DNA of 64,000 bases from Dysidea avara (lineage: Eukaryota; Porifera; Demospongiae; Dictyoceratida; Dysideidae), in contig NC_089272.1 in NCBI RefSeq assembly GCF_963678975.1, positions 8,037,858 through 8,101,857 on the forward strand, written 5' to 3'. Shown here piece by piece: positions 1-64,000 of this stretch (positions within the stretch are counted from its first letter, which is position 1; every line of letters starts with the position of its first letter). Under the pieces are notes generated by a model, which was given only the letters and a program-made list of their open reading frames with translations, ran no database searches and was not told where the DNA came from. Made by a program: the position numbers and the translations under genes.

Positions 1-640
1 TTAGCTATTTAAAAGTTAATTGATCTGATACTGAATCTGAGAACACCTCAGTTAAGGTTTGTGTTTGCAATGTTTAACCTGGAAAATTTTTACATATTAC
101 CGCTCTGAGATTGAATCTGAGAGCATTTTGATAAGTTTATTGCATCATTTTAAAACAGGCTTAACCTAAGTCTAGTGTAGTATATAGTCACTCACAATTT
201 TAGAGGGTGAGTCTGAGATTTTAGGGGGGAAGTTCTCCCTAACAGCCCTAGAATAAACACCAGGTCTCTGTGACACAGGAGTATTCCCTGGGGATACAGT
301 ATAGCTAGTACTTTGCTAGTTATGCACTAGATTCCCACTCCCTGGTCCCTGTCTGCACTATCATAATGTACTTGACATCTAACTACTTGTGGGATTTTCT
401 GATGAGGCTTGAATAGAAAATCACAGAATAGCTAGCTAGTAGCCTATGAAAGTTTGGTAACATGACTAACTATTCCACCTTAGCTTAAATCTTTAAGACT
501 CCTTTTGCACATCCGATTCCGGTCTATATGACATGATTATAACAACTATATGGTAGCCATATTGGTGAGCACATGTGATAGTGTGTGGGTGTGAACTGCG
601 TTGGACTATATGTGACCCACTATGGTAACTATACCTCGAA
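1..640. other. Intergenic DNA, nothing recognised
   Basis: A/T-rich sequence with short ORFs only. No exon with credible splice borders, RNA gene or clear element end was seen. Confidence 0.5.
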
Positions 641-1060
641 TTACAGTATAGTGTGACATTGGTGCATCCTATGACTTTAAATATTGGAACACTTCTATGA
701 CATTGGTGCACATCTGTGACATTGCTACACTCCTATGACATGTACATTGCAATTGGTGCATACATGTGACATTGGTACACTCCTGTGACAATGGTAATAC
801 ATAGGTGATAAGTGTTTATCAATGTCACAGGAGTGCACCAATGCCACAGGAGACTACTAATATGTCACAGTAGCCACAGGAGTGTAGTAATGTCACAGAT
901 GTGCACCAATGTCATGTGTATGCACCAATTGCAATGTCATAGGAGTGTAGCAAGTCACAGATGTGTCATAGGAGTGTTCCATTATTAAAGTCATAGGAGT
1001 GCACCAATGCTACCGATGTCATATTATATAGGAATACACCACTGTCGCAGGATTACTTTT
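640..1060. repeat. Cluster of short inverted and direct repeats around GACATTGGTGCAC
   Basis: The motif TGACATTGGTGCAC recurs every 20-50 bp up to about 790. Its reverse complement (GTGCACCAATGTCA variants, with CACAGGAGTG) recurs from about 820 to 1050. The block can therefore fold into a long imperfect hairpin centred near 805. No flanking target duplication was recognised, so whether it is a MITE or a local satellite is open. Confidence 0.6.
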
Positions 1061-3230
1061 TAAAATGATGGGCTACCTGGCATTGCTGGCTCCAACATAT
1101 CCACCACTGACTTGTTGAGCTGGACATGATGGATGATCAGTAATGTGTGACTGAAAACCATCCTTTTCTGCCACATTATTCATTTTTCTCTTTTTAGCTG
1201 AAAATGAAGCACTAGTTATCTTGTGTTAAAATTTTAGTTTGATATCTTGAAGCATTCCCATATGATACATTACAAACTAATTTTTTTTAGTACTTAATGT
1301 ATTGAGTTCTGTGACAAATCATGATCACTTTGTTGACAAATAAATCCATTCCCACCATCTAAAAGAGATTTCTGATAGTTGAATGAAGTGTTCTTAGACC
1401 TTTTCTTCAGTTAAATAACTTGTGTAGTGGCTTAAGTCTTCACTGGTAGTTTTATCCATTCCATAACCTATCCATTCCCATAACCTTAAGCTATAGCTAA
1501 CTTCTGTCGACTGTCAGTTTACTGTAGTCAGCTGTTGACTATATGTTTGTAGCTGTAGTCCTAGCTAACAACCAGTATCTGTGCAGAGCTCATGATCAGC
1601 TAGCAGCAACATGTTTATAGTTAGTAACCAGCATGTTTGCAGCTAGCTAGCTATAACAACCAGCATGTGTGCAGAATTCAGCTAGCAGCCAGCCAATAGC
1701 AGCCTTCTTGTTACACCTGCATGTATGTTGGTCCACATCTCGCAACCAGCTAAAAACCTTCTTGCTACATCTATCAACTATCATGTTACACCTATATCAC
1801 ATGTTCACTGGCAACCTGCATAATATGTTAATTGGTCTGCATCTGTTTGATTTATTAATCTGTCCTGGATTGGATATTATTTTGCAGTTGAATGCACACA
1901 TGCTCGAAAGCATTGATACTTGTACAAAACAGTACCATGCATGTTCTGTGCATGTGACAATACAGCAGTGCAGGATATTTTATACATGTCAGATATTTTA
2001 AATGCAGTACTAACTCTAGTCTGTGTACACAATACACAAACTGTTGTAACTATTATAAACTGGCATCTGTATTTCAATTCACCAATTGCAAACACAGTAG
2101 AATTGCATGTAGTGGCACTGTCATGAGTATTAGTGAAAGTAAACAATAACCCCCAACTCTTGGTATCCATTGTCCCATCTCTGGGTGGCTATCACATCCT
2201 ACTGTATTGTCCTGGTTTGTACGGTACATAGATCATCATAACTCACTATTTCACCACATACGATAATGTATGCTAGAATATTGTATGCACAGCTGGCCTT
2301 CTCTTAAACTTATAGGACTTAAGGTAAGCTATAATTATATAGAACAATGCTGCATTCATGACTGTCGTATTCCATAATCATAATAATGCATGTCAAACTT
2401 GACATTATTTTCTGTGAATTTTTACAAACCTCAGCAACGTCAATCTATGAGGCTACTTGAAATGCTATAGGCATTTTATATGCAAAAAGGTCACAACTTG
2501 ACTGTAAGTGATCGTGAACTATATAGGTTACTAGCTTTTCCAGAGAGTTTAACACTACATCCCACTACACAAGACACAGCAAAAGGCTAGTCAATTAGTA
2601 ATGAGTATAATTATTATACTGGGTTATATAATTATAGTCACGTCATGTTAGGAAGGGAATGTACAGTACAGCATAAGAAATATCAGTACTTGAGCAATAT
2701 CATACTATTAAAACATGAAGATGAAAGTCTTATATTGTCAGTTCTCCTTGAGTGTATCAATCATCAATTTCTTACCTACAGAATTACAACACATGGCTTA
2801 TAAAAACAGAAAATTGTATACAGGTCATGCAGTGTCTGTGCTTATAGACTTTTAAAGGTCAACATAACATGTGCACTAGTGCATGTAAACATTTTACATT
2901 GCTGGGATGCTAAGGAGGTCTTGAGCAGATTAGTGAAATTGGCAAAAATTATCAGCGTGGAAAATTGCTGCAAGGTGATGTTGCTCTGGTGGATAGAGAG
3001 ACATAAAGATGCTAGTGCCCACACATGCATGCACACATGTACACTGTACACATCCAGGCACACAAGTCCATTTCTATGATGCAGTGGATGGGTTCATATG
3101 GAGCACTCATTTCTGGGAATATTTTATCTACTACTCCTCTTTCCTACTGCACAATTTTATTTATCTCCCCCTCCTAAATAAAGTCATCATGAAGGCCTCG
3201 CTCTAGCCATGTTTGGGACCTTTGTGTGTT
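1061..3230. other. Intergenic DNA, nothing recognised
   Basis: A/T-rich sequence with many stops. The longest ORF (1669-2001, 110 codons) has no domain, is rich in His/Leu/Cys as expected from random A/T-rich sequence, and overlaps ORFs on the other strand. Confidence 0.5.
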
Positions 3231-3359
3231 TACTACAATGAGAGGTGACAGTTAACACTGCATTTACATTAGCAGGATAGCACGGTTCAGTTCGACTTGT
3301 GGCTGCTGTTCACATTGCACAGTCTCACTCGCTTAGTCACCTGGTTTGTACACTGTAAT

Positions 3360-3600
3360 TATTAGTAGTGAATTTCACTCTAATTTCTGCCACAACACTC
3401 ACTCTTTTTGTGTAATGATGTTCACTACTTTTGTAGTGATTTTCACTACATGGTAGTGACATTCACTACAAAATTAGTAGTGAATGTCACTCCACAAAAA
3501 TAGTGAGTATTGTGGCAGACATTAGTAGTGACGTTCAATACATTTAGTAGTGACGTTCAATACATTTAGTAGTGACGTTCACTAGTTAGTTTTTATTGTG
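3360..3600. repeat. Short TAGTGA-type repeat array with inverted halves
   Basis: Units such as AGTAGTGACGTTCA recur in direct orientation at 3520-3590. Inverted versions (TGAATTTCACT, TTTCACTACA) lie at 3365-3470. The two halves can pair. It looks like a small foldback element or its remnant; no target duplication was identified. Confidence 0.5.
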
Positions 3601-4829
3601 TATAAGCACACAATTAAATACTTATCACTGAACTTGCTAAAATTTTAGCAGCTGTTGTTTTCCAAGCTCAATTACTGTTTTTCTATTTGAAATCTTTAAT
3701 CCCCACAAGAGCAACGAATGGAGAAGGATTGCAAAATTGGTAACACATATCAAAGTAATGAAGTAAACCAACTGCCACGACAGGGAACAATGCTGTAGCT
3801 GTTTCATGGCTTTCTTTCTTGCCAAACAGCGTTTCTGCATTTCTTATTCACACTACAGTATGTTGAGTTCTAAAAATATAATTTAATGTACTTGATAAAT
3901 AACTACCATAGTGTACCATGCTGGCCTGGTGAAACAAACAATCAGGTGGGTTGGATCATTCAGTTGAGCATGGTATGGCCATTACAGTAAATTGATGACA
4001 TTGCACTTTTTATCAAAGTTGAAATTGTTGGTTAGGATAATTTGTCACTGAAGGCATGAATATGTAGTGATCATAAGACAGAGTGCTATTGCCACTGTTT
4101 TACAACATTTAAGGCAGATGTCACTGTAGAAGTCATTATTTCTGCACAATGTACAGCCATAGAAGAGTACGAAAGGAAAAATATATATCGACATATTGCC
4201 AATTTAATGAGCAAGTAGCAGTGTTTAGATAGATGCACACACTATGCCAAAATGTTTCTGTACTGTATCTAGCTACTGTCTAATGTCACATTTTTTGTGT
4301 GCGTATGTCAAAGCTCTACTGAATATGGAGTCTCACTCCTAGCCAACTTGAGAGCTCTGCACCTATCAATAATAATATTATGTCCCATCCCATCCCTCCT
4401 GGGCAATGTGGGGACTGAGGTGGGAATTCGAATGTTTAAATATCCGACATGTCAGGCATCAGTTAGTCAAATATCCACCCCACTCTGCACTTATAAAAGT
4501 TTTGCCCCACCTACCACCAAGCGGGAAAATGAGGGGAAATTCCACCCCAGGTGACTAGAAGATCAAGACACTACAGTTACACAAGTAGGAGATTAGACCA
4601 AGCGGATTAGATCTATAATTTTGCTCCGAGGTTGGGGAGTTAGACTTAGCTTTTGCATCAAATCCACATCAAATCCACATCAAATGCCTCACATTTTATC
4701 TATTCTTTTCTTATTTATTGCCTGTTGGGGGGAGGGGGCTAGGTGCACAATCTCTAGACCTAATAATAAACTCGACTTGCTTACTAGCATCACATAGCAC
4801 ACAGCATCGATCTCCAAATCATACTTCGG
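3600..4829. other. Intergenic DNA with a MITE-like fragment
   Basis: Mostly featureless. Near 4357-4430 the sequence GCACCTATCAATAATA, followed by a CCCATCC...GGGCAATGTGGGG stretch, resembles one end of the MITE at 42452-42780. It is probably a diverged copy of that family. Short direct repeats of CATCAAATCCA occur at 4657-4690. Confidence 0.35.
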
Positions 4830-5299
4830 ATGGTCTCGTCCAAGCGTGGCCTTGACCTCGCCCAGCCTCAGCCGCTCATCTCGAGCTCATCTTTTCTGGA
4901 CATAAATCACGTGGTCATTCACGTGAGTTGCCACGAGGCACCCGGAGCACTGAGAAAAAATCTTATAGAGGAGATACAGCAAGGAAGGCATTACGCTACG
5001 GAGCTGCACCTTGATGTACCTATGAGGTACGTAAATGTTCAACCTGCTTTAATTTATTATCAATACCGGTATTGTACAGTTACTAATTAATGCTCACCAC
5101 AAAGCGAGGAGATTTGTGCTGATATGCACCACGAAGTTACCACAGGGGGACAGAACGAACTCTTTGACAACTGGAAGAGCAATAGAAAGGTGTGTATGCG
5201 TTCCTGGGTACTTGATATTTTGCTAATTGCATTTTTCAGAGATGTGAGCTGTGCATCATGTATCTATCATGCATGGCACTCTTGTACATCAGAACATAG
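4830..5299 (+). CDS. Small three-exon gene, product unknown (113 aa)
   Basis: I do not recognise the protein. The model is exon 1 at 4830-5026, exon 2 at 5105-5189 and exon 3 at 5240-5299, with stop TAG at 5297-5299. The donors are GTACGT and GTGTGT. The acceptors are CACAAAG and TTTTTCAG. Phases agree across both junctions (2 then 0), which is unlikely by chance. The protein begins MVSSKRGLDLAQPQP, has a Ser-rich stretch, a hydrophilic middle (EEIQQGRHYATELHLD, then EEICADMHHEVTTGGQNELF) and ends in a Cys-containing hydrophobic tail (CELCIMYLSC). Both introns are short (78 and 50 nt), as in compact sponge genes. A TIR element begins 9 bp after the stop, so the original 3' end may have been altered by its insertion. 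Confidence 0.5.
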
Positions 5300-5307
5300 T
5301 GAGTGTG

Positions 5308-5942
5308 CACTGTTAAAACGAGGTGTTACAGGTACACCCATCGTAAAGGTGTTCATGTACACCCATGGTATTTACAACACCCTAGGGGAGTATTGTAGCA
5401 CTTGGGGTGTTGTTGAACACCACAAATGTCATTTTACTCCCCAATAATAGCTAAGCCACTGTAAGGGTGTTTGCCTACACCTAGGTATATTGAAACCCAC
5501 AATTGGATGCTTCTACGTATTGAAAATTAGGTTATAAGTACAGTTTGCTAACTTCTATAAGAGTGACTTGGAAACAACTATGTGGTAAGTATAAGGTGTT
5601 GCAAATATATTATTGCGTACTGCTAATGTGCTTTGTTGTTGGTAGTCATTGAGTATAAATTGAAATCAACATGAAGGTTACTGGAATGCTATAGCAAGCC
5701 TACATTTCTTTTCAACAAAATGCCACCATGGAGAGCACTAGAACATCTTTAAAGTGTACCGTGACACCTTTATAACTATTCCTAGAACACCCTTAGGGAG
5801 TGTTGCAATGCCCTTGTAAAACCTTTTAGTTGCTCCTAGAGCACCCCTGGGGAGTACTACAACTCCCCTCAAAGGAGTTTAATTTAAACAGCAGTTAGAA
5901 CTCCCCCAAAGGTGATTGGATTACACCCTATTTTTAACAGTG
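5308..5942. mobile_element. Non-autonomous TIR element, CACTGTTAAAA family
   Basis: It starts CACTGTTAAAACGAGG and ends TTTTTAACAGTG, an inverted terminal match. It is 635 bp long and non-coding. Flanks read GAGTGTG before and TGTGCATG after, consistent with a 2-4 bp (TG or TGTG) duplication. The same terminal sequence bounds the 1.9-kb element at 38415-40320. The interior holds diverged repeats of GGGGTGTTG/ACACCCC type. The superfamily is not assigned. Confidence 0.7.
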
Positions 5943-6400
5943 TGTGCATGTGTATACTTAACATTTATATTCTGTGTTTATTAAGCCTTATGCATGTACA
6001 TGTTGCATACAAATACAGTACAGTATATAAGGTGTTCTGTAGGCCCACTATCAACCTCTGCCAGTACTTGTCTGTACATGTGTAGTGTGTTTATTTCTGT
6101 GTAGTGTAAGCTTACTTTTGTATACTGTGAGTGTGTGTGAGAGAGACTGTACAGCCAGGTGGATAGAGCATCAGCTAGTAACTGTCCTTGTCTCACTTAG
6201 CAGTGTTGGGATTGTTGTGGAACTTGGGTTTGGTGACCTCTGTATCAGACTTGGACATTCCTCCTGCAAGTTAATAGTCCAGCCCCAAGAGAATTTACCT
6301 ATGAATGCAAGACTTGCAAGCGCTTTAGTGGTATACAGGCAGGTTCACTGGACAACAATAGTTGTGTTTCGGTTTGCATACTACAGTAGGCTTTGTGTGT
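5943..6400. other. Intergenic DNA with a short (GT)n run
   Basis: A GT dinucleotide run lies at about 6395-6415. A stretch near 6155-6225 (GGTGGATAGAGCATCAGC) faintly recalls a tRNA-derived SINE A-box, but no convincing B-box or tail was seen. Confidence 0.35.
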
Positions 6401-8010
6401 GTGTGTGTGTGTGTAGTGTAATGTAGTGTTACTTATTTAGAAGTGATTACTAATGTCTTCAATCACTTTAGAATGTGAAACTTGTAGATGTGAGAATATT
6501 GGCCATGAATACTCTACAACCAGAGTGAGGACGTTGGCCAGCAAAACTTAGATTGTTTGTAAACAATGTAAGTAGTGTTACTTATTTATAAGTGAGTACC
6601 AATGTCTTCAATCACTTTAGAATGTGCCAACTTGTAGATGTGAGAATGTGGGCTAGTAGTACTCTACAACTGGAGTGAGGATGTCAAATGGAGTGAGGAC
6701 GTCAAGTGGAGTGAGAACGTTGGCCAGGAAAATGTAGATTGTTTGTAAACAATGTAAGTAGTGTTACTTATTTAGAAGTGATTACCAATGTCTTCAATCA
6801 CTTTAGAATGTGCCAACTTGTAGATGTGACAATGTGGGCTAGTAGTACTCTACAACTGGAGTGAGGATGTCAAATGGAGTGAGGACGTCAAGTGGAGTGA
6901 GGACGTTGGCCAGGAAAATGTAGATTGTTTGTAAACAATGTAAGTAGTGTTACTTATTTAGAAGTGAGTACCAATGTCTTCAATCACTTTAGAATGTGCC
7001 AACTTGTAGATGTGAGAATATTGGCCATGAATACTCTTGAACCAGAGTGAGGACATTGACAAGCAAACTTAGATTGTTTGTAAACAATGTAAGTAGTGTT
7101 ACTTATTTAGAAGTGATTACCAATGTCTTCAATCACTTTAGAATGTGCCAACTTGTAGATGTGAGAATGTGGGCTAATAATACTCTACGACTGGAGTGAG
7201 GATGTCAAGTGGAGTGAGGACGTTGGCCAGCAAAACTTAGATTGTTTGTAAACAATGTAAGTAGTGTTACTTATTTAGAAGTGATTACCAATGTCTTCAA
7301 TCACTTTAGAATGTGCCAACTTGTTGTTGTGAGAATGTGGGCTAATACTACTCTACGGCTGGAGTGAGGATGTCAAGTGGAGTGAGGACGTTGGCCAGCA
7401 AAACTTAGATTACAATGTAAGTAGTGTTACTTATTTAGAAGTGATTACCAATGTCTTCAATCACTTTAGAATGTGCCAACTTGTAGATGTGAGAATGTGG
7501 GCTAATAATACTCTACGACTGGAGTGAGGATGTTAAGTGGAGTGAGGATGTTAAGTGGAGTGAGGAGGTTGGCCAGCAAAACTTAGATTGTTTGTAAACA
7601 ATGTAAGTAGTGTTACTTATTTAGAAGTGATTACCAATGTCTTCAATCACTTTAGAATGTGCCAACTTGTTGTTGTGAGAATGTGGGCTAATGCTACTCT
7701 ACAGCTGGAGTGAGGATGTCAAGTGGAGTGAGGACATTGGCTTAGATTGTTTGTAAACAATGTAAGTAGTGTTACTTATTTAGAAGTGATTACCAATGTC
7801 TACAATCACTTTAGAATGTGCCAACTTGTAGATGTGAGGACGTGGGCCAGGACTACTCTTAACAACTGGAGTGAGGCCGTCAACTGAAGTGATGCTCAAG
7901 GTTGGCCAGCAAAACTTAGATCGAGTTTAAAGAATTCTGTTGCAATGTAAGTAGCGTTACTTATTTAGAAGTGATTACCTACATTTTAATCATTTTAGAA
8001 TGTGCCAACA
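6390..8010. repeat. Satellite array, about 9 units of 149-187 bp
   Basis: The phrase GTAAGTAGTGTTACTTATTT recurs near 6568, 6754, 6940, 7089, 7258, 7416, 7602, 7762 and 7948. Unit lengths are therefore about 186, 186, 149, 169, 158, 187, 159 and 186 bp. Length differences come largely from a sub-repeat (GTCAAGTGGAGTGAGGA) present one to three times per unit. Each unit also holds a TTGTTTGTAAACAA palindrome. Confidence 0.9.
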
Positions 8011-8436
8011 ACTTTAAAATATGAAAGAACTTCTTCAACTAACGGATGTAGCAGGGTGAATGGACTTACAGCCAGCAGAGAGTACACAACTGATGAGAAC
8101 AATAATTTTATGCGTGAAAATAATTATTTTTATAAAAACCGTATAATTTAATACGCTAATATTAAAGCTGGTATGCAATGATTAGTTAAATGCGGATCGC
8201 ACTGAGAAACAACACGGGTTACGTCCTCGGTTATGAAGTCCGGTTATGGCTACGATCGTTCAAAGAAACTTTTGCTTGTTCGGAAATAGACCATTTAATC
8301 GCCGCATCATCAATGTCATAATCGGTGAGTATGAATTTATTGTGTCTCATCTCGGTTATAATCGGATATATTTTCGGATAAGCAATTGTGGGTCTTTCTG
8401 GTTTAGGGTTTTACCGAACACAACGAAAACTCGCTA
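8011..8436. other. Intergenic DNA with one possible first exon
   Basis: A + strand ATG at 8246 opens 26 codons (MATIVQRNFCLFGNRPF...) ending at a good donor, GTGAGT, after 8324. No matching downstream exon was found, so this stays a weak candidate. The rest is A/T-rich spacer. Confidence 0.25.
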
Positions 8437-9069
8437 TTAATCTAACAATTTGTCAGTACCGACTTTGCGTCGTACGTTTCCTGTGCACATCACGTGGTCA
8501 TGACATTTAGAGTTCCAATGTGGGCGTTGAAGCAGTAGTGCAGGCATAACCATAGCAGCCTTCAATGTAATACACTCCATGGCAGAAGCTGTTCCATAAT
8601 TGTGAAAGAGTTTTGATAGTTCAATTACAAAATTAGTGCCTGCTTTTCCAAATGGCACCATGAAAAGGTTGTTTCTCCAGTGAACAATGTGATCATATGC
8701 AGTAGAGATACGGTCACAAAACTCAGACCCATCCAGAGATGAGCCCCACAGAAAGTTTGGAGTGTTTGCAGATAGAACAGCAGGAAGAGCAGGAACTCCA
8801 GCACATGATGGACAAACAAATGGTTCATTATGACTTTCCATATGCCGGCCCTCCTCAGGAGAAATCCCCACACACATCCCATGGTACCACTTATGACAGT
8901 TCTCCCTTTGTGTATCACACAATCACATAATCATAAAGTTACCACCATGAGGTTGCTGACAGGAACACCATGGTCTCAGTGGGTCATCATCATCACTAGG
9001 ATCCGATTGCTCACCCTCCCGTGTATCAGAACCAGCCTTGCGAGCAGCGAGACGAGCTGATCTTCTCAT
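8437..9069 (-). pseudogene. PHD-finger ORF of a multicopy retroelement-type protein, broken and truncated
   Basis: The reading frame starts MRRSARLAARK near 9069 and soon enters a PHD finger (WCSCQQPHGGNFMI, then CHKWYHGMC and PFVCPSC). A stretch follows (FLWGSSLDGSEFCDRI, then HWRNNLFMVPFGKAG, then MPALLLQRPH). From memory, this matches the N-terminal part of long multicopy proteins of corals, sponges and Hydra that continue into a reverse-transcriptase-like domain. The frame is interrupted once and ends far short of that domain, so only a 5' fragment remains. It is intronless. Element ends and target duplications were not identified, and family placement is from memory. Confidence 0.55.
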
Positions 9070-9640
9070 TATTCCAAATAAAGCGCATCTGATCCTGGCA
9101 AAGATACACGCAACGCGACGACAACGGGCAAAATAAACACACAAAAGCTACCTGGTGCTCCGCCGTTTACAGCGAGGATAGAAATCTCAGGTGTTGCTAG
9201 CGAAAGAAAGCTGATACCCGTGTATCAAGAACCCCGACGCGTCACGTGACGTCCCAAGAGTGGGATATGGGCACAAACATCTATATAGCTTCCCTCATTT
9301 CAGAGAAGATGAATGATCACTATATGCTGCTGTAATGGGACTAATTAGATGTTGCTTGTCTTTTTCTCTACTATGCTCTGCAAAAAAGAAAAGATGTCTA
9401 CGTGGTTCCCGTTCTTCTGCCGGCAGATTCATTCGTGAGAATCCAATTGCTGCTGTTGATTTGATCCAGGCAGAGACTGGGTTCTCCAATATATAATTGT
9501 TAATTGTATTTATTAATACTTTGCATTGATCAGGTATACAGGCTATACCTTTACCCGTATTTTAATCATAATCATAATCAATAGCAATGGTTGTTATTAT
9601 TATTAATAAAAAAATTTTAAAAATCAGTTAGGCATTAGAA
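9070..9640. other. Intergenic DNA, nothing recognised
   Basis: A GC-richer stretch with ACGCGTCACGTGACGT near 9238-9256 could be promoter-like for the adjacent PHD ORF. Nothing else is supported. Confidence 0.4.
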
Positions 9641-9855
9641 AATTCCGTTAAATAAATTATTTTTAAAATTCCGTAGCAACTTGTGTAAAGCGTTTCGGGT
9701 CGATCTGAAAGCTTGTTTGGGCTTAGTTGTACTTGTACCTAACCAATACTGCCTCATCGTCGTCGGGGAAGAGTGAGGCTGGTTTTTGGGTGGTATTATT
9801 TCGTGGGCCACGCCTACTCCTTTGTGGGCCTTACTATACAGTACTATCACACTGA
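9640..9855 (+). repeat. Partial copy of dispersed repeat F1 (3' part)
   Basis: It shares long stretches with 29098-29312: GAAAATTCC, then GGTCGATCTGAAAGCTT, AATACTGCCTCAT, GGCTGGTTTTTGGGTG and ATTATTTCGTGGGCCA. It is the 3' third of the F1 family described at 28678-29312. Confidence 0.75.
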
Positions 9856-9884
9856 ACAATTGTCTGTGCTTGAACTATCTAAAG

Positions 9885-10823
9885 TAGGCATTCCAGTATC
9901 CGAGATTTTTTAATAAAAAAATTCTCCGTATATTCCCCAATAGAACCCTGGCACAAAATGACAACTCGTGTTTAACTTGGGATTGTTCCGTCGTCCGAGC
10001 TGCAATGAGGATGAAAATCGCTGTGGGGTTTGTCCACACGCTGATCATCATGAAAATCGTAGTTTTATCGTGCGCGTTACATATAAGTAAGTTCTGTGTT
10101 GTTTTGTAATCTTTTCAAACCTTGTAATGTATGTAGAATACTTTAAAACTTTAATAAACGTACTGTCGGGTGGAAGGTAGTCACTGGTGCTTACTTTAAA
10201 GTGCGTAGTTACTTTACTCGGGTTAGCGATTTTCGGCTCCAGAGCAATTTTCTGATGGCTGTGTCATCAGCTCAAAAGTATAAACCACTTCAAAGTCGGC
10301 ATAACAATGCCATATTGAAACCACAACTCCACCTTAGGTATTGTTGCATCATTGTGGCACCTCCACTTTAGTTGTTTACCTTTATAAGTTGCTAACTTGA
10401 TGTTTTTACCAACTTGAGATAGCCACTTGCCTATATGGGTATACACCACTGTATTGAGAAGTGTGCAGTAGGTGAAACATATTTGCTCACCACAAAGCAT
10501 ACAAAGATCGCTGAGATCCAATAAGACCTGAAGGTACTCTCATTACATGTACAAATTTGCAGCTAGGAGCAACTGCAGTTTCAAGATAGTCCAGATTGCT
10601 AGATGGCTTCCTGATGCAATTGTGCCATTTTTCCTTGTAAAATGTATGGGGAGCCCTGGAGAAAAAATGTACCTTTTTTCAGTTTTTAAGCACTGTGCAT
10701 GCCAAAGTAGCTAATTCCAACCAAACAAACTATATATTTCTGAGATCAACAATCAATACTCTATCTATTGAGCATATAAAAAGCCCGTTTTTCCAAAATT
10801 TAAAAATCTGTCTGGAATGCCTA
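9885..10823. mobile_element. Non-autonomous hAT-like TIR element (0.94 kb)
   Basis: Ends are TAGGCATTCCAG and, inverted, CTGGAATGCCTA. The element is flanked on both sides by TCTAAAG (7 bp; 8 bp if the terminal A is counted), a hAT-type duplication. No transposase was found. A short ORF at 10005-10086 (MRMKIAVGFVHTLIIMKIVVL...) looks like a signal-peptide exon with donor GTAAGT, but no partner exon fits. It may be a captured first exon or chance. Confidence 0.7.
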
Positions 10824-11340
10824 TCTAAAGACATGTAAGTTGTTCAAAAATTTCTGTTGTGGCTCGAATAATCGCGTCCGATTTTGGAACCCGTCCGAGT
10901 TACTCTAGATCTTTAATTTTCACGCTTTTTCAGCCCAACTCGAAGAAAGATAATTTCAGAGAGACTAGTATCATTCCGAGTGGGCTTCAGTCCCCTAGCT
11001 CCCTCCTCCCTTCCTTTCCGCCGCCTATGCTCCTATATTTGTATCATTGCATTTGGCTGTACAAAACACATCCTCATTACACTTAATAATTAACACATTA
11101 TAAACTATTTTGTCCTATTCTACATACTTTTTTTAGGAAAAACAGCTAAAGTTTAGAGTGTTTATGCCAGGATTTCAAGTTTCATCTTAATACTACAATT
11201 CACAATACTCGATCAAAATGAATCAAAAAAACTTTTACCCAGTATCACAATTTAATTTTCAGTGGAAGAAAACATATACTCAAGATCATGACTTTAAAAC
11301 CATTGAGCAGTTTCACAGTTTAAGCACTTATCAAGTCATG
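10824..11340. other. Intergenic DNA, nothing recognised
   Basis: A/T-rich sequence with a polypyrimidine patch near 10995-11035. There are no supported exons. Confidence 0.5.
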
Positions 11341-11755
11341 GATTCTCAACGTTGAGTCATTAATACCCAACATTGAGTCACGGATATCCAAGGTTGCAGT
11401 CAGTTATAGTTACCAATTGTTGAGTCATGGTACTCCAAACGGAAGCATGGATACCCAGCATTGAGTCATGGATACCCAGCATTGAGTCATGGATACCCAT
11501 CATTGAGTCATGAATACCCATCATTGAGTCATGTATACCCAGCATTGAGTCATGAATACCCAGCATTGAGTCATGGATACCCATCATTGAGTCATGGATA
11601 CCCATTGTTGAGTCATGGATACCCAGCACTGAGTCATGGATACACAGCATTGAGTCATGCATACCCAGCATTGAGTCATGGAAACCCAATGTTGAGTCAA
11701 GGTTAACCTAATGCTGAGTCTTGGATACCCAATGCTGAGTCATGGATACCAGACA
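11340..11755. repeat. 21-bp minisatellite, about 19 units
   Basis: The unit is CATTGAGTCATGGATACCCA with small variations. It is a multiple of three bases without stops in several frames, so long ORFs run through it on both strands. These are by-products of the repeat. Confidence 0.95.
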
Positions 11756-12080
11756 AAAGTACCAGTTACTGCTATATCTATCACTACTTGGTTTAACATA
11801 TGTTCATATAGCACAATAAACAAAACAAAAGGCCAAGCATGAATATATATACAAGATTAAAAGTTAACAATCTTCTTTCTTCAGTAGATATCCTATGAAA
11901 TCAGAATTTTAAACTGTGTGTATCAATACATGGTAAACCCTTAAACCCACATAGGCCAGAATACTGGACCGGGTACAAGTGCTTTAGATAAAGCACTGTA
12001 ACTTTTGAAGCGTACTTCCTAATGCTAAGAAATGCTACTCAAGATACAATAAGCACAAGTACACAAACATTTTGTATTTT
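11756..12080. other. Spacer, nothing recognised
   Basis: A/T-rich sequence with no supported feature. Confidence 0.45.
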
Positions 12081-12082
12081 CA

Positions 12083-12316
12083 ACTAGAGTAGGGACCATA
12101 GCACATCAATATAAAGTACTGAAACAAGCTGGAGTAGTGCACAATATTAATCACAGTAAAACAATAAGAAGTGTTATATCCCTACTGTGCTCAAGATACC
12201 ATAACAGAAATGCACAGTAGGAATATAACACTTCTTATTGTTTTACTGTGATATAATATCATGCATCCCTCCAGCTTATTTCAGTACTCTTTATTGATGT
12301 GCTATGGTTCCTAGTT
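12083..12316. mobile_element. Foldback MITE (family M1), nearly complete palindrome
   Basis: The left arm (AGAGTAGGGACCATAGCACA) is matched in inverse by the right arm (TGTGCTATGG). The middle, TCCCTACTGTGCTCAAGATA, is also mirrored. The arms are about 110 bp. Further copies are the half copy at about 13119-13212 and the full copy at about 54341-54612. The element is non-coding. Confidence 0.85.
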
Positions 12317-12365
12317 AAAATTTCCAATTTTTTGTGTACTTGTTTGTTAACCTTAATATTATTAT

Positions 12366-12990
12366 AACTGGTGAACCCACAAATACTGCAAAAGAAATAC
12401 GTAGTGCCACATCCATTACGCTTTGTTGTCAGCTATGTTATTCCTGTTACATACCATTACGAAGCAAGAACTGCTCAAAAAGCACCCCTGCAATCCACAT
12501 ATACGACATCAAAAAAAATAAATGAGCACACTCCTGTTATATCAATCAAAATCTGGAAAATTAAGTATCCATTACGCTTTGTACTCAGCTATGTTCAACC
12601 CCTTACACAGCAATACAATCAAGAACTGTTCAAAAAGCACCACTACAATCAAAGTAGTCACTATGAAAATGCGGACAATTTCCGCTATGAAGGGAAACCA
12701 TCACATGCTACTGCCCAATCGACACTATTATGCTGTCAGCAAAGATGAATGGAACACAAAGGAGGACACTGGTAGTCCATGAAGAATGCATTGTATGTAC
12801 TGTGGTATGCCAAAAGGCACCTCCAGAAGGAAGTGACGTTGAACAGCAAAAAAAATCAAGCCAGTAGTCTTTGCCGTTTTGTAAGTTACAGTTGTCTGAA
12901 TGCATCAGTCAATAACTCACTCATTCAGTCAGTCAGTAGAAAATTCTGTTTAATAAATTTTCCAAAAATTCCATAGCAACTTGTTCCTAG
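12366..12990 (+). repeat. Dispersed repeat F1, diverged copy or copies
   Basis: It contains ATCCATTACGCTTTGT twice (near 12412 and 12568), then AAGATGAATGG, ACACAAAGGAGGACACTG, TATGCCAAAAGGCACCT, the CAGTCAGTCAG run and GAAAATTCTGTTTAATA. These appear in the same order in the copy at 28678-29312. The doubled 5' part suggests two overlapping insertions or an internal duplication. Confidence 0.75.
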
Positions 12991-13118
12991 CACAAACCTG
13001 TCAGACCAAAACTTGCAATGTAAGCAGCTTTTTGACAAACAAACACACAAACCCTTTACATATCTTAACAAAATGATCCATAACTCGATGGTGGTTGCTC
13101 TTATTAACTTGAAACAAA

Positions 13119-13212
13119 ACACTTCTTATTGTTTTACTGTGATTTAATATCATGGGACTACTGCAACTTGTTTCAGTACTTTTTATCGATGTGCTATGGT
13201 CCCTACTCTAGT
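13119..13212. mobile_element. Half copy of foldback MITE M1
   Basis: It matches the right arm only (CTTCTTATTGTTTTACTGTG through GGTCCCTACTCTAG). The left arm is missing. Confidence 0.7.
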
Positions 13213-13326
13213 CGAAAATTCCAAATTTTTTCGTGTACTTGTTTGTTTGTTTTTAAAAAAAATTATTTTATTATGATTGGTGAACCCACACATACTGACA
13301 CCGTGCGCACACATGGCCCAGCTATA

Positions 13327-13432
13327 TAAATTATCGTCTGAAAAGTGAAGTATCCATTACACTTTGTTTTCAGCAATGTTCAACCCGTTACACAGCATTT
13401 CGAATCAAGAACTTTCCCGGAAGCACTTCTAT
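13327..13432 (+). repeat. 5' fragment of repeat F1 abutting the DIRS element
   Basis: TTATCGTCTGAAAAGTGAAG followed by TATCCATTACACTTTG matches the start of F1. The similarity stops exactly where the DIRS left end begins. F1 sequence also lies just beyond the DIRS right end, but it restarts from its own 5' end there, so this is not one F1 copy simply split in two. Confidence 0.6.
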
Positions 13433-13496
13433 AATTCACAGATTCCCCGAGGACAAGGTCCGCAAGGGGAGGATGGATTGTATGAGGAGGTGGAGA

Positions 13497-13602
13497 ATAC
13501 AAGGAACAGTGCTAACTAGTGGTATTACCTTCATCACTCCTTGCCCACAGCACATTCAAAGCTGAGCTTTAAATAGAATTCTTACTTCCGATTAACACCT
13601 TC
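13497..13602. repeat. DIRS left inverted terminal repeat
   Basis: About 106 bp. It is the near-perfect inverse of 28532-28636 (for example CTAACTAGTGGTATTACC against its complement). An outer extension from about 13433 is unique to this end and reappears inverted in the internal complementary region. Confidence 0.9.
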
Positions 13603-13890
13603 TTACGCAGTGAAAAGAAGCAGTATACACAAAGTACTGTTTCACCAGCACAATTGATTTGCTGGTGCAAGTATATAATTAAAATCAATCTACACACCTG
13701 TATACAGGGTAAGTAACCCCAAAGAATCATGTACAATACAAGTATAATATTCTAGAATACTAATCATACTACTTAATCAGAGTTAGTTCAATGAATAGTC
13801 AAAATCACTCACACCTCCAGATCTTCCTCTTCCTCTGCCATTTCCATGGAGCTGTAGAAAGGGAGGGTATAAGGCACACATATCATGTGG

Positions 13891-14022
13891 GTGAGATTTC
13901 ACTGTTCCTTGTGTCCTCCACCTCCTCATACAATCCATCCTCTCCTTGCGGACCTTGTCCTCGGGGAATCTGTGAATTGTATTCCGGAGGTTCCGGATAC
14001 AAGGAACAGTGCTAACTAGTGG
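13891..14022. repeat. DIRS internal complementary region
   Basis: The left part (13891-13978) is complementary to the outer left end of the element. The right part (13978-14022) is complementary to the outer right end. The two outer ends are thus juxtaposed here, the arrangement DIRS elements are thought to use as a template when completing their circular intermediate. Confidence 0.85.
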
Positions 14023-15300
14023 TACGTTTAAAGTACAAATCATACCTGCTAGAGGGTCCTGATAGAACAGCTCTAGTAAATTCAGAAGACCCTTCACTTC
14101 TGTAATAGAATCTCTCAAAGGTACTTCTTGAAGACCAATTTGCCACCTTGAGAATCTCAGCACCTGGGACTCCTTTAGCCCGAGCTCGTGAAGAACTGGC
14201 ACTTTTGGTGGAATGGGCTGTAAACTGCTCAGTATCAATGCCTGCCTTTCCCAAGCTGTGTTTAATCCAGTGACCCAAAGTTCCTGGACGAGCTCTTCTA
14301 AATGGCCTTTTTGAAGTCAAGAATACTGGCTTAGGTGAAGTTATTGAAGCTGCTTGTTCTGATGTTCTGGAGAGATATAATTGAAGGGAAGTAACTGGAC
14401 ATACGTCAGCATCCTCTGGCAGAGAAGAATAGTGTACTGTCCTAGGGGGACCTGGGGTACGAGTCTTAGTCAGCTGAACTACTGTAAATTGGGCCCCAGT
14501 GGGTGTCCATCTCAAATGATCCCTGTCCAGGGCTGCTAGGTCTGAACACCTGCTTGCATTAGCTAATGCCATTAATGTTGCCACCTTCCTGCCCAGCTCC
14601 AGAGTTGACGGACCTTCTGAAGGGCAGCTTCTAAAGTACTCGACAACTACAGCTACATCCCATGACACACTAAGGCAAGGAGCTGGTGGCCTGGCATTGA
14701 ACATGCCCTTTAGTAACCTAGACACTAAAGGATGGCTTCCCACATTAACGTTATCTAATTGTGGGTGAGAAGTTAAGATTGCAGAGCGTAATGTATTAAG
14801 TGAACGGTATTGTAAGCTTAAATCAAATTGGTCTGCAAGGAACTCTAGCACATTTCCTAAAAATTCTGAAAGTGGATTAATGTGCCTTCCAGCACACCAG
14901 CCACACCACTTAGACCAGGCTGAATTGTATGCTGCATGGGTGTTAGATCTCCAGGAGTGCAGGAGCAGTTCTGTAACTCTTTCAGAAAATCCTTGTGTTG
15001 AGAAAGCTTGCCTGAGACAGGCCATGCGGCTAAAGACATCCGATTCTCCTGGATTAGAGGATGGGGCTTCAGATCTGGACTCAGGAGCAAATCCTGTTCC
15101 ATGGGGAGTAGAATAGGATTCCTCACTAACATTCTCAATACCTGGGAGTACCACACTTGAGCTGGCCAAGTTGGGGCTATTAGACAAGCATAGTCTACCT
15201 CTTCCAGGCAAATTTTCGACAGTGCTCTGCCAATCAGGTTGAAGGGAGGGAAGAGATAAGGCTGGTCTTGTGACCAAGATGTTGAAAAGGCATCTACCAC
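14012..15300 (-). pseudogene. DIRS tyrosine recombinase region
   Basis: This is the tyrosine-recombinase domain typical of DIRS elements. Recognisable blocks include LLLHSWRSNTHAAYNSAWSK (N-terminal SAM-like part), ATLMALANASRCSDLAALD (catalytic arginine region), and HSTKSASSS followed by GAEILKVANW near the C-terminus. The open frame extends upstream over the RNase H region in another frame, as is usual for DIRS ORF overlaps. It is treated as part of the fossil element. Confidence 0.85.
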
Positions 15301-15690
15301 TCTTGCCTGTGGGTCTGGTCTCCAGCTGCAGTAATCTGGTAGCTGAGCATTCGTTCTGCTCGCAAATAGGTCTATTGTAAAAGGACCAAGGAGGAGGTGG
15401 ACAGCATCGAAGACTGATGGTAGGAGTTGCCAATCGCTGCTGTCGTGGTGGCGAGACTCCCAGTCTGCCAAGACATTGTCCTTCCCTGCCAGATACTCTG
15501 CATGTGGTGTAATCCGATGTAGGAGGCACCACTCCCAAATCTCCAGGGCCAACTGACACAGTCGGGATCTCAACGGACTGCCAAGCTTGTTCAAATAAGC
15601 TATTGCAGTGCGATTGTCTGACCTGACCAGTACTGCTATATCGGTTTTGTCCTTCAGATAGGACTGCAAGGCCAGAAATCACAGGAAAAA
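14857..15690 (-). pseudogene. DIRS RNase H region (C-terminal part)
   Basis: Blocks VLVRSDNRTAIAYLNK, PHAEYLAGKDNVLADWESR and FTIDLFASRTNAQLP are those of the DIRS RNase H plus connection domain. The region is parted from the reverse transcriptase by the 5.6-kb insertion. Confidence 0.85.
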
Positions 15691-15699
15691 ATGTGGCAT

Positions 15700-16130
15700 T
15701 TCCTGTAGCAGGATATGTGCAGGAAATTTACAGGACAGGTGACATTTCCAGCACATATCCGGGCGATGGAAATGTACAGGAAATTTGCAAATTTCCTGTA
15801 CATTTCCTACTACATGATAGGGCACAATTTCCTGCAGATTTCCTGCACTGGACATATGAAATTTCCTACAGATTTCTTCTATAAGGTATTTATGAAATTT
15901 CCAATACATTTCCTCTATACAATATCTATGGAATTTCCTATAGATTTCCCCTATACAATATTTATGAAATTTCCTGTAGATTTCCTCTATACAATATCTA
16001 TGAAATTTCCTATAGATTTCCCCTATACAATATCTATGAAATTTCCCACAGATTTCCATTATACAATATCTATAACATTTCCAACAGATTTCTTCTATAC
16101 AGTATTAATGAAATTTTAAATACATTTCTT
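15700..16130. repeat. Left subterminal repeat array of the 5.6-kb element
   Basis: Units alternate AAATTTCCTATAGATTTCC and TCTATACAATATCTATG with about 55-60 bp higher periodicity, six or more times. The outermost 80 bp hold GGAAAT/ATTTCC inverted pairs. Confidence 0.8.
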
Positions 16131-16754
16131 GTACAGTATCAATGAAACTTATACATGTGGTAAAAACTGTAAACAATAATATCTACATGGTATTATATTA
16201 TATACATGTACACAGTTACAAGGGTATAGTATAGCTACAAGTTAGTCACATAGTACAGTACCATATATCAGATTTTGTGACCATCACGAAATTTCTTTTG
16301 CTTGGGACAAAGTGTGATCACCTGGGCTGAACTAGTTTAATTGACTACCATCTTTATCATCATATCAGCATGTTTACTCCTTAAGCTTGAGTTTTAACTT
16401 TCATTAGCTCATCGTGTCACTCCTTGCTAGATGTCTCTCTGCTCTCTTGGTGTATCGATGTCACTTAATATCTTCTTGATTGATAGCAATTTCCACCTTG
16501 CCCTTAAGTTCGGCATATTACAGCTGCTCCACTTTATTGAAGTTTCTGCAAATTGTATAATGTAAATGAATGCACGGTATAGTACACATTAACAAAAAAA
16601 TGCAACCTACACTACAATATAACTATTTTTCTTGGACATTTAAGAAAGTTGAACGATGCAAGATTACTGAAAACAGATCCAGTGTAACCATACGAAAAAT
16701 GTTTGTGGTCAGGACCAACAAATATGAAAAACTGAATACATTAATACTATGCAT

Positions 16755-17440
16755 AGAAAACACATTAATAGTAGGACCTAATGTATTTCGCAGACTGGAC
16801 TCGCAGACTGGACTCATGCACTGAACTAAACAGCTTCTTAACAGTTATCCAGGCATTATCTAGCTCCTGTACCACTGGAAACACCATTATCAAGCTAAAA
16901 CTGTTGAAGCTGCTCTTCCTACAAAGTTACAGAGTTCGCGAATGCACTAATTTAATAGAATGTTTACAAAACATGTGTACTTGTGTGTACTAGCAGTGGT
17001 GGAGGCTATTGTAGTTGCGTAGGATTAATTCCTTTGCTGCTTTACTGCTTAGTACTAGTGGATAGGCTACTGCGAATGACCAGAAGTAAATACTTAGCGA
17101 TGTTGTTAGTATTGCGCTATCCGCTTAATGCTGCCCGCTAAGCTAGTTTACATCTAAAAATATGTTGTCACTATATAGACTGTGTAGAAAAGGCTATGTG
17201 TAGCCTATATCTAACTATTTATGCACTATTATAACGTCTTGTAAATATTCTAATAAATTAGTGCACGTGCGATATTTGTGACTTTGTAGGAAGAGCAGCT
17301 ACAGTAGTTTTAGCTTGACATTAGTGTCTACAGTGGTACAAGAACTAGGAAATTCCTGGATAATTGTTAAGAAGCTGTTTCTAACTTAGTGTGAGTCCAC
17401 TCCACAAAATACATTAGGCCTATTAGTAGCAGGTTGGCAG
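16755..17440. repeat. Inverted duplication (about 220-bp arms) inside the 5.6-kb element
   Basis: The + strand segment at about 16755-16985 (CTAATGTATTT, AACAGCTTCTTAACAGTTAT, GCTGCTCTTCCTACAAAG) reappears on the - strand at about 17440-17225 (CTAATGTATTTTGTGG, AACAGCTTCTTAACAATTAT, GCTGCTCTTCCTACAAAG), with roughly 80-85% identity by eye. The 3' end of the decayed gene described at 17395-18538 is contained in the - strand arm. Confidence 0.75.
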
Positions 17441-18538
17441 CTATTCTTGAAAACTAGCTCCTTAAGTGGCTGAAATACAGCAGAATCAATACCAAAATCT
17501 TTGGCTGGCTGTTGAATGCCATCCACCACTGATTCTCATGAAGCGAGGTCCTCATGTCAAAGCCAGAAAATGTGACTAGAGCCTGACAGGGCACCCAGAA
17601 AACATAACCTCAAGAAACCAGTTTTGAGCATCAAAATCGCCGGATAGTTTGATAGTGTAGCTACCCACTAGAGGTGGTCGTTCAATTTCCCCTGGTGTAT
17701 AATTTGGATCCGCTTTCTAAAATCAAGTTACAAATAATGGTACAGTACTGTGTGGTATTATGTTCAATCCAAATGCACCTGGGAATGCATACATACTACT
17801 CAAGGTACTACTTAGCACAATTACTGTAGGCAAGATATGAGCAATGTAGAATATAAGGTTACACATATTTTGAACAGGATGTCTGTGGCCTTGTTTAATG
17901 ATACACCACAGAATAAACACATAATTACAAACAAGATTTGTAATCACAAAAGTGAACCTCACCTACAGACCAGGTGACACATCAACGACATTCAGTAACA
18001 GCTCAAACTCAATTGTAGGTTGGCATCCTGAGGTCCGATGGACTTTTTCAACAGGTGCTATAGTCTTAATGATGTTCACCATCTTGGCAAAGCTACCATT
18101 CTCTTAATATATCTGGTGATACATTCTGCTGACGAGTAACACTATATTTATCTCAAGACAAACTACTCTATTGATGAGTGCAATTTTGATAACCTGGATA
18201 TAATAAATATTTATGTACTGGACTAGGCGACTCTAAATGATGCCTACCTTGTTTTCCTGCACCGAGTTGTAGTAAGAAGAGCTTGTTTGTTTCCTCACAT
18301 TAGAAACAGTGGCAATAATACCATTCCTTTTCACATACCCATATGGAATTATAGCTGTTAAGGTAGGCGGGTGATGTGCGAGTAGTGACTTGAGTCCAGA
18401 ACCCCTCGAGTCGAGACGGCCGCTTTACTGGCATTATTTTATTTCACTACTTGCTTGCGGAGTCTTCTCTTTCTTTATGTCACAGAAGAGCGCTTCGATT
18501 CTCTCCAACTTTCTGCCAGCACCTGCCAACGTCGCCAT
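17395..18538 (-). pseudogene. Decayed multi-exon gene inside the 5.6-kb element
   Basis: Exon-like stretches in - order: 18538 to about 18452, starting MATLAGAGRKLERIEALFCD; about 18113-17964 (NGSFAKMVNIIKTIAP, then CQPTIEFELLLNVVDVSPGL) with acceptor ATTAAG and donor GTGAGG; about 17715-17580 (ADPNYTPGEIERPPLVGSY, then KLSGDFDAQNWFLEVMFSG) with acceptor TTTTAG; and a last stretch ending GIDSAVFQPLKELVFKNSC...FCGVDSH and stop near 17395. In-frame stops (TAG at the end of the second stretch and within the third, TGA before the last) and a frame change show decay. I do not recognise the protein. It may be the element's own old gene or a captured host gene. Confidence 0.45.
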
Positions 18539-18599
18539 TTTTAATGTTCCCGCGCAGCATAACAAACGCCTCAACTTTTGTCAGAAAAAAACTATTAAG

Positions 18600-20830
18600 T
18601 TGCGCGCTTAGGTTAAAATCGATCGGTTAAAATTCTTGCTCTTTGCGACCCACCCAACCTTTTAATCTAGAAGAGAAAGAGAGTATCTTCCCTCATAATA
18701 TGTACAGCTAGCTAAATATTATACGTAGCTATACCATAGATTATATAGAGGGCTATAATCTATGGTTTTAAACTCTAGTGCACAGACTAACGTACGAGAA
18801 GCCATACAATTGCACGTAAGAGTTTGCTACTTGATATTATTTCAGCCCTTCAGTACACTCAGACTTACTTCAAAGATTCTGTTGAGCAGCATGCAACTGT
18901 CAGCACCCAACTAAATTACGTTAAAAATGCTTTCAGATTGCTGCATCTCAGGCTTGAGTGATGATTTTAAAAATTTTCCTGGTGGAGGGGGGCCTGCCCC
19001 CAGACCCCCTTGAAAATATGCTACAATTGCTATGCCCTCAACTGTGGTGGCCCACCCGCCCCTATTTTGCCAGAGCCAGCCCTGCTTGGTAGTCTTGTTT
19101 GGTTACACTTTGGTTCACACTTATCAATTTAATTGTTCAGGACAAGTAGTGCAATCTGGATCCAGAGGCAGAGATGGTTTCAGTGCCCACAGGTGATTAG
19201 TGCTGTGAGCAACTGGCAATCTGGCTCAGTGCCCGAGACATGCTGAAACAGGTAGTAGCTACTGTAATACATGAAGGAGTTGATTATATAATTACAGGGG
19301 AGGATCCAGACTTTTAAAAGGGGGTGTTCCACTTTAAATTGCAACTTCAGTCTAGCTGTAAGTTGAAGATCAAAAATAAAAAGGTCATTACCTGCTGACA
19401 ATAGCTGCCCCTCACCATAGATGCCCTCACCAACTACATATAGCTCGCTACACTGCTCCTCAAAAGACTACTGTGACTTCTCTTTAGAGTATCTCGAGTA
19501 AGAGAGGCTCTTCTTTCAAAAGGGGGTCCCATGGAACCCTTTGAACCCCCCCCCCCTGGATCTGCCCCTGAATTGGATACAGAATTTTGCATGTATGATC
19601 AGCTTTGGCTACACAGCATGTGCAATTCCCACTGAGCCAAACTGGAAATTGACAAATAGCTACACCAAAATCTTTTAAGTGCATTCTATGTAAGTAATTA
19701 TGCATCAGATGTAAAGCAAAAGCACATATCACAATGTCAACCCCACTTGATGTAGTGTCAAAGTCATACATTATGTAGAGTCGTTTTTCTACGATAAAGT
19801 GTGTGGGACTACTACCTTAAATAGACATATACTTCTTGTAGCCAATATAGCTCCTAATGGTGTTCAGTCCCCTTCATTGACTCATTGTCAATAGTCTCTC
19901 AACGGACCACCCTATAGTTTGTGGCTGCTGATAGTAAAATATCTGAGTTGAGTTAGCTACATATACGTATGCTGGTGAGAATTTTATAAATTTATCCCAG
20001 AAATTTTATTGTAGTTGTAGTGGCACAATGGATACCAGCCACTACTGCTATGATCCAGTAGCAGTAGTGGCTACTGGATGGTAGCTTCATTGGTTTCGTA
20101 TACATAATTATGTGTTGACCTGGTTATAGTGGTACTCCTCTGGTAAGAGTAGAAAGGTGTGTGCTGAAGTTCCAACAGGTACTATAGAAAATGTATGGGA
20201 GATGAGTTTCCCAGTTCGCTGTGTATAGAAAATTGTTCCAGCTCATCGATAAAATGATTTTTTGCTTATTGTGAGATGACACATAACAACCTATAATATT
20301 ATTTAATTTTATGGTGATCCTGTGTAATTCATAATACAAAGTGACGTAATTATGCAAAGGTTGCTTGTTTTCTGTTTTGTGCCATGGTTACCAATGGGGC
20401 TCAATAGAGAGTGTCTGGAAAGCCACCCATTTGTTTGTTTAACCATTACTAGCACTTACAAATTGTGGCAAACCTATTATATCAAACAGCATGTAGCATT
20501 TTTTGAGCTATAACAATTTTTTATTACATATATAGGTATATTGATCACGAGATTAAAGTTTGGTGCATAGGTTAATTTCTATATTCTGCAAGACAACAAA
20601 AACTGTGAAGTGTGCGATAGAATTTTCAGTGGATGCAGATATATTCATGTAATAATTCTACCTTTAGCTACCAGTTAAACTGCATAGTACAAACTGAAAA
20701 TAAAAGTATTGCAAAATTCTACAGTAATTTGAGCTGAAGTGTAACCATATCAATTTAAAATTCCATAGTAACTTCAAATGACAGTAAAAGTGGCACGTGT
20801 CAAACTTATATTACATGCCTAACTGCAAAC
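18600..20830. other. Non-coding interior of the 5.6-kb element
   Basis: No supported ORF. A piece of dispersed repeat F2 (CTAGCTGTAAGTTGAAGAT, AATAGCTGCCC, then TAGAGTATCTCGAGTA) lies at about 19345-19500. It matches 43245-43410. Confidence 0.45.
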
Positions 20831-21332
20831 TACCGTAACAGGTGATATGTACTAATACAGAAAATGCACCAGAAATGTAAACAAATTACCTTGAATTTTC
20901 CGCATAACTGGAAATCACCTGGACAGGTGGTATGTACTAGTACAGGAAATGTTCCAGAAATGTGAACAAAGAACTCCTTGACAAAATATGGTTGTGGAAT
21001 TTCCTGCACAACTGGAAATTAGATGGAAGAGTGATATGTAGAAGTACAGGAAATGTGTCAGAAATGTAAACCAAAAAATTTCCTTGACATTTCCAGTTCC
21101 AGGAAATGTGACATTTCCTGCATGAGTGGAAATTGCCTGGAAAGGTGGCATGTATCAGAGCAGGAAATGTGCCAGAAATATGAACAAAATATTCCTTGAC
21201 ATTTTTGAAAGTGGCATTTCCTGCAAAACTGGAAATCACTTGGAAAGGTGATATATGTACAAGTACAGGAAATGTGACAGAAATTCAAACAGAAAATTTC
21301 CTTGACATTTCCTGTACCGATATAACCGCCGG
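20830..21332. repeat. Right subterminal repeat array of the 5.6-kb element
   Basis: About five diverged units of roughly 95 bp: CAGGAAATGTGCCAGAAATG, then CCTTGACATTTCCTG, then CTGGAAATCACCTGGA, then GGTGATATGTA. TGACATTTCCTG and CAGGAAATG are mutually inverted, so units can fold. Confidence 0.8.
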
Positions 21333-21345
21333 AAATGTGGTATTT

Positions 21346-22589
21346 TTTGCTGTGAATATTGCTTTGAGCTCCAAATAATTGATGTGGAACTTGGTCTCCT
21401 CTAGTGTCCACCTGCCACCAGTTGGTACCCCTTGGCAGACTGCCCCCCAGCCCAACTTGGAGGCATCTGACTCGATCACTGTTGAGGCCTCTGGTTTCCA
21501 TATTGGGGCTGAGCAGTGGGAAGGCAGCTCTGAGCACCACCACTGAAGGTCTACCCGTGCCTCCTTCGACAGGCTCACAGAACCCTGGTAGTGAGGGTGT
21601 TGACGAAGTGATCGAATCTTCATATCCTGTAAGGCACGATAATGGAGAGGGCCTGTCCATACAGCTGGCTTGGTTGCTACCAGTGTCCCAATGAAGCAAG
21701 CCAGAGTCCTCATTGGAATTCTGTCCAGAGAAAGAAGATGAGATGCTTTCTTCTGGATACAGTGCAACTTGTGTGCTGGGAGAGAAATTACCATGTTGTC
21801 TGTGTCCACTATGAACCCCAGAAACTCCAGATGACAGGTGGGAGCTGTGATGGACTTTGGGATATTTATTAGAAACCCTAGACTGGTAAGCAACCATATG
21901 GCTGTTGAAAGGTCCACCAATAGTTGATCTTTGGTAGGAGCTGCCAGTAACAAATCGTCTAGATAAATAATTAGGTGTATGCCTAACTGACGTAGGAACT
22001 GGGTTGCAGGCTTTGTAACTTTTGAAAAGGTGAATGGTGCGGTACAAAGCCCGAATGGGAGGCACTGGAACTGCATCAAGTTGTGTGGTGGACCTGCTTG
22101 GAAGGTTAGAAGGTTCCAAGATTCTTGAGCCACAGGGATGGTTAAGTACGCATCCTTTAGGTCCAATTTCACCATGAACCACCCCTGACTGATGATGCTT
22201 GGCAGCATGTACAGGCCCTCCATCTTGAAGTGAGGCGGTACTATATGGGAGTTCAGGTATCTCAGGTCTATAATCAGTCTCCAACCTCCGCCGCTTTTGG
22301 GGACGACAAAGATCGGACTGATTATGTGAGCTTCTGACTGCTGCACTGGGTGAACTGCCCCTTTCTCCCTCAGTTTGGACACTTCCTCCTGCAGAACTGA
22401 TTGTTGTTCCCTGCTGACTGTGATGGTGGACCTGTGCTGCTCTGGCAAACACTCTAGGGGTATCTGATACCCTCTGATGGTGGATAGCACCCAAGGATCT
22501 TTGGTCAGGCACGCCCAGTTCTCTAGGAACAAGGCAGCCCTTCCTGCTACTGGTGTTAGTGTATGTCGAGGCAGAAGGTGCAGGTTCAA
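21346..22589 (-). pseudogene. DIRS reverse transcriptase and start of RNase H
   Basis: Reverse transcriptase blocks are visible in order: FVVPKSGGGWRLIIDLRYLN, MVKLDLKDAYLTIPVA, FQCLPFGLCTAPFTFSKV, LIIYLDDLLLAAPT and LEFLGFIVDTDNM, followed by the start of RNase H (VIESDASKLGWGAVC, NYLELKAIF). The YLDD box and the overall order are of the DIRS type. Its 3' continuation is displaced by the 5.6-kb insertion. Confidence 0.9.
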
Positions 22590-22610
22590 ATTGAGTGCTT
22601 GAAAAGAGGT

Positions 22611-23003
22611 ATTATTATTTTTTATTATTATTATTATTATTGGGGGTACAGGTAAGGAGGCAAAGCCTGTAAAAACCTGATCTAAACAATCAAACTACTA
22701 CAAAAATAACTATACAATATCATACTGGTAATCATAATAAAATCTATCTAGGTGTGTCTTAAACAAATTGGTTAAATGAACATTAACTGAGTCATATGGG
22801 TAGATGTCCATTCCAATCATTTATAATTCTTACTGAATAAAAGTGACGGCGTGGCAAGCAGGTAGCGTGTGGTTTATAGATCTTTAAATCATGACCTCTT
22901 GTTATAGAAGATGATCGAAGGGTAAATAAAGATGAGCTATCCATGTCCAGCATGTTATGAAATAGTCTGTATGTGTAAATTAAGTCCCCTCTACGACGTC
23001 GAT
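22611..23003 (-). mobile_element. 5'-truncated LINE (CR1/L2-like), same family as 23536-27826
   Basis: Read on the - strand it begins within the last coding part of ORF2 (RRRRGDLIYTYRLFHNMLDM), continues with FTLRSSSITRGHDLKIYKP, passes the 3' UTR and ends in an (AAT)n tail at about 22611-22640. It is almost identical to the 3' 390 bp of the full copy, so both insertions are recent. It lies inside the DIRS between gag-like and reverse transcriptase regions. Confidence 0.9.
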
Positions 23004-23009
23004 ATGTGG

Positions 23010-23509
23010 TAGGGGTAAGTTGTTCAGGACCTTTCCAATCTCCCCGAGTGTTTGTGGGCTTGGAAAGTGGACTGCTTCTGAGGATGGGGGTACTGATAGT
23101 ATGGCTTGTAAGGCTGCTTGTTGGATGGGGGAACATTGCCCTGCCGGGACCCCAAATTGCCGGCAGGGCCTGGTCGAAAAAACTGTTTCTTACTGCGACC
23201 CAATGTGGACTGGCGGCTCTTCTGGTCATATGGCTGATAGCGGTGGGATATTTGAACCACTTGTGCCAACGTCTTATCAGACTCCACTGTCGCTTTCAGC
23301 TTGGGGCAAAACTCTTTCCCAAACAAGAATTCTTCACTATTAGTGGGGGGCTCCTTACCATACTTCTCCAGACCTTGGTCAACAGACCGGAGGATGTTGC
23401 ATCTCCTTGTCTGGGAGACAAGTTCGTTGGCATTCCCCAACAGCACTAAAGTGCGCTGGACAACGCTTAGCGCATCGTGAACGTTTATCATGGAATCCTC
23501 ATCCTTCAA
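23010..23509 (-). pseudogene. DIRS gag-like region, second part
   Basis: Residues NVHDALSVVQRTLVLLGNAN, RCNILRSVDQGLEKYGKEPP, and a Gln/Ser/Pro-rich tail (RSKKQFFRPGPAGNLG, then YKPYYQYPHPQKQSTF) are typical of the C-terminal half of DIRS gag-like proteins. It lies between the two LINE insertions. Confidence 0.7.
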
Positions 23510-23721
23510 CAGATCGTTATCAATTAATTGGAATTAACATGACGTGATCTCGAGAGTTGTGACAATATTCGACCTCCTCTGCACTCGCCACGGTACACCT
23601 CACCTTACTCCCAAAAGCTGTTGTACCGTGGCATACTTAACGGTACCACGAAAGGCGAGCGCAATTCTATTGTTACAGTCGTTTGTAGCTTTCTTTCACA
23701 GCAGGTGGGCACTAACCGGAG

Positions 23722-24741
23722 ATGCCGTTCAAGAGACCTAGATCACCGAATAGTACACCAGATAAAACGTCGGATAAGTCAGCTAAAGTAGATCTTTGTG
23801 TCAAATGTGATGAAGCTGTGGTTGAGGACTGTATCTCCTGCGACTGGTGCTCTGAATGGGAACATAGATCTTGTGCTTCAATTCATGAGAAGGATTTTGA
23901 GCTGTGTAATTATGAGAATGTAGCCTTTTTCTGTTGTCGCTGCTTACCTGAAGTTTCAGAAGCTCTTTTCCTGTACAAGACCTATTCTAAACTTGATATT
24001 GAATTTGAAAACAGATTTCAATCCATGGAAAATAAGTTGCATAAAGGAATTGGTCAGCACCTTACTAAATGTTTTGAGGCAACAAGTGCAGTATCCCTGG
24101 AGGATACATGCAAGAAGCTACAACAGTCTATTGATGATTTATCATCAAAGATTACTGCTCTGTCCACTTCTAACAACAATCTTCATATGGAAATTGAAAC
24201 CACCTCAGATTCTCTTAATCCAGGTCAAACTATTTCTACAACTGTGTCTCCTACCAGCTCTGCTCTTAGTATAATCGATGAGCTTGCTGACCGTGACAGA
24301 AGGAAGAAGAATATAATTGTTTACAACCTGCCTGAGTCTGCTCCTAATGGTAAAAGTGATGGTGATGCTTTTGCAACTCTTTGTTCCTCTGTCTACAATT
24401 GTGCATGTACTATCACAAAGTCAGTACGTTTGGGAAAGAAAATAGTGAATAAACATAGGCCATTGTTATTGTGCTTGGATAATGAACAGGACAAACTTAT
24501 GTTACTCTCCCGCTCTTACCTGTTGCGCCATAATGACTCTTATAAGAATGTATTCATAGTCCCTGACAGAACCAAGTTTGAGAGGGAAAAGCACAGAAAA
24601 TTAGTTTCAGAACTTAGAAGCAGACGTTCACAAGGTGAGACCAACCTTGTAATTCGTAACGGAGCTGTAATCACCAAACCTACTGCTAGAAGTAACACCA
24701 CTTCAGTGCCAAACACTGGTACTACTAATCAACACTCCTGA
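23722..24741 (+). CDS. LINE ORF1 protein with PHD-type zinc finger and coiled coil
   Basis: 339 codons, intact, ATG at 23722 and stop at 24739. Residues about 25-77 form a PHD-like Cys/His cluster: LCVKCDEAVVEDCISCDWCS, then EHRSCAS, then FFCCRCLPEV. Residues about 90-155 look like a coiled coil (MENKLHKGIGQ...KKLQQSIDDLSSKITALS). The C-terminal part (RRKKNIIVYNLPESAPNGKS, then KSVRLGK...HRPLLLCLDN, then FIVPDRTKFEREKHRKLVSE) has the RRM-like/CTD pattern of LINE RNA-binding proteins. ORF1 proteins of this make-up coat the LINE RNA. ORF2 starts 16 bp downstream. Confidence 0.9.
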   Translation: MPFKRPRSPNSTPDKTSDKSAKVDLCVKCDEAVVEDCISCDWCSEWEHRSCASIHEKDFELCNYENVAFFCCRCLPEVSEALFLYKTYSKLDIEFENRFQSMENKLHKGIGQHLTKCFEATSAVSLEDTCKKLQQSIDDLSSKITALSTSNNNLHMEIETTSDSLNPGQTISTTVSPTSSALSIIDELADRDRRKKNIIVYNLPESAPNGKSDGDAFATLCSSVYNCACTITKSVRLGKKIVNKHRPLLLCLDNEQDKLMLLSRSYLLRHNDSYKNVFIVPDRTKFEREKHRKLVSELRSRRSQGETNLVIRNGAVITKPTARSNTTSVPNTGTTNQHS

Positions 24742-24757
24742 CGACTCTCGCACTGGC

Positions 24758-27739
24758 GTGATGAACCATTCCATGTCCATTACATCTGATTTAAGTTATA
24801 GTGACCAATGTGACTTTTCTCCTGACCTCTCTATTTACACTACATCTGATACCCCAGATAGTGATTATGAGAGTGACGATAACTCTGATAGTGAGTCACC
24901 TGACTTTGACTTTCAATCCTTAACAGTCTTTTATACTAATGCTGATCAGTTTCTTAATAAGCGTGATGAACTACAAATGTTCATTGCTGGCAATGAACCT
25001 GATATAATTCTGATCAGCAAAATCCTGCCAAAGAGCCATTGTAACACTATTTCTTCTTTGAGACTATCCTTGGATGGTTACAATATGTTTTTTAATTTTG
25101 ATCCTGATGGCTGTCAACCAACCACTAGCACTCGTGGTGTAGGTATATATATTTCAAAAAGAATATCTGTCTTGGAATATCATTTCACAGGCTCCAGCTT
25201 TCAAGAACATATTTGGATCTCAATTTCGCTCAAAGGTTGTGATAATTTACTCATTGGGTGTATCTATCGAAGCCCATCTTCTGATTTATTAAGTAGTACT
25301 AATTCCCTGTGTGAGCTTCTGAAGTCAATTCCTAGTCTCAAGTTTTCTCATGTCCTAATATGTGGAGACTTTAATTACCCTAACATAGATTGGTCATTAC
25401 CATCAGCACCAGCTCTTTGTGAACAGCTATTTCTTGATACTGTTCAAGATATATATCTCTTTCAACATGTACTGGAACCAACACGACATCGTAGCTCCTC
25501 TTCCAGTTTACTTGATCTTGTTTTCACAAATGAAGAAGGAATGATATCTGATATACAACATCTCCCGGGTCTCGGTTTGAGTGATCATGTTTGTCTCAAA
25601 TTTGTTTTAACATGTTATGGTAAGTACATCCTTGATAACAAGCCAAGGTACAACCTTCATCAAGCTGATTTTGACAGGATGCGGACTTTGCTGGAGGCTA
25701 TTGACTGGGATGATACATTAAGTTCCTTAGACATTCATCAAGCATGGAATGTATTTGCTTCTCATTATGAGTCAATTCTTAAGGAATGTATACCCTGCCA
25801 TGCACTTAAAATGAAGAAAAAAACATTTATACGACACGTGAAGCATTTCGTATAAAGAAGAAAAAATGTAAGCTTTGGAAACAGTATAAGCTATCTGGCA
25901 CAAAGACAGACTATTCACTATATAGCAAAGCCAGAAGTGAGCTGCGTAGTTTGACAAGGTCTCTTCGCAAGTCATATGAAGAGAAAATCGCCTCCAATAT
26001 TAAAACTAACCAGAAAGTATTTTGGAAATATGTAAACTCCAGATTAAAATCAAAGTCTAGTATCAATTGTCTACAACATGCTGATGGCTCCATGACACAC
26101 TCCAACACTGAGATGGCTAATGTTTTCAACAATCATTTTGCCAGTGTATATACTAGAGAGGATATATCCTCAGTACCTTCATTTCATCTTGATCACACAG
26201 TACCAACACTTAATGATGTCGATATAACACCATCCATTGTACTTGACAGGTTAGAGAAAATCAATGTAAACAAATCATCAGGACCTGACGGTTGGCCTCT
26301 ACTCTCATTAAAGGAAACTGCTTTACAACTTAGTGTTCCATTGTGTATACTGTTTAAAAAGTCACTTAGTAGTAGCTGTCTCCCTAGTAGTTGGAAACAC
26401 GCCCATGTCACACCAATTCACAAGAAGGGAAATCGTTCTGCTGCTGATAACTACCGTCCAATAAGTTTAACGTCACCTATAGTCCGAATTTTGGAGTCAA
26501 TCATTAAAGATCATATCACACACCACATGCTCACTAACAGTTTATTTTCTCCAAGCCAACATGGTTTCATTGCTGGCAGGTCGTGCACAACACAGCTTCT
26601 TACAGCAATGGACTACTGGACCCAATCACTTAATGATGGCTATCCTGTTGACATTATATATTTAGATTTCCGAAAGGCATTTGATTCTGTCCCTCATAAT
26701 CGACTACTGATGAAATTGAAGGCATATGGCATGGGCGGGTCTCTACTAAGATGGGTACAGAATTTTCTTTCTGGTAGAAGGCAACGAGTTGTGCTTAATG
26801 GTGATCACTCTAGTTGGTCCACAGTCTCTAGTGGGGTTCCCCAAGGTTCAGTCCTTGGCCCCATGCTCTTTCTATTATATGTTAATGATATTCCGTTATC
26901 TGTGGACAGCCCAATCTTACTGTTTGCTGATGATGCCAAGATCTTTCGATCAATTAGATGTGAAGCCGATTACTTACAACTTCAACGGGATATTGATATA
27001 TTGTTTGAATGGTCGAGAACCTGGTTGCTTAATTTTAATATTAGCAAGTGTTATGTTTTGCATTTAGGTCTCACCCACTCCTATGGAAATTATTGTATTG
27101 ATGGTAATGTTATAACATCTACTGAGTCAGTCAAAGATTTGGGAATCATCGTTGACTCTTCTCTGAAGTTTCATAACCATACTGCTATAGTAACTGCAAG
27201 AGCTAATCGTATACTAGCTATGATTAATAAATCGTTTGAGTACTTGAACACCAACGTGTTACTCCAACTGTACAAATCCTTTGTTCGTCCCATATTAGAA
27301 TATGGAAATATTATATGGGGTCCACAGTTCATACTCGATCAGCAGTCAGTTGAAAAAATTCAAAGAAGAGCTACCAAGTTAGTGAGCGAAATTAAAGACT
27401 TGCAATATGTTGACAGATTAAACCACCTAAACTTACCATCTCTCAGATATCGACGTCGTAGAGGGGACTTAATTTACACATACAGACTATTTCATAACAT
27501 GCTGGACATGGATAGCTCATCTTTATTTACCCATTCGATCATCTTCTATAACAAGAGGTCATGATTTAAAGATCTATAAACCACACGCTACCTGCTTGCC
27601 ACGCCGTCACTTTTATTCAGTAAGAATTATAAATGATTGGAATGGACTCCCATATGACTCAGTTAATGTTCATTCAACCAATTTGTTTAAGACACACCTA
27701 GATAGATTTTATTATGATTACCAGTATGATATTGTATAG
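24758..27739 (+). pseudogene. LINE ORF2: endonuclease and reverse transcriptase, two frame changes
   Basis: The first part (24758-25855) is an APE-type endonuclease: FYTNADQFLNKRDELQMF, VLICGDFNYPNIDW and the final GLSDHVCL. At the usual catalytic glutamate the sequence reads ILISKILPK, with Lys in place of Glu. Near 25813-25817, in an A-run, the frame shifts. The reverse transcriptase then runs from about 25813 to 27535: THVTPIHKKGNRSAADNYRP (third residue approximate), DIIYLDFRKAFDSVPH, SSGVPQGSVLGPMLFLLYVN and LLFADDAKIF. A second one-base difference near 27533, compared with the truncated copy at 22611-23003, moves the frame again. The family-typical C-terminus continues to a TAG at 27737-27739. 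The function was nicking target DNA and copying LINE RNA. Confidence 0.85.
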
Positions 27740-27776
27740 TTATTTTTGTAGTAGTTTGATTGTATAGATCAGGTTT

Positions 27777-28490
27777 TTACAGGCTTTGCCTCCTTACCTG
27801 TACCCCCAATAATAATAATAATAATAATTCCGACCACAGACACGAGAGGGGCCCAGCACATAGCAACAACGCCGCTTGTATCGTGCCAAGTTCGGCATCA
27901 CGTGACCTCGGGAAGCGTTGGTTTAGGTGATCGAGGACAAAGCGATCAACTTTTGGCACTTTCATCGCGGGAGTACGAGGTACCGGGTGCTCCTTATGCA
28001 TCTCCTTTCGCACGTCTTTATCGAGAGACGCGCGAAAGTGTTTTTCTACATACTGTTTAATTACCTCATGGGTTTCAAAGGTGAAATCGTCGTCCGACTT
28101 CAAGTTGTTAGGATCAAATAGTGTGGATCCCCCCGAGCTGCTTCCATCATTACTAATAGCCTGGGAGTCCCCATCTCCCAGAGAGCTAGCTGACGACTGG
28201 CGCACACCGGCATCCAGCCCGCTAACCCCTCTCAACTGGGGCACACCGGCTCCCAGCGAGGCATTAATACCAGATTGACGCACCCCGGCTGTAAATTGGT
28301 CTTCTCCATAATCAGGAGGGTGGTCTTCAACCACTGGGAGACTGGCTACAGTGTTTCCTGATTGATCGCGTCCTTCTCTATCCTCGTCCTGCTGAACTGG
28401 GTTTCGAAGTGCATCCAGGAACTTCTTTCTCAGTGATTCGCTAGAAGAAATGCTCTCCAAAAGACTTAACGCAGAGTTCTCATCCATCAC
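27777..28490 (-). pseudogene. DIRS gag-like region, first part
   Basis: It starts MMDENSALSLLESISSSESL at 28490, is Ser/Gly/Asp-rich with repeated AGVPQLRG/DAGVRQS phrases, and then has a more structured part (FETHEVIKQYVEKHFRASLD, VPKVDRFVLDHLNQRFPRSR). This fits the N-terminal half of DIRS gag-like proteins. The last codons of the open frame run into the LINE tail. Confidence 0.65.
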
Positions 28491-28531
28491 GTTGTGAATT
28501 GAAGTATCACGTGCTGATTGAGCAAGTAAAG

Positions 28532-28636
28532 AAGGTGTTAATTGGAAGTAAGAATTCTATTTAAAGCTCAGCTTTGAATGTGCTGTGGGCAAGGAGTGAT
28601 GAAGGTAATACCACTAGTTAGCACTGTTCCTTGTAT
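28532..28636. repeat. DIRS right inverted terminal repeat
   Basis: It is the inverse of 13497-13602. A short outer extension (TCCGGAACCTCCGGAATACA) to about 28657 is specific to this end and is complementary to the right part of the internal region at 13978-14022. Confidence 0.9.
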
Positions 28637-28677
28637 CCGGAACCTCCGGAATACAATCTATGCATACCAAAAGAAAT

Positions 28678-29312
28678 GGTGCCGCGCCCCAATTTTATTA
28701 ATTATCGTCTGAAAAGTTAAGTATCCATTACGCGTTGCTGTCGGCTATGTTCAACTCGTTACACAGCAATACGAATCAAAAACTGTTTGAAAAGCACCTC
28801 TGCAATCAAAATAGCCACTATGAAAAATACGGACTATTTCCGTTTTGTAGGGAAGCCATCACGTGCTTGCGCCAAATCGACACCTTTCCCTGTCAGCAAA
28901 GATGAATGGGACACAAAGGAGGACACTGATAAGTCCATGAAGAATGCATTGTACGTACTGCGGTATGCCAAAAGGCACCTGTCGGGCCGAAGCGACGTCG
29001 AACAGTAAAAAAAAATCAAGCCCGTAGCCCTAGCTGTTATCGAGTTACGTTTGTCTGAAGGCATCAGTCAGTCAGTTACTTACTCAATCAGTCAGTAGAA
29101 AATTCCATTGAATGATAAAACTTTTAAAATTCAGCAGCAACTTCTTGAAAGCGTTTTGGATCGATCTGAAAGCTTATTTGGGTTTAGTTTTACCTCACCA
29201 ATACTGCCTCATTGTTGTAAGGGAAAATTGAGGTTGGTTTTTGGGTGATATTATTTCGTGGGCCATGCCTACTCCTTTGTGGTCCCTACTATACAGTTAC
29301 TATCGTACTGTA
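28678..29312 (+). repeat. Dispersed repeat family F1, best full-length copy (about 635 bp)
   Basis: It begins ATGGTGCCGCGCCCCAATTT and ends TTACTATCGTACTG. Landmarks in order: TATCGTCTGAAAAG, CATTACGCGTTGCTGTC, GTTACACAGCAATACGAATC, AAAGATGAATGGGACACAAA, TATGCCAAAAGGCACCTGTC, a (TCAG)n run, GAAAATTCC and AATACTGCCTCATTG. Other copies or fragments: 9640-9855, 12366-12990, 13327-13432, about 43690-44200, 54180-54290 and 56110-56300. No TIR or transposase was seen. The (TCAG)n run varies in length between copies. The class (SINE-like or MITE) is unresolved. Confidence 0.8.
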
Positions 29313-29559
29313 TGATAAGACATCACAAACTTCTACTCAATTTTACTGTGATTAGATCATTAGTCACTAGTCAGTACCTTGAATTCACCAGAAATTCTGT
29401 GAAATATTTTAACAGCTGCGTAAGTGCTTTAATGGTGACGCATATGAATGTGGATTTCCATGTATTTCACATCCATGTGACATTAAGACTGATTTTCCAA
29501 AATTGGGTCACTCATATACGCATTACTTTATGTGGGTTTAATGGTTAAATAATAGACCT

Positions 29560-32500
29560 TCAAACCACATCATTCAACAGAATTCGAAACACCAAGGCCA
29601 GAGCCTGAGGGTTTCTAAATTCCATTGAACCCTGTATTTTGAAGTCTGACTAATTTATCAGCATTTGTACCTTTAAAGCATGAAGAATCACGTCCACCTC
29701 ACAATACTCCATCACCATCTTGCTGGGGTCTAAAACGAATAATGAAATTTCAAATTTGAGTATGCATCAATGAAATAAAAGTAGTGAAACAAGCTATACG
29801 ACAACTATGCACATTACATTCCTACTTTAATCAATGCTGTATAAGTATATAGGGGCTATATAAGTACGTAGGGGTTAAATAAGTGTGGATGCAAGTTTCT
29901 ACCATGAAACAGGTCTGTCACATGATTAGGATTTGCAGATCTGTCTCTAGGTGATGGCAGGTCTGTATTTGAAACTGTGACTTATCTTGTTCTGTTTTGT
30001 CAAGTGGTCGTCACTTATCTGTCACATATGTGTTATATCTCTGTAATGCACCAGCAATTGTAAGGGTTTCTACAGAGCTTCTACAGGTTCCTACATGGCA
30101 TTCACTACCTACCCTACATGTTCATTAGGTAACCATAAAATATTCATTGATTTATAATAATAAAGTAATGAAATAACAAGTAGCTAATCAAATGTTACTG
30201 TCTCTTGCACTAGGTCACTGCCTTTTTATTTTCCGTCTGGCATTGCAGCAACAGTCATTGACTGCATCTTTCAAGTCAATTTTTGCAGTGCTTGGAAACT
30301 TATTGAGAACAAACTCCATAAAATAAAAGGTAACCACAATATTTACAGTATGATAACTCACTGTAGCATGCCCCAAGTACATCTTGATCCAATGCTATAT
30401 GATCTTTTTTCCCTCCACCACAGGCATTTGACCGACTTAAAATATCATCCCAGAAGAAAACTCCCACAAGATTTCGCATTAACCGGGTAGCAGTTTGGCG
30501 GCAGCTATCTACAGCATCATCTAATGCTCTCCTGGTGATAAACACACCATATCCTTCCACTAATTCAATAGGAGGAGGCAATTCCTGTTGAAGTAAATAA
30601 CAGTCACAGAACTACTATAAAATAGTTATTACCTTTTTGAAAGCTGTACTTTCCATATGAAGTCTCTAAATTATATTTATGGTAACCTTGTAATGTTGTA
30701 ATAAGTTTAGTGTACCTTTGCAGAAGTTGAGTTTTCAGTAAAGTAATGCTAAAATGGAATAAACATTATAATTGAATATTTGCACACAGGATGTGTCAGA
30801 AATTAATGTAATGAATACATACTTTTGGGGCTCTGCTTGAAGTACTAGCTGATGAGGATGACAATGAGCTGGTTGAGCACTACAAATATATGTTAATGCA
30901 TGTATAATGCTGAAGTGTTTATCATCAAACCTTAAAGGCTCCAGTAGTTAGGCTCCGGCCTATTATGCCCAAAATTTTACCTATTATGCTTTTGAGCATT
31001 GCTCAAAAATTAAGCCTATTATGCTCAAAATTATGCTTTTGAAATCAAAAGTATGCTCTAGAACTGACTGTTTTATTAGAGTATATCAGCCTTTCCTGAC
31101 TGCTGTATTAGAGTAAGTGACTGCTCTATTAGAGTATCTCGATCTTATTTCTGCAAAGTGTGAATAACCAACAAAGAAACGGTTTAATAAGTTATATTAC
31201 ATGTTTTCAACTATGAAATGCACTAGTAATACTATTAGCAGTGAATATTTACTTTCTTTCAGGCGCGCGCATTGCGCATTTTAATTAAATTTTCAAAAAT
31301 CTTCCCTATTATGCTGGCATTATGCTTGATGCTTTTGGTCACCTATTATGCTTTAAATTATTCCGGCATAATCGGCCGGTGCCTACCAGTAGTGCTACTG
31401 CAGCTTGACGATGACGATAAATTACCCTGATTTGTACAACTTAGATCATAGATATTAGAGTACAGGGATTAGAAACTAGCGCGAGCCCTGAAACACTCCG
31501 CCGTTAGTGAATTCATGAGGCCAAAATAGTGTCTTCTGCTCTGGACTACTTTCTACGGGCGTGGAGTATTTCATGACAATCTCTTTATGTTTTACAAGTA
31601 CTAGGCAAACTCCTATTGTAAGTCTTGTTGTGAGTTTTTGCCGCCATCAATCATTTTAATCTCCGTTGACACGATTTTTTTGTGTACCTGTTGTGTTCAT
31701 GGTAAGTTCACTTTCGACTGGCAAACAATGCCACAGTAACCCTAAAGTAACATAGTTTTGCATGGTGTACTTCATTTTATTATTCCGCTTGATTAATGCC
31801 CTTTGGCAGTCTCATCTCGGTTCTTTAAAATACTACTCCATGATTTATCAACTTCAACACAAGCGCTGTTATGCGAGAAACATCTTTCAGTGGTACTGTG
31901 CAAAACTTCAAAGTATTGCGAAGACTTCGGCACTATTTCCCCAGTGGAACTAGACTTCTGTTCTTCGTAACAGGTAGACAAAAAACGGAGGTACCCATTG
32001 ATGATCAAAATCGTAAATGGCGATGAAAACCACCCAAGACGATTAAACAACAGAAGCCAGAAGTATTAAAGTCTTGTATATCAACTACAATACCACAAGG
32101 TGGTTGAAATCAACTGTAAGACGACTAAACCACAAACTGCCATCCTGTCCGCATGGATCTAATCAATACCGAGGAGTGCTTCAACCACAATCAATGGTAG
32201 ATATACACGGCGCGCGTTCGGTTGCCTATCCCTTCTCTCTAATATCTATGCTTAGATGCATTGCATTATTATTATTATTATTATTATTATATATGTATTT
32301 TTTTGCATGTGTAGTATTGTTCTATTTTGCTTACCATGCCAGAGCTACTACTTAGATTTGACCAGCAATCATAATGCTGTGATATTATTAATGAACAATT
32401 GTTAGCTTACAGTGGTCATTACGTACCACAGGTGCTCCTGATCCTGGAAATGGACTAGAAGTATTATAACCCTGTAAATCACAAGGTATTATTGCTGTAC

Positions 32501-35500
32501 TGTATCATCTAATGATAAATCCTACAGAATAGTCAGTGTATGGATGATTGTATTCTTCTTCATAGTATGAGTCATCCTGAAAAAAATTATGAAACATGTA
32601 CTTACACTATGTAACAAAATAATGTGAGCATACTTACCAAATAATTTTGTGCATTCCAATAGCTGTCACTGTCATTTTCATAGCTTCCATAGTTATATTG
32701 ATCATAGTCATACCTTGATACATAGGTAACCTAAAAATTAACATTAATAATTAATAGTTAGTATAAAGGTTTGCTGTAAGTATATTCATGATTAAAAGTA
32801 GCCAATTTACCAATACCTAGTCTAGATGCAGTCACGCATTTGTAGCTACCCACATACATAATCTAATATTGCCGAACAACATATGCCTAGCAGATATAGA
32901 TATCTAATCCAAAACAGCCAGCTGTAAAAAAAGTGTGCGGCCCTCAAAAAGGCTATGGTGAAAAAAGATGTGAAATCCAAGGTGGCGGCCAAGAAATGGC
33001 TGTGATGGTAGGTTAATGGTAAAAATTTTAATAACAACAATTTAGGTGAATTTTTGTGCCGCTTGGTCTTGGCAAAAAATTCATCTAAATTGTCGTTATT
33101 AAAATTTTTACCGTTAACCTACCATCACAGCCATTTCTTGGCCGCCACCTTGGATTTCACATCTTTTTTCACCATAGCCTTTTTGAGGGCCGCACACTTT
33201 TTTTACAGCTGGCTGTTTTGGATTAGATTTCAATTCTTTTTGTATTTGTATACCCCAAAGCTGGCCTATCCGGCCATAGGCCGGCTTTGGGACTTTTTTA
33301 ACCAGTCTTTTTTTCTTTTCCACAGGAAGAAGAAAAGATGAAGCAGATGTACTTTAAATATTTCTGATTTTATCAGTAAATGTACAAATTATATATATAA
33401 TACATATATTTATTACAGAACTCTCCATGGTGGTTTCTTTGTAACTGAACACTCTACAAAGTGACTTCTTCTTGCTGCTCTCTCTACAGGGTGAATTGTT
33501 TGTAGCTGAACAATATACAAGTAACTTATTCTAGCTGATCTCTCTACAGGGTGGTTTGTTTGTAGCTGAATTCTGTGCAGGTGATTTGTTTGCAGCTGAG
33601 CTCTTCACAGAATGGTTTCTTTGTAGCTGAACTCTCTACAAGGTAACTTCTTCTAACTGATCTTTCTACAGGGCAATTTGTTTGTGGCTGAATTTTCTAC
33701 AGGGTGATTTCTTTGCAGCTGAACTCTCTACATGGTGGTTTCTTTGTAACTGAACTCGCTACAAGGTAATTTCTTCTAGCTGATCTCTCTACAGGGAGAT
33801 TTGTTTGTAGCTGAACTCTCTACAGGTGATTTGTTTGCAGCTGAACTCTCTACATGATGGTTTCTTTGTAGCTGAACTCTCCACAAGGTAACTTCTTCTA
33901 GCTGACTTTCTACAGGGTGATTTGTTGTAGCTGAACTCTCTACAAGGAAACTTCTTCTAGCTGATCTCTCTACAGGGAGATTTGTTTGTAGCTGAACTCT
34001 ATACAGGTGATTTGTTTGCAGCTGAACTCTTTACATGATGGTTTCTTTGTAGCTGAACTCTCTACAAGGAAACTTCTTCTAGCTGATCTCTCTACAGGGA
34101 GATTTGTTTGTAGCTGAACATTATACAGGTGATTTGTTTGCAGCTGAACTCTCTACATGATGGTTTCTTTGTAGCTGAACTCTCTACAAGGTAACTTCTT
34201 CTAGCTGATCTCTCTACAGAGATATTTGTTTGTAGCTGAACTCTCTACAGGTGATTTGTTTGCACCTTAACTCTCTACATGATGGTTTCTTTGTAGCTGA
34301 ACTCTCAACAAGGTAACTTCTTCTAGCTGATCTCTCTACAGGGAGATTTGTTTGTAGCTGAACTCTCTACTGGTGATTTGTTTGCAGCTGAACTCTTTAC
34401 ATGATGGTTTCTTTGTAGCTGAACTCTCTACAAGGTAACTTCTTCTAGCTGATCTCTCTACAGAGAGATTTATTTGTAGCTGAACTCTCTACTGGTGATT
34501 TGTTTGCAGCTGAACTCTCTACATGATGGTTTCTTTGTAGCTGAACTCTCCACAAGGTAACTTCTTCTAGCTGATCTTTCTACAGGGAGATTTGTTTGTA
34601 GCTGAACTCTATACAGGTGATTTGTTTGCAGCTGAACTCTCTACATGATGGTTTCTTTGTAGCTGAACTCCCTAATACAAGGTAACTTCTTCTAGCTGAA
34701 CTCTCTACATGGTGGTTTGTGTGTAGCTGAACTCTCTACAAGGTAACTTCTTCTAGCTGATCTTTCTACAGGGTGATTTGTTCGTAGCTGAACTCTCTAC
34801 AAAGAAACTTCTTCTAGCTGATCTCTCTACAGGGAGATTTGTTTGTAGCTGAACTCTCTACATGATGGTTCTTTGTAGCTGAACTCTCTACAAGGTGACT
34901 TGTTCTAGCTGACCTTTCTACAGGGAGATTTGTTTGTAGCTGAACTCTCTACAGGTGATTTGTTTGCAGCTGAACTCTCTACATGATGGTTTCTTTGTAG
35001 CTGAACTCTCTACAAGGTAACTTCTTCTAGCTGATCTCTCTACAGAGAGATTTGTTTGTAGCTGAACTCTCTACAGGTGATTTGTTTGCACCTTAACTCT
35101 CTACATGATGGTTTCTTTGTAGCTGAACTCTCCACAAGGTAACTTCTTCTAGCTGATCTCTCTACAGGGAGATTTGTTTGTAGCTGAACTCTATACAGGT
35201 GATTTGTTTGCAGCTGAACTCTTTACATGATGGTTTCTTTGTAGCTGAACTCTCTACAAGGTAACTTCTTCTAGCTGATCACTCTACAGAGAGATTTATT
35301 TGTAGCTGAACTCTCTACTGGTGATTTGTTTGCAGCTGAACTCTCTACATGATGATTTCTTTGTAGCTGAACTCTCCACAAGGTAACTTCTTCTAGCTGA
35401 TCTTTCTACAGGGTGATTTGTTCATAGCTGAACTCTCTACAAGGAAACTTCTTCTAGCTGAACTCTCTACAGGGAGATTTGTTTGTAGCTGAACTCTATA

Positions 35501-37752
35501 CAGGTGATTTGTTTGCAGCTGAACTCTCTACATGATGGTTCTTTGTAGCTGAACTCTCTACAAGGTGACTTCTTCTAGCTGACCTTTCTACAGGGAGATT
35601 TGTTTGTAGCTGAACTCTCTACAGGTGATTTGTTTGCAGCTGAACTCTCTACATGATGGTTCTTTGTAGCTGAACTCTCTACAAGGTGACTTCTACTAGC
35701 TGACCTTTCTACAGGGAGATTTGTTTGTAGCTGAACTCTCTACAGGTGATTTGTTTGCAGCTGAACTCTCTACATGATGGTTTCTTTGTAGCTGAACTCT
35801 CTACAAGGTAACTTCTTCTAGCTGATCTCTCTACAGGGAGATTTGTTTGTAGCTGAACTCTCTACAGGTGATTTGTTTGCAGCTGAACTCTCTACATGAT
35901 GGTTTCTTTGTAGCTGAACTCTCTACAAGGTAACTTCTTCTAGCTGATCTCTCTACAGGGAGATTTGTTTGTAGCTGAACTCTCTACAGGTGATTTGTTT
36001 GCAGCTGAACTCTCTACATGATGGTTTCTTTGTAGCTGAACTCTCTACATGATGGTTTCTTTGTAGCTGAACTCTCTACAAGGTAATTTCTTCTAGCTGA
36101 TCTCTCTACAGAGATTTGTTTGTAGCTGAACTCTCTACAGGATGACTTGCTTGTAGCTGAATTGTCTATAAGATTAACTGTTTGTAGCTGAACTCCCTAC
36201 AGAATAACTTGCAATGCCAAAGAAATTCTATAATGGAGTAAGTTATAAACGTAGCTGAATGCTTTATTAGGGTGATTGTTCTATTAGAGTATCTCGATCT
36301 CGCATATGCTACACGTAGTTGGCTTCGGAATCATAACTCAGTGGTTTGTAATCCGATTCTTCTGTACTACTGCAAGGACTTTCTATGATAATTATTCCAG
36401 CTACCCACCGATTTTCAGCTCACTGTTCTAAGCGGTTTGGCTGGTAGGCGTGAAAACTAATAGTTTTTTTATTCATAAAAGTCGATAGCGTAATTGTGAC
36501 ATAGGTTGGATTTTGTGTCATATCTCAATGGCCTTTAACTGGATTCCTTTCAAACCACAAAAAGGCACTCCTACGATAGTTACTCCACCTACATAGCAAT
36601 TTTCAGCTCATTCCTTCAAGCGGTTTACCCTGTGGGCGTGACAGACCTTCGACCTTATTTTACGCAGATAATTGGTAATAACTCCGTGAATGTTCATCGG
36701 ATTCCTACCAAACTTGGTACTGAGATTCGCCTTAATGAGCCCTTTCAGTGTGCCAAATTTCAGCTAGATCCAAGTTCGAATTCGTGTTTTATTGCGGATT
36801 TTTTAAAGTGTGCGAAAAGAAGAAGAAGAAGAAGAAGAATAAAACGAAGAAAAAAACCCAAACTTTGGCCGCTCGTATCTCGGAAATGGCTGAAGCGATT
36901 TTCTTCAAATTTGGTATGTGGACTCCCCTACCTCGCCGGCATTTCTGTAGCAACTTTGGTTTTAATAGGATAAGGAATCACGGAGCTACAAAGGTGTGAA
37001 AATCGCGTTTACTTTCTTCCTGTAAATATACTCACGGTGTGGCGCGCCGGCTACTTGGGCCGCACGACACACTACCGTGTGTCTTGATCTTACATTGGAT
37101 TTATCAGTACTTGTGAAGTTTGCAGCAGAGGTTGCTATATATAAAATCCAACAATATAATCAACATACTGTTATTGTAACAGCATTAAAATTTCATACAT
37201 TGAATAAAATATTATATATATAATGCACAAGGTCTGTTAAAATACTTACGTTGGTTTTCACTTTTCTTCTTGCTTTGCCTCTCCCTTCTTTCAGCTGCTA
37301 TACAGTTAACATATACGTAATTTACATTATTTAATGTCAATTAATAACAAACTTACTTTGCATCTCCTTGTCAACTGCTAAAGTAGCTATATTTAACCAA
37401 ACTGACATGTATGGCTGATATGCAGCCTATCAATAACTTACTTTGCTTTTCCACTTCCGTGCTATTTGTGATATCCATCATGCTGGCTCTTGAATCCATA
37501 TCTTTTGCTTTTTGCAATGCAAGTTTTATCTCTTCCTCTCGTTCAGCACTTCCTTTCTTTTTTTAGGTGGCACTGACTTGGGTGTATTGGTTTTCTTCGT
37601 TTTTGGCAGTGGTTTGGAAATTGTAACGTCACTTGTCACATGGTCTGGCTCTGACGATGAACTTGAAGTTACAGCACACCCTAAAAACTTTTCTTTAGTG
37701 AGTTCATAGTCAGCTAGTTTCTGGGCATCTGCTTGCAACGAATGATAATCTC
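29560..37752 (-). CDS. BEN-domain protein gene, twelve exons visible, 5' end not found
   Basis: Exons (-): 37752-37442, 37377-37357 (21 nt), 37297-37250, 37134-37094, 32730-32638, 32576-32526, 32471-32427, 30879-30823, 30748-30716, 30584-30362, 29729-29671 and 29631-29560 (stop TGA). All have GT/AG borders, and phases agree from the second exon on. The protein has an acidic/Ser-rich start (TSSSSSEPDHVTSD), a basic stretch (KPLPKTKKTNTPKS), a likely coiled coil (AEREEEIKLALQKAKDMDSR), Tyr-rich exons (VSRYDYDQYNYGSYEN, DDSYYEEEYNHPYTDYS), a Ser run, then a BEN domain (ELVEGYGVFITRRALDDAVD, TATRLMRNLVGVFFWDDIL, SNACGGGKKDHIALDQDVLG). BEN domains bind DNA or partner proteins in chromatin. Oddities: a seven-A run near 37560 needs one more base to keep frame. 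The segment at about 30318-30226 reads NKFPSTAKIDLKDAVNDCC, then ARRKIKRQ and stop. It looks like the true end of the BEN domain but does not fit the donor phase of the BEN exon, whereas the last two exons do. Confidence 0.7.
30949..31385. mobile_element. Non-autonomous hAT element (437 bp) in a BEN-gene intron
   Basis: Ends are TAGGCTCCGGCC and, inverted, GGCCGGTGCCTA. Perfect 8-bp duplications CCAGTAGT lie at 30941-30948 and 31386-31393. The interior repeats CCTATTATGC and holds copies of the dispersed CTCTATTAGAGTATCTCGA motif. The same family lies at 53554-54031 and, cut by the window edge, from 63797. Confidence 0.9.
31394..32426. other. Intron DNA of the BEN gene, nothing coding
   Basis: A (TTA)n run lies at about 32262-32290. 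Short ORFs on both strands have no domain and no fitting splice sites. Confidence 0.45.
32903..33227. mobile_element. Foldback MITE with about 140-bp arms in a BEN-gene intron
   Basis: The left arm CTAATCCAAAACAGCCAGC...GGTAAAAATTTTAATAAC is mirrored, almost base for base, by 33085-33226. A spacer of about 50 bp lies between (near 33040-33085). The duplication is unclear (AT or TA). ORFs here are arm translations. Confidence 0.9.
33420..36180. repeat. Higher-order satellite, about 22 units of about 122 bp (2.75 kb)
   Basis: Four related subunits of about 30 bp, each built round GTAGCTGAACTCTCTACA, alternate in fixed order. Their variable parts are ATGATGGTTTCTTT, AGGTAACTTCTTCTAGCTGA, GGGAGATTTGTTT and GGTGATTTGTTTGCA. 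The four-part unit repeats with a period of about 122 bp (for example near 34036, 34158, 34280, 34402 and 34524). Edges are less regular. It lies inside a BEN-gene intron. Confidence 0.95.
36230..37085. repeat. Dispersed non-coding repeat, probable element remnant
   Basis: It contains the CTCTATTAGAGTATCTCGA motif (36270), an (AAG)n run near 36818-36840, and paired phrases such as TTTTCAGCTCA...AAGCGGTTT that occur twice (near 36412 and 36602). Only two short ORFs were found, with no domain. The class is unknown. Confidence 0.5.
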
Positions 37753-38414
37753 CTATAAGATAGGGTCCGCAATCCGAAAAATCAACTTCTACAAACCAAT
37801 ACCTCTACCATTGTGGGATGTTCATTGTAGTATCCCATTGCTTGATCCACCATGAAACCGGAGGCACGATTGTTGTCTTCACAGAAATATTGTTATCAGT
37901 ATCTCGCAAGATGCAAAATTTATTTTTAAAATTTCATGCTACACACAAAGGACCGGATGAAACTTGCTACTTAGCCCAATCGTATCCAGAGTTGTTGTAG
38001 TTGAAAAGTACGCACAGAAATAAGTAAATGATTTGCTGGGTGTCCGGCACAGGGTTGCTTTCTTTGAAAAAACAGACAAAGAGATATGAAGTTTCGAATT
38101 CAAACCGCCCTACCACCCAGGGCAACAGAAGCCAACTCTTCCTCATAGTGTTTCGATACAGTTGGGTGCATAGTCTGTCTATGCTGTTAGTTTGGAAAAG
38201 ATCTGAGACTTCTCACCATCTGGGTGACAAGCGTCAAAAGTTTCTGCAGCATTGAAGAATTGTGTCGCGCTTTCTAGCCATTTCCAGCGCTTCTGCAACC
38301 ACAACAATCATCAATTATAAATTAAAACTATGGCAAAAGATGTCCCTGAACGTTTGGTAGCAGCGGTTGTCAATTATTATTTCATCCACGGCTTCCACGC
38401 CTCGCTCTAAGCTA

Positions 38415-40320
38415 CACTGTTAAAAATAAGGAGTAACTGTTACTCCCCTAGGGGAGTTCCCAGTGTAGGGAGGATTTAACACCCCTATATTTTTGTGGAG
38501 AGTAACTAACACCCCACAAAGGAGTAACAGAAAAATCTATTGTAGGGAGTTCTAGTTACTCTAGGAGAGTTCACATAAGCATGCAAGGCGTTTCCTTTAC
38601 TCCATGAAATTCTGCAAATAACTCCGTATAAAATTTCAAATGATGTTAAAGACATACAGCAAAACTGTAACAAAATATTTACAATATCCAGCTTTATAAT
38701 ATTGGAAAGTCTCTGAAAAAAAGAGACCAGTAGCAAGGCTTCATCAGCAAACGATGCTTCACTGCCACTTCACTGGAGTTACTTCCTGCCACATGACATG
38801 TTATCAGCTGTAGTAAATAGCAGTATAGTAAAGAAATATTCAACAATCATATACTTGTTACCTTTATGGCTGAAGGTACGTCACACACAGTTGCCAACAA
38901 AGTTGTGAAAACAATTCTTCCAGACCAGCAGCATTGGTAGTGTAAACTAAAGAGGCAAACAGTTGCTATCATGCAAAACAGCACTTTTTTGCTACCTGGA
39001 GTTCATCATTTTGTTTGTCTATTTGTTCACTGATTTCTTGTGGCACCTGTAAATATATGTTTACAAATTGATGCACAGTCACTGTATGTTAACACGCTTA
39101 CTGGATGTTGTAAAAATTCTATGTTCTCAGTGACATTGAGACATCCATGCTAAAAAAGTACTTACGTAACTATAAACATTATCTCCTTACAGGTCAAGAA
39201 TAACTTGGAAAGTTGATAAGTTGAAGACACACAATGTACATTGTATCAAAGATTGTTAGCTGCAGACGATACATACATCGTACTAGTGAATCTGCATGTA
39301 ATTATGTAAAAAGACAATGATACGGGCTACTGACCTTACCAGGCAATATCATTGTGTCCTGCTGCTAACGTCAACTGAAGGCAGACGGACATGATATGTA
39401 CGCCATGTTTAAGCTAGGTGGCTTTCCTCTCCTCCCTCAAGTCTTCAACTTCTTACACACTGACTACTAGTAGCTAGCGGTGAGCTTGGATGGGCTGAAT
39501 ACTGTACGTACCAGTCAGTGATACGACTGAGTCCGCCGAATTTTATTCTCTTTCCCTGCGTCTTGAACTATTTCTGCCGTATCACAATAAGGCGCCTAAA
39601 CCCTCACGAGCAGTGGTGACTTCTGTTGGAGCCAGTTTAACAAACCGGTGTGTCACACGAGACGACTCAGATATGAGCTGAAGAAACAATGAACGAGATA
39701 GACTCTAGTGAACGTCCAGTAATTATTCACGAACAAGCAAACGATTTAGTATCACCTTTTAAGCACTACAATTCCTCAGAGAAGCAAACCGCTTTCAACT
39801 ACTCAACACGGCTCTGTTGTTAAAGAAGCCGTTTCTATGGTAATACTCTTCACTCTAAATAATGCGCTTGTAATAGAAATGGTATTTAATAATTATACAT
39901 ACGTATTTCAAAATATTCTTGAGTAACAATTCGTCCTCCTGTTTTCGTACTCTCTGTTTCCTTCACTATGTCTTGGTTAGCCTGTAAAATAAAACACGAG
40001 TAAATGGCTGCCATTGAAAAGGAAGCCTAAATAATTACTTTCCTTTTTTACATTTAGTGGCTAGAATTGAACTGGTTAAGTGAGACAGCTATAACCTGCA
40101 TGTGGCTCATTCATATGTGGCCTCAGCCATACTGGCTCACTGAGTTCACCTTTGCTACTAGCTAGCTGGCAATGGGAACTCTTGAGTTTGGTGCCTTCAC
40201 TTACTTGGAGTTCTCTTTACCCTTAGTGGGTTACTGTTACTCTCCTAGTAATCCAAACTCCCCTTTCAGAGTAAAATATTTCACTCCCCTAGTTACTGTT
40301 ACTCCCCTGTTTTAACAGTG
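38415..40320. mobile_element. 1.9-kb TIR element, CACTGTTAAAA family, inserted in the palindrome's left arm
   Basis: It starts CACTGTTAAAAATAAGGAGT and ends ACTCCCCTGTTTTAACAGTG. The intact site is preserved in the other palindrome arm (CTAAGCTATGCATC, inverted near 41730). Comparison shows a TA duplication (AAGCTA before, TATGCATC after). This family shares ends with 5308-5942. The interior holds exon-like pieces on the - strand. Confidence 0.85.
38770..39985 (-). pseudogene. Exon-like pieces carried by the 1.9-kb TIR element
   Basis: Segments with acceptor and donor borders on the - strand: about 39985-39908 (NQDIVKETESTKTGGRIVTQ; acceptor TTTTACAG, donor GTATGT); about 39353-39336 (MILPGK, donor GTCAGT); about 39150-39102 (HGCLNVTENIEFLQHP, donor GTAAGC); about 39049-38999 (VPQEISEQIDKQNDELQ, acceptor ATTTACAG, donor GTAGCA); and about 38946-38862, which is open in more than one frame. 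The second to fourth pieces can join in one phase. They match no protein I recognise. They could be the element's own gene or host exons picked up by the element. Which pieces are truly spliced is not settled by sequence alone. Confidence 0.35.
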
Positions 40321-42451
40321 TATGCATCAAGGGAGGCAGCAAAATCGTCCAAATTTGACTTCACCTCTCACGCTCCACAGCAGCTTCAAATCTTCACTAG
40401 ATCACCCTACATCACCATTATGCTTCAAAACATCCAAAAACAAACCGAAAAAAGCACAAAATCTTTCATTTTTGATTCGAGCTGGGTGGAGCTCCTGGTG
40501 AGCTACTGGTATACTGCATCATATGAAATCACAGAAACACCAACTACCACTACTACCAAACGTTTTGATCCATCATTTATCATCATTCTAAACAAAATTA
40601 AGTGACCAGTGTGGCATCAGAAGTACTGGAAAGCACTTCGGTACCATTGAGAGAATCCCTTGAAATGACGCACAAAAATTTGACGTTCTTCACCCAGATG
40701 GTGAGAAGTCTCAGATCCTTTCCAGACTAACAGTATAGACAGACTATGCATCCAACCTTATCACATCACTATGAGGAAGAGTTGGCTTTTCTAGTCTTTG
40801 CTGGTAAGGTAGTTTGAATTCGAAAATTTGTGTTTCGTTTTCTGCTTTTTGAGAGAAAGCAACCCTGTGCCGGGAACCCAGTAAATCATTTGCTTATTAC
40901 TGTGCGTACTTTTTAACTACATTAACTCTAGATAATATCTAGCTAAGCAGCAAGTTTTATTCTGTTCTTTGTGTGGAGCACGAAATTTTAAAAATAATTT
41001 TTGCATCTCACGAAATACTAAAAAAAATCGATATTTCGATTTTTGTATTTCGTGAGATGCAAAAATTATTTTTAAAATTTCGTGCTCCACACAAAGAGCA
41101 GGATAGAACTTGCTGCTTAGCTAGATATTATCTAGAGTTAATGTAGTTAAAAAGTACGCACAGTAATAAGCAAATGATTCACTGGGTTCCCGGCACAGGG
41201 TTGCTTTCTCTCAGAAAGCAGAAAACGAAACACAAATTTTCGAATTCAAACTGCCCTACCAGCCAAGACAAGAAAAGCCAACTCTTCCTCATAGTGATGT
41301 GATAAGGTTGGATGCATAGTCTGTCTATGCTGTTAGTCTGGAAAGGATCTGAGACTTCTCACCATCTGGGTGAAGAACGTCAAAATTTTCGTGCGTCATT
41401 TCAAGGGATTCTCTCAATGGTACCAAAGTGCTTTCCAGTACTTCTGATGCCACACTGGTCACTTAATTTTGTTTAGAATGATGATAAATGATGGATCAAA
41501 ACGTTTGGTAGTAGTGGTAGTTGGTGTCTCTGTAATTTCATATGATGCAGTATACCAGCAGCTCACCAGGAGCTCCACCCAGCTCGAATCAAAAATGAAA
41601 GATTTTGTGCTTTTTTCGGTTTGTTTTTGGATGTTTTGCAGCATAATGGTGATGTAGGGTGATCTAGTGAAGATTTGAAGCTGCTGTGGAGCGTGAGAGG
41701 TGAAGTCAAATTTGCTGCCTCCCTTGATGCATAGCTTAGAACGAGGCGTGGAAGCCGTGGATGAAATAATAATTGACAACCGCTGCTACCAAACGTTCAG
41801 GGACATCTTTTACCATAGTTTTAGTTTATAATTGATGATTGCTGTGGCTGCAGAAGCGCTGGAAATGGCTAGAAAGCGTGACACAATTCTTTGATGCTGC
41901 AGAAAATTTTGACGCTCGTCACCCAGATGGTGAGAAGTCTCAGATCTTTTCCAAACTAACAGCATAGACAGACTATGCACCCAACCGCATCGAAATACTA
42001 TGAGGAAGAGTTGGCTTCTCTGGACCTGGGTGATAGGGCAGTTTGAATTCGAAACTTCGTATTTCTTTGTCTGTTTTTTTCAAAGAAAGCAACCCTGTGC
42101 CGGGCACCCGGCAAATCATTTACTTATTTCTGTACGTACTTTTCAACTACAACAGCTCTGGATACGATTTGGCTAAGTAGCAAGTTTCATCCGGTCCTTT
42201 GTGTAGAGCACGAAATTTAAAAAATAAATATTGCATCTTGCGAGATACTGAAAACAATATTTCTGTGAAGACAACAATCGTGTCTCCGGTTTCATGGTAG
42301 ATCAAGCAATGGGATACTACAATGAACATCCCACAATGGTAGGGGGATTGATTTGTAGAAGTTGATTTTTCACATTGCGGACCCTATATAAGAGTATAAT
42401 ATAATAAAACTCGATTTTTTTTCACGCTATAGCCAGCTAGCTAGCTAGCTA

Positions 42452-42780
42452 TGCACCTATCAATGTATTGCCCCACCACCCCCCCCCCCCCCTCGAGCGT
42501 AAATAGGGCTTTACAGGGGGAATTGACACGAAACTGCTGCCCTACAATGGGGCATTTGACGATCGTTCAGTAGGTGCCCAAATATTTTTTGTTGTAACTT
42601 CCTTCGCTATGTCAAATCTCGAGTTAATCCCGCGTTGCAACTGGGGCCAACGGTGGGAATTTGACAAGATAGGTTTGCCCTACTATGGGGCATTTGACAT
42701 TCGGCTGTGTCAAATCCCCACTATAGCCCCATATATGCCCGAGGGGGGCCGGGTAGTGGGGCAATACATTGATAGGTGCA
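42452..42780. mobile_element. MITE with TGCACCTATCAATGTATTGC ends
   Basis: The inverted ends are about 27 bp. CTA flanks both sides, a likely 3-bp duplication. A C-run lies at 42479-42492. The interior repeats GGGCATTTGAC(G/A). It starts 19 bp beyond the stop codon of the large gene at 42799-60081 and so truncates that gene's 3' untranslated region. Confidence 0.8.
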
Positions 42781-42798
42781 CTACAACAAACACAATTG

Positions 42799-45700
42799 TT
42801 AACAAACCAGATAGCTTAAGAATCTCCGAATCTTCCATTTGCCTTCATATTCCCCTTCTAGCCACTGTACAGTGACGCTAGCTTCCTTGATAGCTTTCAA
42901 CCTCCCAATTTGGGGAACAAAATCTTTATACCTCTCACACTTTAGTAACACATGACTACCAACTGCAGCATTGCAAGCTGATTCAGCAATGGATGATGTG
43001 GAGGCAGCTGTAGATCTTGTTTGTTGAGAGGTGGTACTGGAAACAGATCTTCGACTGGCTTTTGGTCTTGCATCCTTTCCAAGTACAATCTATGACAGCA
43101 AACACAACACTTAACTTGTCTTATATAAACAACAATACTTAACATATCGTGGTATTGACCCGGTATCTGGTATTGACCCTTAAGCAAGGACAGCAAAGAC
43201 ACCTATATTTAGGAGGGGGGAGCTGCCGGTGCAGCCAAGGGATGACATGGCCTAGCTGTAAGTCGAAGACCAAAATAACGGTAATTGCCTGTTGATAATA
43301 GCTGCCCTCCACCAACTATATCTGCTTATTTATAGCTACATACATAGCCTGCTACAATGTTTCTCTGAAGAATAGTGTGACTGCTCTATTGGAGTATCTC
43401 GAATTATTGATTCTATTGGCATGCTCTATAGATAATTTGAAGGAGGCTAAGCCCCTCCATTATCTTTTTAGCAGGGGCTACAGCCCCCCTCCCTCCTTCT
43501 CTGCCACCCCTTCCCTTAAGTTGGCTTAGAATCATCACTCTGCTCATACATCCAAAGTATTTGGACCCATTCCAGCATGTTCCTGGGTAAATATAAACAT
43601 AATATGCGGTATGGTTATACAGGGTGCCAGAGAACCATCTGCCAAAAGCATATCTGACAAATGCAGGCAAGTTTAGGATTAGATAATCTTGATAGTGCTA
43701 TGTTCAGCCCATTACATAGTGATACAAACAAAGAACAAACAAGAAGTGACACTGTAATCAATCCAGTTATTACGGAGAAATACAGACCATTCCTGTTACA
43801 AACATGAGGAAACCATCATGTACACACACACTTACAAACATGGGGAAGCTATCATGCACGCTACTCACCAAAAGCAATGGGACACAAAGAAGGAAGGATA
43901 AAAGTAAGTCTATGATGCATGCATTGTATGTACTGTAGTATGCCAAAGGGTATATACCAGTTGGGCAGAAAGAATGCTTAATCAAGCCCAAAACAGCCCT
44001 TATTGTTATTGAGTTGTTCTTGTCTGAAGGCATCCAGTCAGCAGAAAATTCCACTGAATAAAAAATTTGATAGCCGAAGCATTTTGGGAAGTCACACAGA
44101 AGGCATTTAGGGCTTGAGTACTGCTAAAGGATTAATCATGAAGATATTGCGAGGCTGGTTTTGGGATGATTATTTATGATCCCCAATATAGAACACTATC
44201 ATACTGTATGATGTAACATTCAAATAAGCATGTGCATATTGCATGAGACAGACTGTTTACCTGTCTAACTTGTCTTGCATTATTAGTTTTTTCAACCACA
44301 TGCACTGGCAGAGAAGGATTTATGCTGATAATTCCTCTTTGATTCAATGGTGCAAGGTCATCAACTATCCACCGTGGAGTTACTGATGGTACTGTGCCAT
44401 AGACGGTATTGAAAGTGGAGAGAAAGGAGTCCCACTTATCCTTGGAATTAGGTGGAAATATACCGGTGTTACAATATTTTGGCACATCTTTGACCATTTG
44501 ACCTATGTCCTGTTTTGTAAGAGATGGTTCCAATACACCTGGCTTGTTTGATGGAATAGACTGTAAACAAAATATATGCAAACATAAAATTACTACAAGC
44601 ACAACTTTCATTACCAAAATACAAATTGAACATGTATGCATATACAGCGGAACCTGTCTAATTTGGTCACCTTTGGGCCAAGAGTTTTTGGCCTTAATAT
44701 AGGTAGGTGGCTGTTTTAGTCAGGTGGATTAGTGTATTAAACAGTATGGTAGTACTGTTTAAGTAGAGATTGCCAGAAATAATGTGCACCTCCAAAAATG
44801 CTGCTTTTAAAAAACCAACTTACAAACATCTTATGTGACAAAAATCACCTTTATGGAATAATAATAGTCTATCTAGCATCAAACGTAGCATTACAAACTG
44901 GCCGGATATAAATTTTTTTTAAATAGTCAAAATGTCAGTGACAGTGGTCAGTGAGTGAGTCAGTGAGGCAGAAAGCCTAGAGGCCAAATGAAGCAGCGCA
45001 CGGCCACAATTTTACACCACGATAACAAACTCACCAGTGGGATTTGCCTTTTAGGGGTCTGAAGAGTGTGTGCCCTCTGTGCCTTGTCTATTCTTTTATC
45101 TTCAATAAGCCTGCTTGTCTTCTTCATCCAACGAAACCATATCAAGGCGTTAATTTTCCATATCAACACTTTTTTAAAGAGATGATACAAAAATTATTTA
45201 AGGCGCTTAAGACTACGCTACTGTACGGAGGTACCAGTACTAGATAGATAGGAATATGTAACTACCTACATATTCACAATAGGTCTCAAGATCCCACGCA
45301 TTCTTCGTTCTACTCATTATTGATCTAGACCACGATGACCACACCCCTTTTATGCTGTAACAGATGTCTCTCTTCTAACAGTGACCACACACCTTCAAGT
45401 TGGTAGGCTGACTCAAGATACTCTAATAATCGATCGAAACCATGATGACCACACCCTTTTTGGGCAGGAACATATCTTTGCAGGCCGACTCAAGATACTC
45501 TAATACAGCAGTCACCCTAATAGAACACTCACTTGTTTATAGCTATAGTACGTTCGCGTTGAGCTGAATCCTGGGTTGTTGATTAAGAAGCCATACAAGA
45601 TCAAAGGCTTTAAACATAATGTTTATGACGCATTTGTTCGTAAGCCCATGTTACGGGCGCGCACTTAATTGTTGTGAATATGGCGTCCAGTGCACCGTCA

Positions 45701-48700
45701 GCAAGTGCGGAGCGAACCCCCTTGGGAAGAAGTTAAACAGCCAAACGAAGTATCTACTTATGAAACTATGGGAGTACTTTAAGCAAGAAGCGAAGAAATG
45801 TAAAATTTCTATCAACATCACGGAGAGAATCTCGAAGGCCACCGGTATTGTATGTAATGCCTTCTTTGCTGGGTTTTTGGCATACATTACGCCACGCAGG
45901 GATTTCAAGGACATCTATTAGAATGGAGCACCGCAAGAAAGGTGGTTTATTTACGCCAAGAAAAGGTACAAAATGCACTTTGCACAAGCCCGCTCAATTG
46001 TAATCGTCAGGTACAAATGTTCACGAGTCCATGTTGATGCACACAGTTTTGACCCAGATATTGTCAGACAAGATCCATTCATTGTACGGAAGGAAGGAAA
46101 TCTATCGCTCTCAAAAATTTTGGTAAGTTAAATCATAGATACTACGGTTAAATTTTGAAACCTGGAACTTTGTCACGTACTCCGTCTTAGGCCAAACTTA
46201 AGAATGATGGTGTTTTCTCTGGGGTAGAACATTGCTTTAAAGAGTGTTGAGTGATATGGGATTTAAGTACTAGACGATTAATGACAAGAGGTTAGAATTG
46301 AAACTGTTTGTGCTTTAATGTCACTACACGTATATGCAGGGTATGCTATGAGCATCCCTGCACAGTCCATCAGCATCATAAATATTAAAGACGAACGAGG
46401 TGCAACAGAACTGAAGGAAGACCAGTTGTGTATTTGGATGAGACTTGGGTAATGAAGAACTTCTAGAGCAATTCCTCATCCAAATCAGCAGTGATAGTGA
46501 AGATGATGATGGTGGTATTAATGAATCTTCCACTAGCAGCAACGGGTCCAAGTCTTCTTCTGGGCTTACTTCATCTGATGTAAGATTGTTTGATATTTGC
46601 AGCATTGGTGTTACAACTTGATTTTGTTCCCCAGGAGTCATCGGGTAGCTGGGATTAAACTCTGTGAAGTACATGAAAATACAGATGAAGTGTAAGTGTG
46701 TGCACTTTAATAAAAAAATACCATTGCTTTATTGTGCTAGCAGAAGTTGAACATACCATCCCTTGTATATGAAATCAGTGCAGGAGTGTTTGGTAGTCAC
46801 TACAGGTACTATCAGCCCAAATTCATACAAACAGTATTATTTCATTTGTTGAAAATTTTAGAGTTTTAACTTAAAAAACAAAATGCTGGCTGTAAAAACT
46901 GTGTACATGTGTGGCGAAGTGATGAGAAAAGGATTAAAATGACAAATTGACTAAATGGGAACAGAAGACAATAATCAGCTGTGGTGAATGTGAAATAAAA
47001 TACATGTTGTTTGGCTCACTTGCAGGAACACCAATGCTGAATAACAGATTTTGAGCTGTTATAATTTGGTATTTTTCTCTTTTGAGGCTGAAGAAGTTTT
47101 TTATCTGAATATAAGCAGGCCACTTATCTTCTAAATAGTGCAACAGTGGCCCCAGCTCTTATACTTATGCAACTCTGTTTTACACACACAAAATCTGTTT
47201 TATTTTTCTTGTAAAAGTGTATTACAGCCTCTTACATAACGGATGGTGAAATCATGCGTGTTGAGGGCGGGTGTGTGACGTCTGGCTTGGCCACAAACAT
47301 GTGTCAACATGACCATCAAAGGGCCGCGCTTTAGAGGCTTCCCCATTGAAAATGTATGGCAAAACTTTACAGTGTCATAACTGGAGTGTCTTACATTCGA
47401 ATGAAGCGCTTTTAATATATTTTTAGCGGATCGAGAAGCGCTACGTATCGAGCAATACAGGAGGCTCATGTGATGTAGCAATCGTAAGTTATTAATCGTT
47501 TTTGAGGGTTCAGCTCAACGCGAACGTACTATAGCTGTATGCCTTAACAAAAAAACAAAAAAAAACTAGTATATTTAAATTATAAATTGTGCTGAATCAA
47601 GGATACTAATTAGAAAGTTGACTTTACTAAAAAATAAACTATTTAAATCGCAAATATTAAAGGATCAACAAAAAAGTAGTGATTTGATCGATCAAAGTAG
47701 AGGTTGCCTATACCTGCAGATTCGCACGGTAGTGGATATTTAATCCCTTTACTCTGGTCTATAACCACGACAGATTACATACATCTATAGATATAGGCAA
47801 CCTCTCTTGTTTCACTACTTTCCTCATAATGGCAAACATGGTTAAATTACTACTGTGCAACACATACATAAGTAAATACATACATACCTTTAATATAAGA
47901 AGCCCATCATTATTTGGTAGCCAATCACTTTTAGCCCATGGTTTATAATACATGGCTGTCTGGCCTTTGGTATTCTTATGGAAGTTGAATATGTGTGGCT
48001 CGGTATGGTATTTTATTGCTTCTAGACAAGGTGATATCCACTCTCGAATATTAAACAGGTAGTGCAGAACTTTGACATCCACTACATTACTGTTGGAAAC
48101 TTTTGTTGCTACAATCAGATCTAATTGAGATAGAATAACATCATAGTTTACATAATAGAGTGGTATGATACAACTAATAGGCATTATGCAATTAAACACA
48201 AAGTGACACATACACTGTAAAGTATTTACATATATGTACTGTTGTCACCTTCCATTGTGAATGTTGAGTTCTTCTGCAAGTATTTAGATAGACAACTGAA
48301 CCTCTGATCAACATCAGAATGGGTATGCCCAACCATTAGGAATCCCAGCTCAATCTACACACAAAGCACATCCAATGTATGACACATAGACCACAATGGC
48401 AGCACTGTATATGCATCATGTATGCATGACCACTATACTTTACAAAGTCTGTGCATATTTAGTTGTGTGTATTGTAGTATGGGTGTTGGTGTGTGCATTT
48501 GTATACCTCCTCAATCAGAGGAGGGTGCACACGATTCAATCACTGCTGAACACATAATGGTTCATTCAAAAATGCCAATGTATTTTGCTATTTTGCTCCA
48601 ACATTGGCAAGTCACACACATAGACATTTATTTCCAATACAGTCCTTCAATATGCAGTATTAGTCCAGTCATTTTATGATTTAACCTTTAACTAATTGCA

Positions 48701-51700
48701 ACACAAGCTTTCTTAACAGTTTCTAGCACAGAAAATTGTACTCTATAACATATCAAAAGTCCTAAGGAATCCCATGACGGGAAAGTGACCTTTTAGTGAC
48801 CTTTTACAGCCAATTTTTGGCAAAAATTGAGAATTTTGCCTCTATTTCATCCAAATATCAACCAAATTGGTCAAATGTGGTATCAAATGAATAGTCTCAC
48901 TGAAAGGAACAATGTGATACTTATTTGAAGTCAATAGCTCATTTCGTTCAGAAGTTAGAGCCATTTAACTGATCAAAAAATTGGCCGCCCACGCACTTAA
49001 TTAATTTTGTCTGGCTACTGTGTTTTGATGTAGCATTGGAAATGCATGATTTGATTATGGTAATAAACATGATTGATAGCAAGGGGTAACTAAGAAGCCT
49101 TTAGCGTTGGTCTGTTGTCATGGAAACCAAATTTGTGTTTGAATTGATGCTAACATGATTGTGACATATAAACTGGTAATTTTTCAGCAAATAATAATAT
49201 TATAGCAATTTCTTAGATTGTACGTAATAAGCTCTGATATAAATGTAAACTTATGACTTATATAAAACAGCATAAATTCCTAAGAAATTCTGTAAGGATA
49301 ATCCAAAGTCTACATCAATTATCATCATCTTCAAGAATCACACCATCAACATTGGTACAAACTGTTCCTTTGCAATTGCCACATGCAGGAGAACATTTTA
49401 CATTAGATTTCTTGCATGTGCACCTCATAGTGCTACAATCTGTGTGGCAATTACATCTTATTATCTTAAGTAGGTCATCTGGAGCTGGTGGTAAATCAGT
49501 GAACAATGGCATTAGAGTCCCATCACACTCTTTCCACCCCCATTCAAGTGGCTGAAATTCTCTGCCACAGCCTTTCCACTCCTGTATTTGTAAATACACA
49601 CGTAGGCTATGGTATTTGGCAGCTGCGGAAGTAGGAGGTAGAGTTTGTGGATGAATAAATGTGACTGGGCCTGCGAAAATAGGGCATGTGGGCACATGAT
49701 TTTTACCTACTTTTTCAAAATTTCATCACTCATAACGTTTTGTGCCATTGTGCTATGGCAGTGCAACTTTCTGCTCTTAGTAAGCATTTAATTGGATTTA
49801 AGATGCAAGTTACAGAATACAAATATTCTGTTCTAGTACTGAGATATGATCTGTATAGTGATGGGTTGTAGTTTGTGCCCACATACCCTGTTTTCGCAGG
49901 CCCGGTCACAAATGTATTATTCGTAGCCACTTTCTCACAGAAACACTAATAGCGTAAACAGTCTAATGTTTCTCCTGGTTTTCCGTTGTACATTGCCACT
50001 AAAGCTTGCTCTCCTGCTGCAATTATTTCTTTCGGTGTAGCAGATGATGTGCAAAATACTTCTGCTTGCTCTTGAAAGTTTCGAATTGACTGGAACTTCT
50101 TAAGGGAAGCACCTTTTCCAATACCATACAGTTGTAAAGTAGTATCACATCCAAGTATAGCATGAAGGAAAAGAAGATTTTTACATACTTCAGGACCAAG
50201 TTTCTTCTTGGCAGCACTAATGTTCCATACTCGAAGTTTCTTGGTGGTGGTTCTTTTTGGCTCAGGTTTGAAAAATATGGTATGAGAATTTAAGCAGGCA
50301 TGATAGCATAACAATACCAGAAGATCGGTGTCATCACCAACCAGAACAGTGTCTGTTACTGTGGCATATGCTTAAGCATATGCTTACCAATAAGCATATG
50401 CTTACCAGTGTTTGTAGCTGTTGCTGTACCTGGTTGTTCTTCTTTCACTCTTAAAGTTTTAGCTATTTGATCTGGTTTACAATATTGGCGGCGACATTCC
50501 TGGTGTACCAACTGTCCAGGTACGCAATGCACAGTGTCTCTTCTTTCTTCACTTGCCTTATTGATGCTTGCACATCCCTTTTCTCCTAGGGTAACTTTGG
50601 ATAATGCTTCTATGGGTAGATTGCAAATGACACACTCTTCTAGTACCTCCATGTCTTATCCATTGAGATCAGAGGATAGCACTCTAGCTATTCAATTGTC
50701 TTATAAAGCTTGCTAAATAATAGAATAAGAAAATTTAATGTGCAAGGATTGCATGAAGAATAAACCTAAAAAAACAAATTAATGGCCATGCACAACAATG
50801 TCCAAGTAAATTAAAAGGCATATATAGCAGCCTTAATGATTAAATAAAAATATATGGCTACTATGACTAAAATGTTTGAATTCTTGATTTCACAAATCTT
50901 ATTAACACAAATACAAAAAGGTTGGCAGCAGTCACTAGTTGGCAGAAAAATACAGTATTGATTTTGATTCTCATACCTGAAATCTATTGCTTTAGTCTCT
51001 AATATTCTACAGCAATCAAAAGAAAGACACTGTTTTGCTTCTTTTTAATGCCAAGTAAACAACACCATTAGTTATCATGGCAACAGTTATTGGAGCATAA
51101 TAATCCCAGCTGTGTGATAGTGATAGTTTTCTACCTCTATACTACAAGAAAATTAGCTGACATTGCTCTGCAATTAGTTGGACACTAATAATTAATATAT
51201 GCTGAAACCTTTAAAGCTGAGCATTTTGCTGACAGCTGAATGTGATTTGTTGACATAAATGTGCTATATAAATTTTATTTGAACTTCCCATATACTAGCC
51301 ACCTTTGCATAGCAAATTCAAAATTGTACAGTTTGCAATATAATTGGTGGATCTGTGTGTTAGGCCTATATACAGTGTGTAACTGCTTCAAGCTAACAAT
51401 AGTACAGACTGGTTTCCATGGTAACAGTCAAGTCCTGAAGTGCCACAAATCTCCTTTGTCATTTTTCGTCTTTTACCACAGCTTAAAGTGTGCTTCCAGT
51501 CAAGAAAAGAACACTACTATAGTGAAAACCTTAAATTTAATTAAGTGCGTGGGCGGCCAATTTTTTTGATCAGTTAAATGGCTCTAACTTCTGAACAAAA
51601 TGAGCTATTGACTTCAAATAAGTATCACATTGTTCTTTTCAGTGAGACCATTCATTTGATACCACATTTGACCAATTTGGTTGATATTTGGATGAAATAT

Positions 51701-54700
51701 AGGCAAAATTCTCAATTTTTGCCAAAAATTGGCTGTAAAAGGTCACTAAAAGGTCACTTTCCCGTCATGGGATTCCTTAGGACTTTTGATATGTTATAGA
51801 GTACAATTTTCTGTGCTAGGAACTGTTAAGAAAGCTTGTGTTGCAATTAGTTAAAGGTTGACCCCTTATTTTCCATAAAATGACTGGACTATAATGCCTA
51901 GTTCAATAAAGCAGTTCTAGGTGACAATTAAAGCTCTTGAGAGCATACAACAGCCAATTAATAACTTTATAGCACAACTGACATACTAGACAACTACCAT
52001 TTAGGTATCTTGTTGTAATTCTCCTAAGACACATTCAAATGCCTATGTGGAAATGACTGTGAAACACTCTGTACATGCTTGAATTGAATAGAAACAGTAT
52101 AGGCAAATGGGCATCAATTGACGATTATGTTGATAAACAACACTAGTAGAATTTGTGTTGTGCCAGAGGTGAAGCACGTGTGTATTAAGAAGAAGCAGAT
52201 TCTTTATCAATGTGAGTTAGTAACTTATGTATGTATATTGCTTACAGGTTAAAGTCAGGTTTGTACAACTTACCTCTGAAAAAATGTTCATTTCAACGAG
52301 AAACGCCATAAAACCAAAGATATACTTATTCTTGTTCTCACGGACACAGTTGTCCATTTCAACAAGAAGCTTTGGTGGAAGCTTTGGTGGAAGGGTTCTC
52401 TGACCAGATATTTCCAGCAAAGTTAGTAATATACACATCAAAGTTAAATTACAGTCATGTGGGAATTGGAGATAGTCATAGTAGCAAAAGGTTCCAGTAC
52501 CATGCACCAACACTCCTGTTAAATGTGTTCGTAGCGTCCAAAGATTCTGGCAAGACTTGGTCTTTTTGACCTATGCATAAACCACAAAATGAAATACATA
52601 CATACATACAGCTATACACGACAGTATTTAGCTGTAAATGCACATGTGCCTTCATGTGTAGTGCATCTTTACATGAATGCATGTACAGTAGACCCTTATT
52701 TATTTAAAATTGCAAATGACTGCTCTATTAGAGTATTTTGTGTACATGTATATAGTATTTAATTAAAGAGCTCTGTGTAGAAATGTATGGACTTCAACTA
52801 TACTATTTTATCATCGTCTGAAATTTTAGATAACCGAAGGTCCACTGTACATAATGACAAATACTGTAACAAAATACAGCAGGTAAAGTATATGTATGTC
52901 TGCGTGTGTACATTGTAACCACCTGACACAGTACTGTTAACCTCCTTCCTATTAGGGCTGAGCGATAGTGAAATTTTCACTGTCCGGACAATATCAAGAC
53001 ACTGTTCACGATAGACGATAGTGATAATTCACCTATTTAGTATTAGTTGCCTTCAAAGAGAGTTGTAAGGAGGGATGTACCCATGCATGTATTTTACATA
53101 AGATATTAAACAGCCTTTTAGGCTGATTCTTGTTATTATTTTAAAGTATTTTGCAGATATTTCTCCATATTTTACTTGTTAATTACTGTCCGATAGTAAA
53201 TGTTCAGGCAATATAGGCGATACCGATAGGGATACTATCCCGATATTCTGATACCAGCCCTAGATGCCTTTACCAATACATTTGACAACCAGTACTTTAA
53301 TTTCTGTTTGATCACAAAGTGTCCATTAAATAGAGTTTCCATTTTAGTGTGTGTATGACTGTGTGCACAGTATGTTTATGTGCTTGTAGAGTACTTTAGT
53401 ACATGTACAGGTTCACATTAGATGTATTTAACATATTTCCAGGACTTTTCCAACTCCATGTGCAACTGAATTTGACAAAACCAGGCTTCGACGCACAAAG
53501 CTTCGTTAGGAGATACAGTGATTTTAAGTAATCATTGTGTAATAACTTCCCAGTAGGGACCAGTCTATTTTGCTTTTTTTCTACATATTTTTCTTTCCAG
53601 CAATTCTTTTATTTTTCACCTATTATGCTCCATATTTTGCTCAAGAATTATAAATTTTGCTCAGCACTGATCTTTGTTAATTGAATATTTACAAGTGCAA
53701 AGCTACAGTTTCGCCTTAAAGTGACTGTTCTATTAGAGTATTTCGATCAAAAATTACTTCTAACATGTAAAGCAAGAAGCCAGCTAATATTGCTTAACAT
53801 GTGTGACTGTTTTATTAGGGTACCTCGATTGTCACTTGTTGTTCCTGTAACAATTAGCTATGCATTGTCGATATTTTAGCGTGTCTGACTGTTCTATTAG
53901 AGTATCTCGATCTTTTGTGCAATTTTTATGTCCACTTCACAAAAATTGCACCTATTATGCCAGCATTTTGCTCATTGCTTTTACCCAACCATTATGCCAA
54001 AAATTTTGCTGGCGAAATCGACGGGTCCCTACTTCCCAGTGCCTACAGCTGTGCGAACAAAATTTGCACCAATTATTCATCTATTTACTAGCTATCACTG
54101 AGTGGGTGTATACATTTCTGATACCGTATTGCTTGATATACTGTATGTACAAGTAAAAGAAAAATTAGGAATTTTAAAGTTTGAACATAGCTGACAACAA
54201 AGTGTAATGGATGCTTCACTTTTCAGATGACAATTGATATAGTTGGGGCGCACGGCACCATTTCAGATGGGGTATGCGAGTCATAACAATTATTTACAAT
54301 AAAGTTAGCAAACTAGTACACTAAATAATTGGAATTTTCAGCTAGAGTAGGGACCATAGCACATCGATAAAAAGCACTGAAACTAGTAGGAGTAGTGCAC
54401 GATATTAAATCACAATAAAACAATAAGAAGTGTTATTATTATTTTTCATTATTTATTATTAGCACTTTATATCCCTACTGTGCTCAAGATACCACAATGG
54501 AAATGCACAGTAGGGATATAATATTTTATTTTACTGTGATTTAATATCATGCACTACTCCAACTTGTTTCAGTACTTTTTATCAATGTGCTATGGTCCCT
54601 ACTCTAGTTGAAAATTCAATTCTTTATAGTATACTTAATTCTACAAGTAAACTATGTAGCTTACCAGATTAGGAATGTTGGTTTTATTTTGGTCCATACC

Positions 54701-56012
54701 ATCAATTATTAATGAAAGATACTCTGTTGGACTCTGTGTTGCAAGCTGACAATTAGTTGAATATCTTTGACGTTGCTCACTATTGACAAAAGACAAGTAA
54801 AAATGTAAGTTGTATATTATCTGTAGCTGGTATAACTCAGTATAGTCATACAAGTGCTCTAGACAGCACGTACCACATTTACTTGGCTAAATGACATGAT
54901 GTTTATTACCTTAGTTCCAAATATCTACTGTATGTGGTGAGTATTCGAAATTGACCTCTACGTACACGATGGCCAAAAACTAAAATCAGGTATGGCACTG
55001 CTTAAGTGTAGCAACAATTATTAAAGGAGCAGAATTTAAGCAAGTCAATCTGGTATTAAAGGCATGGATGTGGAAAAATCATACAGACCAATTATATAGT
55101 ATATACATCATGGATTTACTGGTACAGTTTACACCATTGCAACTCAAAAAAATATTATGTACCACAAAACATCTTGCACAAGCAAATATACTGCATGTGT
55201 TTAGGGCCTCAGTAAACAAAGAGATCTTTATGTACGTATACTGCATATATACTTGGAACAGTTGTACAAACTGGTTTATGAAGCCATGACATCACATTTA
55301 CGGGAATATGTTTAGACCACAATAGTAAAAGCGAATATATGTAGTAGCATACAGTGGGAACCTGTTAACAGTTGGTTAAAAAGAAAGGCGTGGCACATTA
55401 GCATGATTGTGTTCTAGAGAGTTGATAGTTTATACCACTATGATATGGTTGTTACAATCATGTGGTCTTCCTGTTATGAAGAGGAGTAACGGAATATGAA
55501 ATAACGGAACAACAGAATAAGTACAACAAAAACAATCTATTATCATTTATACATTTCTAAGATTGTAATCGTGATGGGAGAACAACACTGGAGCGATCCT
55601 TAGGGTGATCTTTAAATAGGAAGCACCAACTCTAGACAAGTGCACTTCACTACATAACTATAAGTTCTTTTTCTATACTTGTATTACATAATTTACAAGG
55701 CAGGCGTTAACTTTTCCTAAAACTCTGCAATGAATCCAGTCAGTACAGAAAATACAGGTCATACACAGGGATGCTGTATCATACTATCTCAAATCAATAT
55801 ACCTTGCGTTGTCAGTTAAAAAAACCGGGTGGTTGGCGAAAAGGCACATCTTGGGATGATACGACATCAGAAATTGCATGTAAACCCGTACCATAGCCTT
55901 ACCTATTGTCAAGTTACTGTATGTTTGGCTGGAGATCAGTCAGTCAGTCAGTCAGCCTGTCAGTCAGTCAGTCAGTCAGTCAGTCAGTCAGTCAGTCAGT
56001 CAGTCAGTCAGT

Positions 56013-56088
<76 letters not shown>

Positions 56089-56617
56089 CAAACAATTATT
56101 AGAATATTCAGTTAAACAGAAAATATCAAAAAATTATTGGAAGGGTTTGGAATTTGTTTAAATATATATTTGGGCTTGGTTATACTAGTACTGTACCTAG
56201 CCAATACTGCCAATCTTCCTTGAAGAAAGAATGAAGTTGGCTTTCTGGGTGATATTCTTAGCCATAATCCCTATCATACATTACTACCATACCGCACATA
56301 CCACATAGTATGGCATATAGATACATTGTAAGTGTGTGCATACAGGAGATACAGTACAGGTATTATAAATATAATTAGAAAACTACAATGACTAACTCTT
56401 GTAAGCGAATATGATCGTTTAAAAGTTCATTCAGAGCCTTCTTTTCCTGATCAGCACACTGAGGCTTGGACATCTCATATTTTAATAATACGCACATATC
56501 ACACTTTGTAAACCTACAATTCTGTAAATACAAACAATACTTAGGTATTAATACATACATACGTACACATTACATGTATATGCACACATACGTATACATA
56601 CATATATGTGCACACGT

Positions 56618-56656
<39 letters not shown>

Positions 56657-59600
56657 TACACAAACACACACACATACGTACAATGTAACACTCACATCTT
56701 AGTTCAAAGGAGCCGCCAGGACTAAATTCACAATGTGGCCCAATTGGCGACATAACCCAGGCTCCAGGATGCTAAAAACTTAGCTCAAATAAACCCCAAC
56801 ATCACACGTGATACAACAGTCATATTGATTACAATGCAATAGCGGTATGAAATACATAGATATGGCTGTGAAATTTTAGCCTTTGAAATAAAAATTTTGA
56901 AGTTTGCTGATTATTTCCTGTCAGTTATACACTACTACACACAGCCTCACCCTCCTGTACTTTTTTGTATATGTGACCAGCTGAGTGAAAACCGGCCATT
57001 ATCACAAAAAATCACTTTGCCATAAAACTGTATTGAAATATATACACTGTATAAAATATACGCGTGTTACATGAAATTTTTACAGCCGCGTGTTAATATG
57101 TGACCGGGCCTGCGAAAACAGGGCATGTGGGCACAAAGTACACCCCATCACTCTACAGGTCATATCTCAGTATTGGAAATGTATATTTCCATTCTGTAAC
57201 TTGCATCATGATGCCAATTAAATACTTACTAAGAGCTGAAAATTGCAATGCCATGGCATAATGGTACAAAATGTTATGAGTGATGAAAGTGTGAAAAAGT
57301 GGGCAAAAATCATGTGCCCACATGCCCTATTATCGCAGGCCCGGTCACATATACGCGTGTTACATGAAATTTTTACATGAAATTTTTACGCGCTTTAATC
57401 GTGTTTGTGCGTATTGAGATTAAACTCAAATTAATCAAACCTGACACCACTGGATTCGTCTGTTCATGGAGAGTAAGAAAATTTTTCTTTCGTCTTTACA
57501 CAGCAAAGGATACGTGAGTTATGTACATTTATTTACGATGCGGTAAAAACAACGTTCACTATGCATTGTCATTTCTTAATTGGAATGGCCTTCTTCTTTA
57601 TCAACAGGAGGATTACAGGGAAAGCACTATACCTTGATTTATTTACCTGTTCATGGTGCACAGACTAAGCCAATCCCCACCTTTGTACCTTGTTTCAACT
57701 GTGAGTTATGATCGATTACCTAAGCACCTGTAATTTATTTCTTGTATTGTTGCTGTACAAATCAAATTTATGACTGTTTCAATTTCCAAGCGTTATCTCA
57801 AAGACCATTCAGCTGACATTTTGGTTGTCCACTCTTTTGTTACTATAGATTATGGAGATGTAATAAAGTGGAATTTGAGGAATGTGCGAAAACAACCAGT
57901 TTTTGCTAAGCCAGCCACATATATCATGACAGTTGTATATGCAATTGAATAGCTAAAGCCTTGTAGGTAAATGCCTGGATCTATATTTCCATGGTTAACA
58001 TTGAATGAACACCTTAGGATCGGTGTCAGCTTGGGTAATATCCATTCACTGCAATTGACTACTGGACTCACATTAACTTTGTTCAAACATTAAAAATGAG
58101 ACCATTACTTGCATGGTATATCACACACTAAGGATTGTTTTTCAATATCTTACATATTAGAGGTAAATATGTACAGCTAACTGTGGTGTAGTTATGGTAC
58201 CATATTTTCTGGGGGTTTTTATTTCTTTCAAGCACTTTTGACTTGACCTGTTAGAGGCTTCATTTGAGTCTGGGAATTTATTTTGGATAATAAATCTGGT
58301 CATGTGAAATGGAAGCCTGATGTATGCATGGAGGCTCTTCTTTACTGTTTCAAATTACAAATCCATATGTGACCGGATTTGCAAAAAGATACCTTTTCGA
58401 CACATTTGACATACCAGCAAACAAAGTGATGTAACACTTGACTCCTTACACTGATTAACATTCTCGTAGTATCCAAATGAAGTCAGATACTTTAGCTACA
58501 TCCTTTGATAATTTCAAGCAATTATATGCCATGATCAAAAAGTTATGAGGCTTTAAAATTCAAAAAAATGGGTCACATTTTGTGTGTGAAAAAGGTACCT
58601 TTTTGCAAATCCAGTCACATATTAGTTTTGTTCAATAATAAGTATTAGAAAGTCACAGAGGATCTGAGTATCATAATATGGTACTGATATGTAAAAGGTT
58701 TAGTCATTTGGACTAAAGAGATGGATTAAGTAGAACACATGCATAGTCAGCAAACATAAAAGGCTTGACCTTATCAACACAATATCAACACTTTTCTACC
58801 ACCTACAAAGGTTTAAATTGGAAAAAAGGTCACTGCACATTGCTCTACTACATAACATACATAAAATTTACATTTGGTATTGAAACATTCTTAAATTCAT
58901 CCTTGAAAATTTTGCAGAATTTCGAATAACTAATACATTTCATTGACTTGCAAGCTACATGAAGTTCTTCTGTCATGATTTCGTACATCTTCCATTCTGT
59001 GAGACAGGTTGGCAAATATATCCAATCTTTATCCGGTCTTTTATCCCCAACTCTCTCGATGTACGCCTCCAACCAGGCTAAAGCTTCAACAGTCTTTGTT
59101 TGCCTGTGCTTGCTAGAGCATTTCACAAGATAGTTTGCCCCATCAAACATCAAGAAATCTTTTCTGACTCGATAGTACCGAGATGAACTTAACGATAATA
59201 TCTCTAGCCATAAACTAAGACATACTTCTTTTCCATGGATAAGATATTGGATCTTTTTGATATCCTTCTGCCCATCTGCATCCCGAGGGCAATTAAAAGT
59301 AAAGTACTTTGCAAGCCAAACATTCTTCTGTTGCCCAGACAAAGTCGAAAATTGAGTATGCGCACTTAAAATTTCATAATCGTTAAGCTGGTGTAATGTT
59401 TTGGCACAGTTGACAATACATCCATTAAAATCTACAATGGCAGTTAATTTCCATGAGGCATTTCTAGTCATGTCCTCTAATCATCATTAGTGTTGTTGTT
59501 GGAAATACCGAGATTACCAGTAGATTCTAAATTGACAGTAGAAATACATGTATCTGTACCACTTACAATTGGTTGCATATGCTCAGCGTTGATTCTCGTG

Positions 59601-60081
59601 TTGGTGGTATTACTATTGGGAAACGTCATTCGAGAATGTGCTTTTTTTCTTTTTGGTGTGCTACAATTTGCCGGCTTAAATTGTTTAAACGGTGGCTCGG
59701 TGGTACTAATGTCTCCAATAGCACTAGTATTGAAGGCCAACCTTCGTGGCTGATATTTCTGTGGCTCTAAATCTAGTGTTAGCCTTTTTTCAGGCGAAGC
59801 ATCTGGTAATGAATCTTCTGACATAAAAATAGTTTCAAATTGCAACTTCTCAGGTGATGCATCTGGTAGAGAGGATAGCGAACCGGAATCATCATGTCTG
59901 AATTCCAACGATGCATCGGGCAATGTAGAATCACTAGTAACTTCTTCTGAATCAGTGGTACTCTCGAAACATGCCTACAATTGATAGGCGTTGTCACAAG
60001 TCATCATAGCACAAAATTCACTTTTAAATCGCAACTTGCCTCCTCTATTGAAGCGCCTGGAAATGTACCATTAGTTGACAT
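42799..60081 (-). CDS. Ten-exon gene for an RNase H/transposase-like protein with Tudor-like C-terminus (about 857 aa)
   Basis: Exons (-): 60081-60040, 59974-59518, 59476-58872, 56521-56397, 54779-54665, 52570-52274, 48354-48249, 48120-47888, 44560-44261 and 43089-42799 (stop TAA). All nine junctions keep frame. The N-terminus is Ser/Asp-rich with repeated LPDAS(L/P)E phrases and a basic PKRKKAHSR (possible nuclear signal). Next comes a conserved block (GDKRPDKDWIYLPTCLTEWK, then NCRFTKCDMC). The core has three acidic motifs: IIDGMDQNKTNIP (Asp about 436), VEMDNCVRENKNKY (Asp about 521) and GHTHSDVDQRFS (Asp about 561/563). These recall a DDE/RNase H fold. The last exon has a Tudor/chromo-like piece (VGSHVLLKCERYKDFVPQIG, then SVTVQWLEGEYEGKWK). 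From memory this is an uncharacterised multicopy metazoan family (Pfam DUF7869 type). Catalysis is inference. Intron 1 is GC-AG (65 nt); intron 2 is only 41 nt. The gene appears intact. Confidence 0.75.
43245..43410 (+). repeat. Dispersed repeat F2 copy
   Basis: It shares CTAGCTGTAAGTCGAAGA, AATAGCTGCCC, ACCAACTATAT and TATTGGAGTATCTCGA with 19345-19500. It ends in the dispersed CTCTATTAGAGTATCTCGA-type motif. Confidence 0.65.
43690..44200 (+). repeat. Dispersed repeat F1, diverged copy
   Basis: GTTCAGCCCATTACATAGTG, GGGACACAAAGAAGGA, ATGCATTGTATGTACTG, TATGCCAAAGG, CAGTCAGCAGAAAATTCCAC and GGCTGGTTTTGGGATG follow the F1 order. A CATGT...ACACAC inset lies at 43800-43860. Confidence 0.65.
44700..45540. 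other. Intron DNA with repeat-like pieces
   Basis: Two copies of a GATGACCACACCC phrase (45334 and 45444) and inverted forms of the GAGTATCTCGA motif (45415, 45492) lie here. A - strand stretch at about 45187-45016 ends in a perfect GTGAGT donor but does not fit the phase of the surrounding gene. Confidence 0.45.
45541..47534. mobile_element. Decayed Tc1/IS630-like DNA transposon, internally deleted (2.0 kb)
   Basis: Terminal inverted match AGCTATAGTACGTTCGCGTT at 45541 and its inverse ending near 47534. Flanks are TA-rich, but the exact TA duplication is not clean. It carries the transposase remnant described at 45663-46619 and lies in intron 8 of the large - strand gene. Confidence 0.75.
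45663..46619 (+). pseudogene. Tc1/IS630-like transposase remnant
   Basis: The N-terminal HTH part is recognisable: MASSAPSASAERTPL in one frame, then KKLNSQTKYLLMKLWEYFKQ and NITERISKATGI in another. Further on come DAHSFDPDIVRQD...LSLSKIL and, near 46415-46450, GRPVVYLDETWV, the motif round the first catalytic Asp of DDE_3 transposases. This runs almost directly into an acidic tail (LIQISSDSEDDDGG), so most of the catalytic core is deleted. Several frame changes. It would have cut and pasted the element through its terminal repeats. Confidence 0.7.
49318..50652 (-). pseudogene. Remnant of a PIN/XPG-like plus CXC-type multicopy protein gene
   Basis: Three parts in - order. At 50652-50430 a Cys/His N-terminus (CVICNLPIEALSKVTLGEKG, then LVHQECRRQYCKPDQIAKTL). 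At about 50370-49940 a PIN/XPG-like core (VLVGDDTDLLVLLCYH, LGPEVCKNLLFLHAILGCDT, YGIGKGASLKKF, AGEQALVAMYNGKPGE). At 49650-49318 a Trp-containing linker and a tesmin-like CXC cluster (IRCNCHTDCSTMRCTCKKSN, then CSPACGNCKGTVCTN). From memory, full proteins of this metazoan family are about twice as long. The N-terminal and PIN parts are separated here by a scar of AAGCATATGCTT repeats (50367-50405), and a MITE (49661-49909) splits PIN from CXC. It may be the element's own gene or a passenger. Confidence 0.6.
49661..49909. mobile_element. MITE, GTGACCGGGCCTGCG family (249 bp), AAAT duplication
   Basis: Ends GTGACTGGGCCTGCGAAAAT and, inverted, TTTTCGCAGGCCCGGTCAC. AAAT lies on both sides. The same family as 57100-57348, related to 58369-58618. 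Confidence 0.9.
52954..53262. mobile_element. Possible hAT-like MITE with AGGGCTG ends
   Basis: It begins AGGGCTGAGCGATAGTG and ends GATACCAGCCCTA. The inverted ends are short, the interior repeats GATAG, and no clean duplication was seen. Confidence 0.5.
53554..54031. mobile_element. Non-autonomous hAT element (478 bp), CTTCCCAG duplication
   Basis: Ends TAGGGACCAGTC and, inverted, GACGGGTCCCTA. The 8-bp CTTCCCAG lies at 53546-53553 and 54032-54039. The interior holds CCTATTATGC(T/C) repeats and three copies of the CTATTAGAGTATCTCGA-type motif (53727, 53812, 53890). Related to 30949-31385. Confidence 0.9.
54180..54290 (-). repeat. F1 5' fragment, inverted
   Basis: AAAGTGTAATGGATGCTTCA, CTTTTCAGATGAC and TTGGGGCGCACGGCACCATT are the inverse of the F1 start. 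Confidence 0.75.
54341..54612. mobile_element. Foldback MITE M1, full copy
   Basis: GCTAGAGTAGGGACCATAGC on the left is mirrored by GCTATGGTCCCTACTCTAG on the right. A TTATTA-rich inset and the CCCTACTGTGC...GCACAGTAGGG inner pair lie between. Confidence 0.85.
55937..56090. repeat. Compound microsatellite (CAGT)n then (CAGG)n
   Basis: About 19 CAGT repeats (55937-56013) switch abruptly to about 19 CAGG repeats (56013-56090). F1 3' sequence follows directly (56110-56300), so it probably grew from the TCAG run of an F1 copy. Confidence 0.95.
56110..56300 (+). repeat. F1 3' fragment
   Basis: CAGAAAATATC, ATTTGGGCTTGGTTATAC, CCTAGCCAATACTGCC and TTGGCTTTCTGGGTGATATT follow the F1 3' order. Confidence 0.7.
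56545..56690. repeat. Microsatellite cluster, (TACA)n-like and (CA)n
   Basis: ATACATACGTACA-type repeats are followed by a pure CA run at about 56621-56652 and CA-rich decay. ORFs here on both strands are repeat translations. Confidence 0.9.
57100..57348. mobile_element. MITE, GTGACCGGGCCTGCG family (249 bp), ATAT duplication
   Basis: Ends GTGACCGGGCCTGCGAAAAC and, inverted, ATCGCAGGCCCGGTCAC. ATAT lies at 57096-57099 and 57349-57352. The flanks also share ACGCGTGTTACATGAAATTT on both sides (57058 and 57353), a longer direct repeat that predates or accompanied the insertion. Confidence 0.9.
57464..57698 (+). other. Possible small + strand exons
   Basis: 57464-57511 reads MESKKIFLSSLHSKGY and ends at a GTGAGT donor. 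57605-57698 has acceptor CAACAG, a long open stretch (GKHYTLIYLPVHGAQTKPIP) and a GTGAGT donor. The phases of the two do not match, so a gene is not established. Confidence 0.25.
58369..58618. mobile_element. MITE related to the GTGACC family (250 bp), ATAT duplication
   Basis: Ends GTGACCGGATTTGCAAAAAG and, inverted, CTTTTTGCAAATCCAGTCAC. ATAT lies on both sides. Confidence 0.85.
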
Positions 60082-60220
60082 CGCCAGGTGTACCTCGACT
60101 TGCACGAAGTAATCTACCTCACGTGAGGCACAAGGAACGGCGCGCACTAATGGACTTTATCCACATTGACGTCACAACGTAATATGGCAGCGGGAACTTT
60201 TGTACAGGGCCCAGGGAGAT

Positions 60221-60669
60221 TAGTCTCGCGTAGCCAGGCCCTTTTCTTTCTTTTGTGTGGGGGTGGGGAAAGAAAAGGGTCTGGTGAACATAGCATAGCA
60301 TCGTCGTTGGCCTATCCCGAGATTGTGAGGATTCTACTGCGCAGCTTCCGGATTGTTTGTGGGTGCGAATGACGTGTTTTGTTAACCATTGCATCATTTG
60401 CGTCCTGTTGTCATAGATATAAAACGTGATCTGCATCATTCGCGTTCTATTACCATAGCTACTACTTTTATATCTATGGCAACAGGACGCAAATGGTGCT
60501 ATGTTTAGCAAAACACGTCATTCGCACCCACAAACAATCCTGAAGCTGCGCAGTAGAATCCCCACAATCTCGGGATAGGCCAACGACGATGCTATGCTAT
60601 GTTCACCAGACCCTTTTTCTTTCCCGCCCCCACACAAAAGAAAGAAAAGGGTCTGGCTACGCGAGACTA
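60221..60669. mobile_element. MULE-like foldback MITE (449 bp) with perfect 9-bp duplication
   Basis: Ends TAGTCTCGCGTAGCCAG and, inverted, CTGGCTACGCGAGACTA, with arms of about 200 bp. CAGGGAGAT lies at 60212-60220 and 60670-60678. Nine-base duplications point to the Mutator superfamily. It lies 140 bp upstream of the start codon of the large gene, so it may sit in its promoter. Confidence 0.9.
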
Positions 60670-60679
60670 CAGGGAGATG

Positions 60680-61515
60680 GCTGTGATATACTGCAGTAAG
60701 TGAGGCACAGTGTAGCTCCAACTCAAGGGGGGTGTCACTCTGGGGATCTGCAATCACGGCCAAAGCTAAAGGTCAATGAAGCAAAACCGATTTTTCACAA
60801 AGATCAACTGTTCTCCCAGCATAGTCAAAGCTTTGCAAGTAAGTAGTGCACGAAAACATAGTCAATGGCATGGTCAAAACCAAAGGATTTATGACAAGAC
60901 GAATTTTCTATGGCAAGTCAACGGTCGATATCGAAATTCCGTTGACTTGGTGACATTTTGGTGGCTCTTGACTTAGACATTGAGCCACAGTCGCAGATCA
61001 CACTACAGTGAATGCCCATGTGTTACCACCTTGTCAAAACCACCTCACTTGATATGACTGGTTGCCATTGGATGCACAATCAATGTAGAATTCAAGGAGG
61101 AACAAATTATAATTTGAGACCATTGAATTGACGCTATGTAGAATGCACGGAGGAATAAAATTGATAACTTACTTATACGTAGGTGTTTAATATGATTGCC
61201 ATTGGGTTCACTTTCAATATTGTAGGAGGACAAATATTTCAAAATCATATTTCAAAATTATCACTATAGAAGGACAAATATTTCAGAATCACATTGCTTG
61301 ATATAATTGATTACCATTGCATGCATGCGCAATTTGGATACTTACATAGCTAACATACATACATACACATACATACATACCTAGATACATACCGCATTGC
61401 CTTGAATAATGGCCTGGGTAAAAAAAATTGCCTACACATGTATTTCATTGAAGTAGCTTTTCACCCATGTCACTGGATCTGGGTGAAAGTTGCTCAAAAG
61501 AAATAAATGCCCAGG
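60680..61515. other. Intergenic DNA, nothing recognised
   Basis: There are no supported exons. Short repeats of GGACAAATATTTCA occur near 61210 and 61270. Confidence 0.45.
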
Positions 61516-61518
61516 CCA

Positions 61519-61656
61519 CCATACATACATACATACATACATACATACATACATACATACATACGTACGTACGTATGTACGTACGTACATACATACATAC
61601 ATACATACATACATACATACATACATACATACATACATACATACATACATACATAA
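61519..61656. repeat. (CATA)n microsatellite with a central CGTA block
   Basis: Near-perfect CATA repeats of about 138 bp with a GTAC/GTACGTACG core (61564-61590) that makes the array partly palindromic. All ORFs through it (HTYI or MYVC repeats) are artefacts. Confidence 0.95.
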
Positions 61657-61689
61657 GAAGCATGGAGGGACCAACTACTTTTAATACAA

Positions 61690-63790
61690 TTTTTTACATC
61701 ACTTAATATGTATGGTTACCGTTGAATACATAGAAAACACATATTGAATGGGTTTCATTATTACACATAAAATAGCAAATTGACATCTCATAATGTGATT
61801 GGTTGCCATTGGAAACTAGATAATGGGTTTTATCATTTCACATAACATAGCAAATGCATCTCTCGTAATGTGATTGATTGCCACTTCCATTGTACACACA
61901 AATAGAAAATCGAGATATCATAATGTGATTGGTTGCCATTTGAGAAATGCTTCCCTTAGACAGCATGCAATATGGGTTTCATCATTATGAATAAAAATAA
62001 TGGCAAATTGACATCTTGTAATGTGATGAGTTATAATTGACAATACGTTTGACTACGACAACATGTATTGTTTGACATGACATAGCAAATGAAGCTCTCG
62101 TAGTGTGCCATTGGAGACTATGACAATGGGTTTCATTATTTCATAGCAAATTCACCTTCACTTTACACTTGTAACATGGCACTATTCCTGGATGTCAATT
62201 TAAGACAATAGGTTAAATGTATGATGAGTTATAGCTTGTCAAAGTTGAAAATATAAAACCCCTTTTCGCAGACCTGGTCACCAATAGAACATTGAGATCT
62301 CGTAATGTGATTGGGGTTGCCATTGGAGACATGCTTCCTTAGACAACATGTATTGAATGGGTCTCATCACTTCACATATCATAGCAAATTCACCTCTCGA
62401 AATGTGATTGGTTGCCATTGGATACTAGATTCACATAACATAGCAAATTCATCACATAATTTGATTGGTTGCCATTGGCGATACACTTCCCTTAGACAGC
62501 ATGCAATAAAATGGGTCTCATCATTTCACATAACATAACAAAATTATAATGCACCTCTTGAAATAGTTATGATTGGTTGCCATTGCTCAACACACTTTTC
62601 ATAGACAACATGCATTGAATGGGTTTCACCATTTCACATAACATAGCAAATGCACCACTTGACATGTGATTCGTTGCCATTGGAAACTAGACAATGGGTT
62701 TCTCCATTTCACATAACAGCAAATTGATCTCATGTAATGTGATTGGTTGCCATTGGCAACACACTTTCCTTAGACCACATGTATTCAGTGAGTTTCATCA
62801 TTTCACATAACATAGAAAATGCACCTCTTGTAATGTGATTGGTTGCCATTGGGAACTAGACAATGGGTTTCATCATTTCTCATAGTATAGTGAATTGATC
62901 TCACATAATGTGATTGGCCATTGGCAACACGCTTTCCTTAGACACCATGTATTGAATGGGTTTCATCAATTCACATAACATAGCAAATACACCTGTTGTA
63001 ATGTGCACGTGATTGGTTGCCATTGGAGACTAGACAATGGGTTTCTTCATTTCACATAGCATAGCAAATTGATCTCACCTAATGTAATTGGTTGCCATTG
63101 GCAACACACTTTCCTTAGACAACATGTACTGAATGTGTTCCATCATTTCACATAACATAGCAAATGCACTCCTTGTAATGTGATTGGTTGCCATTGGCAA
63201 CACACTTCCCTTAATGACATGCAATTATGCATTGAATAGGTTTTATCCTTTCACATAACATAACAAATACACCTCTCGAAACGTGATTGGCTACCATTGG
63301 AGACTAGACAATGGGTTTCTCCATTTCACATAACAGCAAATTGATCTCATGATTGGTAGCCATTGGCAACACACTTTCCTTAAGCAACATGTATTCAATG
63401 AGTTTCATCATTTCACAGAAAGTGTACATGTACCTCTGTAATGTGATGCCATTGGAAACTAGACAGTGGGTTGCATCATTAATTTCATGTATTATACAGC
63501 AAATTCACCTCTCAAAGTGCCATTGTTTGCCATTGGAAACACACTTTCCTTAGACAACATGAGTTTCATCATTTCAGATAACATAGAAAATGTACCTCTG
63601 TAATGTCATTGGTTGTCATTGGAGACTAGACAATGGGTTTCATCCTTTCACATATTAACATAGCAAATTCACCTCTTGAAATGTGCCATTGGAGACTAGA
63701 CAATGGGTTTCATAATTTCACATAATTATTAACATAGCAAATCCACCTCTTGAAAAGTGATTGGTTGCCATTGGAGACTAGACAATGGGT
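61690..63790. repeat. Long diverged satellite (about 2 kb) of ATGTGATTGGTTGCCATTGG units
   Basis: Units of roughly 95-110 bp contain ATGTGATTGGTTGCCATTGG, then either GACTAGACAATGGGTTTCAT or CAACACACTTTCCTTAGACA, then TTTCACATAACATAGCAAAT. The two unit types alternate, giving a higher-order period of about 190-200 bp. There are at least ten higher-order repeats, and order decays toward the left. Confidence 0.9.
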
Positions 63791-63796
63791 TTCAGG

Positions 63797-64000
63797 TAGG
63801 CATCGGCCGATTATGCCGGCATAATTTAAAGCATAATAGGTGGTCAAAAGCATCAAGCATAATGCCAGCATAATAGGGACGATGTTTGAAAAATTAATTA
63901 AATGCGCAATACGCGCGCCTGAAAGAAAGCAAATATTCACTGCCAATAGTATTATTAGTGCATTTTATAATTAATACAACTTATTAAACCGTTTATTTGT
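63797..64000. mobile_element. Start of a hAT-type element, cut by the window edge
   Basis: TAGGCATCGGCCGATTATGC onward is the near-exact inverse of 31190-31385 (GCGCGCATTGCGCATTT, TTATGCTTGATGCTTTTG). It is the same family as 30949-31385. The far end lies outside the window. Confidence 0.85.

Follow-up and report, generated by a model that had tools for sequence, protein, structure and literature searches.

A nine-intron DUF7869 gene of the sponge Dysidea avara and its probable place in a cut-and-paste transposase superfamily with bacterial members

The window, i.e. the whole stretch of 64,000 nucleotides that was analysed (G000:C1:8037858-8101857, in the 550.8-Mb, 108-contig assembly of Dysidea avara), carries on its minus strand a ten-exon gene for a transposase-like protein. 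The question that this locus raises is what the protein does, and whether the gene is part of a mobile-element lineage or has been retained by the host, the reading that the original prediction, made from the letters of the window, had favoured.

Gene model and domain of the window protein

The minus-strand gene at 60081..42799 is a genuine gene, with its ten exons and its stop codon located where they had originally been placed: the joined exons form a single 862-codon frame whose phase is kept at every junction, and all nine introns (47, 41, 2350, 1617, 2094, 3919, 128, 3327 and 1171 nt, in order) are GT-AG. The single GC-AG intron of the original prediction stands as one of two equally good fits: the alternative exon 1 donor AG/GCAAGT, located 18 nt upstream, is also in phase, and the protein has 862 or 856 residues depending on whether the GT or the GC donor is used.

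All exons lie on the minus strand. Exon 1 with the start codon (60022..60081, or 60040-60081 with the GC-AG intron; in phase both ways) and exon 2, which encodes a Ser/Asp-rich N-terminal part (59518..59974), have no homology support; these two exons, together with exon 9 (44261..44560) and exon 10 (42799..43089, with the stop codon), are placed by open frames and splice signals, the chance of one frame staying open being 0.29 for exon 1, 8e-5 for exon 2, and 0.002 for exons 9 and 10. The exons between them contain conserved residues: exon 3 (58872..59476) encodes an N-terminal domain with C192, C258, N287 and P328, conserved in the alignment with bacterial proteins; exon 4 (56397..56521) encodes a CxxC motif (C381, C384) and H411; exon 5 (54665..54779) encodes the first conserved aspartate, D445, which the alignments and the model of a homologue put on strand 1; exon 6 (52274..52570) begins the DUF7869 domain and contains D486 and D527, the latter in DNCVRENKN; exon 7 (48249..48354) encodes GHTHSDVD with D569; and exon 8 (47888..48120) ends the domain, with F633 and G641. 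Since the DUF7869 profile is matched across the junctions of exons 6, 7 and 8, and the bacterial alignment extends over exons 3-8, the exon set is not a product of chance. A scan of the window with Rfam, at the gathering threshold, and a tRNA search gave no match.

Residues 459-652, encoded by exons 6, 7 and 8, match positions 1-191 of the 192 of Pfam PF25273 (DUF7869) with an E-value of 5.4e-67 and a score of 225.6 bits against a cut-off of 26, so that the family named in the original prediction is the right one; no other family was found in the Pfam search of the window protein. The Pfam entry gives no function. The window protein is longer than the profile: a Cys-containing N-terminal part precedes the matched region, and a C-terminal part follows it.

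Bacterial relatives, conserved residues and predicted fold

A DNA pattern that combines DNC...NKN and GHTH at the spacing of the window gene, searched in a collection of 84,980 species with one genome apiece, found one match, an intronless frame of 659 residues in a Desulfobacteraceae MAG; its protein aligns with residues 314-603 of the window protein (exons 3-8; 24% identity, E 5e-15) and matches DUF7869 (E 4e-22). By family search, relatives are present in 7 of 389 genomes of the same order and in a single one of 395 genomes sampled from the phylum; none was found in 14 control genomes, and in the family of genome G523 only G523 itself was positive (one genome out of five). All seven bacterial proteins match DUF7869 in Pfam, one of the seven genes (L008) being cut by the start of its contig. 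Two of the matches are located on contigs of 147,846 and 48,122 bases, where the neighbouring frames look bacterial by eye, which argues against contamination for those two. No relatives were found in viral contigs, plasmids, phages or PHROGs, nor in genome contigs by protein query; three pattern matches in viral contigs (L001, L002 and L004) were rejected as chance upon inspection. Beside one bacterial DUF7869 gene, at L003 40-2339, there are three minus-strand frames, the largest weakly MULE-like (E 0.016, below the cut-off), which are perhaps another mobile gene.

Each of exons 3 to 8 encodes residues that are invariant in the comparison with the seven bacterial proteins. In an alignment of 16 proteins, which includes near-identical copies and from which L038 was dropped, as it has no frame long enough, all 16 invariant columns are kept in the window protein; D445, D486, D527 and D569 are the conserved acidic residues. 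The catalytic aspartates originally proposed at 521 and 563 thus correspond to the conserved D527 and D569, while those at 436 and 561, i.e. D442 and D567, are not conserved.

The model of a bacterial homologue, built from a seven-sequence alignment, shows its strands and helices in the order typical of RNase H, and acidic residues occupy strand 1, the end of strand 4 and the helix that follows strand 5; D388, D467 and D509 are the bacterial equivalents of D445, D527 and D569. The window residues are put on this fold by alignment, at about 18% identity between the window protein and the modelled homologue, and close to the active site the model drops below pLDDT 50, at residues 400-407 and 469-471. 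As modelled, the topology supports an RNase H-fold D-D-D arrangement, and this check of the fold, run on the homologue, together with the conserved aspartates, favours the original reading of a transposase-like protein. A single-sequence AlphaFold model of P0002 was rejected (pLDDT 34). The PDB sequence search returned one match for the window protein at E 2.8, taken as chance, none for the bacterial protein, and one at E 1.1 for profile A2. The retroviral integrase catalytic core and the mariner transposases (Mos1, SETMAR) have 6-14% identity to a DUF7869 homologue; in contrast to them, the third acidic residue of DUF7869 proteins is the Asp of GHT-x4-D.

Element ends and copies in bacteria and in the sponge

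In five of the seven bacterial genomes, the gene is located between terminal inverted repeats: 43 nt at 100% identity in L013, 39 nt at 87% in L014, 61 nt at 95% in L015, and 42 nt at 88% in both L016 and L017; the outer arms are 2,079 to 2,888 nt apart. In all five elements, [AT]TG[TG]G is followed inward, at a distance of 17 to 19 nt, by AAAAC[CG]TA, as counted by hand. At three of eight bacterial loci, no inverted repeat was seen around the gene: the contig of L018 starts inside the gene, the right flank of L020 is N, and the match of L019 is partial. A target-site duplication was not established in the five bacterial loci tested, where the candidates are of at most 4 nt and inconsistent, and was not evident in ten loci that were inspected; AT occurs at both outer borders of L013, L014 and L015, which without an empty site is not separable from AT-ended repeats.

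In the sponge's own genome, DUF7869 has at least 152 exon-level matches, with several rows per gene, in agreement with the multicopy nature originally stated for such proteins. The copies are of two kinds: in the intron-bearing kind (13 loci, L021-L033, the window copy being L026), the match ends at the exon 6 border of the window gene, while in the single-frame kind the whole domain is located in one frame, the eight that were used (L035, L043-L048 and L050) having ORFs of 466 to 723 residues. Near-identical pairs of the intron-bearing kind are found on different contigs (L029/L030, 99.1%; L021/L023, 97.5-98.9%). Positions of near-identical intron-bearing copies are C12:18466281, C3:39106707 and C2:52134299, and C2:48872076 as counterpart of the window copy. 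The lineage has duplicated recently, be it by moving as an element or through a larger duplication.

Inverted repeats surround the ORF in five of ten own-genome loci; for L034, L035, L036, L047 and L050, no ORF-flanking repeats are among the pairs listed, at most five per locus, in stretches of only about 3.5 kb. The cleanest pair is L045 and L046, which share 98.5% identity over 2,397 nt, the likeness being bounded within a few nucleotides of the inverted repeats. For L043, L044 and L048 the likeness extends outside the repeats, which may therefore not be the outer borders and may lie inside a larger unit; these three copies form part of a larger repeated stretch, whose tandem repeats contain ATGTGTACCTTAGTG or its reverse complement, and may represent a different element layout. 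Six loci (L034, L036, L037, L040, L041 and L042) have the end [AT]TGTGACCGGATTTGACAAAACCCGG in common, each of them next to another flank; the analysed stretches cover this one end of the copies.

Read from the border inward, the right arm of L045 is ATGTGTACTGGACTGACAAAAGG, the end of the six-copy set is ATGTGACCGGATTTGACAAAACC, and that of the bacterial L013 is ATGGGGAGTGAGCTGACAAAACC. Over 22 nt, three own-genome ends compared with six bacterial ones reach 15, 16 and 15 matches at best, a likeness reached by 10, 3 and 6 of 20,000 letter shuffles, counts that are somewhat flattering because the register had been picked by eye beforehand.

The window copy is different: neither inverted repeats nor a pair of end motifs was found between 60082-64000 and 36000-42799, the best end pair having 19 of 33 matches against a mean of 19.6 in 60 shuffles. 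For these stretches, the originally reported lack of element ends is confirmed, and for this reason we do not class the window copy as a complete TIR element. Just downstream of the gene there are nested palindromes, with arms at 37742-38414 and 41732-42405 (93%) that enclose a 1.4-kb palindrome at 40321-41733; another palindrome, at 60221-60669 with 204-nt arms (94%), starts 140 nt upstream of the start codon. Elsewhere in the window, 12055-13383 and 54181-54636 (intron 5) belong to one palindromic repeat family, long tandem arrays occur at 33418-36210 and 6417-8009, and the long frames at 14012-15727 and 21058-27564 are, by eye, what we take to be tyrosine-recombinase retroelement-like and LINE-type-like (endonuclease and reverse transcriptase) sequences, respectively.

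As originally noted, the introns contain mobile elements, several of which we have seen. Two short inverted-repeat elements are located in intron 3: the one at 58365..58622 begins with ATATGTGACCGGATTTG, as does the end common to the six own-genome copies, and the one at 57096..57353 begins with ATATGTGACCGGGCCTGCGAAAAC, which is similar to that end; judging from these ends, both probably represent non-autonomous members that a DUF7869 transposase mobilises. In intron 5, the 40 nt at 53458..53497 have 87.5% identity with the end of L036, L040 and L041, and a second piece, at about 53555-54030, begins with TAGGGACC and ends with GGTCCCTA on the minus strand, with ACTGGGAAG on both sides, and looks like an inverted-repeat insertion with a target duplication of about 9 nt. 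In intron 6, the repeat scan located a nested 3.2-kb element (48651..51900) with inverted repeats of about 300 nt (98%); the pieces that it encodes contain GDDTDLLVLL...GCDTT and a CXC-like stretch rich in Cys, and the Pfam search gave no family above the cut-off for them.

The closest relative of the window copy in the comparison is L022, on contig C2, with 94-99% identity, introns included, over window positions 47589-48659, 51892-53554 and 54031-54184. L022 has neither the intron 6 element, for which it is a natural empty site, nor the piece at about 53555-54030. Across exons 6-8, the two copies differ at 3 of 624 exon sites and at 40 of 2,077 intron sites (Fisher P 0.0096); two of the three exon differences alter the amino acid, as read from the alignment, and exons 7-8 are identical (339 of 339 sites). 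Relative to the window copy, exon 6 of L022 has a 12-nt in-frame deletion and, 12-16 nt into the exon, a 337-nt insertion (L022 ~1163-1499) that is closed in three frames, has the inverted ends CACTGTGAAAAA and TTTTTTCACAGTG, and terminates in TTTTTTCACAG, after which comes a frame that would continue in phase; the insertion may bring its own in-phase splice acceptor, or it may have broken this copy.

Alternative readings and significance

The best explanation, which we hold to be probable, is that the gene encodes a D-D-D RNase H-fold transposase, in one cut-and-paste superfamily with the bacterial and the other own-genome DUF7869 proteins, whose terminal inverted repeats start with [AT]TG[TG]G and have TGACAAAA or a variant at about position 14-21. 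From sequence, we infer DNA cutting, activity and a role for each domain: the Cys-rich N-terminal part and the helical region would bind the element ends; D445, D527 and D569 would hold metal ions, with D486 nearby in the fold; and the element would be cut out and joined elsewhere, the target probably being AT-containing sites.

A transposase-derived gene kept by the host, in which the nine-intron form is immobile, has lost its ends and has acquired a cellular role, and in which the extra copies are segmental duplications, seems unlikely to us. The scanned flanks without ends speak for it, as do the nine introns, seven of them longer than 100 nt and several holding other elements, the slower change of exons than introns relative to L022, the in-frame nature of the exon 6 deletion and the kept catalytic residues; slower exon change, however, equally fits a working transposase, two of the three exon differences change the amino acid, and in L022 an insertion has hit the border of exon 6. 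Few stable copies with no recent spread, as domestication would have it, is not what the genome contains: 13 loci reach the exon 6 border, with near-identical pairs on different contigs. The host-kept copy that was originally favoured is thus not supported, given these intron-bearing copies and the inverted-repeat ends of relatives in bacteria and in the own genome; the window copy most likely belongs to a lineage of mobile elements rather than being an ordinary gene of the host. That the gene is a decayed relic with exons intact by chance, as the mobile elements all around in this TE-rich window might suggest, is very improbable when set against a DUF7869 match across three exons, the invariant columns all kept, nine junctions in phase and exons 7-8 identical to those of L022.

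It is conceivable, if doubtful, that the family belongs to an already named eukaryotic transposon superfamily whose transposase is unlabelled by Pfam, for instance one of the Sola, KDZ or Academ kinds. DDE_Tnp_ISAZ013 weakly matches two of the seven bacterial members (E 0.018 and 0.13, below the cut-off), but no Pfam transposase family reaches the cut-off for the window protein or the seven bacterial proteins, the latter match no transposase model and no IS481 model of NCBIfam, and in the collection of papers searched, DUF7869 occurs as a word in none and no title seen dealt with it. With caution, we rate DUF7869 as an unnamed superfamily, as judged against Pfam, NCBIfam and the literature, Repbase and Dfam being outside the comparison. 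IS481EU (PMC10045372) and Sailor (PMC8533490) are transposons described in prokaryotes and eukaryotes, alike in that one transposase superfamily occurs in both domains of life, but set apart by name as other transposase families; PGBD5 (PMC3902484) is likewise an intron-containing transposase-like animal gene, from piggyBac, but is described as domesticated, while the window gene has near-identical copies in its own genome.

We lean towards the wider reading that DUF7869 defines an undescribed cut-and-paste superfamily across bacteria and animals, with a kept layout of the ends ([AT]TG[TG]G ... TGACAAAAC), whose sponge branches would comprise compact intronless elements, short non-autonomous ones with the same ends, two of them in intron 3 of the window gene, and a still multiplying lineage with nine introns. 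DUF7869, so far a domain of unknown function, would thereby gain a testable role, that of a D-D-D transposase with named residues and ends, for which the small bacterial elements are directly assayable. The family would add a case of a transposon superfamily common to bacteria and animals and offers a possible source for the short inverted-repeat elements of the sponge genome, and it raises the question of how a nine-intron transposase gene keeps multiplying.
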